The position numbers were made by a program, and so were the translations under genes. A stretch of DNA of 64,000 bases from contig CALSRU010000001.1 in NCBI GenBank assembly GCA_943788835.1, positions 190,229 through 254,228 on the forward strand, read 5' to 3'. The DNA comes from an uncultured Pseudomonadales bacterium. GTDB lineage: Bacteria; Pseudomonadota; Gammaproteobacteria; Pseudomonadales; UBA7434. Numbering within the stretch: position 1 is the stretch's first letter; the number at the start of each line of letters is the position of its first letter. The notes under the pieces were generated by a model. That model saw only the letters and a program-made list of their open reading frames with translations. It had not been told where the DNA came from and searched no databases. Of this stretch, positions 1-64,000 are shown in pieces.

Positions 1-165
1 CATTATTTCGTAAATAAGGCCGTGCACATCTTTGTGCTCCAGTGGAGGGAGGTTGATACGTCGCACGTCGCCATCAACGCGTATCATTGGAGGCAAGCCC
101 GCAGACAAATGCAAATCAGATGCATTTTGTTTGGCACTAAAAGCGAGCAGTTCTGTAATATCCAT
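1..165 (-). CDS. pilT: PilT twitching motility ATPase, N-terminal fragment
   Basis: The reverse strand opens with ATG at 165 and stays open to the window edge, giving 55 residues that begin MDITELLAFSAKQ and continue with SDLHLSAGLPP. This is the characteristic N-terminus of the PilT/PilU hexameric ATPase that powers type IV pilus retraction at the inner membrane. The Walker motifs lie outside the window. It is divergent from yggS, the usual pilT/yggS-proC-yggT arrangement in gammaproteobacteria. PilT is favoured over PilU because of this neighbourhood. It could serve the MSHA-type pilus encoded at the other end of the window. Confidence 0.9.
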   Translation of the reverse strand, partial: MDITELLAFSAKQNASDLHLSAGLPPMIRVDGDVRRINLPPLEHKDVHGLIYEIM

Positions 166-282
166 ACCGTATCTCTAAGCGTGTGGTTAATGAACAAAAG
201 CCGTTAATAATGATAACCTGCGGCATGAAGTTATGACGATAAAAGTGAGCAAGAACAATCCATTAAGGCCAACTGTTTAATA

Positions 283-987
283 ATGATAGACATTGCAACA
301 AATATTGCTGCGTTGACGGCGAAAATACAGCAAGTGAGTGCTCAAAGTGCGACGTGCGACCGTGAAATAACACTAATAGCTGTGAGTAAAAAGCAACCGG
401 CAGAAGCGATCACTGCAGCTCACGCTGCGGGTCACAATCATTTCGGTGAAAACTATGTGCAAGAGGCCGTAGTGAAAATGGCCGAACTTAAGCAAAAGTC
501 GCTGATTTGGCATTATTTAGGACCTATTCAGTCCAACAAGACAAAGCCTATTGCCGAGCATTTTGACTGGGTTCACAGCGTCGACCGGCTGAAGGTCGCA
601 CAAAGATTGAGCAGTCAGCGCCCTGCCTTATTGCCCCCGCTGAACATTTGTTTGCAGGTCAATATCGACCAAGATCCAGCAAAATCCGGAATGACGGCGG
701 CCGATTGTATGACGATTGGTCTAGATGTGGCGCGTCTGCCCAATTTGCGTATGCGGGGGCTGATGGTCTTACCATCACAGGACCAGAGCGATGAGTCCTT
801 GCGAGCGAGTTTTAGGCATGGGGCTAATTTATTTAAAGAGCTCGGTGACTATTTACGGCAGCATGCGTTGGGTGATGATTTTGATTGCTTGTCGATGGGC
901 ATGTCAGGCGATTTTGAATTAGCGATTGATGAGGGTTCTAATATGGTTCGGGTGGGGACTGCTATTTTTGGTCCCCGCAGTTCATAA
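283..987 (+). CDS. yggS: YggS-family pyridoxal phosphate homeostasis protein
   Basis: A 234-residue member of the YggS/PROSC (PLPBP) family, cytosolic single-domain TIM-barrel proteins that bind pyridoxal 5-phosphate and buffer its level; no catalytic reaction is established for them. Family signatures are visible: AVSKKQPAEAI with the PLP lysine near residue 36, HFGENYVQE, WHYLGPIQSNK and a C-terminal SMGMSGDFELAI stretch followed by VRVGTAIFG. The length is normal. It is the first gene of a yggS-proC-yggT group (gaps of 89 and 70 bp), divergent from pilT. Confidence 0.95.
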   Translation: MIDIATNIAALTAKIQQVSAQSATCDREITLIAVSKKQPAEAITAAHAAGHNHFGENYVQEAVVKMAELKQKSLIWHYLGPIQSNKTKPIAEHFDWVHSVDRLKVAQRLSSQRPALLPPLNICLQVNIDQDPAKSGMTAADCMTIGLDVARLPNLRMRGLMVLPSQDQSDESLRASFRHGANLFKELGDYLRQHALGDDFDCLSMGMSGDFELAIDEGSNMVRVGTAIFGPRSS

Positions 988-1076
988 TACACCACCAACT
1001 TAGAGCTTAGTGCTAAAGCTTCATCATTAAGGTTGCTTATTATTGCAACTACGCAACGTGTGAACAGGAGTATGTT

Positions 1077-1931
1077 TTGACCCAAATAGATTTTTCTTCG
1101 CAGGCAGCACAATCATCCACCGTTCGATTGGGTTTTATTGGCGCCGGCAACATGGCACGTAGCTTAATCGGTGGATTATTAAAACAAGGTTTTGATGCGC
1201 AGCATATTATTGCGAGTGACCCGTCCGCACAATGCCTGCAAATGGTACGTGACCTAGGCGCGCAAACAGCTGAGAATAATGCGGCGCTGGTTGCCAGCGT
1301 TGACGTCGTCGTATTGGCGGTTAAGCCTCAGGTGATGGCTGATGTGCTACAACCATTAGCCCCTTTAATTTCGCAACATAAGGTTCTGCTAGTTTCTATA
1401 GCGGCCGGCATAAATTGTGCGTCGTTATCTGCTTGGTCGAGCCCCACGGCGCCTATTGTTCGTTGTATGCCTAACACTCCAGCACTATTGCAGTGTGGCG
1501 CTACCGGATTGTATGCGAATGCTAGAGTGTCTTCACAACAACGAGATTTGGCGCAGTCAATATTGGAGGCTGTTGGTCTGGCAATATGGGTTGATAGTGA
1601 AGATCAGCTTGATGCCGTAACAGCATTATCTGGCAGTGGGCCTGCTTATTTCTTTTTACTGATGGAGCGGATGCAGGCTAATGGTGAGCAGTTAGGCTTG
1701 TCGGCGCCGATAGCCAAGGCGCTCACGTTGCAAACGGCATTGGGCGCTGCAAAAATGGCATTAGATGCTGAGGTTGATACAGCCACACTGCGCTCACAAG
1801 TTACGTCACCCAATGGTACCACCGAGGCAGCTATTAAAAGTTTTCAAAGCAACGATTTTTCAAAACTCGTCGAGCAGGCGTTGAATGCTGCGCATCAGCG
1901 CTCGATCGACCTAGCTAAAGAGCTGGGTTAA
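1077..1931 (+). CDS. proC: Pyrroline-5-carboxylate reductase
   Basis: Catalyses the last step of proline synthesis, the NAD(P)H-dependent reduction of 1-pyrroline-5-carboxylate. The Rossmann dinucleotide motif GFIGAGNMA is near residues 19-27, VRCMPNTPA is in the middle and the family signature ALSGSGPAYFFLLME is near residues 182-196; TSPNGTTEAAI follows. At 284 residues it is slightly longer than usual because of about 15 extra N-terminal residues. The start appears to be TTG at 1077: AGGAG at 1066-1070 lies six bases upstream, whereas the nearby ATG at 1072 runs into a stop after two codons. It sits between yggS and yggT as in many gammaproteobacteria. Confidence 0.95.
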   Translation: MTQIDFSSQAAQSSTVRLGFIGAGNMARSLIGGLLKQGFDAQHIIASDPSAQCLQMVRDLGAQTAENNAALVASVDVVVLAVKPQVMADVLQPLAPLISQHKVLLVSIAAGINCASLSAWSSPTAPIVRCMPNTPALLQCGATGLYANARVSSQQRDLAQSILEAVGLAIWVDSEDQLDAVTALSGSGPAYFFLLMERMQANGEQLGLSAPIAKALTLQTALGAAKMALDAEVDTATLRSQVTSPNGTTEAAIKSFQSNDFSKLVEQALNAAHQRSIDLAKELG

Positions 1932-2001
1932 AGAACGAGCTAGCCTCATTAACGCTTGTCATTAAAACTTTAATCACATTTCACATTGGAATTAAATTCG
2001 T

Positions 2002-2568
2002 ATGATCCAAGAAATTCTACACTTACTTGTATCCACCGTTACTGATATATATACATTGCTCGTTGTACTACGATTTTTGTTACAAGTAGCTAAAGCTGAT
2101 TTTTATAACCCACTGTCACAATTTATTGTGAAAGCTACAGACCCGCTGCTTAAACCGTTGCGACGATTCATTCCTGGGTTTTGGGGCATCGATCTTTCTT
2201 CGCTGGTCCTGGCGTTGTTGGTGCAAATTGTAGGCGTGGTTGTAGTGTCGTTGTTAGCAGGTTCACTGGTGACTAACCCGTTTATCTATTTGTTGGTGGG
2301 CGTCTTTGGTGTACTTGAAGCGGCCTTAACCTTTTATTTTTTCGCCATTATTATTCTTATCATTATTAGCTGGATCGCCCCGCAAACTTATAACCCTGCA
2401 GCGGCTTTGTTAAGTCAATTAACAGACCCTGTTTTAACGCCTTTTCGGCGTTTGTTGCCGGCCATGGGTGGGTTGGATTTTTCCCCGATGTTGGCGCTTT
2501 TTATCATACATATTTTGCGCGCGATCATCCTTCCCGGGTTAATCGCTTCGCTAGGCGGTTTTCTTTAG
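2002..2568 (+). CDS. yggT: YggT-family integral membrane protein
   Basis: A 188-residue membrane protein with two copies of the YggT domain, each a hydrophobic helix pair around an NP...T/TDPLL..(F/L)RR element ([16 protein letters not shown] near residues 35-50 and [16 protein letters not shown] near 130-146). About four to five transmembrane segments are visible. The molecular role is uncertain; family members have been linked to osmotic tolerance and, in other phyla, to cell division or membrane organisation. It is the third gene of the yggS-proC-yggT group. Its stop overlaps the stop of the convergent VOC gene by four bases. Confidence 0.9.
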
Positions 2569-3113
2569 CAGCTAGATCGCAGCTCGCTAGGAGCTAGGGC
2601 CTGCTCAATGGTTGCGAATGCTTGAATAACATCGGATGGCGCTTGCACTAGCTCCACGAGCACGCCCTCGGCGCTGATAGGGGCTTGCTCATTACCTTTG
2701 GGATGAATAAAAACCACCTCATAGCCTGAAGCGCCGGGGCGGATTCCCCCGGGGGTGAAGCGCACACCTTGCGCGCCTAGCCATTTGACTGCACCTGGCA
2801 GGTCATCCACCCAAAATCCAACATGATTGAGAGCGGGCGTGTCTACCCGTGGTTTTCTGTTGGGGTCGAGGGGTTGCATTAAATCTACCTCAACCTTCAA
2901 TAGCCCTTCGCCAACCTCGCAAATATCTTCATCGACATTTTCGTTTTCGCTGGTATAGCTATGTGAAAATTTTAAACCAAGCAGGTCGACCCAAAAAGCC
3001 TTGAGTTTTTTCTTGTTGGGTGCGCCAATGGCAATTTGTTGTAGGCCTAATACTTTAAATGGTCGGTCTGAGTGCAAAATGGGCTCCTTTTTTGAGGCGG
3101 GGGTGCAATTCAT
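2565..3113 (-). CDS. VOC-family protein, epimerase/glyoxalase-like
   Basis: A vicinal-oxygen-chelate fold protein. The first beta-alpha-beta module begins at [18 protein letters not shown] and the second at [18 protein letters not shown], ending with [11 protein letters not shown]; the metal positions expected of the fold (Q/H early in each module and a late E in LVELVQ) are present. The fold is shared by glyoxalase I, methylmalonyl/ethylmalonyl-CoA epimerases and dioxygenases. Because the EMC pathway needs a (2R/2S)-ethylmalonyl/methylmalonyl-CoA epimerase and that locus starts 1.4 kb away, an epimerase role is attractive but unproven. The start is uncertain: ATG at 3113 is chosen, with in-frame ATG at 3164 and TTG at 3170 possible. 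Confidence 0.8.
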
Positions 3114-3254
3114 CTTTACAATGTTTAGATTGCCATGAGTTATGCTGCGAGGCAATGGCGGCATTTTCAAGAGTTGTTGGCTGTACGCTATTGCTGGATA
3201 ATATCGCTATCCTTAGAGCCTTTTAACTCACCTATACATTGAATAGCGAATTCT

Positions 3255-3998
3255 ATGACAACCACCACAGCTTCGTCCCTTTCCGATAAAAATATCCCTG
3301 TTGATGAGCGCTTGATGTTTGCTCTTGACGTGCCCAGTAATGATGAGGCAATGCAGCTCGTCAGCGAATTGGGTGATGCGGTCACTTTTTATAAGGTAGG
3401 CCTTGAACTGTTTATGGCCGGTAATTATTTTGAGCTAGTTGAATGGCTCGTTGCACAAAATAAAAGAGTATTTGTTGATCTGAAGTTTTTTGATGTGCCG
3501 CAAACAGTCGCTTCAGCCGTAACTCAGCTGACCAAGTATGGGGCTTCCTTTGCTACCGTACATGGCAACAACAACATCTTAAAAGCGGCGGTGGCAGCAG
3601 CCGAGCAGAGCGAATTAAAAATATTGGCTGTGACTGCGCTGACTAGTCTTGATCAAGGTGATATCGATGATTTGGGCTTTAAAGCCGATGTTAAAGAAGT
3701 CGTGCTTAGCCGTGCGCGCCGTGCATTTGAGGCAGGCTGCGCCGGTGTTATTAGCTCTGGCCTGGAAGCGCCTGCGTTGCGGGACAGTTTAGGCGAGCGA
3801 ATAATGATTATTACACCGGGTATTCGCCCAGTGGCCAATACCGACGATCAAAAACGTACTGTTAATGTTGAGCAAGCCTTCGAAAATGGTGCTGACTATA
3901 TAGTAGTGGGGCGGCCGATTAAAAATCATGCTGGATATGATTCTCCGCGCGACGCGGCTCTAGATATTCAGCGACGCATTCGTGAGATTTTTGCTTAG
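3255..3998 (+). CDS. pyrF: Orotidine 5'-phosphate decarboxylase
   Basis: Decarboxylates OMP to UMP, the final step of de novo pyrimidine synthesis. The 247-residue TIM barrel shows the N-terminal substrate strand MFALDVPSNDEA, the catalytic K-D-x-K-x-x-D type stretch FVDLKFFDVPQT near residues 74-85, THxx-like ATVHGNN, the PGIRP phosphate-loop segment (TPGIRPVAN) and the C-terminal DYIVVGRPI. The catalytic Asp/Lys residues in the DLKFFD segment are intact. About 18 residues precede the conserved core, so a slightly later start cannot be excluded. The gene is transcribed toward the adjacent thioesterase gene. Confidence 0.93.
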   Translation: MTTTTASSLSDKNIPVDERLMFALDVPSNDEAMQLVSELGDAVTFYKVGLELFMAGNYFELVEWLVAQNKRVFVDLKFFDVPQTVASAVTQLTKYGASFATVHGNNNILKAAVAAAEQSELKILAVTALTSLDQGDIDDLGFKADVKEVVLSRARRAFEAGCAGVISSGLEAPALRDSLGERIMIITPGIRPVANTDDQKRTVNVEQAFENGADYIVVGRPIKNHAGYDSPRDAALDIQRRIREIFA

Positions 3999-4049
3999 TC
4001 AGTTACAAAATGTTGCAAGCAGCTACGTTAAGGGTGTAAATCTACCACT

Positions 4050-4493
4050 ATGACCGATGATTTTTGTTATTTACTACGCGTTCGCTATGCCGAGTGTGAT
4101 GCCCAAAAGGTAGTTTTTAACGGTCGCTACGTCGATTATGTGGACGTTGCCGTGACTGAATTTACGCGTGCTTTATGGGGCGATTATGCGGAGCTATTAA
4201 AAAAGGGCATTGATAATCAGGTTGTGGCAATAAAACTTGATTGGCAAGCACCGGCTCATTTCGATGAGGTTTTAGGTATTCGCGTCTCAGTAATGCGTAT
4301 TGGTGTATCGTCTTATACGCTCAAGGTTCAGTTCTTTCATCATGCGACTAATAAGCCGTTAGCTCAGTGCGAAATTACTTATGTGGTGATTGATGCCGAG
4401 CGGTTCGAAAAAATGCCGATTCCTGAAGATCTGCGCGCATCACTTCAGCATGGTGCGATGGGCGTCACAGTCGATCATGCCGGCATTGGTTAG
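4050..4493 (+). CDS. Acyl-CoA thioesterase, 4-hydroxybenzoyl-CoA thioesterase family
   Basis: A 147-residue single hotdog-fold protein. The start LRVRYAECDAQKVVFNGRYVDYV is the classic thioesterase active-site helix region of the YbgC/4HBT family, with the catalytic Asp in AECDAQ followed by the conserved F/NxRYxxY. It should hydrolyse acyl-CoA in the cytosol; the substrate cannot be told from sequence. It lies 51 bp after pyrF and ends 9 bp from the convergent meaB gene. Proximity to CoA-ester metabolism is suggestive but it is on the opposite strand from the EMC genes. Confidence 0.85.
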   Translation: MTDDFCYLLRVRYAECDAQKVVFNGRYVDYVDVAVTEFTRALWGDYAELLKKGIDNQVVAIKLDWQAPAHFDEVLGIRVSVMRIGVSSYTLKVQFFHHATNKPLAQCEITYVVIDAERFEKMPIPEDLRASLQHGAMGVTVDHAGIG

Positions 4494-4502
4494 CCTCTAC
4501 CT

Positions 4503-5501
4503 CTAAGTAGGCCAGGCCTTCGTGCTTGCACGCAAATGTTCTGCGCGCGCGTTGTAGCTAGCTAAGAGTTCGCCTAGGTCGTGTTGATTGTCTAGCTCCC
4601 TAGCAATAGCAGCAGCACCGCCCAGACGTGCCACGCCACTGTTACCAAATTCTTCTTGCAGCTGGCGAATGGCCCAGGCACCTTGCTGCGCAGTGCGCCC
4701 CGCAGTAAGTAATTGCATACTAACTAAATGAGCCCTGTGAGCCTCTAAGGCATTCACCAGCGCATCAATCCCTTGCCGATCACGTGCACTTAGAGTGCAT
4801 ACGGGGATTTTCCAGTCTGAGCCCTGGGTGCTGCGACGCATCACCTGGTGCAAATCATTGGCGGCTTTAATTGCAGGCGCACCAAGATCAGCCTTGTTGA
4901 CGACCATAATATCGGGCACCTCCATAATGCCCGATTTGATGAATTGAATGCTATCGCCGGATGCCGGTTGCACCACATAGGCCGTTGTATCGACCATACT
5001 GGCCACGTCAACCTCCGACTGTCCAACACCAACCGTTTCTATAAGAACAATGTCGTAGCCTGCTAGTAGTATGCGACTCATTGGCCAGACTTCAGCCGCG
5101 AGCCCACCGAGTTGTTGACGACTAGCTAGCGAGCGAATAAATAAATTTTTGTGCTGCCCTGCGCCGGTCATTCGCAGTCGGTCGCCCAAGAGTGCGCCGC
5201 CTGTTTTGGGGCTAGAGGGGTCTACGGCCAAAACGGCTACTTTTAGACCCTTGGCACACCAGTAATCAATCAAGGTCGATAAAAGAGAGGATTTACCTGC
5301 ACCGGGAGGACCGGTAATTCCAATAAGATGGCCATCGTTGGCGAGCCGCTCGGCTTCAAGTGCAGCGAGTAATTCAAGTGCTTTAGCTCGCGCGGCTGGC
5401 CGTTGGTCATCAATCAAATTAAGAGCTTCGGCCACCGCTTGTCGATCGGCCAAGCGTAATTTGGCGGCTAGCGCTTGTAGGTCAGATACGGCTGTCTGCA
5501 T
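4503..5501 (-). CDS. meaB: MeaB-family GTPase chaperone of a B12-dependent acyl-CoA mutase
   Basis: A 332-residue G3E P-loop GTPase. Walker A (GITGPPGAGKSS) is near residues 61-72, the DPSSPKTGGALLGDRLRM switch region follows, then ETVGVGQSE and NKADLG for base recognition. MeaB/ArgK proteins gate adenosylcobalamin loading and protect acyl-CoA mutases from inactivation. Its start overlaps the stop of the upstream mutase gene by one base (TAATG), so translation is probably coupled and the partner is almost certainly that mutase. The old name ArgK (LAO/AO transport kinase) is a misannotation of the family. The C-terminal dimerisation part is complete. Confidence 0.94.
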   Translation of the reverse strand: MQTAVSDLQALAAKLRLADRQAVAEALNLIDDQRPAARAKALELLAALEAERLANDGHLIGITGPPGAGKSSLLSTLIDYWCAKGLKVAVLAVDPSSPKTGGALLGDRLRMTGAGQHKNLFIRSLASRQQLGGLAAEVWPMSRILLAGYDIVLIETVGVGQSEVDVASMVDTTAYVVQPASGDSIQFIKSGIMEVPDIMVVNKADLGAPAIKAANDLHQVMRRSTQGSDWKIPVCTLSARDRQGIDALVNALEAHRAHLVSMQLLTAGRTAQQGAWAIRQLQEEFGNSGVARLGGAAAIARELDNQHDLGELLASYNARAEHLRASTKAWPT

Positions 5502-7498
5502 TACAAAGGACCAAGAGCGTCCAGCTGATTGGCTACCCTAGCGAGGTCGATCATTTCAGCCATGATTATATTGAGGTCAGAATCCTTCGGTGTGTAGATA
5601 GCGGCTATGCCACGCTGCTTCAGGGCGACATGCTCATCGTCGGGGATGATGCCACCCATTGTCACGGGCAGCGCGCCCAAATCAATAGCCCGCAGGCCAT
5701 CAATTACCATCTCAGCCATCGCCGTATGGCTGCCCGATAGCACCGATAAGCCTACCAAGTGCACACCTTCCTCCTGTGCTGCGGCTACAATTTGCTGCGG
5801 GGTTAGACGAATACCTTCGTACACCACTTCCATACCCAATTCGCGTGCCTTTACCGCAATCTGCTCAGCGCCGTTGCTGTGTCCGTCGAGGCCTGGCTTG
5901 GCCACAAGTAGCTTAATCGGCCGCCCTAGCGAGCTTCCAGTGGCGGTTACCCGCTCGCGCAGAGCCGCTACTCGTTCAGGGTCACCGCCAATACTACTGC
6001 TAATATCAATGCCTGTAGGCGCGCGATATTCTCCAAAAACGTCACGTAGCGTCTGTGCCCACTCGCCCGTTGTAACCCCCGCATGGGCACACGCAATGGA
6101 GGCAGGCATAATATTGTCGTTAGACTTTGCAACATCACGCAAAGTATTGAGAGCAATAGCCACCTTGTCTTGATCACGGTTGGCGCGGTGGGCTTGAATA
6201 GCCTTGATATGCTGCTGTTCGACCGCAGGGTCGACTTTCATGATGCCGCCATCGCCACTTTGTGTAAGAGGCGATTCGGCAGTTTCCTTGAATTTGTTGA
6301 CTCCAACAATCGTCAGTTCACCGGTTTCAATTGCGCGCAACCGTTCGGCGTGACTTTTTACAAGTACTTGCTTCATATAGCCGCTTTCAATACCTGCCAA
6401 TACGCCGCCTTGTTCGGCAACTCGCTGAATTTCGGCGTTGGCACCTTCCATCAGTTCCTGCACCTTTGCTTCGATAACAGGTGAGCCGGTGAGTATGTCG
6501 CCGTACTCAAGTAAATCCGTCTCGAACGCCATGACTTGCTGAATTCGCAGCGACCATTGTTGGTCCCATGGACGCGGCAACCCAAGGGCTTCATTCCATG
6601 CGGGCAGCTGCACGGCTCGTGCTCGAGCATCTTTACTTAACACTACAGCCAGCATTTCAAGCACAATTCGTTGAACATTGTTTTCGGGTTGTGACTCGGT
6701 AAGCCCTAAGGAATTGACTTGCACGCCATAACGAAAACGTCTTTGTTTGGCATCTTTAACACCGTACCGCTCAAGAGTAATTTCATCCCACATTTGCGTA
6801 AAAGCGCGCATTTTGCAGCATTCCTCGATAAAGCGAATACCCGCGTTGACAAAAAAGCTAAGGCGGCTGACTACTTTAGGGAAATCCGCCTCGGGAATTT
6901 GACCGCTATCGCGCACAGCATCGAGCACCATTATTGCGGTAGATAGTGCATAGGCAAGTTCTTGTACTGGGGTCGCTCCTGCCTCTTGCAAGTGGTAGCT
7001 GCAAATATTTGTTGGATTCCATTTCGGCACATTAGGTACCGAATAAGTAATCGTGTCGACAATTAAGCGCAAGCTAGGTCCGGGTGGAAAAATATGTGTG
7101 CCGCGACTTAAGTACTCTTTAACGATGTCGTTTTGCGTCGTCCCTTGAAGCGTTGCGGGATCGATTCCCCGGCGTTCGGCCAATGCAATATAAAGCGCCA
7201 ACATCCATGGCGCCACGGCATTAATGGTCATTGAGGTATTCATCTGATCAAGCGGTAATTGATCAAATAAAACATCCATATCATCGAGATGCGATATGGG
7301 TACGCCTACTTTGCCTACTTCACCACGCGCCAAAGGATGGTCAGGGTCATAGCCGGTTTGTGTTGGCAGGTCAAAAGCAACTGACAAGCCTGTTTGCCCT
7401 TTAGCAAGATTCGATCGATAGAGTTCGTTAGAGGTTCGCGCGGAGCTGTGTCCCGAATAGGTACGCACTAGCCAGGGACGATCTTTAGATGTGCTCAC
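5501..7498 (-). CDS. ecm: Ethylmalonyl-CoA mutase (B12-dependent)
   Basis: A 665-residue coenzyme B12 acyl-CoA mutase that should convert (2R)-ethylmalonyl-CoA to (2S)-methylsuccinyl-CoA. An N-terminal TIM-barrel substrate domain begins with PWLVRTYSGHSSARTSN and contains GLSVAFDLPTQTGYD. The C-terminal cobalamin domain carries the base-off histidine motif DGHSNG at about 538-543. From memory of characterised Ecm sequences, the match is closer to Ecm than to methylmalonyl-CoA mutase: the N-terminus is short, SGHSSARTSNELYR replaces the longer MCM extension, and GI-AAIYTPKDSDLN is at the end. Neighbouring mch, mcd and mcl genes support this. The start is GTG at 7498 with GGAG six bases upstream. 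Methylmalonyl-CoA mutase is the alternative. Confidence 0.93.
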   Translation of the reverse strand: MSTSKDRPWLVRTYSGHSSARTSNELYRSNLAKGQTGLSVAFDLPTQTGYDPDHPLARGEVGKVGVPISHLDDMDVLFDQLPLDQMNTSMTINAVAPWMLALYIALAERRGIDPATLQGTTQNDIVKEYLSRGTHIFPPGPSLRLIVDTITYSVPNVPKWNPTNICSYHLQEAGATPVQELAYALSTAIMVLDAVRDSGQIPEADFPKVVSRLSFFVNAGIRFIEECCKMRAFTQMWDEITLERYGVKDAKQRRFRYGVQVNSLGLTESQPENNVQRIVLEMLAVVLSKDARARAVQLPAWNEALGLPRPWDQQWSLRIQQVMAFETDLLEYGDILTGSPVIEAKVQELMEGANAEIQRVAEQGGVLAGIESGYMKQVLVKSHAERLRAIETGELTIVGVNKFKETAESPLTQSGDGGIMKVDPAVEQQHIKAIQAHRANRDQDKVAIALNTLRDVAKSNDNIMPASIACAHAGVTTGEWAQTLRDVFGEYRAPTGIDISSSIGGDPERVAALRERVTATGSSLGRPIKLLVAKPGLDGHSNGAEQIAVKARELGMEVVYEGIRLTPQQIVAAAQEEGVHLVGLSVLSGSHTAMAEMVIDGLRAIDLGALPVTMGGIIPDDEHVALKQRGIAAIYTPKDSDLNIIMAEMIDLARVANQLDALGPL

Positions 7499-7516
7499 AT
7501 TAAGCTCCGGAGTGAA

Positions 7517-8689
7517 TTATGCAGGGCGTTTTTTGATAAGTAGTTGACGCTCTATTTCAAATATTTTGTCGGCTATTTTTTCTTTACCTAATTTGCGCTT
7601 GCTGCCTTCTTTAATAAAAAGGTCTGAACCATGTTTTTCTAATGCATGAGCTGCGGTGATATTTTTCACACCTATAAATTGCACGGTGACAATTCCTGCA
7701 GCGAGCTGGGGTGGTCCTTCGCGGGTATCAAGTACTCTGCTAAGCGCAGCTACCGTGTCGTTGCGAAACGCAGGCTGCGTATGGTAACCCTCAGTGAAGC
7801 CTAGCTCCCATAAACAGTTCTCGGTAAGATCGCGGCTTGCCATGCCGTCGAGCCACGCAAATACCAAACCGCCATAAACAATAGGTTCGCCGCTCATAGC
7901 ACCCGATTGCGCGGTCGAGTATATGCGGTCGTTATGCAGGGGGTGAGTATTGCCAACGCCATACGTCCAGTTTACATGCTCGTCGGTGATAGTGCGGCCG
8001 TTGGCATGCACAATGATATCGCCGGCGCAAAAGTTCTCGAAATAAGTGTTGTCACCGGTCAAGCTCGACGGATACTTTTCTAATGCCGAGGGCAGGACTA
8101 CTTGAGCCGCATCGAGCCACGGGAAATCTGTATCGGTATTACTAGCGGGGATCGTAGGAGGGCGTTCACCTCGAAAGGCGACCATTATTTTTCGCTTGTA
8201 CTGTAATACAGGTTCCTCGTGCTGGTTGAGCCCCATCGTCAATATGGTCACTATGCCGGGTTTATCAGCGCCGCGCTCTTGTCGATCAATAACTTTGGTA
8301 AGGCTGCGTAGCGTATCGCCAGGGTATACTGGTCGCAAAAACTGGGCATTGTAATAACCGAGATTAGCGATGGCTTTTTCTGAATCATTTTGTACGCCGA
8401 GACTCAATACCAGATTAAAGACCATTTGTGGGCATAGCGGCGTGCTGCTAAAACCATGTTGTCGTGCAAAATCTTCATTCAAATAAAGCGGGTTACTTTG
8501 CATGAAGGTGGTGGCAAATGCCTTAGCCATACCACGATCGATGGTAATGCCTCGAGGATGCTGAAACACCTGGCCGGGTACAAATTCTTCAAGGTAGCGT
8601 CCGTAGTGAGGGTGGCGAGCTTTGTTTAACACCACATCGGTTTCTGGTGCTAATTCTGTTTGTTTTGGCGCGGTGAACTCAATAGACAT
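7517..8689 (-). CDS. mch: Mesaconyl-CoA hydratase (beta-methylmalyl-CoA dehydratase)
   Basis: A 390-residue double-hotdog MaoC-type enzyme. It should hydrate mesaconyl-C1-CoA to (2R,3S)-beta-methylmalyl-CoA in the EMC pathway. The first hotdog runs roughly from YGRYLEEFVPGQVFQHPRG, and the second from NTYFENFCAGDIIVHANGRTI with the hydratase segment HPLHNDR near the middle. The length of about 350-390 residues and the tandem layout fit characterised Mch proteins rather than single-domain R-specific enoyl-CoA hydratases. It sits 18 bp upstream of ecm and 85 bp downstream of mcd on the same strand, giving an mcd-mch-ecm-meaB operon. Within the window it is the only gene that can supply this step. 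Confidence 0.9.
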   Translation of the reverse strand: MSIEFTAPKQTELAPETDVVLNKARHPHYGRYLEEFVPGQVFQHPRGITIDRGMAKAFATTFMQSNPLYLNEDFARQHGFSSTPLCPQMVFNLVLSLGVQNDSEKAIANLGYYNAQFLRPVYPGDTLRSLTKVIDRQERGADKPGIVTILTMGLNQHEEPVLQYKRKIMVAFRGERPPTIPASNTDTDFPWLDAAQVVLPSALEKYPSSLTGDNTYFENFCAGDIIVHANGRTITDEHVNWTYGVGNTHPLHNDRIYSTAQSGAMSGEPIVYGGLVFAWLDGMASRDLTENCLWELGFTEGYHTQPAFRNDTVAALSRVLDTREGPPQLAAGIVTVQFIGVKNITAAHALEKHGSDLFIKEGSKRKLGKEKIADKIFEIERQLLIKKRPA

Positions 8690-8774
8690 GCCATGATCTC
8701 TGCGTGAAACGCTATTGTGGATTGCGCCTTAAGAAACTATTGGGCGGCTGTTGTTACTACTATTTATAATTCAA

Positions 8775-10463
8775 TTAATCGCCTGCATTTTCAATGAGGC
8801 TGCGCGCAATAACTTTTAGTGCTAGCGTTTCTTCTGCGCCTTCAAAAATAGATAGCACTCGGGCGTCGACAAAATAGCGACTGACCGCCGTCTCTTCAGC
8901 GTAGCCCATACCTCCATGGATTTGCATTGCCTCGCGTGTAACCCACTCGGCGACATTGCAAGCTAACACTTTTACTAAGCTTGCTTCCATTTGTCCTTCG
9001 CCCTTGTCGAGCAGGCGACCTACGCCATAGGTGAACTGGCGGCATACCTGCAGTAGCATTCCCATACGCGCAAGCTTGACCCGTGTGAGTTGATAATCGC
9101 CAACAGGCTGGCCGAATACTTTGCGGTCAGCTGCGTAGCTTAGCGATTTTTCAAAAGCGGCTTGCATGATGCCTACGGCGCGTGCTGCAGTCTGAATCCG
9201 GCCTCCAGCAAATCCTTTCATTACCGAGTAAAAACCTTTATTTAAACCCTCTTCGCCGCCTAGCAAGTTCGTGTCGGGAACAAAGTAATTTTCAAAATAA
9301 ACTTCAAAGCTATGCATGCCACGATAGCCCATGGTAGGAATTGCTTTGCCCCGAATCATGCCACCCTTATCTTGATGGTGTTCGAACTCGTGACCATCAA
9401 AGACAGGCTTTTCTGCTAAAAACACTGATAAGCCTCTATGCCCCGCCGATAGGTCAGGGTTGGTTCGAGCCAGTACGAGTAAGACGTTAGCTTTGCCACA
9501 AAAAGTGCACCAGGTTTTGGCGCCGTTGAGTAACCAGCCCCCCTCAGTTTTGGTGGCCGGGAGCCTCATGTTGGCAACGTCAGAGCCATAGTCCGGCTCT
9601 GTGACAGCAATAGCATTGAGCACTTCACCCTGTGCTAGCTTCGGTAGCCAGGTTTTTTTCTGTTCTTCTGTACCGCCGGCCAAAAGTGCTTTGGCAAGGA
9701 TTTCGGGGCGGGTAATTAATGAGCCTGCTGCGCCAACCGACCCTCGCGATAGCGCTTCGGTCACCACGATCATCCCCATGTTGTCTTCTCGATCATCTGG
9801 CTGCAAACCGCCAAACTGTTCTGGAATCGACAGACCAAATACGCCCATCTCTTTGAGTGGATTAAGAATGTCATCAGGAATATCGGCGTCTTTACGATGG
9901 ATGTGCTCAGCTAGTGGGTGAACGACATCTAGCGCAAACCGACTAAAGGTATCTGCCATAAACTCGTGCTCTTGATCTAAAACACTTTTTCCTAGGTGAC
10001 CGCTGCTAGTGCGCATTTGGTCGCCCAGTGACACGATATTTTTTACGCAGCTTTGCTCCGAGGCCCATGCAATAAGCTCGGGCTCATCGAGTAACGCATT
10101 AAACTGCGTCGGCTCGATTTTAAAATCGGCTAATCTAGGTGCAATGCGTGCCCGCAAATTAGTAAACATTTCTGAGCAATAGGCTGCGGCAATTTGATCT
10201 TCAAGTAAATTGTCTTCGGCTGTGCTTTTGTCGCGCAAGCGTTCGGCATATTCCAGCATGTGTCGAGCAGCTGACACTTCTGCTGCTGAACGAGCAAGAT
10301 CAAAGCTGACCCATTGGTGTTGGTCGAGCAAGGCACTACTAACTCTGCCATCTTTACTACAAGCTTGTCGTAGCTTTGTTAGGCTTTGGTTGATGATGGC
10401 TTGTGCATTGATAGTGAGCTGTTTTGCGGTATCGAGATTTACTAGAGTACTACTTGCTGACAT
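8775..10463 (-). CDS. mcd: Methylsuccinyl-CoA dehydrogenase
   Basis: An acyl-CoA dehydrogenase-family flavoprotein that should oxidise (2S)-methylsuccinyl-CoA to mesaconyl-C1-CoA. The first 150 or so residues are an extra helical N-terminal region absent from ordinary acyl-CoA dehydrogenases and typical of Mcd. The standard core follows: VTEPDYGSDVANMR, GAKTWCTFCGKANVLLVLART, the middle beta domain, and a C-terminal helical domain with MQIHGGMGYAEE and FVDARVLSIFEGAEE, whose Glu sits where the catalytic base lies in related enzymes. The chosen ATG at 10463 gives 562 residues; an in-frame TTG lies two codons upstream. It is the first gene of the minus-strand EMC operon. Confidence 0.92.
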   Translation of the reverse strand: MSASSTLVNLDTAKQLTINAQAIINQSLTKLRQACSKDGRVSSALLDQHQWVSFDLARSAAEVSAARHMLEYAERLRDKSTAEDNLLEDQIAAAYCSEMFTNLRARIAPRLADFKIEPTQFNALLDEPELIAWASEQSCVKNIVSLGDQMRTSSGHLGKSVLDQEHEFMADTFSRFALDVVHPLAEHIHRKDADIPDDILNPLKEMGVFGLSIPEQFGGLQPDDREDNMGMIVVTEALSRGSVGAAGSLITRPEILAKALLAGGTEEQKKTWLPKLAQGEVLNAIAVTEPDYGSDVANMRLPATKTEGGWLLNGAKTWCTFCGKANVLLVLARTNPDLSAGHRGLSVFLAEKPVFDGHEFEHHQDKGGMIRGKAIPTMGYRGMHSFEVYFENYFVPDTNLLGGEEGLNKGFYSVMKGFAGGRIQTAARAVGIMQAAFEKSLSYAADRKVFGQPVGDYQLTRVKLARMGMLLQVCRQFTYGVGRLLDKGEGQMEASLVKVLACNVAEWVTREAMQIHGGMGYAEETAVSRYFVDARVLSIFEGAEETLALKVIARSLIENAGD

Positions 10464-10583
10464 TGTCAATTCTCTCTGCTATTGGATGCCCGTTGGCAAG
10501 CGTGAGTGGCCTCAAAGTAATAACCTAATGCTTGAACGGCTCATTTAGAGCGCGATAGTTTAACGCAAGTTAAGGTATTGCAC

Positions 10584-10600
10584 AGCACTGGTGCTATAAT
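10584..10600 (+). promoter_or_regulatory. Extended -10 promoter with overlapping inverted repeat, upstream of mcl2
   Basis: In the 241-bp divergent region between mcd and mcl2, TGC-TATAAT (10592-10600) forms an extended -10 element on the plus strand; no good -35 is visible. AGCAC (10584-10588) and GTGCT (10591-10595) form a perfect inverted repeat around TG that overlaps it. This is a plausible operator, but the repeat is short and could be chance. No regulator gene is adjacent. Confidence 0.45.
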
Positions 10601-10704
10601 TCCTTACCAATATTTAACCGCCTTTTAAGCCGAACAGCTGTCGAAGGTTAAAATTATCGCCTGTCTCGCGGTTTTACGTTATTAAAGTTTTACAGGATCA
10701 TCGA

Positions 10705-11595
10705 ATGAGCCAACTGACCCATCCATTTCGCTCCATGTTGTATATGCCTGGATCCAATCTACGCGCACTTGAAAAAGCCAAAAGTTTGCCGGTTGATGCA
10801 CTTATTTTTGACTTGGAAGATTCAGTGGCGCCCGATCAAAAGCAGCTTGCTCGCGAGCAGGTCGTTCAGGCGGCTATCGAAGCGAATTCAGGCACTTATG
10901 GAAAACGGCAGATCATCATTCGCAGTAACAGTCTTGATTCGGACTGGGGTGAGGACGATTTGCGCGCGGCCGCTGCGGCTAAACCCGATGGCATTTTACT
11001 GCCAAAAATAAACAGTGCTGCTGATATCCATGCGGCTCAACGCATTCTTGAAGAATCTGGTCTGTCCGATAAGACTAGCATCTGGGTGATGATGGAGACA
11101 CCGCTATCTATTTTACATGCCGAAGAAATTGCTGGTTCTTCACCACGGTTAGCTGGATTAGTCATGGGCACTTCAGACCTAGTAAAAGATATTCATGGTC
11201 AACATACACCTATGCGCCTGCCCGTTATTGCCAGTCTCAATTTATGTGTGTTGGCCGCGCGAGCGCACCGTTTAATTATTATGGATGGCGTGTATCTCGA
11301 TTTAGCAAATGCCGATGGCTTTACCCAGGCATGTGAGCAAGGGCTTGAGTTTGGTTTTGATGGAAAAACCTTAATTCACCCCAAACAACTAGAGGGCGCC
11401 AATAGTGTTTTTGCGCCAAGCCATGCGGAACTTGAATTTTCCAATCGTATTATTGCGGCCCACGCCGAAGCTGAGGCTCAGGGCAAAGGGGTGGTTTTAG
11501 TGGATGGGAAATTAATTGAAAATTTACATGTGCAAGATGCACACCGTATTGTTGCTTTAAACCAAGCCATTACTGCGCTCCGTGAAGAAACTTAA
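10705..11595 (+). CDS. mcl2: (3S)-malyl-CoA thioesterase, CitE/HpcH-HpaI family
   Basis: A 296-residue CitE-like TIM-barrel protein. Key segments are MLYMPGSNLRALEKA, FDLEDSVAPDQK (acidic metal/CoA motif near residues 35-46), IRSNSLDSDWGEDDL, GILLPKI, VMMETPLSILHA, MGTSDLVKDI and GKTLIHPKQLEG. In EMC-pathway organisms this paralogue (Mcl2) hydrolyses (3S)-malyl-CoA to free malate and CoA, working beside the true lyase. Its pairing with the next gene makes that assignment more likely than citrate lyase beta subunit; no citD or citF is present. Good ribosome site: AGGA seven bases before ATG. It is divergent from mcd and heads the plus-strand arm. Confidence 0.85.
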   Translation: MSQLTHPFRSMLYMPGSNLRALEKAKSLPVDALIFDLEDSVAPDQKQLAREQVVQAAIEANSGTYGKRQIIIRSNSLDSDWGEDDLRAAAAAKPDGILLPKINSAADIHAAQRILEESGLSDKTSIWVMMETPLSILHAEEIAGSSPRLAGLVMGTSDLVKDIHGQHTPMRLPVIASLNLCVLAARAHRLIIMDGVYLDLANADGFTQACEQGLEFGFDGKTLIHPKQLEGANSVFAPSHAELEFSNRIIAAHAEAEAQGKGVVLVDGKLIENLHVQDAHRIVALNQAITALREET

Positions 11596-11696
11596 GGCCT
11601 AAGCAATAATCCATTAGACTTTCTTCACAGGTCGACAGAACAATTAATTAAATCTTTAAACTGCTTACACATATAGGCTTAACGTCGAGGCAAAAA

Positions 11697-12734
11697 ATGC
11701 AGAGTAAAACGCCAAGAAATTTTTTTAAACCACTCGCCGTTGGCGCACCGGCACCGTACCGCGAATTGCCAACACGTCTTGAGCGGATGATTCATTTTTT
11801 TCCGCCACATGTTGAAAAAATGCGCGCTAAAGTCCCGGTAATCGCGAATGATGTGGATGTTATTTTGGGTAACCTTGAAGATGCGATTCCAGCTGATGCG
11901 AAAGAGCAGGCCCGAGCTGGCTTAATTGAGGCCGCGCAAACTAGTGATTTTGGAAGTACTGGGCTTTGGGTGCGAATTAATTGTTTAAATTCTCCTTGGG
12001 GGCTCGACGATATTGTTGAGCTGATGAGCAGTATCGGCAATAAGCTAGATGTCATCATGCTGCCTAAGGTTGATGGCGCTTGGGACATTCATTATCTCGA
12101 TCAATTATTAGCGCAACTTGAAGCGAAGCACGGCATCACTAAGCCCGTGTTGATTCACGCAATATTAGAAACCGCTGAAGGCGTTAATAATATAGCCGAT
12201 ATTGCTGCAGCTAGTCCGCGCATGCACGGCATGAGCTTGGGCCCGGCCGACTTAGCAGCATCACGCGGCATGAAAACGACGCGCGTCGGGGGCGGTCATC
12301 CATTTTATGGCATGTTGGCTGATCCCGTTGAAGGCGCTGAGATTGATGTTGCTTGCCGTGCCTTTGTACAGCAAGATCCGTGGCACTACACGTTGGTGAA
12401 AATGGTCGATGCCTGTATGGCAAATGGCATTAAGCCTTTTTATGGCCCGTTTGGTGACTTCGCAGATGATGAGGCTTGTCGAGCACAATTTCGTAATGCA
12501 TTTTTGTTGGGTTGTGTTGGGGCATGGTCATTACACCCTAAACAAATTGCTATTGCTCGCGAGGTTTTTTCACCCGATCCTGATGAAGTTGCCTTTGCTA
12601 AGCGTATTCTTGAGGCTATGCCGGATGGCACCGGAGCCGTTATGATTGATGGCAAAATGCAGGATGACGCAACGTGGAAGCAAGCTAAGGTCATTGTTGA
12701 TTTAGCGATGCTGGTTGAGCAAAAAGGCGCATAG
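11697..12734 (+). CDS. mcl1: L-malyl-CoA / beta-methylmalyl-CoA lyase
   Basis: A 345-residue HpcH/HpaI aldolase-family enzyme of the Mcl1 type. It should cleave beta-methylmalyl-CoA into glyoxylate and propionyl-CoA, and condense or cleave malyl-CoA with glyoxylate and acetyl-CoA. Diagnostic pieces are [31 protein letters not shown], the catalytic/metal glutamate in [10 protein letters not shown] near 165, [24 protein letters not shown], and [21 protein letters not shown] near the end. The 345-residue length and the [13 protein letters not shown] lid segment separate it from mcl2. GAGG lies six bases before the ATG. It follows mcl2 by 101 bp, likely co-transcribed. Confidence 0.9.
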
Positions 12735-12784
12735 CAATAGGGTTGTGCTGTAAATGCGGCCGGCCGATTTGATCAATATTTATT

Positions 12785-14062
12785 TTAAGTGGCCGAATCC
12801 ACTTCAGTTTTTCGTAATGGGCTGAAAGGTAACTTTTGAGCCAATAGATCCATGTGCTGTTGGTTTTGCTGTCGCTCTTGATCCATGTAAGCATTGATCG
12901 CCTCACGAAACCCTGGGTGACCAATCCAGTGGTTCGAGTAGGTGTCAACCGGCCTAAAGCCCCGTTGTATTTTGTGCTCACCTTGAGCACCCGCGTCAAA
13001 GCGCTGCAGGTTTTTTTCAATACAAAACTCTATGCCTTGATAGTAGCAGGCTTCAAAGTGTAGAAATTCTGCTTCTTCGGTACAGCCCCAATAGCGCCCA
13101 TAGAGCGTGGTGGACGAGAAGAAATTTAGTGCCCCGGCAATAACCTCATTATCTTTTTTGGCTACGACCAGCATGAGTTGATCTGCCATTGTTCGCCCAA
13201 TTTCTTGAAAAAACTCCCCATTTAAATAGCCGCCATGCCCAGACCGCTTGGCATAGGTGAGTTGGTAAAATTGATAAAATTGCTGCCATATTTCGGGCGT
13301 GATTGCGTCACCGACAAGTCGCTCCATAGTAATCCCTTGCTGTACGACCTCACGCCTTTCTTTAAGAATGACCTTTCGCTTGCGTGATTTTAAGTGCGCG
13401 CAAAAATGTTCAAAATCATCAAACATCGTTCCTTGTTGAAATTTCCCTTGTTTACTCAGCGCCGCCTGCTCGCCATTGGTATTGTTAAACCAGTGGTATT
13501 GATAAGAGTGACGTGCGGTAACACCCTGCGCGGCAAGGATCCTGCATACATCGCCCTCTGGATAAAGCAAATGAAAGGATGAGGCGCCGATTGAAGTGCA
13601 ATGTTCTTGCATTGCATCGGCTAACCATTTGATTAAGTTTTGAGAACTAAATGTGGCTTTGGCGTCGATTGCTGGATCAATGGCAATCCGCGGACCGGTT
13701 ACTGGTGAGTATGGAATGGCGGCGAGCAGCTTAGGGTAATAATCTAAGCCGTTACGTTGGTAAGCTTCTGCCCAAGCCCAGTCAAAAATATATTCGCCAT
13801 AAGAATGATATTTTAAATACAGTGGCATAACCGCTACCAGCCCATGTTCGTCGCTAACTAATGCATGGTGTGGCTGCCAACCACTGCGCCGAGAACACGC
13901 CGCTTCGCTCGATGGTTTTTCCAGATTATTCGAACGTGCGGTTTCAAGCGCATGCAAAAACTCATAGCGCATAAATGGATAGTCGTATCCCGCAATACGT
14001 TGCCACGTATCCAAGCCGATATCTTCAATACTTTCTGCAAACTCAACTGAATAGTTAGGCAT
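12785..14062 (-). CDS. FemAB-like (DUF482) GNAT-superfamily protein
   Basis: A 425-residue protein of the COG3146/DUF482 group. It shows the family start SIEDIGLDTWQRIAG-type segment followed by PFMRYEFLHALE, LKYHSYGEYIFDWAWAEAY, YYPKLLAAIPYSPVTGPR, and FARAGAQGEHKIQRG-like FDAGAQGEHKIQRGF near the C-terminus. The fold is predicted to be a double GNAT as in Fem peptidyltransferases. No reaction is established; database names such as peptidoglycan biosynthesis/recognition are guesses. It lies 17 bp downstream of ubiA on the same strand, probably co-transcribed with ubiC-ubiA. No signal peptide is seen. Confidence 0.85.
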   Translation of the reverse strand: MPNYSVEFAESIEDIGLDTWQRIAGYDYPFMRYEFLHALETARSNNLEKPSSEAACSRRSGWQPHHALVSDEHGLVAVMPLYLKYHSYGEYIFDWAWAEAYQRNGLDYYPKLLAAIPYSPVTGPRIAIDPAIDAKATFSSQNLIKWLADAMQEHCTSIGASSFHLLYPEGDVCRILAAQGVTARHSYQYHWFNNTNGEQAALSKQGKFQQGTMFDDFEHFCAHLKSRKRKVILKERREVVQQGITMERLVGDAITPEIWQQFYQFYQLTYAKRSGHGGYLNGEFFQEIGRTMADQLMLVVAKKDNEVIAGALNFFSSTTLYGRYWGCTEEAEFLHFEACYYQGIEFCIEKNLQRFDAGAQGEHKIQRGFRPVDTYSNHWIGHPGFREAINAYMDQERQQNQQHMDLLAQKLPFSPLRKTEVDSAT

Positions 14063-14079
14063 GTCTATTCATCCACATT

Positions 14080-14970
14080 TTATTTTGTAACGGTAAGTGG
14101 ATTGAAGAGCGCATAGTCGCTCGCGATGCCAATAAAAATAACCATGCCAACATAATTATTGTTCAAGAACGCGCCAAAGCATTTTTCTTTACTGCGTTGG
14201 CTGGTCGACGTTTGTTGGTAAATGAATAAAACGCCGGCTAATAATAATCCTATGAAGTAAACAATATGCCGCTGTGTGATGAGCCCGACGGCTATCATTA
14301 AAGTAACAAAAAGTATTTGAAATAGTGCGATTAGTGTGCGGTCATGTCGGCCAAATAGAATGGCGGTCGATTTAACGCCAATCTTTAGGTCGTCGTCGCG
14401 ATCAACCATCGCATAAAAGGTATCATAAGAGATGACCCAGAACACTACGGCGGTATAGAGCAGCCATGCAACGCAGGGCACATCATCGCTTACAGCAGCG
14501 AAAGCCATGGGTACGGCGCAACTAAATGCCATGCCCAGAACGAGCTGCGGTAAATGGGTATGGCGCTTCATAAACGGATAAAGCGTGGTGATTATTGCGG
14601 CTAGTACCGCCAATGCCGCGGTTTTGGTGTTGGTGAACAATAACAAGCAGGCGGCAAGTGCGCATAATATGGCAAATAACGTGAGCGCTTCGCCAGCGTT
14701 AATTTCATTTAATGCCAGCGGTCTGTTTTTGGTTCGCTCCACGTGCTGATCAATATTTCGATCAGCATAGTCATTGATGACGCAGCCTGCTGAGCGCATT
14801 AAAAATGCACCGACTAAAAAGACTGCGAGCAATGTTAATGGCGGAATGCCATCTGCGGCCAGCCACAATGACCACAACGCCGGCCAAGCGACTAGATAGG
14901 TGCCTACTGGGCGATCTACGCGCATGAGGCGCAGATAAGCGGATAAATGATCTTTGCTTAATAGATTCAT
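14080..14970 (-). CDS. ubiA: 4-hydroxybenzoate octaprenyltransferase
   Basis: A 296-residue polytopic membrane prenyltransferase that attaches the polyprenyl chain to 4-hydroxybenzoate in ubiquinone synthesis. Both aspartate-rich diphosphate-binding motifs are present: NDYADRNID near residues 66-74 and YDTFYAMVDRDDD near residues 184-196. RLMRVDRPVGTYL at the start is typical of the bacterial UbiA group, and eight to nine hydrophobic segments can be traced. It is immediately downstream of ubiC (27 bp), so the enzyme making 4-hydroxybenzoate and the one consuming it are co-expressed. Confidence 0.95.
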   Translation of the reverse strand: MNLLSKDHLSAYLRLMRVDRPVGTYLVAWPALWSLWLAADGIPPLTLLAVFLVGAFLMRSAGCVINDYADRNIDQHVERTKNRPLALNEINAGEALTLFAILCALAACLLLFTNTKTAALAVLAAIITTLYPFMKRHTHLPQLVLGMAFSCAVPMAFAAVSDDVPCVAWLLYTAVVFWVISYDTFYAMVDRDDDLKIGVKSTAILFGRHDRTLIALFQILFVTLMIAVGLITQRHIVYFIGLLLAGVLFIYQQTSTSQRSKEKCFGAFLNNNYVGMVIFIGIASDYALFNPLTVTK

Positions 14971-14997
14971 GAAAAATTTATGATTTTAATCAGAAGG

Positions 14998-15582
14998 TTA
15001 GGGGCAAAAAGCGGGAAGAAAAATCTCGCTTACCATAAGCGGTCTATCATAAAGGGTAAAGCGTGAGCGCCGACCCCAAGTGGGCTCTGATTGAGTATTG
15101 GGTTGTAGCTGGTCATGATCCACGGGTCGTGCCGCAGCAGGCAGTTGTGCGAGCCCAATTTTAGCAACTTCAAAAGGGTTGCGTCGCATTCCGGGCGTAT
15201 TAAATAACAGCTGGCCAAGAGGTTGCGTGCCAAATTGCCTTAAGTGCCGCAATTTACCTACCAGTGATGTTACTGGTAGCACGCTGCGCGCATAAACCCA
15301 TGGCTGTTCATGGCAGAGTAGCAGCACTTCTCGAATTAAGCAGAGCTCCTTAGGCTCGATACCGAGTAAGCGATATTCATCGAGTCGGGCGCTTTGCCAG
15401 CTCTGCGACAGCACATGCACTCGAAAATGATTATTGCTGGCACGCACTAGCCGAGCGCTGAGTGAGCCAGAATCTAGTAGCCACGAACGTTGCCGGTAGG
15501 GAAGATCAGCCTGCTGCAGCTGCTGATGATCTTTCCAGCGCGGTGATTCAGGCTGGAAACCAGAGTGATAATGAACGTACAA
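14998..15582 (-). CDS. ubiC: Chorismate pyruvate-lyase
   Basis: Removes pyruvate from chorismate to give 4-hydroxybenzoate, the first committed step of ubiquinone synthesis. LCLIREVLLLCHEQPWVYARSVLPV contains the conserved Arg that binds the substrate carboxylate; TWGRRSRFTL and VSEIFLPAF near the end carry the second Arg and the conserved Glu. At 194 residues it is about 30 longer than the E. coli enzyme, mostly because of an Ala/Pro/Gln-rich insert (around residues 142-165) before WGRRS. The start is TTG at 15582 with AAGGG seven bases upstream; no nearby in-frame ATG competes. Confidence 0.9.
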   Translation of the reverse strand: MYVHYHSGFQPESPRWKDHQQLQQADLPYRQRSWLLDSGSLSARLVRASNNHFRVHVLSQSWQSARLDEYRLLGIEPKELCLIREVLLLCHEQPWVYARSVLPVTSLVGKLRHLRQFGTQPLGQLLFNTPGMRRNPFEVAKIGLAQLPAAARPVDHDQLQPNTQSEPTWGRRSRFTLYDRPLMVSEIFLPAFCP

Positions 15583-15902
15583 TGCGCAACCCTTTTAGGC
15601 TAACATAAAACTCGAATGTTAAGATTTTTGCCGGACTATAAAAGACGTATCGGTGGCAATGCTCGCATGATACCTTATGCTAGCTATTGAGCAATTGGCA
15701 CTGTGTCGGTCTTGTTATTTTGCAAATGTGTAAGCCGCTTAGGTAGCAGGCCTCGTAGTCAATTTTTGCCGGTAAGCTATCATAATCGCGCGGAAGGGGT
15801 TCAATAGTTATCGGGCGATACAATTAAGAATCGAACAGCACCTATTTAATAACTGTGTTACCAACTGTACTACCAACTGTACTACCAACTGAGGAAAAAT
15901 CC
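15583..15902. other. 320-bp region between ubiC and the HU gene
   Basis: This divergent region must hold promoters for ubiC (minus) and the HU gene (plus). ATTTTTGCCGG occurs twice as a direct repeat (15624-15634 and 15762-15772), 138 bp apart, and TATAAA (about 15636) and CATAAT (15781) are AT-rich -10-like boxes lacking well-placed -35 elements. A 12-bp tandem repeat lies directly before HU and is listed separately. I see no gene here. Confidence 0.5.
15859..15891 (+). repeat. 12-bp tandem repeat in the HU leader
   Basis: The unit TACCAACTGTAC occurs as two full copies (15859-15870, 15871-15882) plus nine further bases (15883-15891), ending against the ribosome binding site GAGG of the HU gene. 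The array is in phase with the HU reading frame and contains no stop, but the HU start at 15903 has the better site, so the repeat is most likely 5' untranslated leader. Confidence 0.85.
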
Positions 15903-16175
15903 ATGACCAAAAATGAATTAGCAGCGATGGTTGCCGACAAAGCCGATATTTCAAAAGAAAAAGCTAATGAAGTCATTAATGCAATGACTGATGAAATCAC
16001 TGCAGCATTGGCTCGTGATGAGCCGGTTAGTCTGATTGGTTTTGGCACATTTACTCAGCGTCAACGCAGTGCACGCAAGGGTAAAAACCCACAAACCGGT
16101 GCTGAAATCGATATACCTGCCAGCAAGTCTGTTGGCTTCAAAGCAGGTAAGGCGTTAAAAGCCAGCGTTAACTAG
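15903..16175 (+). CDS. hupB: HU-family DNA-binding protein
   Basis: A 90-residue nucleoid protein of the HU/IHF fold. MTKNELAAMVADKADISK at the start, VSLIGFGTFTQRQRSARKGKNP with the beta-arm, and KSVGFKAGKALKASV at the end are diagnostic. HU dimers bind and bend DNA non-specifically and help organise the chromosome. The subtype (HupA, HupB, or a third paralogue) cannot be settled; the gene stands alone rather than downstream of lon, so the symbol is tentative. The start is ATG at 15903 with GAGG eight bases upstream; an in-frame TTG at 15855 would translate the tandem repeat and is unlikely. Confidence 0.9.
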   Translation: MTKNELAAMVADKADISKEKANEVINAMTDEITAALARDEPVSLIGFGTFTQRQRSARKGKNPQTGAEIDIPASKSVGFKAGKALKASVN

Positions 16176-16283
16176 CGTCGCTGCTCCTTGGTTGTGAGCT
16201 AGCCTGGCCTTACGTGTTATCGAGCACTAGACAGTAACGGGCTTGCTCGCACCATACCTCAATCAATTGGCGAGCCCAATGCG

Positions 16284-17558
16284 ATGACGTTAACAAATAA
16301 AATATTTTTTGCTATGGCCGCAGGCATTGCTGTGGGAACGCTGGGGAACTTTCTACAGCCAGCACTGCATGCCAGCCAATGGGGTAGCTTGTTAGAGGGT
16401 TACTTTTTTTTCGGTTTGCTTGAAATCGTCGGCAAAATTTTTATTGCTTCACTTAAAGTGCTGGTTGTGCCACTGGTTTTTGTTTCACTAGTTTGCGGTA
16501 CAGCAAGTCTTGGCGGACACAATAGCCGTATGGGTTTCATGGCTGGAAAGACGATTGGTCTGTACTTGATGACCACGGCGATTGCTATTTCTATTGCACT
16601 GACCCTCGCGCTTATTATTGAGCCCGGTGCCGGTAATACTTATCAAAGTACCTCCGAATACCAGTCAGCTGAACCACCTGCGTTGAAGCAAGTTCTGGTT
16701 AATATTTTCCCTAGTAATCCCGTAAAAGCCATGGCCGAAGGCAATATGCTTCAAGTGATTGTTTTCGCCATTTTATTCGGCGTCGCTATATCCCGTGCTC
16801 GTCAATACGGCGAGCGTATAGCAGGAGCATTTTCTGCGCTCAACGAAATCATCATGGAGATGGTTAAAATATTGATGCAGCTGGCGCCTTACGGGGTTTT
16901 TTGCTTGTTGGCCAAAATATTTTATGCAACGGGCTTTAGTCTTATCGCTCAGTTATTGCTATATTTTTTAACGGTGATGCTGGCGCTGATCATCCATGCC
17001 ACAATGATTTATACATCACTTCTGGCTTTTATTGCTAAGTTGAACCCGCTAGTTTTTTTAAAGCGCATTCGGCCTGTAATGATGTTTGGCTTTGCCACTG
17101 CATCAAGTAACGCCACCCTGCCAGTAACACTTGAGGTTGCAGAAGAAAAATTAGGAGTAAAAAACTCCGTAGCATCTTTTACCATTCCTCTTGGCGCCAC
17201 CATTAATATGGACGGCACAGCTATCATGCAAGGCGTAGCCACTGTTTTTATCGCTCAGGCCTATCAAATTGATATTAGTTTAGCCGGCTATCTAACCGTT
17301 ATATTAACAGCCACGTTAGCTTCCATTGGTGCGGCAGGTGTACCTGGGGTTGGCTTGATTACGCTAGCACTGGTTTTGCAGCAGGTAGGTCTGCCTGTTG
17401 AAGGGATTGCGCTTATTGTTGGTGTTGATCGCTTACTTGATATGATGAGAACAGCAGTTAATGTAACGGGTGATTCTGCCGTGTCCTGTCTTGTGGCAAA
17501 GAGCGAGGGAGCACTTGACGAAGAGCTATTTTATGACCGCAGACTCGAGCAAAAATAA
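16284..17558 (+). CDS. Dicarboxylate/amino acid:cation symporter (DAACS family)
   Basis: A 424-residue inner-membrane Na+/H+-coupled carrier of the glutamate/C4-dicarboxylate family. The family re-entrant loop HP1 region with SSNATLPVTLE (near residues 273-283) and the TM7 motif TINMDGTAIMQG (near residues 305-316) are intact, followed by GAAGVPGVGLITLALVLQQVGLP for HP2 and DRLLDMMRTAVNVTGD for TM8, which binds substrate carboxylates. Substrate could be glutamate/aspartate (GltP-like) or succinate/malate (DctA-like); sequence alone does not decide. It stands alone 108 bp after the HU gene. Confidence 0.92.
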   Translation: MTLTNKIFFAMAAGIAVGTLGNFLQPALHASQWGSLLEGYFFFGLLEIVGKIFIASLKVLVVPLVFVSLVCGTASLGGHNSRMGFMAGKTIGLYLMTTAIAISIALTLALIIEPGAGNTYQSTSEYQSAEPPALKQVLVNIFPSNPVKAMAEGNMLQVIVFAILFGVAISRARQYGERIAGAFSALNEIIMEMVKILMQLAPYGVFCLLAKIFYATGFSLIAQLLLYFLTVMLALIIHATMIYTSLLAFIAKLNPLVFLKRIRPVMMFGFATASSNATLPVTLEVAEEKLGVKNSVASFTIPLGATINMDGTAIMQGVATVFIAQAYQIDISLAGYLTVILTATLASIGAAGVPGVGLITLALVLQQVGLPVEGIALIVGVDRLLDMMRTAVNVTGDSAVSCLVAKSEGALDEELFYDRRLEQK

Positions 17559-17595
17559 TTGCCATTGTTCCTTTAAATAAGCTAAAGAATCTGCC

Positions 17596-17883
17596 GTGAA
17601 AAATAATGCCGACGCAATTAAAAGCCAGTTCCGACGCAGCGCGAGTCGCTTTTATTTAATTAATCTAGCGGTTTTGATTTTTTTAGCGGCAATGCTTTAT
17701 GTGGCTCGCCAAAATAATTATTACGCGCAGGCATTTATTCCGATTACCGCTCTCTTTTTAATCTGGCTGTTTAATGCTGGGAAATTGCTGCGCTGTCCCG
17801 CGTGCAATCGAGTTGTCCGCTCTAGAGAGGGCTTAATTCGTATGCCAACCAAGTGCACCCATTGCGACACTTCGCTGGTTTAG
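17596..17883 (+). CDS. Small membrane protein with C-terminal zinc ribbon
   Basis: A 95-residue protein of unknown function. Two hydrophobic helices (about residues 20-38 and 47-62) are separated by a short loop, giving a helical hairpin. The C-terminal tail carries CPAC and CTHC pairs 21 residues apart, a likely zinc ribbon facing the cytosol. The start codon is GTG at 17596 in a normal context 37 bp after the symporter gene, so co-transcription is possible. I do not recognise the family. Confidence 0.7.
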   Translation: MKNNADAIKSQFRRSASRFYLINLAVLIFLAAMLYVARQNNYYAQAFIPITALFLIWLFNAGKLLRCPACNRVVRSREGLIRMPTKCTHCDTSLV

Positions 17884-17918
17884 TAGCAGATTTTTTATCT
17901 GCAGTTACTTCTCCATAC

Positions 17919-18401
17919 TTAGGCGAGTAGAGCTTCAATATCATGAACCATATCTTGTGGCTTTGTAGTTGATCCATAGCGCTTGATGCTCTCACCATTG
18001 GGGCCAACCAAAAACTTAGTGAAGTTCCATTTTATATTTTTGGATCCTAACAGCCCTTTAGCCTGCGTTTTTAAATCAGCAAACAAGGGGTGCGTACCAG
18101 GCCCATTCACTTCGATTTTTTCGCCAATGATGAAGCTGACGCCATAGTTAAGCTGACAGAATTCCGTTATTTCAGCCATGTTTCCAGGATCTTGATGACC
18201 GAACTGATTGCAGGGAAAGCCCAGAATAACAAGACCTTTATCCGCATATTTTTTATGTAGGTTTTCGAGCGCTTCAAACTGTGGTGTAAAGCCGCATTTG
18301 CTTGCGGTATTTACAATGAGCAAAGTATTGTTTTTATAATCGTTAAGATTTCGCTGTGTGCCATCGGCAAGTGTAATGCTATGGTCGTATAAAGTGGTCA
18401 T
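17919..18401 (-). CDS. Glutathione peroxidase family protein, cysteine type
   Basis: A 160-residue thiol peroxidase that reduces H2O2 or organic hydroperoxides with glutathione or thioredoxin. The peroxidatic Cys is in NTASKCGFT (Cys36), the conserved GFPCNQFGHQDPG segment holds Gln66 of it plus a second Cys64, and WNFTKFLV (Trp125-Asn126) completes the catalytic tetrad. It is the short monomeric BtuE-type form with Cys rather than selenocysteine. It is transcribed alone toward the zinc-ribbon gene. Confidence 0.93.
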   Translation of the reverse strand: MTTLYDHSITLADGTQRNLNDYKNNTLLIVNTASKCGFTPQFEALENLHKKYADKGLVILGFPCNQFGHQDPGNMAEITEFCQLNYGVSFIIGEKIEVNGPGTHPLFADLKTQAKGLLGSKNIKWNFTKFLVGPNGESIKRYGSTTKPQDMVHDIEALLA

Positions 18402-18530
18402 GTCTATAAACTCAGTAGGGCGTGTTAAACAGCTAAGTGACTAGGTATTTTAATATCAATAGTCTTTATTGTACGTGATAGCGTATCTAAATCGGTAATC
18501 AATCATTAGCAAAGTTCAGCGGTTATTCGT

Positions 18531-19304
18531 ATGGATCGTAATTTTGATCAGTTGGCCGAGCGTTTTGAGCGCCGTGTTTATGGCGGACTGAAGGGCGATG
18601 TGCGACTGTCTGTCTTATGGCGAGATTTATTACCGATTGTGCAGAGGCTAGAAAAGCAGGGTCAGCCTTTAAATATTCTGGATGTCGGTGGTGGCCTTGC
18701 ACAAATATCGATTGCGCTGGCCGAGCGAGGACACCGTGTTCTTTATAATGATGTTTCTGGAGCTATGCTTGCGAAGGCTCGCTTAGCGGTTAGCGAGGCC
18801 GGCGTCAGCCAACATTTTGTTTGGCAGCAATGTGGCTATCTTGAGTTGCTGGCTTCTGATGAAAAGTACGATCTAGTATTATGCCATGCCTTATTGGAGT
18901 GGCTTGAGCAACCGCAGCAAGTTTTCAGTTTTGTGGCTCGCAAGCTCGAAGGGCATGGATTCTTATCGCTGTGCTTTTATAACCCAGCCGCTAAAATATA
19001 CCGGAACTTGATTCGAGGTAACTTTGATTGGCTAGAAAATCAAGACAATTATCATTCCAATACAGGTAGCTTAACGCCGAATAATCCTTGCGAGCTGGCA
19101 CAGGTGCGATCTTGGTTATATGACCAAGGTTTTAATATTTTAAGTGAATCGGGTATTCGTGTTTTTCATGATTATGTGGTTGAGAAGCGCGGGGGCCATG
19201 AATCACCAGAGGCGGTGTTGGCAATGGAGCTAGCCTACAGCGATAAAGAGCCTTTTAAATGGCTAGGTCGTTATCTGCATATTTTGTCATCAGCGACAGT
19301 TTGA
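18531..19304 (+). CDS. cmoM: tRNA 5-carboxymethoxyuridine methyltransferase-like protein
   Basis: A 257-residue class I SAM-dependent methyltransferase. MDRNFDQLAERFERRVYGGLKGDVRL is very typical of CmoM (formerly SmtA), which methylates the carboxyl of cmo5U at tRNA wobble position 34. SAM motif I is ILDVGGGLAQIS near residues 45-56; FHDYVVEKRGG-type tail and VFHDY near the C-terminus also match. CmoM can act only if cmoA and cmoB are elsewhere, since they are not in this window. It is followed 74 bp downstream by the MazG-like gene. Confidence 0.85.
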   Translation: MDRNFDQLAERFERRVYGGLKGDVRLSVLWRDLLPIVQRLEKQGQPLNILDVGGGLAQISIALAERGHRVLYNDVSGAMLAKARLAVSEAGVSQHFVWQQCGYLELLASDEKYDLVLCHALLEWLEQPQQVFSFVARKLEGHGFLSLCFYNPAAKIYRNLIRGNFDWLENQDNYHSNTGSLTPNNPCELAQVRSWLYDQGFNILSESGIRVFHDYVVEKRGGHESPEAVLAMELAYSDKEPFKWLGRYLHILSSATV

Positions 19305-19378
19305 GGCTCGCTGGCCAATGAGGCTTACCATACAGTGAGAGAAGGTAGCGTGTACCAATCGATTGCAGTGAGTATCTA

Positions 19379-19705
19379 ATGAAGACACTTGAAGATGTTC
19401 GTGAGTATTCAGCCCATTTTGCTAGTGAGCGCAATTGGCAGAAGTTTCAAACGCCCAAAAATATTGCTATGGCTTTAAGCGTCGAGGTTGCTGAATTGTT
19501 AGAACATTTCCAATGGCTTACGGCGGAGCAGTCTCGAGCTCTTGATGCCGAAAGCTTGCAAAAAGTCGCCCATGAAATTGCCGATGTACAATTATATTTA
19601 GTGAGGATCGCTGATGAACTCAACATTGACATTCTTAAAGCAGTTGCCGACAAGGTGCGGCTCAACGAAAAAAAATACCCACTCGAAAAAATGCACGACA
19701 GTTGA
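19379..19705 (+). CDS. MazG-like nucleotide pyrophosphohydrolase
   Basis: A 108-residue all-alpha NTP pyrophosphatase of the MazG/RS21-C6 superfamily. The signature is EVAELLEHFQW followed by EIADVQLYLVRIADEL, the two helices with the metal-binding acidic residues; both are intact. Members hydrolyse non-canonical or excess (d)NTPs to monophosphates, and the short form often prefers dCTP or its derivatives. The substrate cannot be read from sequence. It sits between cmoM and a DUF2489 gene on the same strand. Confidence 0.9.
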   Translation: MKTLEDVREYSAHFASERNWQKFQTPKNIAMALSVEVAELLEHFQWLTAEQSRALDAESLQKVAHEIADVQLYLVRIADELNIDILKAVADKVRLNEKKYPLEKMHDS

Positions 19706-19798
19706 AGAAAATAATACGGCTCACTAGGCAGTGGTCAGTGCCGCAGAGATTGCACGAAAACTTAATTCATTACGAACTATGCAAAGAGAAGTGAAAAA

Positions 19799-20257
19799 AT
19801 GCATTTAGCCATTGTTGTCTCAATGATACTTATTATTAGCGTGCTCACCGTTTACGCCTGCTGGTTGCTCTACCGACTTTGGCGGCAGCGCCGTGTAACG
19901 CTGACTCCGAGTGTGCAAGAGTACGTGCCGCCTGCTTCTAATTCACATAGTCTTGGTCATCGGGAAAGTATTGAGGTGCTGGCACGTTGTGTTTTGCAAA
20001 AGCAGGTTAGTGCTACTGAGGCTGCTATTCGTATTACGGCGTTGTCACGAGCACTGCCTGAAAGCGAAACTGATGATGAGTTTTATGCGGCGTTTGCGCA
20101 GTTGGCGAGCGCTACTGCACATATTCCCATTTTGGAAGCTTGGCAGGCATTGGATAATGCCCAGCGTAAGGCTTTCGAAAAAGAGCGTCTAGATATTGAA
20201 AAAGCGCACCACACCAACATTGTTTCCGCCGCTACTGCATTGCTGACAGTGCAGTAA
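19799..20257 (+). CDS. DUF2489 family membrane-anchored protein
   Basis: A 152-residue protein with one N-terminal transmembrane segment (about residues 4-27) followed by a basic linker and a predominantly helical cytosolic domain (SIEVLARCVLQKQVSATEAAI is the most family-like stretch). The layout and sequence fit DUF2489 from gammaproteobacteria, whose role is unknown. It lies 93 bp after the MazG-like gene and 26 bp before folA on the same strand, so it may be co-transcribed with both. Confidence 0.75.
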   Translation: MHLAIVVSMILIISVLTVYACWLLYRLWRQRRVTLTPSVQEYVPPASNSHSLGHRESIEVLARCVLQKQVSATEAAIRITALSRALPESETDDEFYAAFAQLASATAHIPILEAWQALDNAQRKAFEKERLDIEKAHHTNIVSAATALLTVQ

Positions 20258-20283
20258 ATCTATTAAGGGAAAACCAGTTTAAC

Positions 20284-20796
20284 ATGAACAAACCCAATAC
20301 TTTATCGTTAATTTATGCACGATCGAAAAATCATTGCATTGGCGCTGATGGAAAAATCCCATGGCATTTGCCGGATGATTTTTCACACTTCAAGCATACC
20401 ACTATGGGTAAGCCAATTATTATGGGCCGTAAAACGTATGACGACCATAAGACCGCGCTACCTGGAAGGCTTAACATTGTCGTGTCATCGCAAAAGAATT
20501 ATCCTTTGGCTGATGGCATAGTGCAGGCTCATTCGTTAGATGAGGCGCTTACTATAGCTGGGGGTAATAACCCGTCGGTTTTTATTATTGGCGGAGTCAG
20601 TTTTTTTTCGGCAGCTTTACCGCATGCTAGTGTGGTGTATGAAACGGTTGTCGATGTAGATGTTGAAGGCGATGCGGTGTTACCAGTATTTGATTTCACT
20701 GATTGGCATAGCGATTTACTGCATGACCACCCGATTGACGAACGACATAAATTTGCGTTTAAAATTTATAAACGTAGCCGTAAACCAGTTTCATAG
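20284..20796 (+). CDS. folA: Dihydrofolate reductase
   Basis: NADPH-dependent reduction of dihydrofolate to tetrahydrofolate. The 170-residue protein has the Met20-loop equivalent KNHCIGADGKIPWHLPDDFSHFK with the substrate-binding acidic residue in LPDD, then IIMGRKTYDD (NADPH-binding), FIIGGVSFF (GG hinge) and a C-terminal KIYKRS strand. Relative to E. coli DHFR the acidic active-site segment has two consecutive Asp rather than one. It follows the DUF2489 gene by 26 bp. Confidence 0.93.
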   Translation: MNKPNTLSLIYARSKNHCIGADGKIPWHLPDDFSHFKHTTMGKPIIMGRKTYDDHKTALPGRLNIVVSSQKNYPLADGIVQAHSLDEALTIAGGNNPSVFIIGGVSFFSAALPHASVVYETVVDVDVEGDAVLPVFDFTDWHSDLLHDHPIDERHKFAFKIYKRSRKPVS

Positions 20797-20835
20797 GCGG
20801 CATTTTCTTTGGTGACCAGCGAACTTTAAAAGTTG

Positions 20836-21069
20836 CTAAGTATTCTTGTTCAATTTTTTGAGGAGGGTCTTGAGTTCCTCTAGGTCAGATTCTATTTTCT
20901 CGGCGCTTTTGTTTGCTTTATAAGCCATGACAATTAACTTGACTGAAACTAAAAAAACACCAGCTTCTAATAATAAATCGTGCGTAAATCCGGTAGTAAA
21001 TAGCGCTAGCGCGAAAAGGACAAAAGTAATTGCAATGACTGTTATGGAACCTACGTCGAAATATTTCAA
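20836..21069 (-). CDS. Small two-helix membrane protein with coiled tail
   Basis: A 77-residue hypothetical protein. Two hydrophobic helices (about residues 8-28 and 32-50) are followed by a charged helical tail ending EKIESDLEELKTLLKKLNKN with heptad spacing of leucines that suggests a short coiled coil. No family is recognised. It is 11 bp downstream of the NTF2-like gene on the same strand, so it is probably part of the 21.9-20.8 kb minus-strand group. Confidence 0.7.
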   Translation of the reverse strand: MKYFDVGSITVIAITFVLFALALFTTGFTHDLLLEAGVFLVSVKLIVMAYKANKSAEKIESDLEELKTLLKKLNKNT

Positions 21070-21080
21070 TTTTCTTCCTT

Positions 21081-21611
21081 TTAGCCTTCGTTAAAAAATG
21101 GGTCAGGTAGCGATGGGTTCCTCAGCTTTGCAGCTGCCCCAGCACCAACAACAGGTAGCCCCTTGGGGTCGAGTAGTCCAAGCTGAACAAGTACATTGGC
21201 TTGGTCCCACAGTATATGTTCATAGGCAACCTTGTCGTTCTCGATGCCTACGATAACTACAAAAACGGTTTCTACCCGCTTACCAGTTGGTTCAATACCT
21301 GGGAGGATATGATCCATCTTTATCGTATGGGTGAATGAGATAATGAGTTGATCGACTAGCCGCTCCTCACTATAGGTGCGTGAGATTGTTTCGAATGTAA
21401 CGTCCGGTGGGTAAAATTGGCCTATCAGCCGCTTTGAATAAAATGTCCGAACCCCTTCGATACCTTGACCACCCACCATGGTAGGGATATTTAGCAGGTG
21501 TGGATTTGGCGTCATAGTCGCCACTGTCTCGTCGAGATCACCGGCTAACTCTGCGTTCATATGCGCATCGAATATCGCATCAAGCTTTTCTTTTAATGCT
21601 GCGTTAGACAC
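21081..21611 (-). CDS. Nuclear transport factor 2-like / SnoaL-type protein
   Basis: A 176-residue cystatin-like cone-fold protein. LDAIFDAHMNAELAGDLDETVATM at the start (the typical first helix), the PTMVGGQGIEGVRTFY segment and the strand-rich C-terminal half fit the SnoaL/NTF2-like superfamily, which contains both catalytic (isomerase, cyclase, dehydratase) and purely binding proteins. No catalytic residues can be assigned with confidence. It is the middle member of a small same-strand group with two small membrane proteins. Confidence 0.75.
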   Translation of the reverse strand: MSNAALKEKLDAIFDAHMNAELAGDLDETVATMTPNPHLLNIPTMVGGQGIEGVRTFYSKRLIGQFYPPDVTFETISRTYSEERLVDQLIISFTHTIKMDHILPGIEPTGKRVETVFVVIVGIENDKVAYEHILWDQANVLVQLGLLDPKGLPVVGAGAAAKLRNPSLPDPFFNEG

Positions 21612-21649
21612 CTTTCCTCCGAGTTATGTATTGCATTGCCCAATGAGAT

Positions 21650-21928
21650 TTATTTGTGACCCCATATTTTGGCAACTGCATTGTTTGAGCCAAGCGCACC
21701 GACAATAACGGCAACCATGCCCACACAAAAAAATATAATGGCAGGAATCAGCGCGCCCATTGCACTATTGAAAAAAGCCGTTGCGGCAGAACCCAAAGAC
21801 AAAAACAAAAATAAAGCACCTACAATAATTAAAATGATTCTGTGCGAGCGCTTGTAATGCTCGGCTTGCTCACCTGTTTCGAAGATACTGAGAACGGGAC
21901 TGAATAACTGTAGTAATTGCTTTTTCAT
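21650..21928 (-). CDS. Small two-helix membrane protein
   Basis: A 92-residue hypothetical membrane protein with two strongly hydrophobic helices (about residues 30-52 and 57-80) flanked by a cytosolic N-terminus of some 28 residues (LFSPVLSIFETGEQAEHYKR) and a short C-terminal tail. I recognise no family. It lies 38 bp upstream of the NTF2-like gene and 37 bp downstream of ybaK, on the same strand. Confidence 0.7.
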   Translation of the reverse strand: MKKQLLQLFSPVLSIFETGEQAEHYKRSHRIILIIVGALFLFLSLGSAATAFFNSAMGALIPAIIFFCVGMVAVIVGALGSNNAVAKIWGHK

Positions 21929-21965
21929 AGGGTAGAGTTACCATGATTGTAAAAATTATGCGAGT

Positions 21966-22433
21966 TTATTGGCAGAGCTTAACAAACTTTGCTTGAGTGA
22001 GTGTTTGTAAATCATCAGGGCTCAATTCTATCTCTAGCCCTCGTCGCCCAGCGCTAACATAGATGGAGCCGTAATTTTTAGCCGATGGGTCAATAAACGT
22101 TCGTAAAGCTTTTTTTTGACCTAGGGGGCTAACACCACCGAGTACATAACCTGTTGAGCGCTCCACATCGACCTTATTAGCCATAGATGCTTTTTTTACT
22201 TGGCAGGCCTTCGCAATGAGCTTCATGCTGAGCATTGATGAAATGGGTATGACACCAACGACTAATTCTTTGCTATCAAGACACACCACCAACGTTTTAA
22301 AGACCTGTTCTTCCGGCACAGCCATTTTTATAGCGGCTTCTAGCCCATAAGCCTCGCATGATTCGCTTTGGGCATATTCATGCACCGTGTATGAAATCTT
22401 ATTGTGTTTAGCTACGTTAATGCTAGGGGTCAT
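21966..22433 (-). CDS. ybaK: Cys-tRNA(Pro)/Cys-tRNA(Cys) deacylase, YbaK family
   Basis: A trans-editing enzyme that hydrolyses mischarged Cys-tRNA(Pro). The 155-residue protein starts MTPSINVAKHNKISYTVHEY, like E. coli YbaK, and contains the conserved lysine in EEQVFKTLVV, plus VERSTGYVLGGVSPLGQKK and ISAGRRGLEIELSP-like VSAGRRGLEIELSPDDL. The start at ATG 22433 is preferred over the in-frame GTG at 22475 because it matches the family N-terminus and length. It heads the minus-strand small-gene group. Confidence 0.92.
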   Translation of the reverse strand: MTPSINVAKHNKISYTVHEYAQSESCEAYGLEAAIKMAVPEEQVFKTLVVCLDSKELVVGVIPISSMLSMKLIAKACQVKKASMANKVDVERSTGYVLGGVSPLGQKKALRTFIDPSAKNYGSIYVSAGRRGLEIELSPDDLQTLTQAKFVKLCQ

Positions 22434-22537
22434 TCTTTGCCCGCAGAGATGGCTTTTGAATACAATGATTGCCACTACATTGAGTTAAATGGTTTGGCGT
22501 TTCAAGCCAGTGATTTGCTTTTGCGCTATTATCGGCT

Positions 22538-22585
22538 AGCTAGTAACAAAAAGGCACCCCGCAGGATGCCTTTTTGTTACTAGCT
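22538..22585 (-). terminator. Rho-independent terminator after the beta-barrel gene
   Basis: A perfect 19-bp inverted repeat (arms 22538-22556 and 22567-22585, ten-base loop). Read on the minus strand it forms a GGCATCC/GGGTGCC core stem followed by TTTTT, the right order for the outer-membrane protein gene that ends at 22656. The symmetric design with A5 and T5 inside the arms suggests it can also stop plus-strand transcripts. Confidence 0.85.
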
Positions 22586-22655
22586 GAGGTGGAGTGAAAA
22601 TTGTTGATTTCGAGGAGTCGCAGGCGATCGCATTTATAAAAATAAAGCCGTGGGC

Positions 22656-23426
22656 TTAAAGATGATAAAAGACGCCAACAAATGCTCCGTCAATCGTTAA
22701 ATCGATCGCGACATCATCAATATCATCCAGCTCTAAATCTAAGCTTCTAAAACCAATCTCAACCCCTGCGCCTAAAGAACTTTCATAACCAATAGTTGCT
22801 TGAAAATCGACAAACATGTTGTCGCCATCACCCAAAGCATTGGCATATATGTCGGCATAGGCGCCCGATAAGGGCAGATCGAAACGTGCTTTGGTATAGA
22901 GAAGAGGCACTAGCGCATTAAAATCTTCAGAGGCTGAATCTCCTATTTCGCTGGTGATGTTGATGAAGCCATCAAACAAGCGCACGGTCACGCCTATGTC
23001 GAGTGATAGCCAATTATCTAAAACTTGGTAATACATGGTTACATCGGTATGACTTAAGTCGGCATCGGTCGTTATGGTATCGCTTACTTGGAAAGTCTCG
23101 CCGCCATAGTTAATTGTTTTACTTGGGTTACCGGTGGCCACCGTTTCTATGTCAGTGTTTTGTACTTTCACGTTTGGAAAAACTGGAACGCCATGTTCTA
23201 GGGCTATGTATATGACGTTGCCTTTTTCTTCGTCGAGACCAAGATCATTATTAAAATCGATTTCATCGCCGCCACCTGTGATATCTAAATCCTGGATAGT
23301 GCCATCGTAGCTTTGCTCCCAGGAGCTGATACCGCCATACAAGCCCAAGAGTGAGTCAGCCTGAGTCAGGCTCGCTAGTGGAAAGGTAGCCCATGCAATG
23401 GCCGCCATAAAAAATCGTTTGTTCAT
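22656..23426 (-). CDS. Outer membrane beta-barrel protein, TIGR04219-like
   Basis: A 256-residue secreted protein. A signal peptide (MNKRFFMAAIAWATFPLAS...QA) precedes a mature part of about 230 residues beginning DSLLGLYGGISSWEQSYDG. The rest alternates polar and hydrophobic residues, with repeated Asp and a C-terminal aromatic (FYHL), as expected for an outer-membrane beta barrel. It resembles the TIGR04219 group found in marine gammaproteobacteria. Function is unknown. The start is ATG at 23426 with GGAG nine bases upstream, not the in-frame upstream codon at 23462. It is followed by a strong terminator. Confidence 0.82.
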   Translation of the reverse strand: MNKRFFMAAIAWATFPLASLTQADSLLGLYGGISSWEQSYDGTIQDLDITGGGDEIDFNNDLGLDEEKGNVIYIALEHGVPVFPNVKVQNTDIETVATGNPSKTINYGGETFQVSDTITTDADLSHTDVTMYYQVLDNWLSLDIGVTVRLFDGFINITSEIGDSASEDFNALVPLLYTKARFDLPLSGAYADIYANALGDGDNMFVDFQATIGYESSLGAGVEIGFRSLDLELDDIDDVAIDLTIDGAFVGVFYHL

Positions 23427-23577
23427 ACTGACAAGCTCCGGTGTAATAAACGCTAAGCACAATTTTAGTGAAATCGCTGAAAGGCGCTATAAGGAGGCGT
23501 TCAAAGTGAGTGCTTTGTTCAAAAAAACAGCGGCAAATGTGAGCTGGCTAACAAAATAAGTGCTCAAGCAGACTTTC

Positions 23578-24597
23578 TTATGGCGTGACACTAGTTTCGG
23601 GCAAGGCGGGTGCAAGATGAATTTGTTTAAAAATCAGCTCAGCGCTGGTCGTTAACTGGGAAGTAAAGCAATGCAACGACGCAATGCGATTCATGTCCAT
23701 TGAGCGCCCTAACGGCGCCTGTTCGACGTCGGCAAGAGGTATAACCAAAATATTTTGGCCTCGCGCAATTAAAAACTGCCGGCTGAAGCGATCATTTTGC
23801 CGATAATTGGTTTCATGCTGCATGTCGTGTATACGACAGTTTAATGGCAGGGTAGAGGTTGCCGGATTATAAAGTGTGATGACCAAGTCGCCGTAGCCTG
23901 TCCAATTACGCGGAAAAAATGTCCAATTTATATTTGCAAAGCGCTGGGTGTTAAAAAAAACATGCAGCTGGCCGCGCTCAAGGCGTGTTGTTATGTCTGC
24001 ATCAAAACGCGATACTTCAAGTGGCGAGTTAAAATTGGCCAAGACTGGAAATTGTATTTTTGCCGTTAGCTCATCGGCCAGTGCCAGTAGCAATGGGCCA
24101 CAGTTGATAACCGTGAAAAGATAAACTGCGCCAAGCAAGCCTTTGTCTGCGGCGCCAACATCGCGCTTGCTTTTGCTAGCCGGTGCCGAAGCCCCCGCCG
24201 CTCCTGCGATATGTGAGCGTCTTTTCAATCGGTAATAGATAACGGCTCCAAATAGCGCCCCTGCAATATCTAGCAGCCAATCTTGTATCGAGGCCTCCCG
24301 TGATAGACCTGTTTGCAAATATTCAATAATCGCTCCCAGTATGGCCGAAATGATTAGGCTGGTCGCTATTAAGCGCGCTAGCGACCAGCGGCTAATAGCG
24401 GCACTAAAAAGCTGGCACGCGACGATGGCGAAAACAAAAAAAAGCACGAGGTGGCCAAAGTTCCATAATTCATGCACGCTGCGCCGTTCGGGCAGAACGG
24501 GCTGATTGATGAATAATAAAAAGATCGCGCTAAGCAGCAATACGATTAACGCAGGTGGCTGAGTTGCGCGGGCTAGATTTTTTGAAGTTACCAACAT
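23578..24597 (-). CDS. VanZ-family membrane protein
   Basis: A 339-residue protein. The first 135 residues contain four hydrophobic helices with a VanZ-like arrangement (HELWNFGHLVLFFVFA, and EYLQTGLSREASIQDWLLDIAGALFGA near residues 96-120). A further helix near residue 160 leads to a soluble C-terminal domain of about 170 residues, rich in beta structure and probably periplasmic. VanZ itself gives weak teicoplanin resistance, but most family members have no known role. The C-terminal extension is not one I recognise. Confidence 0.8.
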   Translation of the reverse strand: MLVTSKNLARATQPPALIVLLLSAIFLLFINQPVLPERRSVHELWNFGHLVLFFVFAIVACQLFSAAISRWSLARLIATSLIISAILGAIIEYLQTGLSREASIQDWLLDIAGALFGAVIYYRLKRRSHIAGAAGASAPASKSKRDVGAADKGLLGAVYLFTVINCGPLLLALADELTAKIQFPVLANFNSPLEVSRFDADITTRLERGQLHVFFNTQRFANINWTFFPRNWTGYGDLVITLYNPATSTLPLNCRIHDMQHETNYRQNDRFSRQFLIARGQNILVIPLADVEQAPLGRSMDMNRIASLHCFTSQLTTSAELIFKQIHLAPALPETSVTP

Positions 24598-24775
24598 AGG
24601 AGGGAAGTGTTTCGGAGCGCTTAAGCTAGCGTGATGAGCTCACATGCATTGTGGTTAGTTTTAGCTACTATAACATTATTATAGGCTAGGACTTTAGCGC
24701 TACATCGCGCTGCTTATTTTGTGCGCTTGAACTATCAAAGGGTATGGCCAGTGGTAATAGTAAGCTCGGTGTTGA

Positions 24776-25204
24776 CTAGTCGAAAATTCTCACGGCTAGG
24801 ACATCACACTTAGCTCCATGTAAAATTGCTGTAGCCGTTGAGCCTAATAAGAGCTGCAGACCGTGCTTCCCATGGCTACCCACAATAATAAGGCCAATGT
24901 CGTTCTCTTCGCTGAACATATGAATGCTTGTTGCTGCTTTGCCAATTAAAATATGCCGGTTGGCTTGAGGAATCGCATTTTTTGTTGCGATCTCATCGAG
25001 TTCACTTTTTGCGAATTCAACTGTTTTTTCCTGAAAGTCGATCGCTGTGCCGCCCATATAATTTTCCGGGTAGTAAATGGGCTCGACTACATGCACAACA
25101 TGAAGCCATTCAGGGTCATCGGCGAGCTTCAGCGCTTTCTTAATGACTTCCTGATAGTCGTCGCAGACATCCACAGCGATTAAAATCTTTTTGTAAGCTG
25201 ACAT
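24776..25204 (-). CDS. Universal stress protein, UspA family
   Basis: A 142-residue single-domain Usp (adenine nucleotide-binding alpha/beta fold). KKILIAVDVCDDYQEVIKKA forms the first strand and helix, and GSHGKHGLQLLLGSTATAILHGAKCDVLAVR is the C-terminal G-2x-G-9x-G-S/T nucleotide-binding motif, intact. It is divergent from the larger Usp gene at 25571. A perfect FNR/Anr box lies 220 bp upstream at 25424-25437, with a TATATT -10 box placed correctly for class II activation on this strand, so induction under low oxygen is likely. Confidence 0.93.
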   Translation of the reverse strand: MSAYKKILIAVDVCDDYQEVIKKALKLADDPEWLHVVHVVEPIYYPENYMGGTAIDFQEKTVEFAKSELDEIATKNAIPQANRHILIGKAATSIHMFSEENDIGLIIVGSHGKHGLQLLLGSTATAILHGAKCDVLAVRIFD

Positions 25205-25570
25205 ACCAAAATCTCACTCGATAGGATTATTTTCTAGAATCATGGCTACAGCGATATCGGGTGCAGTCTTGCCACGACGTGTCCTAGTATAGAAAGTACT
25301 ATGAAATGCCGGCTGCAGCAATATAAAAGCGCTGTGTACCTTTTTAGTGGGTTCGAGCCCTTTTTGTGATGCCACAACCAACGAACGCATCACGAATATA
25401 TCTTATGCACAATGAAAAGATCGTTGATCTATATCAATAAAACATCGCTGCTCTTTGGCCCAAATAGAGGTAATATTAACTCGGTTAGTCAGGGCTTAAA
25501 AATATAGCTATGCTTTTTTAATACTCTGCCGTCTGTATTGGGTCACTATCTATGAAGAGGAAAAATTTCG
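25205..25570. other. 366-bp divergent regulatory region between two universal stress genes
   Basis: It contains the FNR/Anr box at 25424-25437 (separate entry). On the minus strand, TATATT (25400 down to 25395) is a good -10. The deduced start near 25388 gives a long leader of about 180 bases for the uspA gene. On the plus strand TAATAT (25471-25476) is a weaker -10 for the larger gene. No ORF of credible size is seen. Confidence 0.6.
25424..25437 (-). promoter_or_regulatory. FNR/Anr box with class II promoter for uspA
   Basis: TTGAT-CTAT-ATCAA is a perfect match to the FNR/Anr consensus TTGAT-N4-ATCAA. Its centre at 25430.5 is about 42 bp from the start site predicted from TATATT at 25400-25395 on the minus strand, the standard class II geometry. 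FNR-type regulation of Usp genes is known in Pseudomonas. The divergent gene at 25571 may also respond. Confidence 0.8.
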
Positions 25571-26500
25571 ATGCCTGAAAATAAGAATCAATTTAGCGGT
25601 AGTTTGCGTGCGGCCGATTCATTACCTAAACCCAGTCAGTTGTTGGTTATTGCCGAGCCAGGCGAAAACCAAGCGCTTCTTTTTGATCGTATGCGTGCTC
25701 TAGTTGACCAGTTTTCTTGTAGTGTTGAGCTCGTTGCATTTCGAGGCGGTGCGGATACTCGCTCTAGTGACACGGAGCCTGACGAGTCAATCAGTGATGA
25801 TGAGCTGTGTGCTCAATTACAAGCCGCTGCACAGGCCCATGTTTTGAAGAGTAAAGATTTTACCTGTCAGGTGGTGCGTGCGAAAGATTTATCAGCTTGG
25901 ATTATTGATCGTTGCAATCAGAGTAAAGTGGATCTTGTATTAAAAGTAGGCCACCGCACCGAAAATATATTTTATCAGCCAACTGATTGGCAATTAATTC
26001 GAGGGTTGCCCTGTGCACTACTACTAGCTTCACAAAACAAGTGGAGGGGTAAGCCTGTAGTTTTGGCCACTGTCGATGTTTCAAGCGATAGTCAGGCTCA
26101 ACAAACTATTAATTCTGATGTATTGGCATGGACCTATCTATTGACCCATGACGAAAAATTGGAACCGCAGGTCGTATCTTGCATTGAAGTTAATCGTGCA
26201 TTAGTCGATTTGGATGTGGTTGCACCTAGTGAAGTTGAGCGTGAAAAGGAGCCTCTTGCTAAGCAAGCTATGCAAGAATTTCTGAATCAAGTTGGCTTTG
26301 GTGAAGCGAAACTATGGTCGCCAGTAGGAGAGCCTGCTAAAAAAATACCCAGCGTGGCAAATCAGCAGAAAGCCGACTTAGTGGTGATGGGCAGCGTAGG
26401 CCGCAAGGGTGTTAAGGGCGTTTTACTAGGCAATACCGCTGAAAAAGTGCTGCATAATATCCGTACCGACGTGCTCATTATCAAGCCTACTCCGTCTTAG
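25571..26500 (+). CDS. Tandem universal stress protein (UspE-like)
   Basis: A 309-residue protein built of two Usp domains. Domain 1 (about residues 20-155) starts PSQLLVIAEPGENQALLF and lacks a recognisable GxxG nucleotide motif near its end (ALLLASQNKWRG). Domain 2 (about residues 158-309) has the motif intact: VVMGSVGRKGVKGVLLGNTAEKVLHN. Such degenerate-plus-active pairs are typical of UspE-type proteins. Cytosolic. It is divergent from uspA across the FNR-box region, so it is a candidate member of the same regulon. A weak Shine-Dalgarno GAGG lies ten bases before the ATG. Confidence 0.9.
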   Translation: MPENKNQFSGSLRAADSLPKPSQLLVIAEPGENQALLFDRMRALVDQFSCSVELVAFRGGADTRSSDTEPDESISDDELCAQLQAAAQAHVLKSKDFTCQVVRAKDLSAWIIDRCNQSKVDLVLKVGHRTENIFYQPTDWQLIRGLPCALLLASQNKWRGKPVVLATVDVSSDSQAQQTINSDVLAWTYLLTHDEKLEPQVVSCIEVNRALVDLDVVAPSEVEREKEPLAKQAMQEFLNQVGFGEAKLWSPVGEPAKKIPSVANQQKADLVVMGSVGRKGVKGVLLGNTAEKVLHNIRTDVLIIKPTPS

Positions 26501-26810
26501 TATGCAGGGCTTCAACAGTATGAGTCTCTATGGTTGAGCTTCCAAGGCAGCCAGCCAGCGGCTTTGTCTTATCCAATCCGTTAAGGCCGGATATTATCGC
26601 GCCTAAGCAGTCATTTACCGATAAGTAAGAGCACGAGCGGTGGTCTTGCGCAGCCTAAAAACTTCTTTAAGTTTTCCAGCGTATTGTTAATGGCGAGCCT
26701 CTTGTTGATCCGCCTCAATCACCAGTAAAAGTTAATACCCTAACTTTCGGTCATTGGATGACATCAGTTAACATAGGCTACTTAGCCGATATAACATAAA
26801 ACGAGTTTGC
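26501..26810. other. 310-bp region before the secreted protease gene
   Basis: No credible ORF. A nine-of-ten FNR-like box, TTGAT-CCGC-CTCAA, is at 26705-26718, 93 bp before the protease start. AAAACTT-CTTT-AAGTTTT (26658-26675) is a perfect but AT-rich hairpin with no T run, so a poor terminator. Confidence 0.45.
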
Positions 26811-28097
26811 ATGAGCCTACAGAAAGCCCTTGGGCGGTGGATAGTCGCTACAATTGTCTTCTTACTGCCCAACTTCATTTTGGCAGAATCCACTGACGCC
26901 CCTAAATCTAATGCGCAAACACTGTTCGTCGACCTGCAGCCATTAGTTTTCCAGGTGCGTGTAATAGACATTGGCTCAGGCGATAAATACAGTTTGGGGT
27001 CGGGATTTCAAATTAGTCCGCAGGGACATGTGGCAACCAACTTTCATGTTATTTCAGCTTTCGCCCACGATCCTGACAAGTATCGTCTTGAATTAGTGAA
27101 GAGTACGGGAGCGATTGAGTCCGCCGTTTTGCGCAGTATTGATGTTGTGCATGACCTCGCAATTTTACAAGCCGACGGGCTAACGCAGCAGTTCCTATCT
27201 TTGGCAGGTAAGCCGCTTGAAAAGGGCCGGCGAATTTATTCTGTTGGCAATCCTTTTGACCTGGGTATGACGATTATCGAAGGAACTTACAACGGTCTTG
27301 TGAAGCGCTCTCGCTATCAAAAAATTCTTTTTTCTGGATCATTAAATTCGGGCATGAGCGGCGGGCCTACGGTCAGCGCGATGGGTGAGGTTGTTGGTAT
27401 CAACGTATCCAAGGCCGGAGAGCAAATCAGTTTTTTAGTGCCTGCCTCTCACTTGCAAGTATTAATGGGTTTGTTGCCGCCCACTGAAAAAGAAATTAAT
27501 TTTCAGCACGAGATTCGCACGGCATTGTATAAAGACCAAGACGAATTTTTTACCGCCTTACTTGCCAAGCCTTTTGCAATTAAGGCACTTGGGGAGCTTT
27601 CTATACCCGGCGATATTGATGAGTCTTTGCGCTGCTGGGGCCACAGTGACGATACTGAAGATGCGCTTTATGATGCTACGCATCAGCATTGTCGATCTGA
27701 TGATGATATTTATATATCTGATAATCTTGTCGTCGGTGATTTTACTTATGATGCAGAATGGATAAGCAGCACAGGATTGAATCCATTGCAGTTCTATACG
27801 TTTTTACAGGCGCGTTTTACACATAGTGAGCTCAGTGGTGTAGCGCTAGAAAAAGACATTACGCAATATAAGTGCAACACAGACTTCGTTGCTATAGGAA
27901 GCCATACATGGAAAGCATCGGTATGTTTTCGCGCTTATAAAGAGTTCTCCGAGTTATATGACGCACTCTTTTTAATGGCATTAGTTGAATCGAATGACAA
28001 GGGCGCCATTTTAAAGTCTGGAGTTAGCGCCATTTCTAAAGAGAACGCATTGGCACTCTTCAAAGCCATTATGGAGAGTGTGCAATGGAATCATTAA
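26811..28097 (+). CDS. Secreted trypsin-like serine protease
   Basis: A 428-residue exported protein. A signal peptide of about 25 residues (RWIVATIVFLLPNFILAES) is followed by a chymotrypsin/DegP-type protease domain with the full triad: His79 in ATNFHV, Asp115 in HDLAIL and Ser183 in NSGMSGGP. No PDZ domain is seen. The C-terminal 200 residues (from about 225) are unfamiliar and include several Cys (such as RCWGHSDD and HQHCRSDD) that could form disulfides in the periplasm. Its last codons overlap the downstream FHA gene by 13 bp, so the two are co-transcribed and perhaps translationally coupled. Confidence 0.85.
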   Translation: MSLQKALGRWIVATIVFLLPNFILAESTDAPKSNAQTLFVDLQPLVFQVRVIDIGSGDKYSLGSGFQISPQGHVATNFHVISAFAHDPDKYRLELVKSTGAIESAVLRSIDVVHDLAILQADGLTQQFLSLAGKPLEKGRRIYSVGNPFDLGMTIIEGTYNGLVKRSRYQKILFSGSLNSGMSGGPTVSAMGEVVGINVSKAGEQISFLVPASHLQVLMGLLPPTEKEINFQHEIRTALYKDQDEFFTALLAKPFAIKALGELSIPGDIDESLRCWGHSDDTEDALYDATHQHCRSDDDIYISDNLVVGDFTYDAEWISSTGLNPLQFYTFLQARFTHSELSGVALEKDITQYKCNTDFVAIGSHTWKASVCFRAYKEFSELYDALFLMALVESNDKGAILKSGVSAISKENALALFKAIMESVQWNH

Positions 28098-29077
28098 TTG
28101 TTTGCATGGGAGAGAGGCGTGGTCACGTGGCCGAGCTTGTGCGGGGGTCTGACAAGCCCGTAACAGTCGGACGCAGCCTAGACAATACAGTCGTATTAAC
28201 AGATCCTTACGTGAGCCAGCATCAATTAGTATTTTTTAAGCAAGACGCTCACTGGCATGTTCAAGTTGTCGATGATGTAAATCCTGTCTTATTAAACGAT
28301 GCTATGCTCAAGCAACGCACTTTCGCAGTTACTTCGGGCGATCGTATTACTATTGGCCGTACGCACCTTGATATTTATTCTGAGGGGTATCAGGTTGAGC
28401 CAACCCGAAAGCTATTACTTTCAAGCTGGTTATACGGCGGCAGGACAGCGCTCTGCGTGGCATTTCTTACCGTGCTTGTTATTGCTTTATCAGACGCGCT
28501 GTTTGATTATTTTTTATATGCTCAAACGAACGAATGGAAATCACAGCTCAACACGGTATTTTCTACGGCAGCAAGTATTTTGGTTTGGGCAAGTGTTTGG
28601 TCGCTGATTGGTCGTTTAGCGCGTGAGCAAGCGCACTATGCTTTGCAGCTTTTAGTGACGTCATTGGTCTGCGGTTTAATGATACTAACGATTCCTCTGA
28701 TCGATGTGGTTAACTATGTTATGTCGAGCAATCTGGCAGGTGCCATTACTGCGTGTACTCTTACTCTACTTTTACTTGCTTTGTTGCTACGCTGGAATAT
28801 TTATTTCTCTACACACCCACCAAAACCTGCCTTGACCGCACTTTTAATCAGTTCGGCCTGCGTCCTAACTTACTACGGTCTGGCAGTACTAAAAGAGCCA
28901 AATTTTATTTTGTCGCCTCAATATTCGGCAGCTCTGAAGCCACCTTTTGTGTGGCTTCAGAGCGGGCAAAGTATTGGAGATTTTTTACTTGATGCCAGTG
29001 CATTAACAGCCGCATTTGATGTGGGCGTTGATTCAGCATCGATTCTTGATGCCAACCATACTTCAATAGCTGAGTAA
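28085..29077 (+). CDS. FHA-domain integral membrane protein
   Basis: A 330-residue protein. An N-terminal FHA domain (about residues 1-95) has VTVGRSLDNTVVL with the conserved Arg30 and VSQHQLV with Ser44 and His46; it binds phosphothreonine in partner proteins. It is followed by about five transmembrane helices (residues 118-260) and a tail of about 60 residues. The start at 28085 overlaps the protease gene. No kinase is in the window, so its phosphorylated partner is unknown. The combination of periplasmic protease and membrane FHA protein suggests a signalling or quality-control unit. Confidence 0.85.
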   Translation: MESLIVCMGERRGHVAELVRGSDKPVTVGRSLDNTVVLTDPYVSQHQLVFFKQDAHWHVQVVDDVNPVLLNDAMLKQRTFAVTSGDRITIGRTHLDIYSEGYQVEPTRKLLLSSWLYGGRTALCVAFLTVLVIALSDALFDYFLYAQTNEWKSQLNTVFSTAASILVWASVWSLIGRLAREQAHYALQLLVTSLVCGLMILTIPLIDVVNYVMSSNLAGAITACTLTLLLLALLLRWNIYFSTHPPKPALTALLISSACVLTYYGLAVLKEPNFILSPQYSAALKPPFVWLQSGQSIGDFLLDASALTAAFDVGVDSASILDANHTSIAE

Positions 29078-29085
29078 TTAAAGAA

Positions 29086-30126
29086 ATGCCCGAGTCGCCG
29101 GTACTGCATTATCCGTTTAAAAAAAATTGGCACCCAGAACCTGGAGAGCCTTTTGAAGTTGTGTCGGGTGTTTATTGGCTGCGCATGCCACTTCCGATCA
29201 AGCTTGATCATATCAATCTTTGGCTTTTAAAAGACGGCTCAGGCTGGACGATTGTTGACACAGGTTATTATGATGAAACCTGCAAAGCGATTTGGGAGGG
29301 GGTTTTTACACACTTTGTTTTACCAGAAAAAGTAACGCGTATTATTGTTACCCACTTTCATCCCGATCATATGGGCCTGGCCAGCTGGTTGGCTGAAAAG
29401 TGTGATTGCAGAGTGGTAATCAGCAAACCAGAGTATGATTTATACTATTTAATTAGAACGCGCGACAAAGCTGCTTTTCGCCAGCGAGCTGCAGCATTTA
29501 TGGTGGAGTCGGGAGCGGATGAAGAACTTCAAAGGTTATACGCGAATGCATTGAGTGATACATCTCAAGCCAAAACTTTGCCACGATCCGTATGCGAGTT
29601 TGTCGATGAGCCCGATGCTTTATTGATCGATGGTCGACACTGGCAGTTTATAAGCGGCAACGGTCATTCGCCGCTTCACCTATGCCTATATTGTAAAGAG
29701 CTTAAGGTAATGATTGCGGGTGATCAGGCGCTCCCTCGTATTACATCCATTGTTAGTGTTTCCGTTGAAAATGCGGACCAAAATCCCTTGCTTGACTGGC
29801 TAGATTCGTGTCGTAAGTTACAGGCGGTCATTCCTGATTCAACCTTAGTGCTGCCTTCACATCAGGAGCCCTTTACCGGCATACATTTGCGCATGCAGCA
29901 ATTGATAGAAAGCCATGAAAAGCAACTTCGGAAGTTATTGAAATCTTTGCCACAGAAAAACACTGCAACCGAAATTAGTTTTGCGCTGTTTGCACGCAAG
30001 TTGGACTCATTTGGTCGTTTGATGGCGATCGGCGAAACTCTGGCACATATTAACTACCTCATCGAGCAGCGCTCAGTCGATAAAAAAATAAACTCGGAAG
30101 GTGTTGCGCGATATCACCTCAATTAG
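29086..30126 (+). CDS. Metallo-beta-lactamase-fold hydrolase
   Basis: A 346-residue MBL-fold protein with the dinuclear metal motif THFHPDHMG (His90, His92, Asp94, His95), INLWLLKDGSGWTIVDTG before it, GHSPLHLCLY (His near 196) and IAGDQALPRI with the bridging Asp. The C-terminal 80 residues, with LMAIGETLAHINYLIEQ, resemble the helical tail of MBL-fold hydrolases acting on thioesters or lactones. The substrate is not determined. It begins eight bases after the FHA gene, so it joins the protease-FHA operon. Confidence 0.85.
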   Translation: MPESPVLHYPFKKNWHPEPGEPFEVVSGVYWLRMPLPIKLDHINLWLLKDGSGWTIVDTGYYDETCKAIWEGVFTHFVLPEKVTRIIVTHFHPDHMGLASWLAEKCDCRVVISKPEYDLYYLIRTRDKAAFRQRAAAFMVESGADEELQRLYANALSDTSQAKTLPRSVCEFVDEPDALLIDGRHWQFISGNGHSPLHLCLYCKELKVMIAGDQALPRITSIVSVSVENADQNPLLDWLDSCRKLQAVIPDSTLVLPSHQEPFTGIHLRMQQLIESHEKQLRKLLKSLPQKNTATEISFALFARKLDSFGRLMAIGETLAHINYLIEQRSVDKKINSEGVARYHLN

Positions 30127-30211
30127 GGATGGGTTTAGCGTAAGTTAAAATACTGTAATTCTGCTCGTTATGTTGACCGGTATACTCCCGCTTTTTATAT
30201 AAGGAAAAGTT

Positions 30212-30991
30212 ATGGATCCGCTTCTCGATTTTACCGACAAAAATATTCTAATAACCGGAGCCGGTAGCGGTTTTGGTGCGGCATTATCTTGTGCCTTAGC
30301 TGCGCGTGGCGCTAGGCTCATATTGGCGGATATCAATGTTGCGGGTTTGGATGAAACTGTTGCTAAGATTAAACCCTCTGGCACCGAGGTCGCCATGTTG
30401 GTTGGTAACGTGGCAGACGAGTTGCATGCTAAAGCGTTGGTTGAGCTTGCCCAAAGCGAATTTGGCCGCTTAGATTTTGCAGTCAACAATGCCGGCGTGG
30501 CGCCGAATATGGCCCCCATAGACCAGACTCTATCTGAAGTGTTAGACCTTCAACTCAACGTAAACGTTAAAGGCGTGGCGTTTGGGATGAAGTATCAGTT
30601 ACCAGCGATTACAAAAGCCGGCGGTGGCGCTATATTGAACGTCAGTTCAATGGCGGGTATTGGTGGTGCGCCCATGGCGTCGAGCTATGCCGCGGCTAAA
30701 CACGCAGTGATTGGCCTGACTAAAACGGGCGCCTGTGAATTTGGTGGCAGGAATGTTCGCGTTAATGCCATATGCCCATTTTTCTCTCAAACGCCTATGG
30801 TGCTTGAGTCGGATGTTATTAAAAGCGGCACTCTAGAAGAGGCTAATAGTAAGCTGGCTCAGGGGTGCCCAATGAAGCGGATTGCTGAGCTTGATGAAAT
30901 TGTTAATGTGATGGTGATGATGTTATCGCCACAGAATACCTATATGAATGGTGTTGCCATTGCAGTCGACGGTGGCATGTCGGCTATGTAG
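30212..30991 (+). CDS. Short-chain dehydrogenase/reductase
   Basis: A 259-residue classical SDR. TGAGSGFGAALSCALA is the nucleotide-binding motif near the N-terminus, NNAGVAP is the NNAG strand, and SSMAGIGGAPMASSYAAAKHAVI carries the catalytic Ser, Tyr and Lys in Y-x3-K spacing. VDGGMS at the end is also typical. The alcohol/ketone substrate is unknown. It follows the MBL-fold gene by 85 bp, with a good purine-rich site before ATG. It is convergent with the DsbA-like gene. Confidence 0.88.
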   Translation: MDPLLDFTDKNILITGAGSGFGAALSCALAARGARLILADINVAGLDETVAKIKPSGTEVAMLVGNVADELHAKALVELAQSEFGRLDFAVNNAGVAPNMAPIDQTLSEVLDLQLNVNVKGVAFGMKYQLPAITKAGGGAILNVSSMAGIGGAPMASSYAAAKHAVIGLTKTGACEFGGRNVRVNAICPFFSQTPMVLESDVIKSGTLEEANSKLAQGCPMKRIAELDEIVNVMVMMLSPQNTYMNGVAIAVDGGMSAM

Positions 30992-31059
30992 TCATTTTTA
31001 GCGTCAAGCGCAGGCTTAAACAAAGTGGCGGGGTCGCTACGTTACTCTTAATTAAGCTA

Positions 31060-31779
31060 TCACTGGTTAATATTCTCTAGCTCTAGAGCAATAAGTTTGT
31101 CGGCAATGTTAGTAATATCTTGGTGTGACTTAGCTGTAGTGTTCAACACTAAATAGCGACCATTTACCATGAGTGTTGGTGTGCTAGTGGCTCCCGAACG
31201 CTTCATAGTTAATTTGGCATTTTTTAGTTGCTCATTTAAATCATCATCGTTAAGTTGCTCTTGAAAGGCCTCAGCGGAGAGCCCATGCTTGACAAACAGT
31301 TGTTCAAGTTCCGTTTGATGTTTTTGCATGCTCGGCTCGGAGCGCAAAGCTGTAATCGTTTTAAATAAACTCGCGTGGACCGCTTCTTTTTCCTGCATGG
31401 ACTGCGCAATAAAAAATGCTTTAGCGTGCAGATCCATCAACTTTGCCCATACGGCGGGCACTTGCTCGAGTGACACCTCTGCCGGCAGATTTTTTTGCCA
31501 TCGGTGCAAGGTAGGTTCAAAAGACTCGCAGTGTGGGCAGCCATACCAAAAAAACTCTTTAACAGTGACAATACCTTTCTCCTCCGGCCACGGATCATCG
31601 AGGATAGCGTAGTGCGTGCCTTCGACTAGGCCAGTGGTGAGGTTAATTGATTTTGCTAGTTCTGCTTTCCCAGATTTTCCTTGCCCGCAACCAGCGAGCA
31701 TTACGAGTAGTATCAGGCTGAAAATAAAATGGGTGGACTGGCTTTGGCCGTAACTAGTATAAGTATCAGATTGGGTCAT
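31060..31779 (-). CDS. DsbA-like thiol:disulfide interchange lipoprotein
   Basis: A 239-residue periplasmic thioredoxin-fold oxidase. The N-terminus has an unusually long 16-residue lead, then a hydrophobic helix ending LAGC (Cys31), a lipobox that predicts membrane anchoring. The active site is CPHC (Cys81-Cys84) in FFWYGCPHCESF, identical to E. coli DsbA; the cis-Pro is in SGATSTPTLMV near 200. The interrupting helical domain lies between. Substrate proteins might include the secreted cysteine-containing protease encoded nearby, but that is only proximity. Confidence 0.9.
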   Translation of the reverse strand: MTQSDTYTSYGQSQSTHFIFSLILLVMLAGCGQGKSGKAELAKSINLTTGLVEGTHYAILDDPWPEEKGIVTVKEFFWYGCPHCESFEPTLHRWQKNLPAEVSLEQVPAVWAKLMDLHAKAFFIAQSMQEKEAVHASLFKTITALRSEPSMQKHQTELEQLFVKHGLSAEAFQEQLNDDDLNEQLKNAKLTMKRSGATSTPTLMVNGRYLVLNTTAKSHQDITNIADKLIALELENINQ

Positions 31780-32309
31780 TATAATTTAGAGTCCAGACAA
31801 TCAACGATTTGGTCAGTGGTTTGGTCAGTGTACCGTAACTAATAGTGAGTAGAAAAGCGCTTCTTGCCCGATAAGCCGCCAATTATGGTCGGCTATTATC
31901 GTTAACAATATGTCGAATATTAGCGAAATTCATCGTCATTTTATTTCGCGGTAGAACACAAAGCTATTTTGCGAGAGCATAGTCCATGCATGCCAATGCG
32001 CGTCTTTGTGTCAGCGGATTCGTTGTAGATAGTTAACTGAGTAAAGTTAGCGCTAATTTCTTGAATTAGGGCGTCAAAATCATCCATTACCACCTATTAA
32101 CACTATACTAATTAGATCGGGTTTGATGTGGCGTTGGCAGTCTCTGATGGCTATTTTTTCGGGTACTTTTATTTATGGCATTTGTATTTAAGATCATTCG
32201 ATCATACTTTATGACGAAGGCAAGTTATGGTCTTTTTGAGCAACATATCGCTGCATTGGCTTAGTCGCCTCCATTTGTGTTTCGTAGTTAGCTAAGTGAG
32301 ATAGCGACA
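31780..32309. other. 530-bp region upstream of the amidotransferase cluster
   Basis: The longest gene-poor stretch before the biosynthetic cluster. TTTGGTCAGTG occurs twice in tandem, about 31809-31831. TTGTAT (32182-32187) and TACTTT (32205-32210), spaced 17 bp, are a weak promoter candidate. A 22-codon ORF with its own ribosome site lies at 32227-32295 just before asnB (separate entry). No tRNA or larger gene is seen. Confidence 0.5.
32227..32295 (+). CDS. Possible 22-residue leader peptide
   Basis: ATG at 32227, preceded by GAAGG with a six-base spacer, opens a 22-codon frame ending TAA at 32295, 14 bp before the amidotransferase start. The peptide (MVFLSNISLHWLS plus RLHLCFVVS) is mildly hydrophobic. 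Position and ribosome site suggest a leader peptide or a translational coupler, but no run of a single regulatory amino acid and no attenuator hairpin is evident. It may be chance. Confidence 0.3.
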   Translation: MVFLSNISLHWLSRLHLCFVVS

Positions 32310-34226
32310 ATGTGTGGTTTTGCAGGAATTTTCGATCGTGCTGTTCATGGTGGTGTTTCGCCCCCTGCGGAATTACTCCGTGATATGGGGCAGAATATCC
32401 GCCATCGAGGCCCGGATGATGAGGGCATTTATTCGGCGCAAGGTTTTGGGTGCGTCCACCGTCGCCTGAGTATTATTGATTTGGCGACAGGGCAGCAGCC
32501 CATGTTAAGCCAAGACGCTAACTTGGTACTGGTCTTCAACGGCGAGATTTTTAATTTTGTTGAGCTGCGTGAGCAGCTTGTTACCCAAGGACACCAGTTC
32601 ACTACGAACTCAGACACCGAAGTTATCCTACACCTCTATCAACGTCACGGTCTCGATTTTGTCAGCCACCTCAATGGACAATTTGCTATCGCTTTGTGGG
32701 ATAAGCGTATAGAGCAGTTGCTTTTAATTCGTGATCGCGTTGGAATTTGTCCGCTCTTTTATACAGTCGATCAGGGCAAGCTCGTTTTTGGTAGCGAAGT
32801 TAAAGCGCTTAAGCCGGCGCTATCGAACGGGCTATCACTTTCTGCAGAAGCTCTCGATCAGATTTTTACTTTTTGGGCGCCTGTTTCACCCAATACCATT
32901 TTTAAAAATGTTTTTGAGGTGCCTCCAGGGCATATGATGGTTGTCGATCGCAGTACAATCAAAAGCATTCAGTATTGGGAGTGGAGCTATGATGAAGATT
33001 ATAGCCAAGCAAGCGAAGAGCAATCGATCGGTGAATTGCATGACTTGCTGATAGACGCAACCAAAATAAGGCTGCGTTCGGATGTGCCGGTTGGCGCCTA
33101 CCTGTCGGGCGGTCTAGATTCTTCATCGATCGCTGCATTGATTAACCAATATGGCGATGTGCCGTTACGAACGTTTTCACTGAATTTTGATCAAGGCAAT
33201 TTTGACGAGGCAAGCTTTCAGCAAACGTTAGTTAAAAAGCTATGCACAGAGCACTCAAATATAATGGTTGGAGCCGATGATATAGCCCGGGCGTTCAAAA
33301 ACACCATTTATCACACTGAGTCCCCCATTTTAAGAACTGCGCCTGTCCCCATGGGGCTTTTATCGGGTTTAGTTAAAGATAATAACTTTAAGGTAGTACT
33401 GACAGGTGAGGGCGCTGACGAGGTTTTTGGAGGTTATGACATATTTAAAGAGGCAAAAGTTCGGCGTTTTTGGTCGCGTAATCCGAATTCCCAGTGGCGA
33501 CCCTTATTGCTCAAAAGACTCTATCCATATTTAAATTTACCAAGTGGGAATCATAATGTATATCTTAAATCCTTCTTCGGGCAGGCGCTCGATAGTCCTG
33601 ACTCGGTATGTTTTTCTCATATTCCAAGATGGACAACCACGGCCAAAGCTAAAACTTTTTTTTCAGATGATTTGAATTCTCATTTGCGCAACAAGGCCAT
33701 GGACGTTTTGATGGAATCATTGCCGAGCAAAATCTCTAGCTATAATGCGTTTAATCGTGCCCAGTACATAGAAAGTAAAACGCTTATGTCCGGCTATTTG
33801 CTTAATAGCCAGGGTGATCGTATGTTGATGAAGAATTCGGTGGAAGGCCGCTTCCCGTTTCTAGATCACAGACTTATAGAGTTTGCTAGCAAGCTACACC
33901 CAAAAACAAAAATGAAAGGGATGAACGAAAAATACGTACTAAAAAAAGCAATGAGCAGGTATGTGCCTGATGAGATTATTCAGCGCTCGAAGCAGCCATA
34001 CAGAGCCCCAGACGTAAACACCGGATTGAATACTTTGGCTGGCGAAGAGTTTCAATATTATTTGTCTGATTCAATGCTGGGGCAGTCAGGGTTCTTTTCA
34101 CCAGGAAAAGTGGCAATGTTGCAAAAGAAAGCTGAAAAAGGCAAGCCGTTATCGACCTCGGAATCGCAGGCGTTAACTGGAATATTGAGCACTCAGATCG
34201 TATACGAAAGTTTTGTTAAAAATTGA
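32310..34226 (+). CDS. Asparagine synthetase-like amidotransferase
   Basis: A 638-residue class II glutamine amidotransferase. The Ntn glutaminase domain starts MCGFAGIF (catalytic Cys2 after Met removal) with RHRGPDDEG and FNGEIFNF. The C-terminal ATP-pyrophosphatase domain has SGGLDSS at 266-272 and TGEGADEVFGGY. It should amidate a carboxylate using glutamine and ATP. The length and the next two genes (acyl carrier protein, AMP-forming ligase) resemble the amidotransferase sets of exosortase-linked polysaccharide loci, but no exosortase or glycosyltransferase is here. I read it as a biosynthetic amidase of the cluster, not housekeeping asnB. Substrate unknown; it leads a five-gene plus-strand arm. 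Confidence 0.9.
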   Translation: MCGFAGIFDRAVHGGVSPPAELLRDMGQNIRHRGPDDEGIYSAQGFGCVHRRLSIIDLATGQQPMLSQDANLVLVFNGEIFNFVELREQLVTQGHQFTTNSDTEVILHLYQRHGLDFVSHLNGQFAIALWDKRIEQLLLIRDRVGICPLFYTVDQGKLVFGSEVKALKPALSNGLSLSAEALDQIFTFWAPVSPNTIFKNVFEVPPGHMMVVDRSTIKSIQYWEWSYDEDYSQASEEQSIGELHDLLIDATKIRLRSDVPVGAYLSGGLDSSSIAALINQYGDVPLRTFSLNFDQGNFDEASFQQTLVKKLCTEHSNIMVGADDIARAFKNTIYHTESPILRTAPVPMGLLSGLVKDNNFKVVLTGEGADEVFGGYDIFKEAKVRRFWSRNPNSQWRPLLLKRLYPYLNLPSGNHNVYLKSFFGQALDSPDSVCFSHIPRWTTTAKAKTFFSDDLNSHLRNKAMDVLMESLPSKISSYNAFNRAQYIESKTLMSGYLLNSQGDRMLMKNSVEGRFPFLDHRLIEFASKLHPKTKMKGMNEKYVLKKAMSRYVPDEIIQRSKQPYRAPDVNTGLNTLAGEEFQYYLSDSMLGQSGFFSPGKVAMLQKKAEKGKPLSTSESQALTGILSTQIVYESFVKN

Positions 34227-34247
34227 TATGTTAAAAGGTTTTAGATA

Positions 34248-34496
34248 ATGGACGAAAAAAAAATAGCGTTGCGTAAATTTGTTTTAGAAAACTATCTGTT
34301 TACCGAGGATGAAGGTGCATTGAAAGATGATGATTCATTTTTAGATAATGGAATCCTCGATTCAATGGGAGTTCTAGAGCTGATTTCATTTTTAGAGGAG
34401 GAGCTATCAACTTCGGTTGAGGGTGATGAGGTGACGCCCGACAATCTTGATTCAATTAATAAGGTACTGGCTTTTATTGAAACTAGATCCCATTAA
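34248..34496 (+). CDS. Acyl carrier protein (ligase-associated)
   Basis: An 82-residue ACP/PCP. The phosphopantetheine site is GILDSMGVLEL with Ser39; FLDNG precedes it and acidic helices follow, so the four-helix fold is complete. It should carry an acyl or amino acid group as a pantetheine thioester. Its position 21 bp after the amidotransferase and 61 bp before the AMP-forming ligase suggests that the ligase loads it and the amidotransferase or methyltransferase acts on the loaded group. A separate ACP occurs in the opposite arm (40656-40919), so the cluster has two carriers. Confidence 0.93.
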   Translation: MDEKKIALRKFVLENYLFTEDEGALKDDDSFLDNGILDSMGVLELISFLEEELSTSVEGDEVTPDNLDSINKVLAFIETRSH

Positions 34497-34557
34497 TTGT
34501 TTCATGCTAATGAATTAGAACGCTATAGGCGCAAAAATTTTATTTTAGGAGGTCTAA

Positions 34558-36108
34558 ATGAAGAGTGGGCGATTGTTACAAGATGATTTAACTCTTGCCT
34601 ATAGAGCGCATCCGGAAAAAATAGTAGCAATAGTAGAGGGTAAAGAGTTCAGCTATGCAGACTTATTCAAAGAAAGTCAAAATATAGCCAAGCACCTTTT
34701 TGATCGAGGCTTCCAAAGAGGCGATCGGGGTGCAATCTTTATTGAAAATTCTTGGAATGTGCTGACATCGATATATGGCGTTCTTTATGCCGGCGGCGTG
34801 TTCTTAATTATCAATCATTTAACTAAGCAGGATAAGCTAGCTTATATTTTGCAAGATAGCGAGGCCTCTTTTTTATTGTCAGATACAATGGTGTCCAGGC
34901 ACTTTATTCCGGCTGTAGAGCAAAATTCCTGTTTAAGAGAGATCATTTATGCTGGCGATCTTATCGAGCCGTTTGGATCAATACCGCTCACTCGTTTCGA
35001 CGACCTTCATTTTGGCGCAAGTTCTGAAGATGCATCATTGTTTAGTGATTCAATCAATCTTGATTTAGCGGCCCTGATTTATACGTCCGGCAGCACGGGA
35101 GATCCTAAGGGTGTGATGATGACGCACCAAAGTATGGTGTTCACCAGCGATAGTTTGGTTGAATATCTACGCCTGGATGCCGAATCTCGCATCATGTGCT
35201 TTTTACCTTTCGCTTTTGATTATAGTTTATATCAAATTTTGATGACTGTTCGACTTGGGGCCAGCATTGTTATTGGTAAGTCGTTTGCTTTTCCAAGCCA
35301 AATTTTTGAGCAGCTACGCAAATCTGGCGCAACCGTTTTTCCTGGGGTGCCAACGGTTTATTCAACTTTAATTAACATGTATGAAAAAACGCCATTTACC
35401 TTGCCGACGGTGACTCGATTATCGAACACAGCGGCCGCACTTCCAGCTAAATACATAGCTATGCTCAAGAAAATATTTCCCAATGCGCTGATCTTTACCA
35501 TGTATGGCTTAACTGAATGTAAGCGAGTGTGTTATTTAGAGCCCGAGTTGATTGATACGCACGCAACATCGGTCGGCAAGGCTATTCCTGGCACAGAAGT
35601 TATGGTGCTGGATCAAGACATGAATCCTGTTGCCGCAAATCAAGAGGGCACTTTGTACGTTCGCGGCGCCCATGTGATGAGAGGCTATTGGAAAAAGCCT
35701 GAGCAAACAAAACAAATGTTGGTTGCTAATATATTTCCGGGTGAATTCATACTTTGTGCTCAAGATCGATTTGTGATGGATGGCGATGGTTTTTTGTATT
35801 TCAAGGGCCGTTCAGACGATATTATTAAAGCGCGGGGAGAGAAGGTGAGTCCAGTTGAGGTGGAGAATGCGCTCTACAGTATATCGGGTGTGCGGGAGGC
35901 AGCAGTGATTGGGGTGCCTGATCCATTTGAGGGTGAATATGTTAAGGCTTTCGTCTCTTTGGAGCCTGGCTCTGATTTAAGTTCACGCCAGCTGCGTCAG
36001 CGCTGTATTGCCGTACTAGAAAATTTTATGGTTCCAAAAGAGGTAGTGATTATGGATGAGTTACCTAAAACAGATTCTAATAAAGTGACTAAAAGAGACC
36101 TGTCTTAG
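34558..36108 (+). CDS. AMP-forming acyl/amino acid ligase
   Basis: A 516-residue ANL-superfamily adenylation enzyme. Core A3 is YTSGSTGDPKG (175-185), FPGVPTVYS and MYGLTECKRVCYLEP (A5) follow, then A7-A8 DRFVMDGDGFLYFKGRSDDIIKARGEKVSPVEVE, and Lys509 in KTDSNKV (A10). It activates a carboxylate to an acyl-adenylate and then loads a carrier. The size without a condensation domain fits a stand-alone loader. TECKR in place of the more usual TE-(C/A)-T, and the ligase's pairing with an ACP, resemble ligases of exosortase-associated loci. Strong Shine-Dalgarno AGGAGG directly before ATG. Stop abuts the next ATG. Confidence 0.92.
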   Translation: MKSGRLLQDDLTLAYRAHPEKIVAIVEGKEFSYADLFKESQNIAKHLFDRGFQRGDRGAIFIENSWNVLTSIYGVLYAGGVFLIINHLTKQDKLAYILQDSEASFLLSDTMVSRHFIPAVEQNSCLREIIYAGDLIEPFGSIPLTRFDDLHFGASSEDASLFSDSINLDLAALIYTSGSTGDPKGVMMTHQSMVFTSDSLVEYLRLDAESRIMCFLPFAFDYSLYQILMTVRLGASIVIGKSFAFPSQIFEQLRKSGATVFPGVPTVYSTLINMYEKTPFTLPTVTRLSNTAAALPAKYIAMLKKIFPNALIFTMYGLTECKRVCYLEPELIDTHATSVGKAIPGTEVMVLDQDMNPVAANQEGTLYVRGAHVMRGYWKKPEQTKQMLVANIFPGEFILCAQDRFVMDGDGFLYFKGRSDDIIKARGEKVSPVEVENALYSISGVREAAVIGVPDPFEGEYVKAFVSLEPGSDLSSRQLRQRCIAVLENFMVPKEVVIMDELPKTDSNKVTKRDLS

Positions 36109-37020
36109 ATGCGTGAAGCCGATCGTAGTTTGTTTCAGAAACTCCAAGCAGAGCTTGAGACCCGATTACCGCTCTTGCCGGACAAGCCCGAAGAAACTTC
36201 CAGTAACTGTATGAGAGCCCTTTGGTTGTATGCCGCTGGCCGTCCTGTGTCGGCGACTGCAGCAAGTGAATTACCGCTAGAAGATCTCTCCCAAGCGCAG
36301 CAAAATGCTTTAGTTAGTGCGGTCGAGCAAAGAATTTCTGGAGTCCCGTTGGCACATATTACGGGGCGCCAGACATTTATGGGTATTGAATTGCTCGCAA
36401 GCAGCTCGGCTCTGATCCCTCGCCAAGAAACTGAAATTCTTGCGTCTTTGGCATTGAAATCGATCGATCAGGTTGCGAGTGATGTACCAAGGCCTTGTGT
36501 TATTGATGTATGCACAGGCTCCGGAAATCTGGCACTAGCGGTTTTGACTCGCCGGCCTAATATAGATATCTGGGGAGCGGACTTGTCTCGAGAGGCCGTT
36601 TCATTGGCAAAAAAAAATGCGCTGCACTTAGGTTTGCAGAGCGATATTAGTTTTTTAAGTGGCGATCTGTTGGCGCCTTTTGATCGCGGGGAGTTCCATG
36701 GCTCGGTAGATATAATTATCTGTAATCCACCTTATATCCTTAGCTCAAATGTTCAAAAGATGGCGCCAGAAATCGCCCAATATGAGCCTGATCTGGCTTT
36801 CAACGGAGGCCCTTTTGGCATAAAAATTCTCGATAGAATTATTAAAGAGTCGGCTCAATATCTCAAACACGGAGCCTGGCTTTGTCTTGAACTAGGTGCT
36901 GGGCAGGGGCCATTTGTCGAAAAAAGAATTATAAAAAGTGGCTTCTATGAAAATATTGATTTAGCTTGCGATGCAGCTGGCGCTATTAGGGCTTTAAGGG
37001 CACAACGGGTTTTGGAGTAA
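36109..37020 (+). CDS. HemK/PrmC-like N5-glutamine methyltransferase paralogue
   Basis: A 303-residue SAM-dependent methyltransferase. It has the full PrmC layout: a helical N-domain, PLAHITGRQTFMGIELL and SALIPRQETEI (compare the PLQYI-G-x-x-F and LIPRPETE signatures), SAM motif I VIDVCTGSGNLA (131-142) and the amide-binding NPPY (206-209). PrmC methylates the glutamine amide in release factors. Here the gene starts immediately after the ligase stop, so it belongs to the cluster, not to prfA. I infer that it N-methylates an amide, possibly the one made by the amidotransferase. A plain duplicate of PrmC is the alternative. Confidence 0.88.
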   Translation: MREADRSLFQKLQAELETRLPLLPDKPEETSSNCMRALWLYAAGRPVSATAASELPLEDLSQAQQNALVSAVEQRISGVPLAHITGRQTFMGIELLASSSALIPRQETEILASLALKSIDQVASDVPRPCVIDVCTGSGNLALAVLTRRPNIDIWGADLSREAVSLAKKNALHLGLQSDISFLSGDLLAPFDRGEFHGSVDIIICNPPYILSSNVQKMAPEIAQYEPDLAFNGGPFGIKILDRIIKESAQYLKHGAWLCLELGAGQGPFVEKRIIKSGFYENIDLACDAAGAIRALRAQRVLE

Positions 37021-37058
37021 TAAGTCATCGTATTGGGAAAAAAATAAATGAGGACGTT

Positions 37059-38036
37059 ATGAAAGAAAAAGCTCTGGCTGTTTTAGATGTTGATTATTCT
37101 GCAGTTGTGACTAGTACGAGTAATAAAATTCGCGAATTGTTACGTTCTACTTTGCGTCGACGCGGTTTACTGGTCGCAATTTCAGGCGGTATTGATAGTT
37201 CAGTATCGGCGGCATTGGCAGTGAACGCTATTGGTAAGAATAAGGTATTTGGTTTGCTGCTTCCGGAGACCGATTCGGCTAGCTCAAGTCTAAGTAACGG
37301 CGAGTTATTGGCGCAACATTTGGGCATTGAATATTTGAATATGGATATTGCCCCAACCCTTGATGCGATTGGTTGTTATCAGTGGCGCGATGATGCAATC
37401 CGAACCCTGTTCCCAGATTACACTTCCGCCTGGAAAAGTAAGATAGCCATTCGCGGCGGGACTGCCGGCCAAATTAATAGCTTTACCCTTATCGTAGAGG
37501 ATCCAGCGGGCAGCCGCTATGAAAAGGCCATGCCTCTGCATGCCTATCGCACTATTGTGGCGGCAACTAGCTATAAACAGCGGATTCGTAAAACGGTTGA
37601 ATATTTCCATGCTGATCGCCTCAACTATGCTGTGGTTGGCACGCCTAACCGATTGGAATATGACCAAGGTTTTTTTGTGAAAAATGGTGATGGTTCTGCG
37701 GATTTGAAGCCTATTGCTCATCTATACAAAAGCCAGGTTTATGGTCTTGCTAGACACTTCGAACTGCCGGATATTATTTGTAACGCGATTCCGAGCACCG
37801 ATACTTACAGCTTAGAGCAAGGACAGGACGAGTTTTATTTTGCTCTACCTTACCAGCAAATGGATTTGGCTTTATGGTGTTACAACAACAGCAAAAGCCC
37901 GAGTGTTCTCGCTAGTTATCTCGATATAGACCTTATAAAGGCTGAGTTTATTTATAGGGATATTGAAAATAAACGAAGAGCGACTCGCTATCTGCATCTA
38001 CGCCCACAGCTAATGGAGAGTGTTGATTTTGGCTGA
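37059..38036 (+). CDS. NAD synthetase-like ATP-dependent amide ligase
   Basis: A 325-residue N-type ATP-pyrophosphatase of the NadE family. The P-loop SGGIDSS is at 42-48; ISGGIDSSVSAALAV, KNGDGSADLKPIAHLYKSQVYGLARHF near residues 205-235 and the substrate loop GTPNRLEYDQGF near 191-202 match NAD synthetase. There is no N-terminal nitrilase domain, so it uses ammonia. Compared with NadE the region around 140-170 (NSFTLIVEDPAGSRYEKAM) is unusual for the family. Position 38 bp after the methyltransferase, as the last gene of the arm, suggests a biosynthetic amidation. A housekeeping NadE is possible if no other exists in the genome. Confidence 0.85.
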   Translation: MKEKALAVLDVDYSAVVTSTSNKIRELLRSTLRRRGLLVAISGGIDSSVSAALAVNAIGKNKVFGLLLPETDSASSSLSNGELLAQHLGIEYLNMDIAPTLDAIGCYQWRDDAIRTLFPDYTSAWKSKIAIRGGTAGQINSFTLIVEDPAGSRYEKAMPLHAYRTIVAATSYKQRIRKTVEYFHADRLNYAVVGTPNRLEYDQGFFVKNGDGSADLKPIAHLYKSQVYGLARHFELPDIICNAIPSTDTYSLEQGQDEFYFALPYQQMDLALWCYNNSKSPSVLASYLDIDLIKAEFIYRDIENKRRATRYLHLRPQLMESVDFG

Positions 38037-38114
38037 TAAAGGGAGCTTATGACTGAGTCTGAGCTAGAGATCGGAGCGTGCATCAGCTAATTCTTTAATG
38101 CCGATTAGTTTAGG

Positions 38115-39239
38115 TTAAATTCCTTCGGCATCAGAGTCGCTTGTACTCTGATACCATAAGTCCGGCAAGTAGATGGGATCGTCCGGCTTGGCATCCTTAT
38201 AATAGACAAATAGTTCTGAGTCTGTTTCTCGCACTATGAAGCCTGTATGTTTTGCAGCTTCAATAGAGGCATTATCATTTAACGTTATGAGTATTTGCTC
38301 GGCACCGAGGCGCTGAGAACACTTAGCAGCATGCAAGTAAAGCGCACTTAAATTTTTAGAGATGGACTCCGGAGAAAAAATATCCGAGTCGACGATCCGC
38401 CCAATTTTAATCGTGTCTATGGTGCTTAAGTGGTAAATTACGTAGCCTATTAATTGGTTTTTCTTGAATGCGCCTACAATCCTAACATTGGCTCGAGGAT
38501 TTTTTTTATAGCGCCAGCTTAAATATTCGGCTGATCGATGCACTTTAATCTCACCTAGAAGTCCTGTTGCCTCGGGTAAAAAACGGGTTAGTTCGTCAAT
38601 AGATTCAATGTCACAAACTGTCACATCTGCGGTTGGTGCGATTTGACGCCACTTGAAGTGATGGTGACATGTCAGCAGCGGATTGATTATTAGCGCAATA
38701 ACCTTTGCTATTGGTGCGATAGCTTTTTTCTTTAGATAGCCATTTGAGCGCAGCATCAGCTTATAATATTGCCGCGCAGGCATGCTGTGAAAGAGCTTCC
38801 GCAGCATGCTTTTTGAATTATCGTTACCGCCGCATACCAAAATGCAGGTATGACGCTCTTGCAGCACTAGCGCCATCCACGCTCCCAACCCGCGGTTGTC
38901 AAACTCCGGATCGACCATGACATCCATACCTCGGATTGCCGGTTCACGTTTACCGCAGTTTATTATTTCGACAGGTTCAATGCCCATCGCAGCAATAATG
39001 GCACCCTTATATTCAAGGATCCAAAGCGTGGAGGGTAAGTCGCTGCTGCGAAAATAGCGCCACTTAAGATATTCTTTATCGTCATTGTGAATACCAGAAC
39101 CAAATACCTGACGACGCATATTACTTATAGCCGTGATATCTGTCGCTGAGGCTGCGCGAAAACTCTGTATCAATTCTTCGTGGCTTAGCTTAAACGATTT
39201 AGCCAGTACTTTAGATAGGCGTTGAAATTGGCTAGACAT
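38115..39239 (-). CDS. GNAT-superfamily acyltransferase, two-domain
   Basis: A 374-residue protein. The N-terminal half has a GNAT-like domain with EYKGAIIAAMGIEP and MDVMVDPEFDNRGLGAWMAL (the R/Q-x-x-G-x-A/L acyl-CoA loop, near residues 106-125). A second GNAT-like part is visible from about residue 225 (HRSAEYLSWRYKKNP, QLIGYVIYHL). No membrane segment or signal peptide. It could transfer an acyl group from the ACP or CoA made by the neighbouring KASIII module onto an amine. It is the last gene of the minus-strand arm, 143 bp from the SDR gene and 78 bp from the convergent NadE-like gene. Confidence 0.8.
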   Translation of the reverse strand: MSSQFQRLSKVLAKSFKLSHEELIQSFRAASATDITAISNMRRQVFGSGIHNDDKEYLKWRYFRSSDLPSTLWILEYKGAIIAAMGIEPVEIINCGKREPAIRGMDVMVDPEFDNRGLGAWMALVLQERHTCILVCGGNDNSKSMLRKLFHSMPARQYYKLMLRSNGYLKKKAIAPIAKVIALIINPLLTCHHHFKWRQIAPTADVTVCDIESIDELTRFLPEATGLLGEIKVHRSAEYLSWRYKKNPRANVRIVGAFKKNQLIGYVIYHLSTIDTIKIGRIVDSDIFSPESISKNLSALYLHAAKCSQRLGAEQILITLNDNASIEAAKHTGFIVRETDSELFVYYKDAKPDDPIYLPDLWYQSTSDSDAEGI

Positions 39240-39382
39240 AAAGTCCGAAACTCATGATTGATACTCAATAGTTCTGTGATCTAACGGTTATTCTCTGTTT
39301 TTTGTTGGGCTTTGTTTTAATTGGCGCTTAGATTAAAGGCTTGCAAGCCGCCAATGCCTATATTTGATCTACACGCGACCCC

Positions 39383-40144
39383 TCACCCTGAAATTCTTTC
39401 GCCGTGATCAACCACAATAACTTGGCCATTAATTGCGCTGGACGCATCAGCGCAAAGAAATAGGGCTGCTGCGGACACCTCCTCTAAGGAGGTCAGTCGA
39501 CCGCCTGGAATTTTATCGAGTACTATTTGTAGGCGTTCGTCTTTGTCTGGAAAGGCATTCCAAGCATCGGTGAGTACACTTCCAGGCGAGAGGACGTTAA
39601 TTCGCACATTGGAGTCACTCAGTTCGATAGCAAGGTGTCGGCAGAGCGATTCGAGTGCGCCTTTTGACGCGCCTACTAAAGAGTAATTGGGTATACCTTT
39701 ACCGGCGCCCTCAGAAGAGAGGGCGATTACGCTAGCCCCTTGCGCCAGCTTACTTTTACTTCGCGCCATCAGATCAAAAAAAGCGCGTACATTGAGATTC
39801 ATTGTCCAGTCCCAGTGCTTTAACTGTAATTGATCAAAAGGGGCATGAATACCCGTAGCAGCACAATGAATAATGCCGTCTAATTCTTTTCCATCAAGGA
39901 TTTTATCCATCGCAGCAAACAATTTGTCCATCCCTTTTTCTCGGGACAAATCTGCCCGAATAATACTGACCCGCTGATCACTTAACTCTGCTTGAGCTGC
40001 GGCCGCACTTTTCTGATCACGTGCATAGTTTGCAATAACTGTGGCGCCGTTGTTGGCCAATGCTCTTGTGATGGCCAGTCCTATGCCACGTGTACCGCCG
40101 GTTACTAGGATCGTTTTATCGGAAACAGAAAATAGTTGATTCAT
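39383..40144 (-). CDS. FabL-like enoyl-ACP reductase (SDR family)
   Basis: A 253-residue SDR. TGGTRGIG is the NADP motif. From memory of Bacillus subtilis FabL, several stretches are close: LKHWDWTMNLN, PNYSLVGASKGALESLCRHLAIELS and VLTDAWNAFPDKDE. The active-site pair is Tyr154 and Lys161, that is Y-x6-K, as in FabI/FabL enoyl reductases, not the Y-x3-K of ketoreductases. It should reduce a trans-2-enoyl-ACP with NAD(P)H. ATG at 40144 overlaps the upstream dehydratase stop (ATGA), so the two are translationally coupled. The alternative is a ketoreductase of unusual motif. Confidence 0.85.
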   Translation of the reverse strand: MNQLFSVSDKTILVTGGTRGIGLAITRALANNGATVIANYARDQKSAAAAQAELSDQRVSIIRADLSREKGMDKLFAAMDKILDGKELDGIIHCAATGIHAPFDQLQLKHWDWTMNLNVRAFFDLMARSKSKLAQGASVIALSSEGAGKGIPNYSLVGASKGALESLCRHLAIELSDSNVRINVLSPGSVLTDAWNAFPDKDERLQIVLDKIPGGRLTSLEEVSAAALFLCADASSAINGQVIVVDHGERISG

Positions 40145-40599
40145 GAACAATCCCTAGCCTTTTTTTGATTCCAATAGGTCGCTAAAACGGGGTCTAGTTC
40201 TGGTAGCCCTAGTTTCCTGTTGGCCTCGAAAGAAAATAATAGTTCAGTGCTGGCAACTAACGTTCCAGCGCGTTCGGTGCTAGCTTTTATGCGCGCAAGC
40301 CTGGGTTGTGATGAGATAATTTCGGCGTTTATGTCCAATAGCTCGCCGGGTCGAACCCATTCGCGAAAAGCAGCATTTTTTATTTGTATTAGCATTGCCG
40401 AGCGGTTTTCGTCTGTTCGGCTAGCAAGGCATAAGCCCGCGGCTTGCCCCATCATTTCGGTGAGCAAAACGCCAGGTACGACAGGAAATTCAGGGAAATG
40501 GTCTTCGAATAGTTCAAGATCTTCTGGCCATGTTCTCTGGCACCGGATAGTGAGTCCAGGTTCGAGGGCTATGATAGTGTCAACAAATCGGTATCTCAT
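40141..40599 (-). CDS. FabZ/FabA-like 3-hydroxyacyl-ACP dehydratase
   Basis: A 152-residue hotdog dehydratase. EDHFPEFPVVPGVLLTEMMGQAA is the FabZ active-site signature: His34 and Glu48 are the catalytic pair. Residues further on (RPGELLDINAEI) match the second conserved region. It should dehydrate 3-hydroxyacyl-ACP to enoyl-ACP, the step before the neighbouring enoyl reductase, whose start codon overlaps its stop. It lies 56 bp downstream of the acyl carrier protein gene. Confidence 0.88.
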   Translation of the reverse strand: MRYRFVDTIIALEPGLTIRCQRTWPEDLELFEDHFPEFPVVPGVLLTEMMGQAAGLCLASRTDENRSAMLIQIKNAAFREWVRPGELLDINAEIISSQPRLARIKASTERAGTLVASTELLFSFEANRKLGLPELDPVLATYWNQKKARDCS

Positions 40600-40655
40600 A
40601 ATTGAGCCTAAAAAAGGTCGGGACGAGCCTCATTTATTGAATGAAGACGCTTGCT

Positions 40656-40919
40656 TTAACCGACTTCATCCAAAAGCACGCCTGCATCTTTAAGTAGCTT
40701 TAATATATCAGCAACCGTAGAAAATGAACCGATGGTCTCTTCTTCAAGGAGGAGACTAAAGCGCTCGTCTAGCTCGGCCATCAACAATAAAACCCCCATG
40801 GAGTCCCATCCTTCAAGGTCGTCGAGGCTAGCCGCCGGCTGTACTTCATCCTCGGGCGTGTTGATTGCTTCTGCGATCATGGAAAGTGCTTGTGATGTGG
40901 AAAGTGCATTGTCAGACAT
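40656..40919 (-). CDS. Acyl carrier protein (KAS-associated)
   Basis: An 87-residue ACP. The phosphopantetheine attachment is LEGWDSMGVLLLMAEL (Ser of DSMG near residue 40), with the usual flanking helices and an acidic surface. It should be the carrier on which the KASIII, dehydratase and enoyl reductase of this arm work. It differs from the carrier at 34248: here GWDSMG, there ILDSMG. It lies 85 bp downstream of the KASIII gene. Confidence 0.93.
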   Translation of the reverse strand: MSDNALSTSQALSMIAEAINTPEDEVQPAASLDDLEGWDSMGVLLLMAELDERFSLLLEEETIGSFSTVADILKLLKDAGVLLDEVG

Positions 40920-41004
40920 ATTCTTTCTCGATAGCCAGAGGGCTTCAAATGACTAATAACTAATTTATCAAATATAGTTTGCAAATATTTTGGTTAAGCC
41001 TGGT

Positions 41005-42033
41005 CTATCGCATCATGTATTCAGAATGTAAAAATACTGTATCTGGATGGATCTTTAACAGCGCTGAACCCCAAGAGCGACCGACGCCATAGCCGAGCAA
41101 CATAGCCGTTTCTGCTAACGTTAATTTTTTATCAATATAATGTTGACCGAGCGTCATCGGTACTGACGGCCCCCCGGCATTACCATATTCTCCAAGTATC
41201 ATAGGCGTTTTTTCGGGCGGTAAGCCACTTTTTTTAGCAATGTGACGCATCATAAATTGGTTCGATTGGTGAAATATAAACACGTTAATATCATCAATGC
41301 ACTTATCCATGAGGTCGAGAGTATCTTGGATCAATGGCGGGACTTTCTGAATGGTGAAGTTGAATAAATTGGCTCCATTCATGTGTAGGTAGTTGTCACG
41401 CTTATCGGCAGGGCTGGGCTCGCGAAAACCACGCCCAGGAATAATTAAATCTTGGTAACCCTGGCCGTCCGAATGCAGGGAAAACCCCCATGAATCATCA
41501 CCGTCTTGTTCAATGGCACTGGCTGATCCCGCATCGCCAAAAAGTAGTGCTGTAGCTCGATCTTGGGGGTGGGTAATAAGCGAGGGTGTTTCACCATGCA
41601 TGACTAAAACGCGCTTGGCACCGCCGGTTTGAATCATCATTGAAGCGAGCCATAATCCATAAGGGTAGCCTGAGCAGCCTAGCCCTACGTCAAAAGCCGC
41701 GCAAGACATAGGTAGCTCAAGGTCACGATGAAGCAAGGATGAGGTGCTAGGTAGAAAATAATCAGGGGTTTGGGTTACAAAGATTAGCGCGTCAATACTG
41801 TCTGGCGACCATTCAAGAGAGTCCAGCAGTTGTTTTCCGGCCTGCAGGCACAAATCACTAGAGCAGGTTTTATCGTCTACAACACGCCGCTGCTTGATGC
41901 CTGCTATGGTGACGACCTTCTTGACTTCTTGAGGGTCGAAATTATCTGAATCTTTGACATTGTTAAAGACTCGGTCCGGAACACAGGTGGAAACTCCTTT
42001 AAGTCTAGATCCTTTTAATATGGCTGTCGTCAT
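41005..42033 (-). CDS. 3-oxoacyl-ACP synthase III (KASIII/FabH-like)
   Basis: A 342-residue thiolase-fold condensing enzyme. The Cys-His-Asn triad is complete: Cys120 in GLGCSGYPYGL, His255 in IFHQSNQF and Asn285 in EYGNAGGP. KASIII enzymes start fatty acid or polyketide chains from an acyl-CoA or acyl-ACP and malonyl-ACP. The short length and FVTQTPDYFLPSTS fit the biosynthetic FabH paralogues found in secondary metabolite and lipid modification clusters. It leads the minus-strand arm with the ACP, dehydratase, enoyl reductase and GNAT-like genes. A ketoreductase step is not encoded here and could be shared with fabG. Confidence 0.92.
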   Translation of the reverse strand: MTTAILKGSRLKGVSTCVPDRVFNNVKDSDNFDPQEVKKVVTIAGIKQRRVVDDKTCSSDLCLQAGKQLLDSLEWSPDSIDALIFVTQTPDYFLPSTSSLLHRDLELPMSCAAFDVGLGCSGYPYGLWLASMMIQTGGAKRVLVMHGETPSLITHPQDRATALLFGDAGSASAIEQDGDDSWGFSLHSDGQGYQDLIIPGRGFREPSPADKRDNYLHMNGANLFNFTIQKVPPLIQDTLDLMDKCIDDINVFIFHQSNQFMMRHIAKKSGLPPEKTPMILGEYGNAGGPSVPMTLGQHYIDKKLTLAETAMLLGYGVGRSWGSALLKIHPDTVFLHSEYMMR

Positions 42034-42225
42034 GCGAGTTCCTTAACGCGAGTAGCTTGGTTCTTGTTCGCGATAGGACGACCAAAATCGTCTAATTTTT
42101 TAGCGGACTGTCTTAGTGTAGACGCTTGTTGTCAATTTTGGCCACTCTTACCGAGGTTAAGTTTTATACTCCTTTCTTGAACAGCAGCAGTGCTGAGGTA
42201 TTAGATGAATAGCACTTTAAGAAGG

Positions 42226-43515
42226 TTATTTATCTTGACTGGGTCGTGCGCTATTTTGGCGCTGCAATGTCATGACTAATGCTTTAATTGGGCCAATAGC
42301 TACATTTGTCTGCCCCGTTTCACCGAGTAGATAGAGCTGGGCGTAATACCAGCATTGCACCGCGTAGTCTTCAAGTGTTCGCAAAGTATGGTTACGCCGT
42401 AAAAAAGCTAACCAATTCGGCAGCACGCCTAGTTGATTCTCATAATTTGGCAAAGCATCGCCGCCTGATAGCAAGTGTGCTGGGCCATCGGTGGCAACAC
42501 ATAGAGGGCGCGCCAGGCCAATGATGTCGGCAGCGCCAGCATCAAGGGCCTGCTCCATTGCTGCGCGATGCCTAAAGCCGCCCGTTACCATTAATGGGAT
42601 ATCCAGTTGTTCACGCATCGCCTTGGCAAAGTCAACAAAATAAGCTTCGCGAGCGAGTGTAGACGGTGCGACGTAGGACTGTTGTTCAGGCGTTTCTAGA
42701 CCCTGAGCACCGAGTAATTTGGGTTGTTCGTAGGTTCCGCCTGACACTTCAATTAAATCGACACTGGCATGTTGCAGCCAGTGAGCTACTTGTAAACTTT
42801 CGTCAAAACTGAAGCCGCCCCGCTGAAAATCAGCACTGTTTAGCTTGACACATATCGGGTAACTGGCCCCAACGCTGACACGTATTTTTTTTACAATCTG
42901 TAATAAAAAGCGAGCTCTATTTTTTAGCGAACCGCCGTAATCATCATCCCTATGATTTGAGCGAGGGCTCAAAAATTGTGATACCAAGTAGCCATGAGCG
43001 GCATGAATTTGAACGCCGGTGAAGCCGGCTTCTTTTACTGCAAGAGCAGCTGTAGCGAAACCGTTAATGAGATTTTCAATTTCATCAGCCTGCATGGCTA
43101 CTGGTTGGCCAAATTGACCTCCCGGCATATTTAAGGGTATGGCCGATGGCGCACGCGGATGCGGATTTACGTTCTTCATCGTCTGCCGACCGGCATGACT
43201 GATTTGCGCCCAAAACTGCGTGTTATTTTGGGTGGCTGCTTGCGCCCATTGCGCAAGCGCCTTTTGCATTGCCGCGGAAGGAGGCGCGTCGATAATCACG
43301 TTGCCGGGGCGCTCTAAATGGTCGCGGTCTATTTGTATGTTGCCGCTCAGTAGCAGCCCGGCACCGCCTTTAGCCCAAATGCTATACAGACGAATCAGCT
43401 CAGGTGTTGGCAAGCCGGTTGCCGTGGCCATGCCTTCGGTCATGGCAGCTTTTGCCAATCTATTTCTAATAGTGCTACCGCAGGGTAACAATATTGCGCT
43501 GTCTAGGGCGGGCAT
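42226..43515 (-). CDS. Old yellow enzyme-type NADH:flavin oxidoreductase
   Basis: A 429-residue FMN TIM-barrel oxidoreductase that reduces activated C=C bonds or related acceptors. RLAKAAMTEGMA is the N-terminal FMN segment, GVQIHAAHGYLVSQFLSPRSNHRDDDYGG the central signature with catalytic His pair, and GADIIGLARPL the C-terminal FMN loop. It lacks the extra 4Fe-4S domain of 2,4-dienoyl-CoA reductases. It lies upstream (by 192 bp) of the KASIII gene in the opposite-order sense, on the same strand, but a separate promoter region intervenes; membership in the cluster is uncertain. Confidence 0.9.
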   Translation of the reverse strand: MPALDSAILLPCGSTIRNRLAKAAMTEGMATATGLPTPELIRLYSIWAKGGAGLLLSGNIQIDRDHLERPGNVIIDAPPSAAMQKALAQWAQAATQNNTQFWAQISHAGRQTMKNVNPHPRAPSAIPLNMPGGQFGQPVAMQADEIENLINGFATAALAVKEAGFTGVQIHAAHGYLVSQFLSPRSNHRDDDYGGSLKNRARFLLQIVKKIRVSVGASYPICVKLNSADFQRGGFSFDESLQVAHWLQHASVDLIEVSGGTYEQPKLLGAQGLETPEQQSYVAPSTLAREAYFVDFAKAMREQLDIPLMVTGGFRHRAAMEQALDAGAADIIGLARPLCVATDGPAHLLSGGDALPNYENQLGVLPNWLAFLRRNHTLRTLEDYAVQCWYYAQLYLLGETGQTNVAIGPIKALVMTLQRQNSARPSQDK

Positions 43516-43530
43516 AGGAAGCCTTGCTGA

Positions 43531-43992
43531 CTAATTTTCTTGGTAGCTTTTTGCTAACGCCTCATAGCGCTGCCGATTCAAGCCGCGATCAGAATACCCT
43601 GCTCTGCTTGCTGAGCGAAAATGAACTTGTTGCGTTAGGGCGTCGATATAGAATTCCACATCGTCATGGTATTTCATCAGTGGAGTGGTAAATACCGCAT
43701 AAATATAATCTGATGTATGGGTAATTATTTCGGCACCGCCATATTGTTTTATTGCTGCCTTAATAGCATTGTGCGTCGCGTCGGCGCTTTCTTTCATCGC
43801 CAAAGGCGGCACTCTTTTTTGTTCATCGGTTGTTTGGCTAGCTACCGAGTTGGGCCGACTACCTAGCTCCATCAATTTTCCGTTGACTACGCCAAGCTCC
43901 GGAGCGCGGCTATTTTGAAAATAGATGGCGCTAAAAGCGACGGCAATGAGTATGAGGACGGCAAGCAATATTTTAGCCACGAGAGACTCCAA
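43531..43992 (-). CDS. DUF1499 family membrane-anchored protein
   Basis: A 153-residue protein with one N-terminal transmembrane helix (about residues 7-27) and a DUF1499 domain: GGAEIITHTSDYIYAVFTTPLMKYHDDVEFYID and VHFRSASRAGYSDRGLNRQRYE near the C-terminus. Function is unknown. It lies 15 bp upstream of the old yellow enzyme gene and is probably co-transcribed with it. Confidence 0.85.
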   Translation of the reverse strand: MESLVAKILLAVLILIAVAFSAIYFQNSRAPELGVVNGKLMELGSRPNSVASQTTDEQKRVPPLAMKESADATHNAIKAAIKQYGGAEIITHTSDYIYAVFTTPLMKYHDDVEFYIDALTQQVHFRSASRAGYSDRGLNRQRYEALAKSYQEN

Positions 43993-44254
43993 GTTTATAG
44001 CGGGTGAAAAGATCGGGGTGAGCTGCCTTAAACTGTCGGCACTTAAATAATTATTTCGTCTACCTCCGACATTCTAAACCTTGCGTTGGCTTTTTGCAGT
44101 ACAAAACTAAAGCATTTTAGGTATTCATGGTATTTGCTCAATATTGGCGGGTCTATCTTTATGACCTGCTGCGTTTCAACGGATGCGGCATATCCTGAGT
44201 GCTTAGCACTGTGTTAAATTAATGGCGCACTTATTTTTGCTAGAGGAGTCGTCG

Positions 44255-44866
44255 ATGAGTTTTTATGAAGAGCATATGTTGCCGCATGTTATTAATTGCG
44301 CCTGCGGCATGAAGGCCGTAGCGAAGCAGCGCGAAAAAATAGTGCCGCAGGCGCGGGGCCAAGTATTAGAAGTGGGGATGGGTTCGGGCTTGAATCTGCC
44401 TTTTTACAATAACGATACCGTAGATTTTGTGTGGGGGCTAGAGCCTTCAAGCGGTATGCGCAGAAAAGCGCAGGCGAACATCGACGCGGCTTGCGTGGCA
44501 GTGCGCTGGCTGGATTTACCCGGCGAGCATATTCCGCTCGAAGATAATTCTGTCGATACTGTTTTACTCACTTATACCTTATGTACTATCCCAGATTGGT
44601 TTGCCGCACTCAAGCAAATGCAGCGTGTGCTTAAACCGGGCGGCAAAGTACTTTTTTGTGAGCATGGTGCCGCTCCCGATGAAAATACAAGGCGTTGGCA
44701 GCGGCGCATAGGGCCGCTTTGGAAAAAAATTGGCGGTGGCTGTCATCTCGATCGAGATATTCCACTACTTCTTCAAGAGTCCGGATTAGCAATAGAAAAA
44801 ATGGAAACCGGCTATATTAAAGGGCCCAAATTCACCGCTTATAATTATTGGGGGGTGGCTGCCTAA
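44255..44866 (+). CDS. Class I SAM-dependent methyltransferase
   Basis: A 203-residue methyltransferase of the UbiE/Mlp-like group. VLEVGMGSGLNLPFY is motif I; GLEPSSGMRRKA motif II; DNSVDTVLLTYTLCTIPD and LKPGGKVLFCEHG motifs III-IV. The tail ENTRRWQRRIGPLWKKIGGGCHLDRD with C-H-L-x-R is found in phospholipid and thiol methyltransferase-like proteins of this type. The substrate is unknown. The start is ATG at 44255 with AGAGGAG six bases upstream rather than the in-frame ATG at 44222. Convergent with yggX. Confidence 0.86.
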   Translation: MSFYEEHMLPHVINCACGMKAVAKQREKIVPQARGQVLEVGMGSGLNLPFYNNDTVDFVWGLEPSSGMRRKAQANIDAACVAVRWLDLPGEHIPLEDNSVDTVLLTYTLCTIPDWFAALKQMQRVLKPGGKVLFCEHGAAPDENTRRWQRRIGPLWKKIGGGCHLDRDIPLLLQESGLAIEKMETGYIKGPKFTAYNYWGVAA

Positions 44867-44896
44867 TGGGCAGCAGTAAAAAATTAATCGCGCTGA

Positions 44897-45172
44897 CTAA
44901 TCTGGTTTGCGCGGCACGTAACCTTCCGCTTGCTCGAACGCCTCTCCGGACAAGAATTTATTCATTTCGGCTTGTAAAAATGCTCGCGACTCTGCGTCGC
45001 GCATATTCAAATGTTTTTCGTTAATAAGCATAGTTTGGTGTTGCTGCCATTCTTCCCAGGCTTTTTTTGAGACCGTATCAAAAAGCTCTTGGCCTTTTGG
45101 CCCAGGGTAAGGAGGACGCTCAAGACCTTCTAAATTGGTTTGGTATTTGCGACAGAATATGATGCGTGTCAT
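44897..45172 (-). CDS. yggX: Oxidative damage protection protein YggX, Fe(2+) trafficking
   Basis: A 91-residue YggX protein, thought to handle cytosolic Fe(2+) and protect Fe-S clusters from superoxide. [31 protein letters not shown] at the start, with the conserved Cys7, and EGYVPRKP at the end are diagnostic. It lies 56 bp after mutY on the same strand, the classical mutY-yggX pair in gammaproteobacteria. Confidence 0.96.
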
Positions 45173-45228
45173 AGGTTTCTCATTGTGGTGGTTTACTGAT
45201 TGCTCATGGTGTGCAAATTTTCTGTGAG

Positions 45229-46275
45229 TTAAGGCGCGATACTTTTTTCATTGGCATATTGCTGCAGCAGTTTTTTTATCGGCGCGGCAATACCGATATT
45301 GGGCGGCGTAGAGATGTTATACCAGAGCTGATTCGAAGCATCCATAGTGCCAGTAAATCGGCTGAGCTTGCAATGTACCGGTGTAATATCAAAATGATAG
45401 TGGCTGAAAGTATGCCTGAGCATAGGCCAAGTAGAATGGGTATCTAATTGCATGGCAGCATCAATTTCTAGCTCATTAGGCAAGCTCCATAATCCACCCC
45501 ACACGCCAGTTGGCGGCTTTTTAAAAAGTAAAATTTCGCCATCAGAATTTTCTATCAGCAATAGCTTGGCAGATTTTTTAGGCAGTACTTTTTTGGGCTT
45601 TTTTCCAGGTAGTTCATGCATCGTTTGTTTAGCATAAGCAACGCATGTTTTTATTACTGGGCAGTCACTGCATCGCGGCGTGCTACGTGTGCAGACTGTC
45701 GCACCTAAATCCATAATGGCTTGGGTGTAGTCTCTATTTCTCTGGGTCGGGGTGTGTTGCTCGGCGATTTGCCATAATTGTTTGGCTACCGACGCCTTGC
45801 CTGGCCAGCCATCAATATTATCGTGACGCGCTAGTACACGTTTTACATTACCATCGAGGATAGCGCAGGGGCTGTTAAATGCAATAGCGCAAATTGCGCC
45901 CGCCGTAGAGCGACCTATGCCGGGTAGGCTTTGCAACAAGTCAACATCATTGGGGAACTGACCAGAAAATTCATCTCGAATGCGCAGTGCTGTGGCGTGT
46001 AAGTTGCGTGCTCGCGAGTAATAACCAAGACCGCTCCAATGATGCATAACTTCGTCGGTGCTAGCAGAGGCCAGCGCGTCGACGTTTGCAAAACGTTGCA
46101 TGAAGCGCAAATAGTAGGGCGTGACTGTGTTGACCTGAGTTTGCTGCAGCATTATCTCAGAGACCCAAACTCGATAAGCATTGATAGACTGCTGCCAAGG
46201 CAAGTCTTTGCGTCCATGCAAGTCATACCATTGGAGAAGCTTTGACGAGAAATTATGAGTGTCTTTTTTTTTCAC
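45229..46275 (-). CDS. mutY: A/G-specific adenine glycosylase
   Basis: Removes adenine mispaired with 8-oxoguanine. The 348-residue protein has the catalytic Glu in [11 protein letters not shown], the helix-hairpin-helix [18 protein letters not shown] with the catalytic Asp in [13 protein letters not shown], the 4Fe-4S cluster cysteines in [17 protein letters not shown], and a C-terminal Nudix-like domain ([25 protein letters not shown]) that reads 8-oxoG. It starts [28 protein letters not shown], with the usual linker to PWQ. In an operon with yggX. Confidence 0.96.
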
Positions 46276-46845
46276 AGGTAATCTTTTTTGTTAGTTTTTA
46301 GGCGAGAGTTTTGGAGCTATGCAGGCAACATTTCGCGCTCAATTAAAAATGCTTAGTAAGCTTTTAAGCTGACGATTGTCAACTTTTCCACTGGAATAAA
46401 CGCCAGCGAACATCACTTTGGATAGCTAAGTTTACATGCCCGGCTGCCTTCACTTGCGTGGCTAGCGCTAGTTGCATGGGTCCAATAGGTACATCAATCG
46501 TCGATCTGGCGTTTTGTAGCAGCGCTAAAATAAGGCTAATAATCATTACAGGGTACTTAACTCTGTGCGTAAAATTCAATAATGTGTCGGCTCTAGCGGG
46601 GTAATTTCGCGCTAGGGTAGATGTCTTCACCAGATATTGCTGAGAGGCTCGACGTGCGATATTGCCCGTTGATGTAATAGTTTACCTTTCTAGGCAGGCT
46701 ACAGCTTAAAAATCGCTTTAAATTTTTTGTAAAAAGCCCCTTTGCTGTATAATTTCCGGCCTCTTGTCGGCATGAACTTTATGTCGTCACTTCGCAGTTA
46801 TCGAGTGTGTAACGGCTCGACTTACAATTTAAAGCAGGGTAATGC
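46276..46845. other. 570-bp region between mutY and gpmA
   Basis: Upstream of mutY, where related genomes often carry an AsmA-like gene, I see none. An 83-codon minus-strand frame (46379-46630) has a hydrophobic stretch but no ribosome site or recognisable family and is probably spurious. TTGTAA (46727-46732) and TATAAT (46748-46753) are a likely gpmA promoter. Nothing else is clear. Confidence 0.45.
46727..46753 (+). promoter_or_regulatory. Sigma70-like promoter for gpmA
   Basis: TATAAT (46748-46753) is a perfect -10. TTGTAA 15 bp upstream (46727-46732) is a fair -35 at short spacing; TTTTGT at 46725-46730 gives 17 bp but weaker sequence. A start near 46760 would leave an 86-base leader for gpmA. 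Confidence 0.45.
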
Positions 46846-47595
46846 ATGTACAAGCTGGTTCTTCTTCGTCACGGTGAAAGCGTGTGGAATAAAGCCAACC
46901 GATTTACCGGTTGGTATGATGTCGATCTTAATGAAACTGGGGTGCAGCAAGCTAAGATGGCTGGGCAACTGCTGCGTGAACAGGATTTCGATTTTGATAT
47001 GACGTACACCTCGGTGCTCGTGCGGGCGGTGCGAACGCATTGGCTCGCACTTGAGGAAATGGGCTTATTACATGCGCCGGTTGAGCGTAATTGGCGACTT
47101 AATGAGCGCCACTATGGGGCCTTGACTGGATTGAACAAGGCTGAAACTGCCGCAGCGCATGGCGACGAGCAGGTTAAAATTTGGCGCCGAAGCTTCGCCA
47201 CGCCACCGCCACCGGTCGAGCTCGGTAGCGAGTATTTTCCTGGCAATGACTCTCGCTACCAAGGTATCGATCGGGCAATTTTGCCACGCGGTGAGAGCCT
47301 AGCGCTGACCATCGACCGTGTGATGCCCTATTGGCACGATACTATTCGGCCGACCATCTTATCGGGTAAAAAGGTCTTGATTGTGGCGCATGGCAACAGC
47401 TTGCGTGCGTTGGTCAAGTATCTAGATGGCATCACCGATGACGATATTGTGAGCCTTAACATTCCCACTGGCGTGCCGTTGGTGTATGAACTCGATGCTG
47501 ATCTTAAGCCCATAGGAAGCAAATATTTGGGTGACCCCGCTACGATTAAGGCAATGGTCGATGCAGTGGCGAAGCAAGGTGCCGCGCAGGTTTGA
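46846..47595 (+). CDS. gpmA: 2,3-bisphosphoglycerate-dependent phosphoglycerate mutase
   Basis: Interconverts 3- and 2-phosphoglycerate in glycolysis and gluconeogenesis. The 249-residue dPGM has [25 protein letters not shown] with the phosphorylated His9, [28 protein letters not shown] (catalytic Glu), and [17 protein letters not shown] with the second His. It lies upstream of the hisBHAF genes. In gammaproteobacterial relatives the cofactor-independent GpmI often occurs in the envC neighbourhood; in this window that slot is empty and GpmA may be the replacement. Confidence 0.95.
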
Positions 47596-47823
47596 GGGCT
47601 AAAAGGGGCTTTTGTGTTCAAATAAGCCGATATGCTCAAAAAGGCTTCAGCTTTTGTGCAAATGGTAATCGTCACAGATGCCGGTAGCAGCCGCTTCTCT
47701 TATACTGGAGATAACAACTTGTGGATAGCGGATCAGGCGCTAGTTGGCTTCGGCTCAATCGCGCGATACCGCCCCCTCAAATGAGCGGTCATTATTCAAT
47801 TTTATAGGTAATCTATAGCAACT

Positions 47824-48423
47824 ATGTCTGAATCTCAGCGCACTGCCAGCGTCTCCCGCGATACGCTCGAAACACAAATTTCCGTTGAAATTAATCTCGA
47901 TGGCACCGGTGCCGTCGCATTTGCTACCGGCATTCCTTTTTTAGAGCATATGCTCGATCAGATAGGCCGTCATGGCTTGATTGATATGCAAATCAAAGCC
48001 GCTGGTGACTTACACATTGATGACCATCACACGGTTGAAGACGTTGGCATTACCTTAGGCCAAGCTTTTACAAAAGCCCTTGGAGATAAAAAAGGTATTC
48101 GTCGATATGGCCATGCTTATGTGCCGCTAGATGAAGCGTTGTCACGGGTGGTGCTCGACATTTCAGGCCGGCCAGGATTGACGTTTAACGTGCCTTTTAC
48201 GCGCTCATCGGTGGGCGGTTTTGATGTTGATTTGTTTCATGAGTTCTTTCAGGGCTTTACTAATCATGCCTTGGTTACGTTACACGTTGATTGCTTGCGC
48301 GGAGAAAACTCGCACCATCAAATCGAAACCGTGTTTAAGGCATTTGGTCGAGCATTGAGAATGGCACTCGAGCCAGACCCACGAATGCTTGGTGTTATGC
48401 CATCGACCAAGGGCACGTTGTAG
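47824..48423 (+). CDS. hisB: Imidazoleglycerol-phosphate dehydratase
   Basis: Dehydrates imidazole glycerol phosphate in histidine synthesis. This is the 199-residue dehydratase alone, without the N-terminal histidinol phosphatase present in E. coli HisB. Manganese-binding motifs are complete: [28 protein letters not shown] and [19 protein letters not shown]. First gene of a hisB-hisH-hisA-hisF series; a 175-bp gap with a weak hairpin separates it from hisH. Confidence 0.97.
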
Positions 48424-48430
48424 GTTCCAC

Positions 48431-48451
48431 GCAGCCTTTTAAAAGGCATGC
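48431..48451 (+). terminator. Possible weak terminator or hairpin after hisB
   Basis: GCAGCCTTTT-AAAAGGCATGC forms an imperfect stem with TGTTTTG after it, 8 bp past the hisB stop. It has no proper loop beyond the central AAA/TTT and one bulge, so it may only partly attenuate read-through into hisH. Confidence 0.3.
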
Positions 48452-48598
48452 TGTTTTGTAATACACTCTGTTCTGCACGCCTTTATATGAGCTGCGCTAC
48501 GCCAAAGATTTGAGGTGCTTGCCTCACTGAGGCGACTGCATTAGCGATACTATGAGTCGCTGCTTACAGATTACGTTAGTTTTTTCCGGAAGTTTCAC

Positions 48599-49273
48599 AT
48601 GACCACAGCCGTTGATGTCGCGGTAATTGACTATGGTATGGGTAATTTGCACTCGGTTGCAAAGGCTCTGCAGCGGGTTGCGCCCAAAGCCAATGTTTGG
48701 GTCGGCGATGACCCAGCTATCATTCGTCGTGCCAATCGGGTTGTCTACCCAGGGGTAGGTGCTATCCGTGATTGTATGGGTGAGGTGCGGCGCAGGGGCC
48801 TCGATGAGGTGATAGTTGAAGTGGCACGTAGTAAACCCTTGCTAGGTATTTGCGTAGGTATGCAGGGCTTAATGCATCACTCTAGCGAGAATAACGGTAT
48901 CGATTGCCTTGATGTTTTTCCCGATGAAGTGGTTTTTTTCGGCGATGCATTTGCTAAGGAATCTTGCCTTAGTAGTGCGGAGCAGCGGTTGAAAGTGCCT
49001 CACATGGGCTGGAACACGGTGCAGCAGTGCCATTCGCATCCTTTGTGGAAGGGTATCAAGAATAACGCTCGATTTTATTTTGTGCACAGTTATTTTGTTA
49101 ACGCCAAAAGTTGCTTATCTACGGTGGGAATAACGCAGTATGGTCTAGATATAGCAGCTGCAATAGCGCGAGATAATATTTTTGCGGTGCAGTTTCATCC
49201 AGAAAAAAGCCATCGTGATGGCCTACAACTTCTTGATAATTTTATGCAGTGGGACGGAAACTATTCATGCTGA
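48599..49273 (+). CDS. hisH: Imidazole glycerol phosphate synthase subunit HisH
   Basis: Glutaminase subunit that delivers ammonia to HisF. The 224-residue class I amidotransferase carries [14 protein letters not shown], the nucleophile elbow [11 protein letters not shown] (Cys near 84) and the Cys-His-Glu partner [10 protein letters not shown] at the end. LGICVGMQ corresponds to the canonical G-x-C-x-G. Its stop overlaps the hisA start: ATG at 49267, TGA at 49271-49273. Confidence 0.96.
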
Positions 49274-50019
49274 TTATTCCAGCGATTGATTTAAAAGATG
49301 GGCAATGCGTGCGCCTCAAGCAGGGTGTTATGGAGGACTCAACGGTTTTTTCTGATGATCCAGTAGCAATGGCCGAGCGCTGGGTGGCGGCTGGTGCTCG
49401 ACGCCTACATTTAGTTGATCTTAATGGTGCGTTTGATGGCGTGCCTGTTAATGACGCTGCAGTAAAAGCTATTGCGGCGGCGTATCCCGATTTACCGATA
49501 CAGATAGGCGGCGGCATTCGCTCGCTTAAAACGATTGAAGCTTATTTGTTAGCCGGTGTTAATTATTTAATTATTGGCACCCAAGCGGTTAAGCAGCCGG
49601 AGTTTGTTAACGAGGCTTGTAAGGCCTTTCCTGGTCATATTATTGTGGGGCTCGATGCTAAGGCCGGGCTTGTGGCGACCGATGGATGGGCCGAGGTTTC
49701 AAAGGTGCAGGCGACTGATTTGGCAAAACAATTCGAACAGGCTGGGGTATCAGCTATTGTTTATACCGATATCAGTCGTGATGGAATGATGCAGGGCGTG
49801 AATGTCGAGGCCACGGTGGCTATGGCTGAGGCATCGAGTATTCCGGTGATCGCTTCAGGTGGCATTACCAACATGCAGGATATCGTTGCATTGCGAGCAG
49901 TCGCGAGATCAGGTGATGATTTAGATGCCGGCGCCGGTATTATTGGCGCGATAACTGGTCGCGCTATTTATGAAGGCACGCTTGATGTTGCTGAGGCGCA
50001 AAATTATTGCGATCAATAG
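49267..50019 (+). CDS. hisA: Phosphoribosylformimino-AICAR ribotide isomerase
   Basis: TIM-barrel Amadori isomerase of the histidine pathway, 250 residues. [20 protein letters not shown] at the start has the catalytic Asp in [21 protein letters not shown] and [14 protein letters not shown] (second catalytic Asp) follow, plus SGGITNMQD and AIYEGTLD near the end. The start is ATG at 49267, inside the last codons of hisH (7-base overlap), not the upstream in-frame ATG at 49249. Confidence 0.97.
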
Positions 50020-50090
50020 GCGTGTTGGCGTACTAGCCTTATATAATGATGCACCTGTCTTTGCTATTCACTGTTAAATAGATTTCTCTT

Positions 50091-50894
50091 ATGCCGCTCG
50101 CTAAACGCATTATTCCTTGTCTTGATGTTGATAACGGTCGTGTTGTCAAAGGTGTTCAGTTCGTTGATATACGCGATGCTGGTGACCCCGTTGAGGTGGC
50201 CCGTCGCTATAATGAGCAAGGCGCCGATGAAATCACTTTTCTCGATATTACTGCCAGCCACGAAGGTCGCGATACAACGCTTCATACGGTAGAGCGTATG
50301 GCCAGTGAAGTCTTTATTCCGCTTACCGTTGGCGGCGGCGTGCGTGAGCTTGAGGACATTCGGCGGCTATTAAATGCTGGGGCCGATAAAGTGGCGATTA
50401 ATACAGCCGCTATTTTTAATCCAAAATTTGTTCGAGAAGCAGCTGAGCGATTTGGTTCGCAGTGCATTGTGGTGGCTATTGATGCCAAGCAGGTCAGTGC
50501 TCCTAGCTATGCGCATGCAAATGATCAGCTTGGTAGTGGCGGCCGCTGGGAGATTTTTACCCATGGTGGCCGCAAGCCTACTGGCCTTGATGCGGTTGAG
50601 TGGGCCGTTAAAATGGTGGGTTATGGGGCAGGTGAAATACTGTTAACCAGCATGGATCAAGATGGCGTGAAGCAAGGTTTTGATCTGGCATTGACGCATC
50701 GCGTGTGTGCCGCGGTTAACGTTCCTGTTATTGCTTCTGGCGGTGTCGGCAGCTTACAACATTTAGCCGATGGCGTGAGTGTTGGCGGTGCGGACGCAGT
50801 GCTCGCCGCCAGCATCTTCCATTTTGGCGAATACACTGTTGCCCAGGCTAAGCAGTATATGGCCGAGCGCGGTATTGAGATGAGACTATTGTAG
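50091..50894 (+). CDS. hisF: Imidazole glycerol phosphate synthase subunit HisF
   Basis: Cyclase subunit of IGP synthase, 267 residues, that joins ammonia from HisH to PRFAR to make IGP and [25 protein letters not shown] has the first catalytic Asp; [39 protein letters not shown] (second Asp) and [30 protein letters not shown] complete the TIM barrel. It lies 71 bp after hisA and ends the hisBHAF series. Confidence 0.97.
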
Positions 50895-50964
50895 TTAATC
50901 GTTGCAAAATACAGCGGTGTAAAGCGTTGAGTGCGCGGCCCCCAAAGACGGTCTTGAGTTTGAC

Positions 50965-51192
50965 TCAGCTTTGCATTGCGGTAACGAGCTTGGCTTTGAT
51001 TCTCGGTTTCGCTAATGCCATAAAATCTAGGTAGTCATTCAGCCCCATATTAGCCGACTCTAGAGTGGCAAATGGGCCTACCGAAGAGCCCTCGCGGGTG
51101 GCAAAAAACCATTCGCTACTCATCGAATAAAAGCGTTCGCAGCGGCCTGGAACCGAGCCGTTTTCGCCTTTTCTGTATGTTGGTGTGCTCAT
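50965..51192 (-). CDS. Small DUF6316-like hypothetical protein
   Basis: A 75-residue soluble protein. MSTPTYRKGENGSVPGRCERFYSMSSEWFFATREGSSVGPF and a short C-terminal helix resemble small proteins of marine gammaproteobacteria annotated DUF6316. There is no clear catalytic motif. It stands alone, convergent with hisF (70 bp apart). Confidence 0.6.
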   Translation of the reverse strand: MSTPTYRKGENGSVPGRCERFYSMSSEWFFATREGSSVGPFATLESANMGLNDYLDFMALAKPRIKAKLVTAMQS

Positions 51193-51393
51193 AGCGTCGA
51201 TTGATCCTAGTGGCCGAATGTTCGGACTTTAGGCTGAAATACGCCGTGATTGTACTTGAAAACCGGTAAAGAAATATATTCAAAATGCCCCAAAACCGCC
51301 AACTCGCCTTAGTTTAGATGCTGCAACCGGTACATTGCTTGTTTTCCCGATATTGGGGCGGGTATAAATGGAGTGATGAGTCAGATTTAGACG

Positions 51394-52218
51394 CTATTGC
51401 AGGGCGAGTTGCTTGGCTGCCTGCCGGTAGTTGACTGCCTCGCTAGCTCGAACCAGTGAATAGCCTTGCCGGCTAAGTATAGGCAACTGCTGCTCCAAAA
51501 AATCCAATGTTGACTGATAGGGGTGAGCAATAACCACCGCTATACCGTCTTGCCGCGCCATGCGCTTGGCTTTGTTAAAAGCGGCTTGGATAGCAGCTGG
51601 CGCAGGGTCATGGTCGAGGAATATATCGCGTGCAATGTACGGTACTTGGTTGTTAATAGCCGCTGCAGCGGCCTGGCCGTTAGTCACCGTTTTGCTATCA
51701 ATATAGTAATACCCTTGCCGTGCCAGTTCGGTCATTAGCCAATGCATTTGACTGGGAAGGGTCGTCAAATAGCTCCCCATATGATTGCTTAAGCCGCGAG
51801 CATGCGGCACGTGCTCTAATGCTGAGCGAACGGCCGCTAAAAATTCATATTTTTCTAGCCCGGCCACTAATCCTCCTGGGCCTAGCTTATTGCCCAGCTG
51901 AGATTCCATTGGCATGTGTACAATAATCTCTTTATTTGAGCGCGAACTGATGGCTTGGCGAGCTAAACGTTCAGCCACAGGTGTATGTGGGAGGATGGCG
52001 TAGGTAATAGCGCCGGGAAGGTCAATGGCGCGCTGACCTAGCGGTAGGTTGTAGCCAATGTCATCTATGATAATGGCAAGACGCGCGCCGGATGGAGTCG
52101 GCGAAACAAAAGTGGTGTTTTCATGTTGGTTATTTTGAGCTTGTGCACACGCCAAATATAAGAAGGCTATACCGCACCATAAATACTGTAAACCCCAGCT
52201 CAAACCACGATGTGGCAT
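51394..52218 (-). CDS. yibQ: Divergent polysaccharide deacetylase family protein (YibQ-like)
   Basis: A 274-residue secreted protein with an N-terminal signal peptide (YLWCGIAFLYLACAQAQ). RLAIIIDDIGYN with the acidic metal motif, and SNHMGSYLTT, YYIDSKTV, DHDPAPAAI and VVIAHPYQSTLDF are the divergent polysaccharide deacetylase (YibQ) signatures. It is a periplasmic TIM-barrel protein whose deacetylase activity is unproven. It is in an operon with ctpA (72 bp) and envC, as in Pseudomonas and relatives. Confidence 0.88.
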   Translation of the reverse strand: MPHRGLSWGLQYLWCGIAFLYLACAQAQNNQHENTTFVSPTPSGARLAIIIDDIGYNLPLGQRAIDLPGAITYAILPHTPVAERLARQAISSRSNKEIIVHMPMESQLGNKLGPGGLVAGLEKYEFLAAVRSALEHVPHARGLSNHMGSYLTTLPSQMHWLMTELARQGYYYIDSKTVTNGQAAAAAINNQVPYIARDIFLDHDPAPAAIQAAFNKAKRMARQDGIAVVIAHPYQSTLDFLEQQLPILSRQGYSLVRASEAVNYRQAAKQLALQ

Positions 52219-52290
52219 AACGCAATAACCTCTAATTTTTACAGCACAGTTTTAAAGTTTGGCTGACTTGTCTCTAAAGTACTAGGCGGG

Positions 52291-53652
52291 CTAGCTATCG
52301 GCAGGATTAGCCGAGGTAGTTGGTTGAGAGCCGCGCTGGCTGAGTATGTGTAGTCCTTTGAGCAGCGTGATGGCTTCATGCAGTTGCGCATCATTAGTGA
52401 CAGGTTTTTGGGTATCTGTACGCTTAGAACTTTTTGTATCCGCTGAATCGGCGCTGTTAGTACCACCGTTTTGGAGGTGTCTGGGCAGGTCGGCTTCGGT
52501 AACTCGCACGCGACTTTTAAGCGGTGTGAATTTGCCTCGCTCAATAATAATATCGGGCACGATGCCTTGGGCCTGTATAGAGCGACCATTGGGTGTAAAG
52601 TAGCGCGCAGTGGTTAATTTCATACCATGAGTTTCAGACAGGGGTATGACCGACTGTACCGAGCCTTTGCCAAAACTGGTTGTGCCCAACACGATGGCGC
52701 GCTTGTGGTCTTGTAACGCGCCTGCCACAATTTCTGACGCCGATGCTGAGCCGCCATTGATCAAAATTACCAGCGGTATATCGATAGCCGTTGCTTCACC
52801 GCTTGCGACAAACTGCGTCGCAGACGTTTGAATTCGGCCCTCGGTATAAACAATTAAACCTTCGCTGATAAAGGTATCCACTACATCAACAGCAGCTTGC
52901 AGCACACCGCCAGGATTATTGCGTAAATCGAGCACGATGCCGTTGGGCGCATGCGCTTGCATGGCTTGGTCAATTACTTTACGTAAATCGACACCGGTAT
53001 TGGCTTGAAACTGAGCAATTCGCAAATATAAATAGTCTTTTTCAAGAACTTTGCTGCGAACGCTTACTACTGAAATTACAGCGCGCTCAAGGCTGAATTC
53101 AAGTGGTTGTGCATTGCCCTCGCGCGCTACTGTCAGTTCAATCGAAGTGCCAATTTTACCCCGCATGAGTTTAACGGCTTCATTGAGGCTCAAACCTTTG
53201 ACCGGTTTGTTGTCTATTTTTACAATTAAATCACCGCTTTCAATACCGGCTTTTTGTGCGGGCGTATCGTCAATAGGTGATATGACTTTGACGAAACCAT
53301 CTTCCATGCCCACTTCAAGGCCAAGACCACCGAACTCACCGGTGGCGCTCACCTGTAAGTTTTTGTAGGTTTGTGGCGCTAGATAATTCGAGTGAGGGTC
53401 AAGCTCGGTCAGCATGCCTTTAATGGCATTTTCTAATAATGTTTTGTCATCCACTTCTTCTACATAAGTGTTGCGGATTTGGGTGAAGGCATTAACGAAA
53501 GCCTGCAATTCTTTGAGCGCTAAGGTGCCGCCAATAGCTGGTTCTTCTTGCTGAGCGAAAGACGGGATGGTTAGTCCGATACAGCAAGTAATGAAGAGCG
53601 TAAGACGCAGGGTTGCTTTGGGCAGTAAAAGGAGAATTTGAAATAATGTCAT
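52291..53652 (-). CDS. ctpA: C-terminal processing peptidase, S41 family
   Basis: A 453-residue periplasmic carboxyl-terminal protease. A signal peptide (LTLFITCCIGLTIPSFAQQ) leads into a helical N-domain with YVEEVDDKTLLENAIKGMLTELDPHS, then a PDZ domain (LGLEVGMEDGFVKVISPIDDTPAQKAGI) and the S41 core: GGSASASEIVAG with the catalytic Ser and GTTSFGKGSVQS with the Lys. The tail after residue 400 is low complexity, rich in Ser, Thr and Lys. ATG at 53652 is chosen; TTG at 53664 is possible. Linked with envC and yibQ. Confidence 0.93.
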   Translation of the reverse strand: MTLFQILLLLPKATLRLTLFITCCIGLTIPSFAQQEEPAIGGTLALKELQAFVNAFTQIRNTYVEEVDDKTLLENAIKGMLTELDPHSNYLAPQTYKNLQVSATGEFGGLGLEVGMEDGFVKVISPIDDTPAQKAGIESGDLIVKIDNKPVKGLSLNEAVKLMRGKIGTSIELTVAREGNAQPLEFSLERAVISVVSVRSKVLEKDYLYLRIAQFQANTGVDLRKVIDQAMQAHAPNGIVLDLRNNPGGVLQAAVDVVDTFISEGLIVYTEGRIQTSATQFVASGEATAIDIPLVILINGGSASASEIVAGALQDHKRAIVLGTTSFGKGSVQSVIPLSETHGMKLTTARYFTPNGRSIQAQGIVPDIIIERGKFTPLKSRVRVTEADLPRHLQNGGTNSADSADTKSSKRTDTQKPVTNDAQLHEAITLLKGLHILSQRGSQPTTSANPADS

Positions 53653-54014
53653 TGCAGGGCTCAAGGTAAGTTGACGCAGCTAAGAGCATACGCTCAGTGG
53701 AACGATAAGTGTGCGCAGCCTGTTCCAATTAGGCGAAAGCAGTTTAAGTGCGTTGTAAGGCGATGATAAAAGTGTCTTGGCGCTTGCAACACCGATTCTA
53801 TTTGTACGCCTTCTTCAGTTACAGGGTGACGTGCCAGAGTAGCACTATTAGTTTTTTAACTGGCTCCAAGGCACCATCTTTTCGTCTTCAATCATACCTT
53901 CAAGCCCGCTTTTTTGCGACCCAATACCTGAGTCTTTTGCGACCGAAATTCTGAGATCGCTAAAAATAATTGCTCAGCAGGTAGGTTCATCAATACCGAC
54001 ATGAGACCGTGTAT
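53653..54014. other. 362-bp region between envC and ctpA
   Basis: envC (ends at 54015) and ctpA (starts near 53652) are on the same strand, so this holds a second promoter or an untranslated stretch. Short frames on both strands have no ribosome site or recognisable product. Nothing else is seen. Confidence 0.4.
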
Positions 54015-55310
54015 TTAGCTTTTGCGGCACCACAGAGCCGGGTCGCTGGGTTTACCTTGTTGACGAATTTCGAAATACAGGGCCGACATACTTTGGCCTC
54101 CGCTATTGCCAACCGTGGCGATGGCTTCACCGGCATTCACTCTGGCGCCTACGGGCTTGAGTAAGCTTTGATTGCGCCCATACAGACTCCAATAACCCTC
54201 GCCGTGATCCACGATGGTAAGCAACCCTTGACCGGCAAACCAGTCGGCAAATATCACTCTGCCAGGATAGATAGCCTGCACTACTGATCCACTGGGTGCG
54301 GCAATGGTTACGCCCTGTGCCGCGCTATCAGCGTTGCTGTGGATCTTGCCAAATCGATGTTGCCGCTTCCCTTTAACTGGCCAAGGCAGTTGACCCTTGG
54401 CAGAGCCAAATTTACTTGGCTGCTCATAAATCATGATCGAGTTTGATGTCAGGTCGGCTGCATCGCTCCGAGTTGGGTTAGATGAGGCGGCGATCATAGA
54501 TTCTTGCCAGAGCCTGTTCATTTCTTCAATTAGTGTTTGCAGCGCATCATGATCTTGCTCTAGCGTCAATCGTTGTTCTTCGGCGCTTCCTATTTCTTCC
54601 TGCAATTTTTTCAATATCTGTTGGCGCGACGTTTGCATTTTTTTCAGCTTGTTGTGCTGTTTGGCCAGTAGCGTTTGGTTGTTAAGAAGTTGCTGCTGTT
54701 TATCTTTAATCGTCTCGCTGACCGCTTCTTTGCGCGCAATAATTGCCGCATAGTCATTAATCAGCTGCGTGCGTGCACGATTCATTCGCTCGAGATATTG
54801 TAGCTGGCGATCAAGCTCGGCAGGGCTGTTCTCGCTAAAAAATAAGCTGAGCGCGCTTTGATTACCCGCTCGATAGGCTTTATTTAAATGTTCACCGATT
54901 ACCGCGCGCTGGGTATTGCGTTGTTGGTCGAGTGCCTTGAGCTCACCGCTTAATTGCTGCAATTGTTGATCTAATTTTTTCTGTTGTTGGGTGAGCTGGT
55001 ATCCGGCGGCAACAAGCTCACTAATCTTGAGCTCGCTTTGGCGAAACTTTTTTTGAGTTGAGGTTTGCTTACCCTGCTTTTTGATGATTTTCTTTTTAAT
55101 TTTTTCGAGGCTTAGCGCAAGCTGTTGTAGTTCTTTTTTGCGCAGGTCAAGGTTCTCGTTTTGTTGAGCTAAGCTTGCTGCGGGTAGTAAAACAGCAAGG
55201 CAAAGGCACGCAATCATCTGCTGCCAGCGCCGTATCCTAAGGGATGGTTCCTCGGTGCTCGGCGCGCGCGATCTTGCGCTGAGAGTTTCGGTGTTGGTGG
55301 AGCCACTCAT
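54015..55310 (-). CDS. envC: Murein hydrolase activator EnvC
   Basis: A 431-residue periplasmic coiled-coil protein that activates the cell-separation amidases AmiA and AmiB through FtsEX. After a signal peptide (MIACLCLAVLLPAASLAQQ near 32-50) comes a long coiled coil (residues 60-275) and a C-terminal LytM domain (about 315-431) starting GQLPWPVKGKRQHRFG. The final motif is ALYFEIRQQGKPSDP: the catalytic His of active LytM enzymes (H-x-H) is absent, as in EnvC. Start uncertain: ATG at 55310 chosen, TTG at 55343 possible. In operon with ctpA and yibQ. Confidence 0.92.
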   Translation of the reverse strand: MSGSTNTETLSARSRAPSTEEPSLRIRRWQQMIACLCLAVLLPAASLAQQNENLDLRKKELQQLALSLEKIKKKIIKKQGKQTSTQKKFRQSELKISELVAAGYQLTQQQKKLDQQLQQLSGELKALDQQRNTQRAVIGEHLNKAYRAGNQSALSLFFSENSPAELDRQLQYLERMNRARTQLINDYAAIIARKEAVSETIKDKQQQLLNNQTLLAKQHNKLKKMQTSRQQILKKLQEEIGSAEEQRLTLEQDHDALQTLIEEMNRLWQESMIAASSNPTRSDAADLTSNSIMIYEQPSKFGSAKGQLPWPVKGKRQHRFGKIHSNADSAAQGVTIAAPSGSVVQAIYPGRVIFADWFAGQGLLTIVDHGEGYWSLYGRNQSLLKPVGARVNAGEAIATVGNSGGQSMSALYFEIRQQGKPSDPALWCRKS

Positions 55311-55779
55311 ATCGCAAAATTTCGCAGTGGATGTGTTCAGCAAAGTTTAATGGCTTGTCTTTAGCGGTTTTATCAGTTGGCTGCGCTATGGGGTCAGTGT
55401 TATCGCAAGAGGCTGTTTTTTGTTGGCTCAGTGCCCGGGTCTGGCGACTGCGATGGCCTCTGTCATTGCTTGATTTTCAGCGTATCGAGCCAAACGCCCC
55501 AATTTTAACAAATTAGCCAAGCAATGGCTGCAAGATTATCAAAAGCGGTATTATCTGTGTTGTGCTTTGGGCTTTGCGAGCGCCAAGCGTGGTTAATTAG
55601 GGCGTGATGGTAGCTAATCAACGCCACAATTTGTCTGTGAGGCTCTTAGGGAGCACTGATGTTGCGCGTATTAATGGCGCATGTGTGCAAGGCAAGTGTA
55701 TACTTGCCGGCCTTTTTTATTAACCGCTGTGTGCGCCTAAGTTACATGGCTCCCTCATTCATCGATAGTTCTGTGTTCT
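55311..55779. other. 469-bp gene-free region between envC and the rhodanese gene
   Basis: Divergent promoters for envC and the rhodanese gene must lie here. A hairpin with T-run (55691-55718) is listed separately. In several gammaproteobacteria gpmI occupies this position; no gpmI remnant could be recognised on either strand. Confidence 0.5.
55691..55718 (+). terminator. Hairpin with T-run upstream of the rhodanese gene
   Basis: GGCAAGT-GTAT-ACTTGCC is a perfect 7-bp stem, followed by GGCC and TTTTTT. It has the shape of an intrinsic terminator. It lies 62 bp before the rhodanese start, however, and TATACT within it is also a plausible -10 box, so it could be a promoter element or an attenuator. 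Confidence 0.4.
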
Positions 55780-56211
55780 ATGGAAAAAATCATTCTCTTT
55801 GCGTCCGACCAGTGGCTTTTAGTTACCGCACTTGCTGCTGCTATATGGGCTTTAGCTTGGCTTGAAAATCGACGTGCTGGAACTAGCTTAACGCCTCATG
55901 AGTTAACAGCTATGATCAACAGTGCGAGTGCAGTGGTGGTCGATTTACGTGACAAGGCCACTTTTGACGCCGGCCATATCGTCGATTCGGTAAACCTTCC
56001 ATTCAATCAGTGGCAGGCACAGCATAAGGCCGATGGTGGTGGAGATATACAGCGCTACGAGGGTAAAGCTTTGGTTTTAGTGTGCAAGCTCGGACAGCAG
56101 TCTTCGCACGTGGGTCGACGCTTGGCGGCAGAAAAATTTGATGGAATCTATCGCCTTGGTGGCGGCATTGGCGAGTGGCAAGCAGCTCAAATGCCACTGA
56201 TTAAGAGTTAA
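55780..56211 (+). CDS. Rhodanese-like membrane-anchored protein
   Basis: A 143-residue protein with an N-terminal transmembrane helix (about residues 10-28) and a single rhodanese domain, beginning ELTAMINSASAVVVDLRDKATFDAGHI. The active-site loop is VCKLGQQSS with Cys102. Such proteins lie upstream of grxC and secB in Pseudomonas and relatives (YibN). They probably handle persulfide or thiol chemistry; no substrate is known. Followed by grxC in 118 bp. Confidence 0.88.
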   Translation: MEKIILFASDQWLLVTALAAAIWALAWLENRRAGTSLTPHELTAMINSASAVVVDLRDKATFDAGHIVDSVNLPFNQWQAQHKADGGGDIQRYEGKALVLVCKLGQQSSHVGRRLAAEKFDGIYRLGGGIGEWQAAQMPLIKS

Positions 56212-56329
56212 TTTACAATACAGCAGCGCCACATTCATCAGTTTATAGTCATCATCCTAAGGGCGCAGATTCATTTCTGCGTCGTGGGGTCGCTGCTAGT
56301 AAACGTAGTTGATTGGAGATTGTCAGAGT

Positions 56330-56584
56330 ATGCACGACATCGTTATTTATTCATCATCTTTATGCGGTTTTTGTCATGCGGCCAAGCATTTACTTGCGAA
56401 TAAAGGCTTGGCTTTTGAAGAAATTCTAGTCGACAATCAACCAGCATTAAGGGCTGATGTGATGCAGCGCAGCGGACAGCGCACGGTACCTCAAATTTGG
56501 ATAGGAGAGCATCATGTGGGCGGCTATACTGATTTAGCTGAGCTGGATAAACGAGGAGAGCTTGAACAATTTCTCCGTAACTAA
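56330..56584 (+). CDS. grxC: Glutaredoxin 3
   Basis: An 84-residue glutaredoxin that reduces disulfides with glutathione. The redox site is SSLCGFCHAAK: a C-G-F-C motif in place of the common CPYC. RTVPQIWIG holds the cis-Pro and GGYTDLAELD the glutathione-binding Gly-Gly. The start is ATG at 56330, not the in-frame codon at 56309. In the rhodanese-grxC-secB order typical of gammaproteobacteria. Confidence 0.92.
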   Translation: MHDIVIYSSSLCGFCHAAKHLLANKGLAFEEILVDNQPALRADVMQRSGQRTVPQIWIGEHHVGGYTDLAELDKRGELEQFLRN

Positions 56585-56691
56585 TAGGGCGGTAAAGGCT
56601 TGGCGCCTTTCTTGACGAGCATTTCAACGCCCGATCAACCGCAACAACAAATTCGTATTTAAATTTTTAATCATTGAGAAAAGAGGTAATC

Positions 56692-57192
56692 ATGGCCGAA
56701 GGTGATAATAATCCAGCCGATAGTAACCCCGGTGGGCAAAGCGCAGAGCAGCCCGCAGGGCCTCAGTTTGGTGTGACCAAAACGTTTGTAAAAGACATTT
56801 CGTTTGAAACGCCGATGGGGGTGAAAGTTTTTACTCAGGCGTTTCAGCCAAAAATCCAACTCGACGTCAACAGCCGAGGCAGTGCTATTGCCGATAACAC
56901 CCATGAAGTGGTGCTTACCCTGACTATTACGGCGAAGATCGACGACAATACGGCTTACTTGCTGGAATTGCAGCAGGCAGGAATCTTTGCTATTTCTGGT
57001 TTTGAAGACGAGCAGTTAAAGCATGTGTTAGGCGCTATTTGTCCGAACTTTTTGTTCCCCTATGCGCGCGAAGCCGTCGATAGCATGGTCGTCCGAGGCG
57101 GTTTCCCTCCGCTATCATTGGCCCCCATCGATTTCGATGCGCTATTTCGCAATGCGCAGACCCAAGCCACTGAAGGCCAGAAGCTCAACTAG
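56692..57192 (+). CDS. secB: Protein export chaperone SecB
   Basis: A 166-residue cytosolic tetrameric chaperone that holds preproteins unfolded and hands them to SecA. FVKDISFETPMGVKVFTQAFQPKIQLDVNSR, VVLTLTITAKIDDNTAYLLELQQAGIF, CPNFLFPYAREAVDSMVVRGGFPPLSLAPIDFDALF are diagnostic. AGAGG lies six bases before ATG at 56692. A 9-bp hairpin overlaps its stop codon. Third of the rhodanese-grxC-secB series and convergent with trmL. Confidence 0.96.
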   Translation: MAEGDNNPADSNPGGQSAEQPAGPQFGVTKTFVKDISFETPMGVKVFTQAFQPKIQLDVNSRGSAIADNTHEVVLTLTITAKIDDNTAYLLELQQAGIFAISGFEDEQLKHVLGAICPNFLFPYAREAVDSMVVRGGFPPLSLAPIDFDALFRNAQTQATEGQKLN

Positions 57193-57200
57193 AGCTTCTG
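57178..57200 (+). terminator. Hairpin overlapping the secB stop codon
   Basis: CAGAAGCTC-AACTA-GAGCTTCTG is a perfect 9-bp stem with a five-base loop containing the secB TAG stop. There is no T-run on either strand, so it is a mRNA-stabilising or Rho-assisted end rather than a classical terminator. secB and trmL converge here. Confidence 0.35.
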
Positions 57201-57285
57201 TGCAGGCCGGGATTTGTTAGGTGCGGGCTATGCTAGAGATCGTGTTTGTCCGATACTCGGTGTAGTCATTATGGCGGTTGTTTCA

Positions 57286-57756
57286 TCACTCTGCTCCAGC
57301 AAAATCCAGCTGTCTCCATGCCTCATAGGTTGCCACCGCCACGCTGTTAGATAAATTAAGGCTTCGGCTGCCTGCTACCATTGGCAAACGCAGTTTTTGG
57401 GCATCGCCTAGGGTGTTTAGGAGCTGATCGGGTAAGCCGCGTGTTTCTGGCCCAAAGAGCAAAAAATCACCGTTATTGAAGGTATTTTGGTGGTAGGATC
57501 GCGAAGCTTTTGTGGTCATCGCAAAAACACGTGAGCGATCGTTCACTATCCCATAAAAGCTTTCTAGGTCGGGCCAGCGCTGCACCGTTGCCCATTCTCC
57601 GTAGTCGAGACCGGCGCGCCGCAGACGTTTATCTTCCCACTCAAAGCCGAGCTTGCCTACTAAGTGCAGGTGGCAGCCCGTGTTGGCACTTAGGCGAATA
57701 ATATTGCCGGTGTTGGGTGCAATTTCCGGTTCATATAAGGCAATGTTTACTGGCAT
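57286..57756 (-). CDS. trmL: tRNA (cytidine(34)-2'-O)-methyltransferase
   Basis: A 156-residue SPOUT-class methyltransferase that 2'-O-methylates the wobble base of tRNA-Leu. [20 protein letters not shown] at the start, [33 protein letters not shown] and [31 protein letters not shown] at the end (the knot) match TrmL in full. It follows secB convergently, as in many relatives. Confidence 0.95.
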
Positions 57757-57928
57757 ATTGGGCTTCCAAATGTGACGTTATAGCATAATGGTAATTATTT
57801 CGTAATAAAAGCAATTAGTTACAGAGACATGTTCACCTTAAACTGTAAAGATTAGTATATGCTTATGATCTGTTTTTCCGGACCTGAAATGTACCGTGCA
57901 ACAGCGGTATTTTATTGGAGTGACTAGC

Positions 57929-58843
57929 TTGAAATGGCGATGGCCGTGGCAGGCGCAAAGCGCGACGCCTGGCGAGAGAATAGCGATAACCCTGCAAGAT
58001 GAGCAGTTAGATCTGGTTGCCAGTAAAAACGGCTCGGTGGTTGCGTCGTGTAGTTTTCGAAACGCGGATTTAGAAAACGAAATGCAGGCTTTTTGTGAGT
58101 CGGCCAACCTAGTTGCGCCATCTTGCTCATTGGTTTTGTCTGTGGGCAGTTATCAAGTATTACTCGTCGAGGCCCCTCCAGTACCTGAGTCTGAACTTGC
58201 GGCAGCCTTGCGCTGGAAGGTTAAAGATTTACTCCAATTGCCTTTGGAGAGTGCGCTTATAGATGGTTTTCTTCTTCCTGATGACGCATATCGCGGCCGG
58301 CAAAAAATGGCTTATACCGTTGCCGTAGAAAAAGCGCCTTTGCAATTGCTTGTTAATCGTCTCGAAAAAGTTGGCGTTAGTGTCGATCGGGTACTGATCC
58401 CTGAGATCCTTGCCGGCCAATTTGTTAACGGTGCGCTGCTCAAAGAGCAGACCGACATTGTGTTGGTAATTGGCCGCAGTAAAAGTTTTTTGAATATTTC
58501 TTCCGGTGGATCCATCTATCTGACCCGCAGTATCACAGTGAACGAGGAAACTTTAGTAACAAATAATGATACTGAGTTGAGCGTGGGAGGCTTTGAAGAC
58601 TTTCTGCTTGAATTGCAGCGTTCTCGCGACTACTTCGAAAGTCAAATTGGTAAAGGCGTGGTGGGTCGAGTGCTAATTATGCCTACGCAAAACAACATTG
58701 ATCCCATTTGTGATGCCATTAGAGAGCGGCTAAGTATTACGGTTGAAGCTATCCCCGTAGATAGTATGATTGATGCTGCAGACCCTTATTCATTAATTGG
58801 TAGTGAGCAACTATTACTTGCCTCTGCCAGCCAGGCGGCTTAA
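57929..58843 (+). CDS. mshI: MSHA biogenesis protein MshI (PilM-like)
   Basis: A roughly 304-residue cytosolic actin-like protein of the PilM/MshI type, an assembly scaffold at the inner membrane of the type IV pilus. The N-terminal half has ERIAITLQDEQLDLVASKNGS; ESELAAALRWKVKDLLQLPLE is the family signature. The start is taken as TTG at 57929, with GGAG eight bases upstream; GTG at 57896 gives eleven more residues. First gene of the MSHA block; 138 bp separate GTG 57896 from trmL's divergent start. Confidence 0.88.
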   Translation: MKWRWPWQAQSATPGERIAITLQDEQLDLVASKNGSVVASCSFRNADLENEMQAFCESANLVAPSCSLVLSVGSYQVLLVEAPPVPESELAAALRWKVKDLLQLPLESALIDGFLLPDDAYRGRQKMAYTVAVEKAPLQLLVNRLEKVGVSVDRVLIPEILAGQFVNGALLKEQTDIVLVIGRSKSFLNISSGGSIYLTRSITVNEETLVTNNDTELSVGGFEDFLLELQRSRDYFESQIGKGVVGRVLIMPTQNNIDPICDAIRERLSITVEAIPVDSMIDAADPYSLIGSEQLLLASASQAA

Positions 58844-58871
58844 GGCCCAGTGTTAATAACATTTAAGCGAC

Positions 58872-59495
58872 ATGAATCAGTCAATTGATTTTTACCAGCA
58901 TTTAGATCACGCTCAGGCGGAACGCTTTTCTGCGCTGCAAGGTGCTTATGCTGCGGCCCTGCTATTTTTAGCTTTGATGCTGGTGGCGGTGTACCTTGTC
59001 ATAGCAACTGGGTTGACTGATAAGCGCTTGGCTGAAGATAGGCGAGAGCTAGGTAATCTTCAGCGTGAGCTGCAAACATTGCAGGCCCAAATGGCGATTC
59101 TTGTAAGCGATGAATCATTACAGGCAATGCAGGATGCGATCAAGCAGAAGCGATCGGTCTTGGATAGTATCAGTGATGAGCACCAGCCGAGATTCTCAGA
59201 CTACATGGGTGGCTTGGGTCGCCAGCATGTGAATGGTTTATGGCTGGATCATGTTTTTATTCAATTGCGTGGTCAGCATATTCAGCTTAAAGGCGCAATG
59301 AGGAAGGCTTCTTTGCTACCACGTTATTTACAAAGACTAAGTAATGAGTCTTTGTTCCAAGGCTTGCGTTTTCAGTTAGTGAAAATAGAAGATGAACCTG
59401 ATATTGAGCAGCAGCTACGTTTTGAAATTGCTGTTATTCCTGAAGCTGCCCACGCAGATTCTGATGCTGCAGTCTCTGACGAGGTGGACTCATGA
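58872..59495 (+). CDS. PilN-like MSHA biogenesis protein
   Basis: A 207-residue single-pass inner-membrane protein: a cytosolic N-terminus (MNQSIDFYQHLDHAQAERFSAL), one helix (about residues 27-48) and a periplasmic coiled coil with a ferredoxin-like C-domain, the PilN architecture. The position between mshI and mshJ matches the MshI2/PilN slot of marine MSHA loci. Its stop overlaps the mshJ start (ATGA). Confidence 0.85.
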   Translation: MNQSIDFYQHLDHAQAERFSALQGAYAAALLFLALMLVAVYLVIATGLTDKRLAEDRRELGNLQRELQTLQAQMAILVSDESLQAMQDAIKQKRSVLDSISDEHQPRFSDYMGGLGRQHVNGLWLDHVFIQLRGQHIQLKGAMRKASLLPRYLQRLSNESLFQGLRFQLVKIEDEPDIEQQLRFEIAVIPEAAHADSDAAVSDEVDS

Positions 59496-60136
59496 AAGCT
59501 TACTGGGAACGGTACAAAGCTTTTGTTGATGGGAAGGTAGAGCGCGAGCGTATCATTATTGCGGCCATGTTATTGGCTTTAATTTTCTTTTTGGTTGATT
59601 TGTTTTTGTTGGGTAGCTTGCTCGACAAGCGATCTATGCAGGCAGAGTCACTGGCTTCAATTACTCGCGACACTCAGGCCACGCAGCTTGAGCTTGAAAC
59701 CCTTAAAGCTCGCGAAATGTCCATAGGCAGCTCGAATAGGCAGCGCAGAGACTCGTATAGCCAAACATTAGCCCGCTTAAGCGATTCGCTCGCAGTCGTT
59801 ACTAATGGTTTTATTCCGGCTAGCGCCATGCCCGTTGCGTTAGAACAGATATTGAAAAGTAGTTCAAATCTCTCGCTACTGTCTTTAGAAAATAAACCAG
59901 TGGAGTTGATTAATGGTGCAGGCCCAGACCAAAGTGCTTATTTGTATCGGCATGGCGTGCAAATGAAAATGCGCGGGTCTTATGTGGCATCGATGGCTTA
60001 TTTAAAAAAGTTAGAGAACTTAAAGTGGCGCATAGAGTGGGATGCCATGACGTTTACTATCGAGGAGTATCCTCAGGGTTTATTAACGATTGATGTGTAT
60101 ACCTATAGCAATGAAAAAGACTGGATTGGTGTTTAG
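59492..60136 (+). CDS. mshJ: MSHA biogenesis protein MshJ (PilO-like)
   Basis: A 214-residue PilO-like protein of the inner-membrane alignment complex: a short cytosolic tail, a hydrophobic helix (about residues 24-43), a coiled coil (residues 48-95) and a periplasmic ferredoxin-like domain that pairs with PilN. The C-terminal region (SMAYLKKLENLKWRIEWDAM) matches MshJ. Start overlaps the PilN-like gene by four bases, and the next gene begins inside its end. Confidence 0.88.
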   Translation: MKAYWERYKAFVDGKVERERIIIAAMLLALIFFLVDLFLLGSLLDKRSMQAESLASITRDTQATQLELETLKAREMSIGSSNRQRRDSYSQTLARLSDSLAVVTNGFIPASAMPVALEQILKSSSNLSLLSLENKPVELINGAGPDQSAYLYRHGVQMKMRGSYVASMAYLKKLENLKWRIEWDAMTFTIEEYPQGLLTIDVYTYSNEKDWIGV

Positions 60137-60449
60137 GTACATGCCGACATTGGTCGCGGCGCTGCTTGCTTGCCAAGTCGGGGGAGCGTATGCCGGCGAG
60201 TTTGTCGACCCAACCCGTCCTGCTGGCTTACAGTCATCAGCTGCTGCCCCAAAGGTTCCTTATGCCTTGCAGTCTATTTTATTCAGTGGCAATCGAAAGG
60301 TCGCCACAATTAATGGTGCAAGCTACCTCACTGGCGACCAGACGCCGTTGGGGAAAGTCCTCTTGATCGAAAAAGATCGCGTGGTTATTCAGGGCAAGCA
60401 CAGGCGTGTGCTGAAGTTACAGTCAGAGCTATACAAGACAAAACGGTAA
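60111..60449 (+). CDS. mshK: MSHA biogenesis protein MshK (PilP-like)
   Basis: A short periplasmic pilotin-like protein. MKKTGLVFRYMPTLVAALLACQVGGAYAG is a signal peptide and FVDPTRPAGLQ, SILFSGNRKVATINGASYLTGDQTPLGKVLLIEKDRVVIQGKHRRVLKL is a PilP/GspC-like HR domain. ATG at 60111 is preferred since it includes the KK signal start; it overlaps mshJ by 26 bases. ATG at 60141 and 60090 are alternatives. About 112 residues. Confidence 0.85.
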   Translation: MKKTGLVFRYMPTLVAALLACQVGGAYAGEFVDPTRPAGLQSSAAAPKVPYALQSILFSGNRKVATINGASYLTGDQTPLGKVLLIEKDRVVIQGKHRRVLKLQSELYKTKR

Positions 60450-60456
60450 ATAAGAG

Positions 60457-62193
60457 ATGCTAAATAGAATAGATCAATTTGCAATGTTTGCTTTGCTACT
60501 GGTGACCCTGGTAGGTTGCGAGACTGTGAAAAATGAGCCTGCCATGGAGGGTCAGCCCCTCTCAAAAAATCAGTCTACGGCATTGATTTCATCAGCGCTT
60601 TCAGACGTGCAGGCCTCGATTTCTGACGCAGGCGCAGGGAATTTACCCCCCCAAACTATCGCCGGCCAATTGATGCCCCCGCCTAATTATTTAGACAAGG
60701 TTGCTATTGCAGAGCAGCGCTTTGATTTGAGTGTTAACAATGTATCAGCTAAGGCGCTTTTCTTAGGTTTGGTTAAAGATACTAACTATAATATTGTGGT
60801 GCATCCGGAGGTCGAAGGAAAGATTAGCCTTGATCTGCAAAAAATTACAGTCCCTGAAGTAATGGCCATTATTGAAAGTGTTTATGGTTATCCCGTTTCT
60901 CGAGAAGGTAATCTTTATCAAGTGATGCCTGGCGGCCTTCGCACAGAGATTTTCAAAATAAATTATCTTGATATTCGTCGTAACGGATCGTCAGAAACGC
61001 GCGTATCCAGTGGTAGCGTGAGTGACTCTGATGTAGGCGGGTCGAGCAGCTCTACTGGTAATAATTCGAGCTCCCAAGAGCAAAATAGTCAAGGCGGAGG
61101 CGCTGGTGGTAATCTTATTGGCACTCAGATAATCACCTCTGGACAATCGGACTTTTGGGGGCAGTTGGATAGCAACTTGCAAATGCTGATTAATTCCGAA
61201 AGTCAAAGTAGGGTGGTGGTTAATCCCGAGTCGGGCATCGTGATTGTCAAAGCAATGCCACGTCAGATGGATATTGTTCGCGATTACCTCAAGTCATCTG
61301 AGCTTATTATGCGTCGCCAAGTTATCCTAGAAGCAAAAATTCTTGAAGTTACCTTGAGTGAGGCTTTTCAATCGGGTATTAACTGGACGGCTATTGGCAA
61401 TCCAGGTATCAACAAAACGATCGTTGCATCGCAAGGGCCTGCTGCGCTGGCAAATGCTGGCTCACCCGGATTCGCTGCAATACCGGGGGCAACGGGTATC
61501 CCGTTGGCTAACAGCTCCAACGGTATTTTTGGGCTCTCGCTCAGTTTAAATGACTTTACCGGTATTATTGATTTGTTAGAAACGCAAGGCTCAGTGCAAG
61601 TGTTATCTAGCCCGCGTATTTCTACCGTTAATAACCAGAAGGCTGTTATTAAAGTTGGCACAGATGAATTTTTTGTTACCGAGGTGACTAATACTGTAAC
61701 AACTAACAGCGCTGCTAGTACTAGTGTTCCTAGCGTTCAATTAACACCATTCTTTTCAGGCATATCGCTAGATGTCACTCCTCAAATTAGTAGTGATGGC
61801 TCAATAATTTTGCATGTGCACCCAACGGTTAGTGAAGTTCAAGAACAACAGCGCTCTTTTAATATAGGCACCGATAATTTTAATTTGCCGCTAGCTCAAA
61901 GCACAGTAAGAGAGTCTGATAGCATTATTTATGCAAAAGACAATCAGGTTGTTGTGCTCGGTGGCCTTATTCAAACTGCTTCTAAAGATGCTGATGCTGG
62001 AACGCCTTGGGTTAGTAAGGTGCCACTTTTGGGTAACGCGTTTAAGCAGAAGGATAAATCCATGATAAAGCGCGAGTTGGTCATTTTGCTACGGCCAAAA
62101 GTGCTGACACATGAAGTATCTGCTGAGCATATTGATGATAGCTTAGAACGGGTGCGTGGTTTGCGCTATCAAATGGGCAGCGAGCTTCGCTAG
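60457..62193 (+). CDS. mshL: MSHA secretin MshL
   Basis: A 578-residue outer-membrane secretin, the pilus exit pore. The N-terminus is a lipoprotein signal (MFALLLVTLVGC). N-domains with KGISLDLQKITVPEVMAIIESVYGY-type segments follow, then a Ser/Gly-rich insert (about residues 183-225, GGSSSSTGNNSSSQ) and the C-terminal secretin beta-barrel with VLSSPRISTVNNQKAVIKVG and VVLGGLIQT. It lies 7 bp after mshK. Expected MshL length is near 550. Confidence 0.93.
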   Translation: MLNRIDQFAMFALLLVTLVGCETVKNEPAMEGQPLSKNQSTALISSALSDVQASISDAGAGNLPPQTIAGQLMPPPNYLDKVAIAEQRFDLSVNNVSAKALFLGLVKDTNYNIVVHPEVEGKISLDLQKITVPEVMAIIESVYGYPVSREGNLYQVMPGGLRTEIFKINYLDIRRNGSSETRVSSGSVSDSDVGGSSSSTGNNSSSQEQNSQGGGAGGNLIGTQIITSGQSDFWGQLDSNLQMLINSESQSRVVVNPESGIVIVKAMPRQMDIVRDYLKSSELIMRRQVILEAKILEVTLSEAFQSGINWTAIGNPGINKTIVASQGPAALANAGSPGFAAIPGATGIPLANSSNGIFGLSLSLNDFTGIIDLLETQGSVQVLSSPRISTVNNQKAVIKVGTDEFFVTEVTNTVTTNSAASTSVPSVQLTPFFSGISLDVTPQISSDGSIILHVHPTVSEVQEQQRSFNIGTDNFNLPLAQSTVRESDSIIYAKDNQVVVLGGLIQTASKDADAGTPWVSKVPLLGNAFKQKDKSMIKRELVILLRPKVLTHEVSAEHIDDSLERVRGLRYQMGSELR

Positions 62194-62203
62194 GGTTCTT
62201 GCT

Positions 62204-63178
62204 ATGTATGAACAACACTTTGGTTTTCAGGAGCTGCCTTTTTGTCTAACACCTGACACGCAGTTTTACCTTGATTCTAAATGGCATGGTGAGGCTAGTG
62301 CCGTTCTGAATATTTGTATCAAACAAGGTGAAGGTTTTATAAAAATATCGGGGGAGGTTGGCACCGGTAAGACCATGCTCTGTCGACGTTTGCTGGGTTC
62401 GCTTTCCGACGCCTATTTACCCATTTATATTCCCAATCCTTATTTATCTGCTGACGGATTATTTCATGCTATTGCGCACGAGCTGGGTGTTGATGTCGGT
62501 GACAACAATTCGCATATTGTTCTCAAAGTTATAGAGGAAGAATTGGTTCAGTTAGCGGTGCTGGGGCGAAAGCCAATTTTGATTGTTGACGAGGCGCAAT
62601 CGATGCCCGCCCAAACGCTGGAGGCGCTGCGCTTAGTAACCAATCTTGAAACCGAAAAGATGAAGTTACTCCAAGTGGTGCTATTTGGTCAGCCTGAGCT
62701 CGATGTTATTTTGAGTCAACCGGCGCTGCGTCAGTTAGTTCAACGAATCACATTTTCTTACCGATTACAGCCACTAGCGTTGAGTGAGGCTAAAGCCTAT
62801 ATAGGCCATCGTTTAGGTAAGGCGGGTTATACAGGTGCCCCCGTTTTTAGTGCCGCCGCTATTGAATTGATCGCTAAAGCTAGCCACGGCACGCCGCGTC
62901 TGATTAATGTGCTCGCGCATAAGTCATTAATGTGTGCTTATGGTAAAAAACAAAAAAGCGTTGGCAAAGAGTTTGTACTTGCTGCCATCGATGATACCGA
63001 GAGCGTGCGTCGTCCTAGCTGGTTCCCATGGCCTTTGCGATCAGCGGCGGCAATCCTAGCAGGTGTTGCCCTCGCTGCAGCACTCATTGGATCAAACTTG
63101 ATTGCCGGTGGGGATCTTGCTAGCAGCAACTCTGCCATTTTGACGATTGATGCACAGGCGAAAGCCGAACGGGTATAA
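62204..63178 (+). CDS. mshM: MSHA biogenesis protein MshM (ExeA-like ATPase)
   Basis: A 324-residue AAA+ ATPase. YEQHFGFQELPFCLTPDTQFYLDS is the MshM/ExeA start; Walker A GEVGTGKT is at 50-57, Walker B ILIVDEAQ near 125 and LLQVVLFGQPELD (sensor) follow. A transmembrane helix is near the C-terminus (residues 285-305). It should help secretin assembly. ATG at 62204 is chosen; the in-frame start at 62156 would add 16 residues overlapping mshL. It lies 10 bp after mshL. Confidence 0.92.
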   Translation: MYEQHFGFQELPFCLTPDTQFYLDSKWHGEASAVLNICIKQGEGFIKISGEVGTGKTMLCRRLLGSLSDAYLPIYIPNPYLSADGLFHAIAHELGVDVGDNNSHIVLKVIEEELVQLAVLGRKPILIVDEAQSMPAQTLEALRLVTNLETEKMKLLQVVLFGQPELDVILSQPALRQLVQRITFSYRLQPLALSEAKAYIGHRLGKAGYTGAPVFSAAAIELIAKASHGTPRLINVLAHKSLMCAYGKKQKSVGKEFVLAAIDDTESVRRPSWFPWPLRSAAAILAGVALAAALIGSNLIAGGDLASSNSAILTIDAQAKAERV

Positions 63179-63182
63179 ACCG

Positions 63183-64000
63183 ATGAGCCTCATCGCGCAA
63201 ATTCAACAAGACTTACAGCAAGAAAACTTTGACAATAATAGCGCTGAACTGCCGTTATTTGCCGCGGCCGATGCAATACATCAGCGAAAGCGAGTCAGTG
63301 TTTCTATAGGGGTTGTATTGGCAGCACTGCTCGTGCCCATAGGGCTGCTCGCGCTCGCGTGGACGTTTGCTCCTAGCACTGACAAAACCCCCGAGTTGCT
63401 GGCAGACAACGCTGCTCTGGGGTCAATTCAGGCGGCTGGTGCATCAGTGCAACTCAGTAATGAAGCGGCCGAACCGATAGTTGAGCGGGTACCTGCTGAT
63501 AAGCCAGTTGAGCAATCCCAGCCACGTGCTTTGCCCAAGTACGACGAGGCGGTTGCGCCGAGTGTGCAGGCCGTTAAAACTACTGCCACGCTCGCCTCGG
63601 CAACGATTGAAGCCGATAAGGAGCAGGCACCGACTGATCGCATAGCCATCTCAGCCGCCAAGTTGCAAGCCTCGAAAATTCATGGGTCGGTGAGTGATAA
63701 CAGCGCCAGCATCGAGCCTCAGGTAATTAAGCCAACCGAGGTTTCCTTGCCAGCTACTCAACCTGTGGCGCGTGCCAAAAAAAATACGGTTAAGCGGGTG
63801 CCGGTGCAATCAATTGGCGTTGTTAAAGAAGCTCGTCCTGTAACTAATGCAGAGCTCGATCAACAATTTGCCGAAAAAATTCAAAAAGATTTGCAAGAAG
63901 GAAGAGCCAGTGAGGCATACCGGCTACTTGAGAGCCGTATAACCAAGGCAGATGATATGCCCGTTAGTGCCACATTATTTGCCGAACTATTAATTGATGA
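63183..64000 (+). CDS. mshN: MSHA biogenesis protein MshN, partial
   Basis: ATG at 63183 opens a frame that stays open to the window edge, at least 272 residues. MSLIAQIQQDLQQENFDNN is followed by a transmembrane helix (about residues 43-65), then a long Ala/Pro/Lys-rich linker, with QFAEKIQKDLQEGRASEAYRLLESRI at the visible end beginning the TPR region. This is MshN, a TPR protein linking the assembly ATPases to the membrane. The C-terminus and the following mshE, mshG and pilin genes are outside the window. Confidence 0.88.
   Translation, partial: MSLIAQIQQDLQQENFDNNSAELPLFAAADAIHQRKRVSVSIGVVLAALLVPIGLLALAWTFAPSTDKTPELLADNAALGSIQAAGASVQLSNEAAEPIVERVPADKPVEQSQPRALPKYDEAVAPSVQAVKTTATLASATIEADKEQAPTDRIAISAAKLQASKIHGSVSDNSASIEPQVIKPTEVSLPATQPVARAKKNTVKRVPVQSIGVVKEARPVTNAELDQQFAEKIQKDLQEGRASEAYRLLESRITKADDMPVSATLFAELLID

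Follow-up and report, generated by a model that had tools for sequence, protein, structure and literature searches.

A convergent two-arm gene cluster containing a recurrent AsnB–carrier protein–ligase–NadE-like cassette: a possible carrier-bound amide pathway

Four genes encoding an AsnB-type amidotransferase, a carrier protein (ACP1), an AMP-forming ligase and a NadE-like ligase constitute a recurrent cassette, the core of which is found in many environmental bacteria; they lie in one arm (arm 1) of a convergent ten-gene cluster in the 64,000-nucleotide stretch of DNA analysed here, hereafter denoted the window. We tentatively read the cluster, with a probability of roughly 45%, as a dedicated carrier-protein pathway in which an amidated, perhaps N-methylated, aspartate-like group would be joined by a GNAT N-acyltransferase to a short acyl chain borne by a second carrier protein (ACP2). 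The ten open reading frames at 32310–42033, five on the plus strand and five on the minus strand (Table 1), have the order, orientation and 78-bp separation given in a preliminary description of the window; the separation (38037–38114) lies between the 3′ ends of the NadE-like and GNAT genes and contains no terminator-like site. Pfam and NCBIfam matches fit the family names assigned in that description, several of them scoring below the curated cut-off of the specific model. The ‘long control regions’ that it placed around the cluster are found on one side only, with 530 bp between the cluster and a dsbA-like gene on the left, but only 192 bp on the right, where the next gene, OYE-like (42226–43515), has the orientation of arm 2. 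Neither the cluster nor the ten flanking genes that were scanned include a recognisable transporter, resistance gene or regulator, and no sugar aminotransferase, NeuB-like or glycosyltransferase gene was present among the ten cluster and ten neighbouring genes (26811–46275; one without any match). The window has 11 promoter-like sites, fewer than shuffled sequence (18.5), and 13 terminator-like sites, close to the 10.9 expected by chance; neither Rfam models nor a tRNA scan gave a match in it.

Table 1. Genes of the convergent cluster, with positions counted from the first nucleotide of the window.
Gene product	Position	Strand	Features
AsnB-type glutamine amidotransferase, 638 aa	32310-34226	+	Cys2 glutaminase start, SGGLDSS loop
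ACP1, carrier protein	34248-34496	+	D-S phosphopantetheine site; PF00550 21.1 bits (cut-off 20.8)
AMP-forming ligase	34558-36108	+	VinN-type residues; motifs FDYS, SNTAAA, YGLTECKRV
HemK/PrmC-like N-methyltransferase paralogue	36109-37020	+	NPPY motif; TIGR03534
NadE-like amide-forming ligase, PRK00876 type	37059-38036	+	NF002048; PP-loop SGGIDSS
Tandem-GNAT N-acyltransferase	38115-39239	-	predicted fold of Eis and N-myristoyltransferase
FabL-like enoyl-reductase-type SDR	39383-40150	-	Y-x6-K; 207 bits (cut-off 328)
FabZ-like dehydratase	40141-40599	-	EDHFPEFPVVPG, LLTEMMGQ; FabZ models 75 bits, below cut-offs
ACP2, second carrier protein	40656-40919	-	Pfam/NCBIfam match and carrier alignment
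KASIII, FabH-like	41005-42033	-	C120, H255, N285

The genes for AsnB, ACP1, the ligase and the NadE-like protein are all present in 62 of 81 related loci, and in a sample drawn evenly over the class 12 of 17 loci have the full set; arm 1 is not unique to the window. Gene calls in the compared loci are simple ORF picks, with antisense-shadow ‘clusters’ in GC-rich loci ignored. Of 369 genomes sampled from the class, 18 (including that of the window) have a match to the NadE-like protein. The convergent two-arm layout is also present in Thiocapsa marina, where an SDR gene sits between those for ACP2 and KASIII and there is no FabZ-like match; this layout and the four-gene linkage together indicate that the cluster is more than a chance assembly. 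The FabZ-like and FabL-like genes are almost private to the window: in the other six KASIII loci the former is unmatched and the latter has a single weak match (28%), in the T. marina locus.

KASIII and ACP2 accompany the cassette in six of the 81 loci, every time with the GNAT; neither is found beside it in the other 75 (32 of them read over approximately 20 kb), nor in any of the 17 evenly drawn loci, and arm 2 (KASIII–ACP2) is optional to the cassette. The preliminary description had treated the two arms as a single system, a view against which their independent occurrence would speak. Arm 1, being widespread and usually without KASIII/ACP2, does occur independently, whereas the close KASIII–ACP2–GNAT type was found only beside arm 1, in a search seeded with NadE. 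The KASIII–ACP2–GNAT label requires four changes on the best NadE tree, which derives from a short search and has 39 weak branches among its 93 inner ones.

The best solved relative of the ligase is VinN (3wvn; E 2.8e-65), the 3-methylaspartate ligase of vicenistatin biosynthesis. VinN residues D230, F231, S299, K330 and R331 correspond to D, Y, T, K and R in the window ligase, and the β13–β14 loop aligns without gaps, so that the residue pattern of the VinN type, which calls for a bulky residue at position 231, and its short loop are retained. On this basis it looks like an amino-acid ligase, rather than the plain-acid ligase originally proposed; the other roles then suggested hold up as predictions: one arm would activate, amidate and perhaps N-methylate, the other would make a short acyl chain, and the GNAT accompanies both. 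Both ligases are stand-alone enzymes sharing β-amino-acid residues and loop length, and a separate carrier is present in each case (VinL for VinN); the window cluster differs in having amidation and methylation genes and no recognised polyketide synthase or decarboxylase. The same cassette also occurs with type-B ligases (YYSYGNS...YGQTEATAR), which do not have the VinN residues and are present in three of the six KASIII loci (L033, L048, L050); aspartate is thus not a required substrate for either the core or arm 2. In the carrier alignment, the D-S and G positions are invariant in 12 of 12 carrier rows. AsnB is matched best by TIGR01536 (509 bits; cut-off 267), and its nearest solved structures are 1ct9 and 7ylz.

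The NadE-like protein scores 448 bits against NF002048 (cut-off 313) and retains the PP-loop, but approximately 70 of its residues (104–173) fall outside the alignment with either of the two best-matching solved NadE enzymes; this stretch is partly modelled as a small β sheet in the predicted structure. A canonical nadE, intact in genome G007, is present elsewhere in the window's genome as two overlapping frames; the NadE-like gene is neither that genome's sole NadE nor of canonical build. The HemK-like protein, which has the NPPY motif, scores 208.5 bits against TIGR03534 (cut-off 199), and is not the best-scoring PrmC of its genome, in which the family members on C5 and C4 score 228.6 and 186.7 bits, respectively. 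HemK-like genes are present in 17 of 27 loci with the window's ligase type (type A) and in none of 62 with other types; a tree-based comparison gave three supported pairs (mean 1.8 agreeing, 0 disagreeing; p 0.5, not significant), and a naive Fisher p of 1e-11 was set aside because the independent pairs are too few.

KASIII residues C120, H255 and N285 are invariant in the window and five relatives. In E. coli FabH, W32 and R36 belong to the CoA site; the corresponding residues, which precede the G-I motif in Thermus thermophilus FabH (1ub7; EWIVTRTGI), are replaced in the window KASIII and its relatives. When 369 genomes of the class were searched with a KASIII profile, the window's own protein was the single strong match (1.4e-188), and three further proteins matched distantly (7e-99 to 6e-86); here, as in one other genome search, at most about five first-look candidates were scored per genome, so members may have been missed. 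The distant relatives, three in number, lie in stretches that lack arm 1, and two of these stretches appear by eye to be loci for amino sugars or nonulosonic acids. The FabL-like SDR matches the solved FabL structure 3oic (E 3.1e-44), and its likely true start is an ATG at 40144, overlapping the FabZ-like gene.

The predicted structure of the GNAT (pLDDT 90) aligns nearly equally well with Eis and N-myristoyltransferase (NMT; VIA-align Z 19 to 21), suggesting the tandem-GNAT fold of these enzymes, though other tandem GNATs may also fit. GNAT profile matches occur in 33 of the 81 loci (six being rows of the first profile), and in 19 the gene directly follows nadE on the same strand; an earlier single-sequence search of 398 genomes matched the window alone, the distant members being reached by the profile. 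FeeM and FeeL, an N-acyl amino acid synthase and its ACP, resemble the window genes in that an N-acyltransferase adjoins a dedicated ACP. The window GNAT differs from FeeM in its tandem domain, predicted to be of the Eis/NMT type, and gave no match to any FeeM-type NCBIfam model at E 1e-3, its one weak match being to an unrelated model. A dedicated ACP with an N-acyltransferase has been linked to PEP-CTERM loci in the available portion of a published account (PMC7293339).

These assignments are consistent with the following outline. The ligase, as its VinN-type residues suggest, would adenylate an aspartate-like β-amino acid and load it onto ACP1. AsnB (glutamine-dependent) and the NadE-like enzyme would then, judging by fold and motif, amidate the free carboxylate(s), giving an isoasparagine-like or diamide group on ACP1, and the HemK-like enzyme may N-methylate the new amide or the amine, as its family and co-occurrence with one ligase type hint. 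On ACP2, KASIII would build a short acyl group to be tailored by the FabZ-like and FabL-like enzymes, probably with a housekeeping ketoreductase; since these two genes are not conserved in other KASIII loci, the reduction steps are window-specific guesses. Finally, the tandem GNAT would either acylate the amine of the aminoacyl group or transfer that aminoacyl group to an amino sugar. The isoasparagine of cystobactamid, which according to the portion of that work available is made from asparagine on an NRPS via an aminomutase domain, provides precedent for the group, not the route.

It is rather unlikely that the cluster represents an altogether new class of carrier-bound amide biosynthesis, in which the VinN-type ligase would form β-aspartyl-S-ACP1, AsnB and a repurposed NadE would amidate it, a repurposed PrmC would N-methylate the amide, and the tandem GNAT (or KASIII) would join on the acyl chain of the second carrier, with the NadE-like gene hidden under an ‘NAD synthase’ label. 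If the pathway outlined above is right, the protein group that the NCBI model would label NAD(+) synthase (at least 556 relatives in one genome scan) would need a new name, as would one PrmC-like group; the AsnB–ACP–ligase trio of exosortase-A (XrtA) loci would become testable, with the ligase residues pointing to a defined class of substrate, and cassettes that are not near polysaccharide genes would offer a simpler system for finding the product.

An AsnB–ACP–ligase grouping is a feature of XrtA loci. The top NCBIfam match of the window ligase is TIGR03098 (373 bits; cut-off 592) and the second match of AsnB is the XrtA amidotransferase model TIGR03108 (444 bits; cut-off 817), both well below cut-off. 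The ligase loop reads TECKRV in the window versus TEAFRS in XrtA ligases, although all six above-cut-off XrtA ligases read also show FD and R in the same loop. Compared with XrtA loci, the window adds NadE-like, HemK-like, KASIII and GNAT genes and has no exosortase. Of seven gene clusters of the XrtA-polysaccharide kind, one or more is found in 20 of the 81 cassette loci and none in the other 61, 28 of which were read over approximately 20 kb. Representatives of six of the seven were scanned against NCBIfam (cluster 16 was left out), two exceeding cut-off (chain-length determinant, deacetylase) and four falling below. The absence of glycosyltransferases and exosortase noted in the preliminary description is borne out in the cluster, although the genome carries two exosortases on other contigs (C8 and C5; the window is on C1), one of which adjoins glycosyltransferase-like genes by eye. 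Among the titles and abstract openings listed in literature searches for such a cassette, its setting in XrtA loci and the anticipated product, none describes the cassette, and no role was found for the XrtA-locus trio; the system is to that extent unrecognised, as first claimed, but its AsnB and ligase are sub-threshold relatives of XrtA models and the cassette lies within some XrtA loci. The accessible part of the 2006 exosortase paper (PMC1569441) does not mention an acyl carrier, ligase, amidotransferase or asparagine.

This context lends some weight to an alternative that we nonetheless place on the unlikely side, namely decoration of a surface glycan or exosortase linker, in which the cassette would make an amino-acid amide or uronamide for the GNAT to place on a sugar, with glycosyltransferases encoded elsewhere in the genome. 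The XrtA model matches, the 20 loci with XrtA clusters and the two exosortases favour it, as do precedents given in the available portions of two reports: mutation of an AsnB-like gene in a PEP-CTERM polysaccharide locus of Rubrivivax altered aggregation (PMC3684757), and in Porphyromonas gingivalis an AsnB homologue (WbpS) and the GNAT-like VimA, likened to the present GNAT by description, are tied to a linking sugar that is an amino-acid-bearing uronamide, a similar role being suggested for exosortase loci (PMC7468200). In the window, no Wbp sugar genes are recognised and the carrier and ligase would supply the amino acid. The 61 loci without XrtA clusters and the lack of a recognised glycosyltransferase in the cluster argue against decoration, as do seven exosortase stretches from six genomes (the window's own, G000, twice; G007, G031, G002, G008 and G005), some cut by contig ends, which contain no match to a cluster gene. 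The cassettes with no XrtA genes nearby would suit a free small molecule, such as an N-acyl amino-acid amide serving in signalling or as a compatible solute, by analogy with N-acyl amino acids of the FeeM type or with N-acetylglutaminylglutamine amide. AsnB matches TIGR03104, the amidotransferase model for NAGGN, below threshold (343 bits; cut-off 570), and the predicted N-acyltransferase fold and adjoining second ACP would fit such a product; the missing FeeM-type match and the occurrence of the cassette within XrtA loci in some genomes, which argues for surface use, make it unlikely.

A hybrid extension, with KASIII taking the ACP1 aminoacyl group as starter and malonyl-ACP2 as extender so that the arms form one two-carrier assembly line, would account for the two dedicated carriers, and the replaced W and R hint at a non-CoA starter. 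We consider it quite improbable: KASIII relatives in three stretches (L203–L205) also lack W and R by eye, and in these stretches the ligase, AsnB and NadE of the cluster are all without a match; the GNAT would moreover be left without an acyl donor of its own. Less credible still is an ordinary housekeeping role, in which the NadE-like protein would be a second NAD synthase and the HemK-like protein a copy of PrmC, with the remaining genes forming a generic side cluster for fatty acids. NF002048 and TIGR03534 are indeed matched above cut-off and, as the canonical nadE is in two frames, the NadE-like gene may act in NAD synthesis in this strain; an exosortase gene on the contig that carries nadE, however, seems by eye to be frame-shifted too, so the nadE split may be an assembly error. 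The conserved four-gene linkage, the separate PrmC and further family member in the genome, and the finding that in 51 of 57 relatives the NadE matches are all weaker and of the usual types tell against it.

The ten genes of the preliminary description were recovered in the window by ORF prediction and family matching with the families, order and strands it had given: AsnB, ACP1, AMP-forming ligase, HemK-like and NadE-like genes on the plus strand (arm 1), and KASIII, ACP2, FabZ-like, FabL-like SDR and tandem GNAT genes on the minus strand (arm 2). The arms converge with their ends 78 bp apart, as proposed, and no terminator-like site was found in this gap. Long control regions had been described on both sides; the left flank is indeed long (530 bp), but the right flank is only 192 bp and leads to an OYE-like gene which is oriented as arm 2 and has no match in the six other KASIII loci. 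The window proteins show the carrier serines, FabZ-type His/Glu motifs and the Y-x6-K pattern of SDR enzymes, and KASIII has C-H-N residues that do not vary between the window protein and five relatives.

Positions of individual features (L numbers denote loci, G numbers sampled genomes)
Feature	Sequence	Position	Strand	Remarks
Old-yellow-enzyme-like ene reductase	window	42226-43515	as KASIII	192 bp upstream of KASIII
HtrA-like protease, FHA-domain protein, metallo-beta-lactamase-fold enzyme, SDR (gene run)	window	26811-30991	+	
NeuB-like (nonulosonic acid) locus	L205	359-9446		by eye: MaoC-like, radical-SAM-like and FkbH-like genes, two ACPs, KASIII of arm-2 kin
ACP1-ligase-NadE set	L024 (congener G007)	6808-9599		type B ligase; no AsnB match on its 12-kb contig
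Canonical nadE	L116 (window's genome, contig C8)	2682-3528		two overlapping frames
Exosortase	L114 (contig C8)	2037-3622		looks frame-shifted
Two alpha/beta-hydrolase-like genes	L021 (G031)	9827-11706		after cassette; reminiscent of XrtA-associated hydrolases 1 and 2

The genes of arm 1 form a widespread cassette. When species genomes were scanned with a profile built from three NadE-like proteins, at least 556 relatives were returned; the best 80 of these, without L072 and with L021 and L024 added, form a set of 81 loci. AsnB, ACP1, ligase and NadE-like genes occur together in 62 of these 81, as judged from crude ORF picking in loci many of which are short or truncated by the end of a contig; of the other 19, 17 are missing the AsnB match, several of these at contig ends. 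Of the 369 genomes in an evenly drawn class sample, 18 gave a NadE-like match at E 1e-60, counting the window's own and one with an internal stop. The 17 loci besides the window carry AsnB (14), ACP1 (16), the ligase (13) or all four genes (12), together with HemK-like (2), GNAT (2) and KASIII (0) matches. Within the genus sample (12 genomes, G000 to G011), the full set is present in G000, the genome of the window, and an ACP1–ligase–NadE set in G007; nine of the other ten genomes have just a weak match of canonical NadE type and one has none. Among the open-licence papers listed by searches for such a cassette, for its XrtA (exosortase A) context or for the predicted product, none describes the cassette.

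The GNAT is the meeting point of the two arms. A profile that started from the window GNAT plus six of its relatives and was widened in one round matches 33 of the 81 loci; 27 of these lie outside the rows of the first profile, and in 19 loci the GNAT directly follows NadE on the same strand. KASIII and ACP2 adjoin the GNAT in six loci (L033, L048, L049, L050, L070 and L104); of the 75 loci with no KASIII, 17 are shorter than 12 kb. The arms are convergent in L104, from Thiocapsa marina, as in the window, and both run in one direction in L049. A FabZ-like match is absent from all six, a weak FabL-like match is seen in L104 only, and placing the KASIII label on the best NadE tree takes four gains or losses. 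In the 50 of 80 genomes searched, GNAT matches at E 1.4e-150 or better come only from the genomes of these six loci, all of them rows of the profile, and the next-best match is at 1.7e-27; in the 369-genome class sample, a close GNAT and a close KASIII were found in the window's genome only. The predicted GNAT structure (pLDDT 90) resembles tandem-GNAT enzymes, Eis and N-myristoyltransferases among the matches listed (Z 19.2–21.1, rmsd 3.2–5.7 over 281–324 residues), and its N-terminal domain carries an RGLGA-type loop, which together make acyl transfer to an amine likely.

As this 80-genome set was seeded by NadE, it is no proof that arm 2 never stands alone. Three distant KASIII relatives (L203, L204 and L205) lack a NadE match and have no match to the ligase or AsnB either. 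By eye, L203 is an amino-sugar locus and L204 an ACP–KASIII–SDR set, whilst L205 is perhaps an acylated nonulosonic acid pathway; these settings place arm 2 near makers of acyl groups for surface sugars.

The most likely mechanism, each step of which is drawn from protein family and residues, would begin with the ligase loading ACP1 with an aspartate-like beta-aminoacyl group as a thioester, so that one carboxylate stays free for conversion to an amide by AsnB and the NadE-like enzyme, with the HemK-like enzyme providing a methylation step. KASIII would make a short acyl group on ACP2, in the window with the FabZ-like and FabL-like enzymes, and the GNAT would either couple this group to the amine or transfer the aminoacyl group to a sugar. 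The nearest described logic that we found is that of the Porphyromonas linking sugar, which is reported to combine an AsnB-type uronamide step with GNAT-like amino-acid transfer; its authors suggest the same logic for exosortase loci (PMC7468200).

The closest solved relative of the window ligase is VinN, the vicenistatin enzyme, whose substrate 3-methylaspartate is activated as a beta-amino acid. For this enzyme, D230, F231, S299, K330, R331 and a shortened loop are named in PMC11253843. At these positions (counted along the alignment, offset 16) the window ligase has D, Y, T, K and R, with no gap in the loop. Its sequence points to an amino acid as the probable substrate. Cassette ligases fall into two main types, type A (TECKR, mostly with FDYG) and type B (YYSYGNS, TEATAR), besides a few others. 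Since L041, L099 and L164 carry both types close to one NadE-like gene, the two may act on different substrates within one pathway. The type-B cassettes, which include three of the KASIII loci, show that the cassette system is independent of a VinN-type substrate. Of 27 loci with a type A ligase, 17 carry a HemK-like gene, versus 0 of 62 with other types (98 loci in all, nine with no ligase counted); on the tree, the supported HemK–ligase pairs, which are too few for significance, never disagree. The HemK-like gene is a paralogue, as G000 encodes two more family members elsewhere, one of them a better match to PrmC.

The predicted structure of the NadE-like protein has the fold of NH3-dependent NAD synthetase (pLDDT 87; best match 2e18, TM 0.67/0.84), and the protein keeps the PP-loop; residues 104–173 (about 70), partly a small beta sheet in the model, are left out of both alignments shown to solved NadE. 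In G000 the canonical nadE, on contig C8, is divided between two frames, so the NadE-like gene may have an NAD role in this strain. This split, and the apparent one in the exosortase of that contig, may be assembly errors (indels).

The reported absence of exosortase holds at the locus but not genome-wide, since G000 has exosortases on two contigs other than the window's. Seven exosortase stretches from six genomes, including both of those in G000, gave no match to any gene of the cluster. None of the seven gene clusters that score XrtA polysaccharide/PEP-CTERM loci was found in 61 of the 81 cassette loci, 28 of these 61 having been read over about 20 kb; some of the 61, such as L045 and L054, show single glycosyltransferase- or deacetylase-like ORFs by eye. 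At least one of the seven is present in the other 20, and L025 has its cassette within an XrtA polysaccharide locus, where the chain-length determinant and deacetylase score over their model cut-offs and the tyrosine kinase, ATPase and outer-membrane protein below them.
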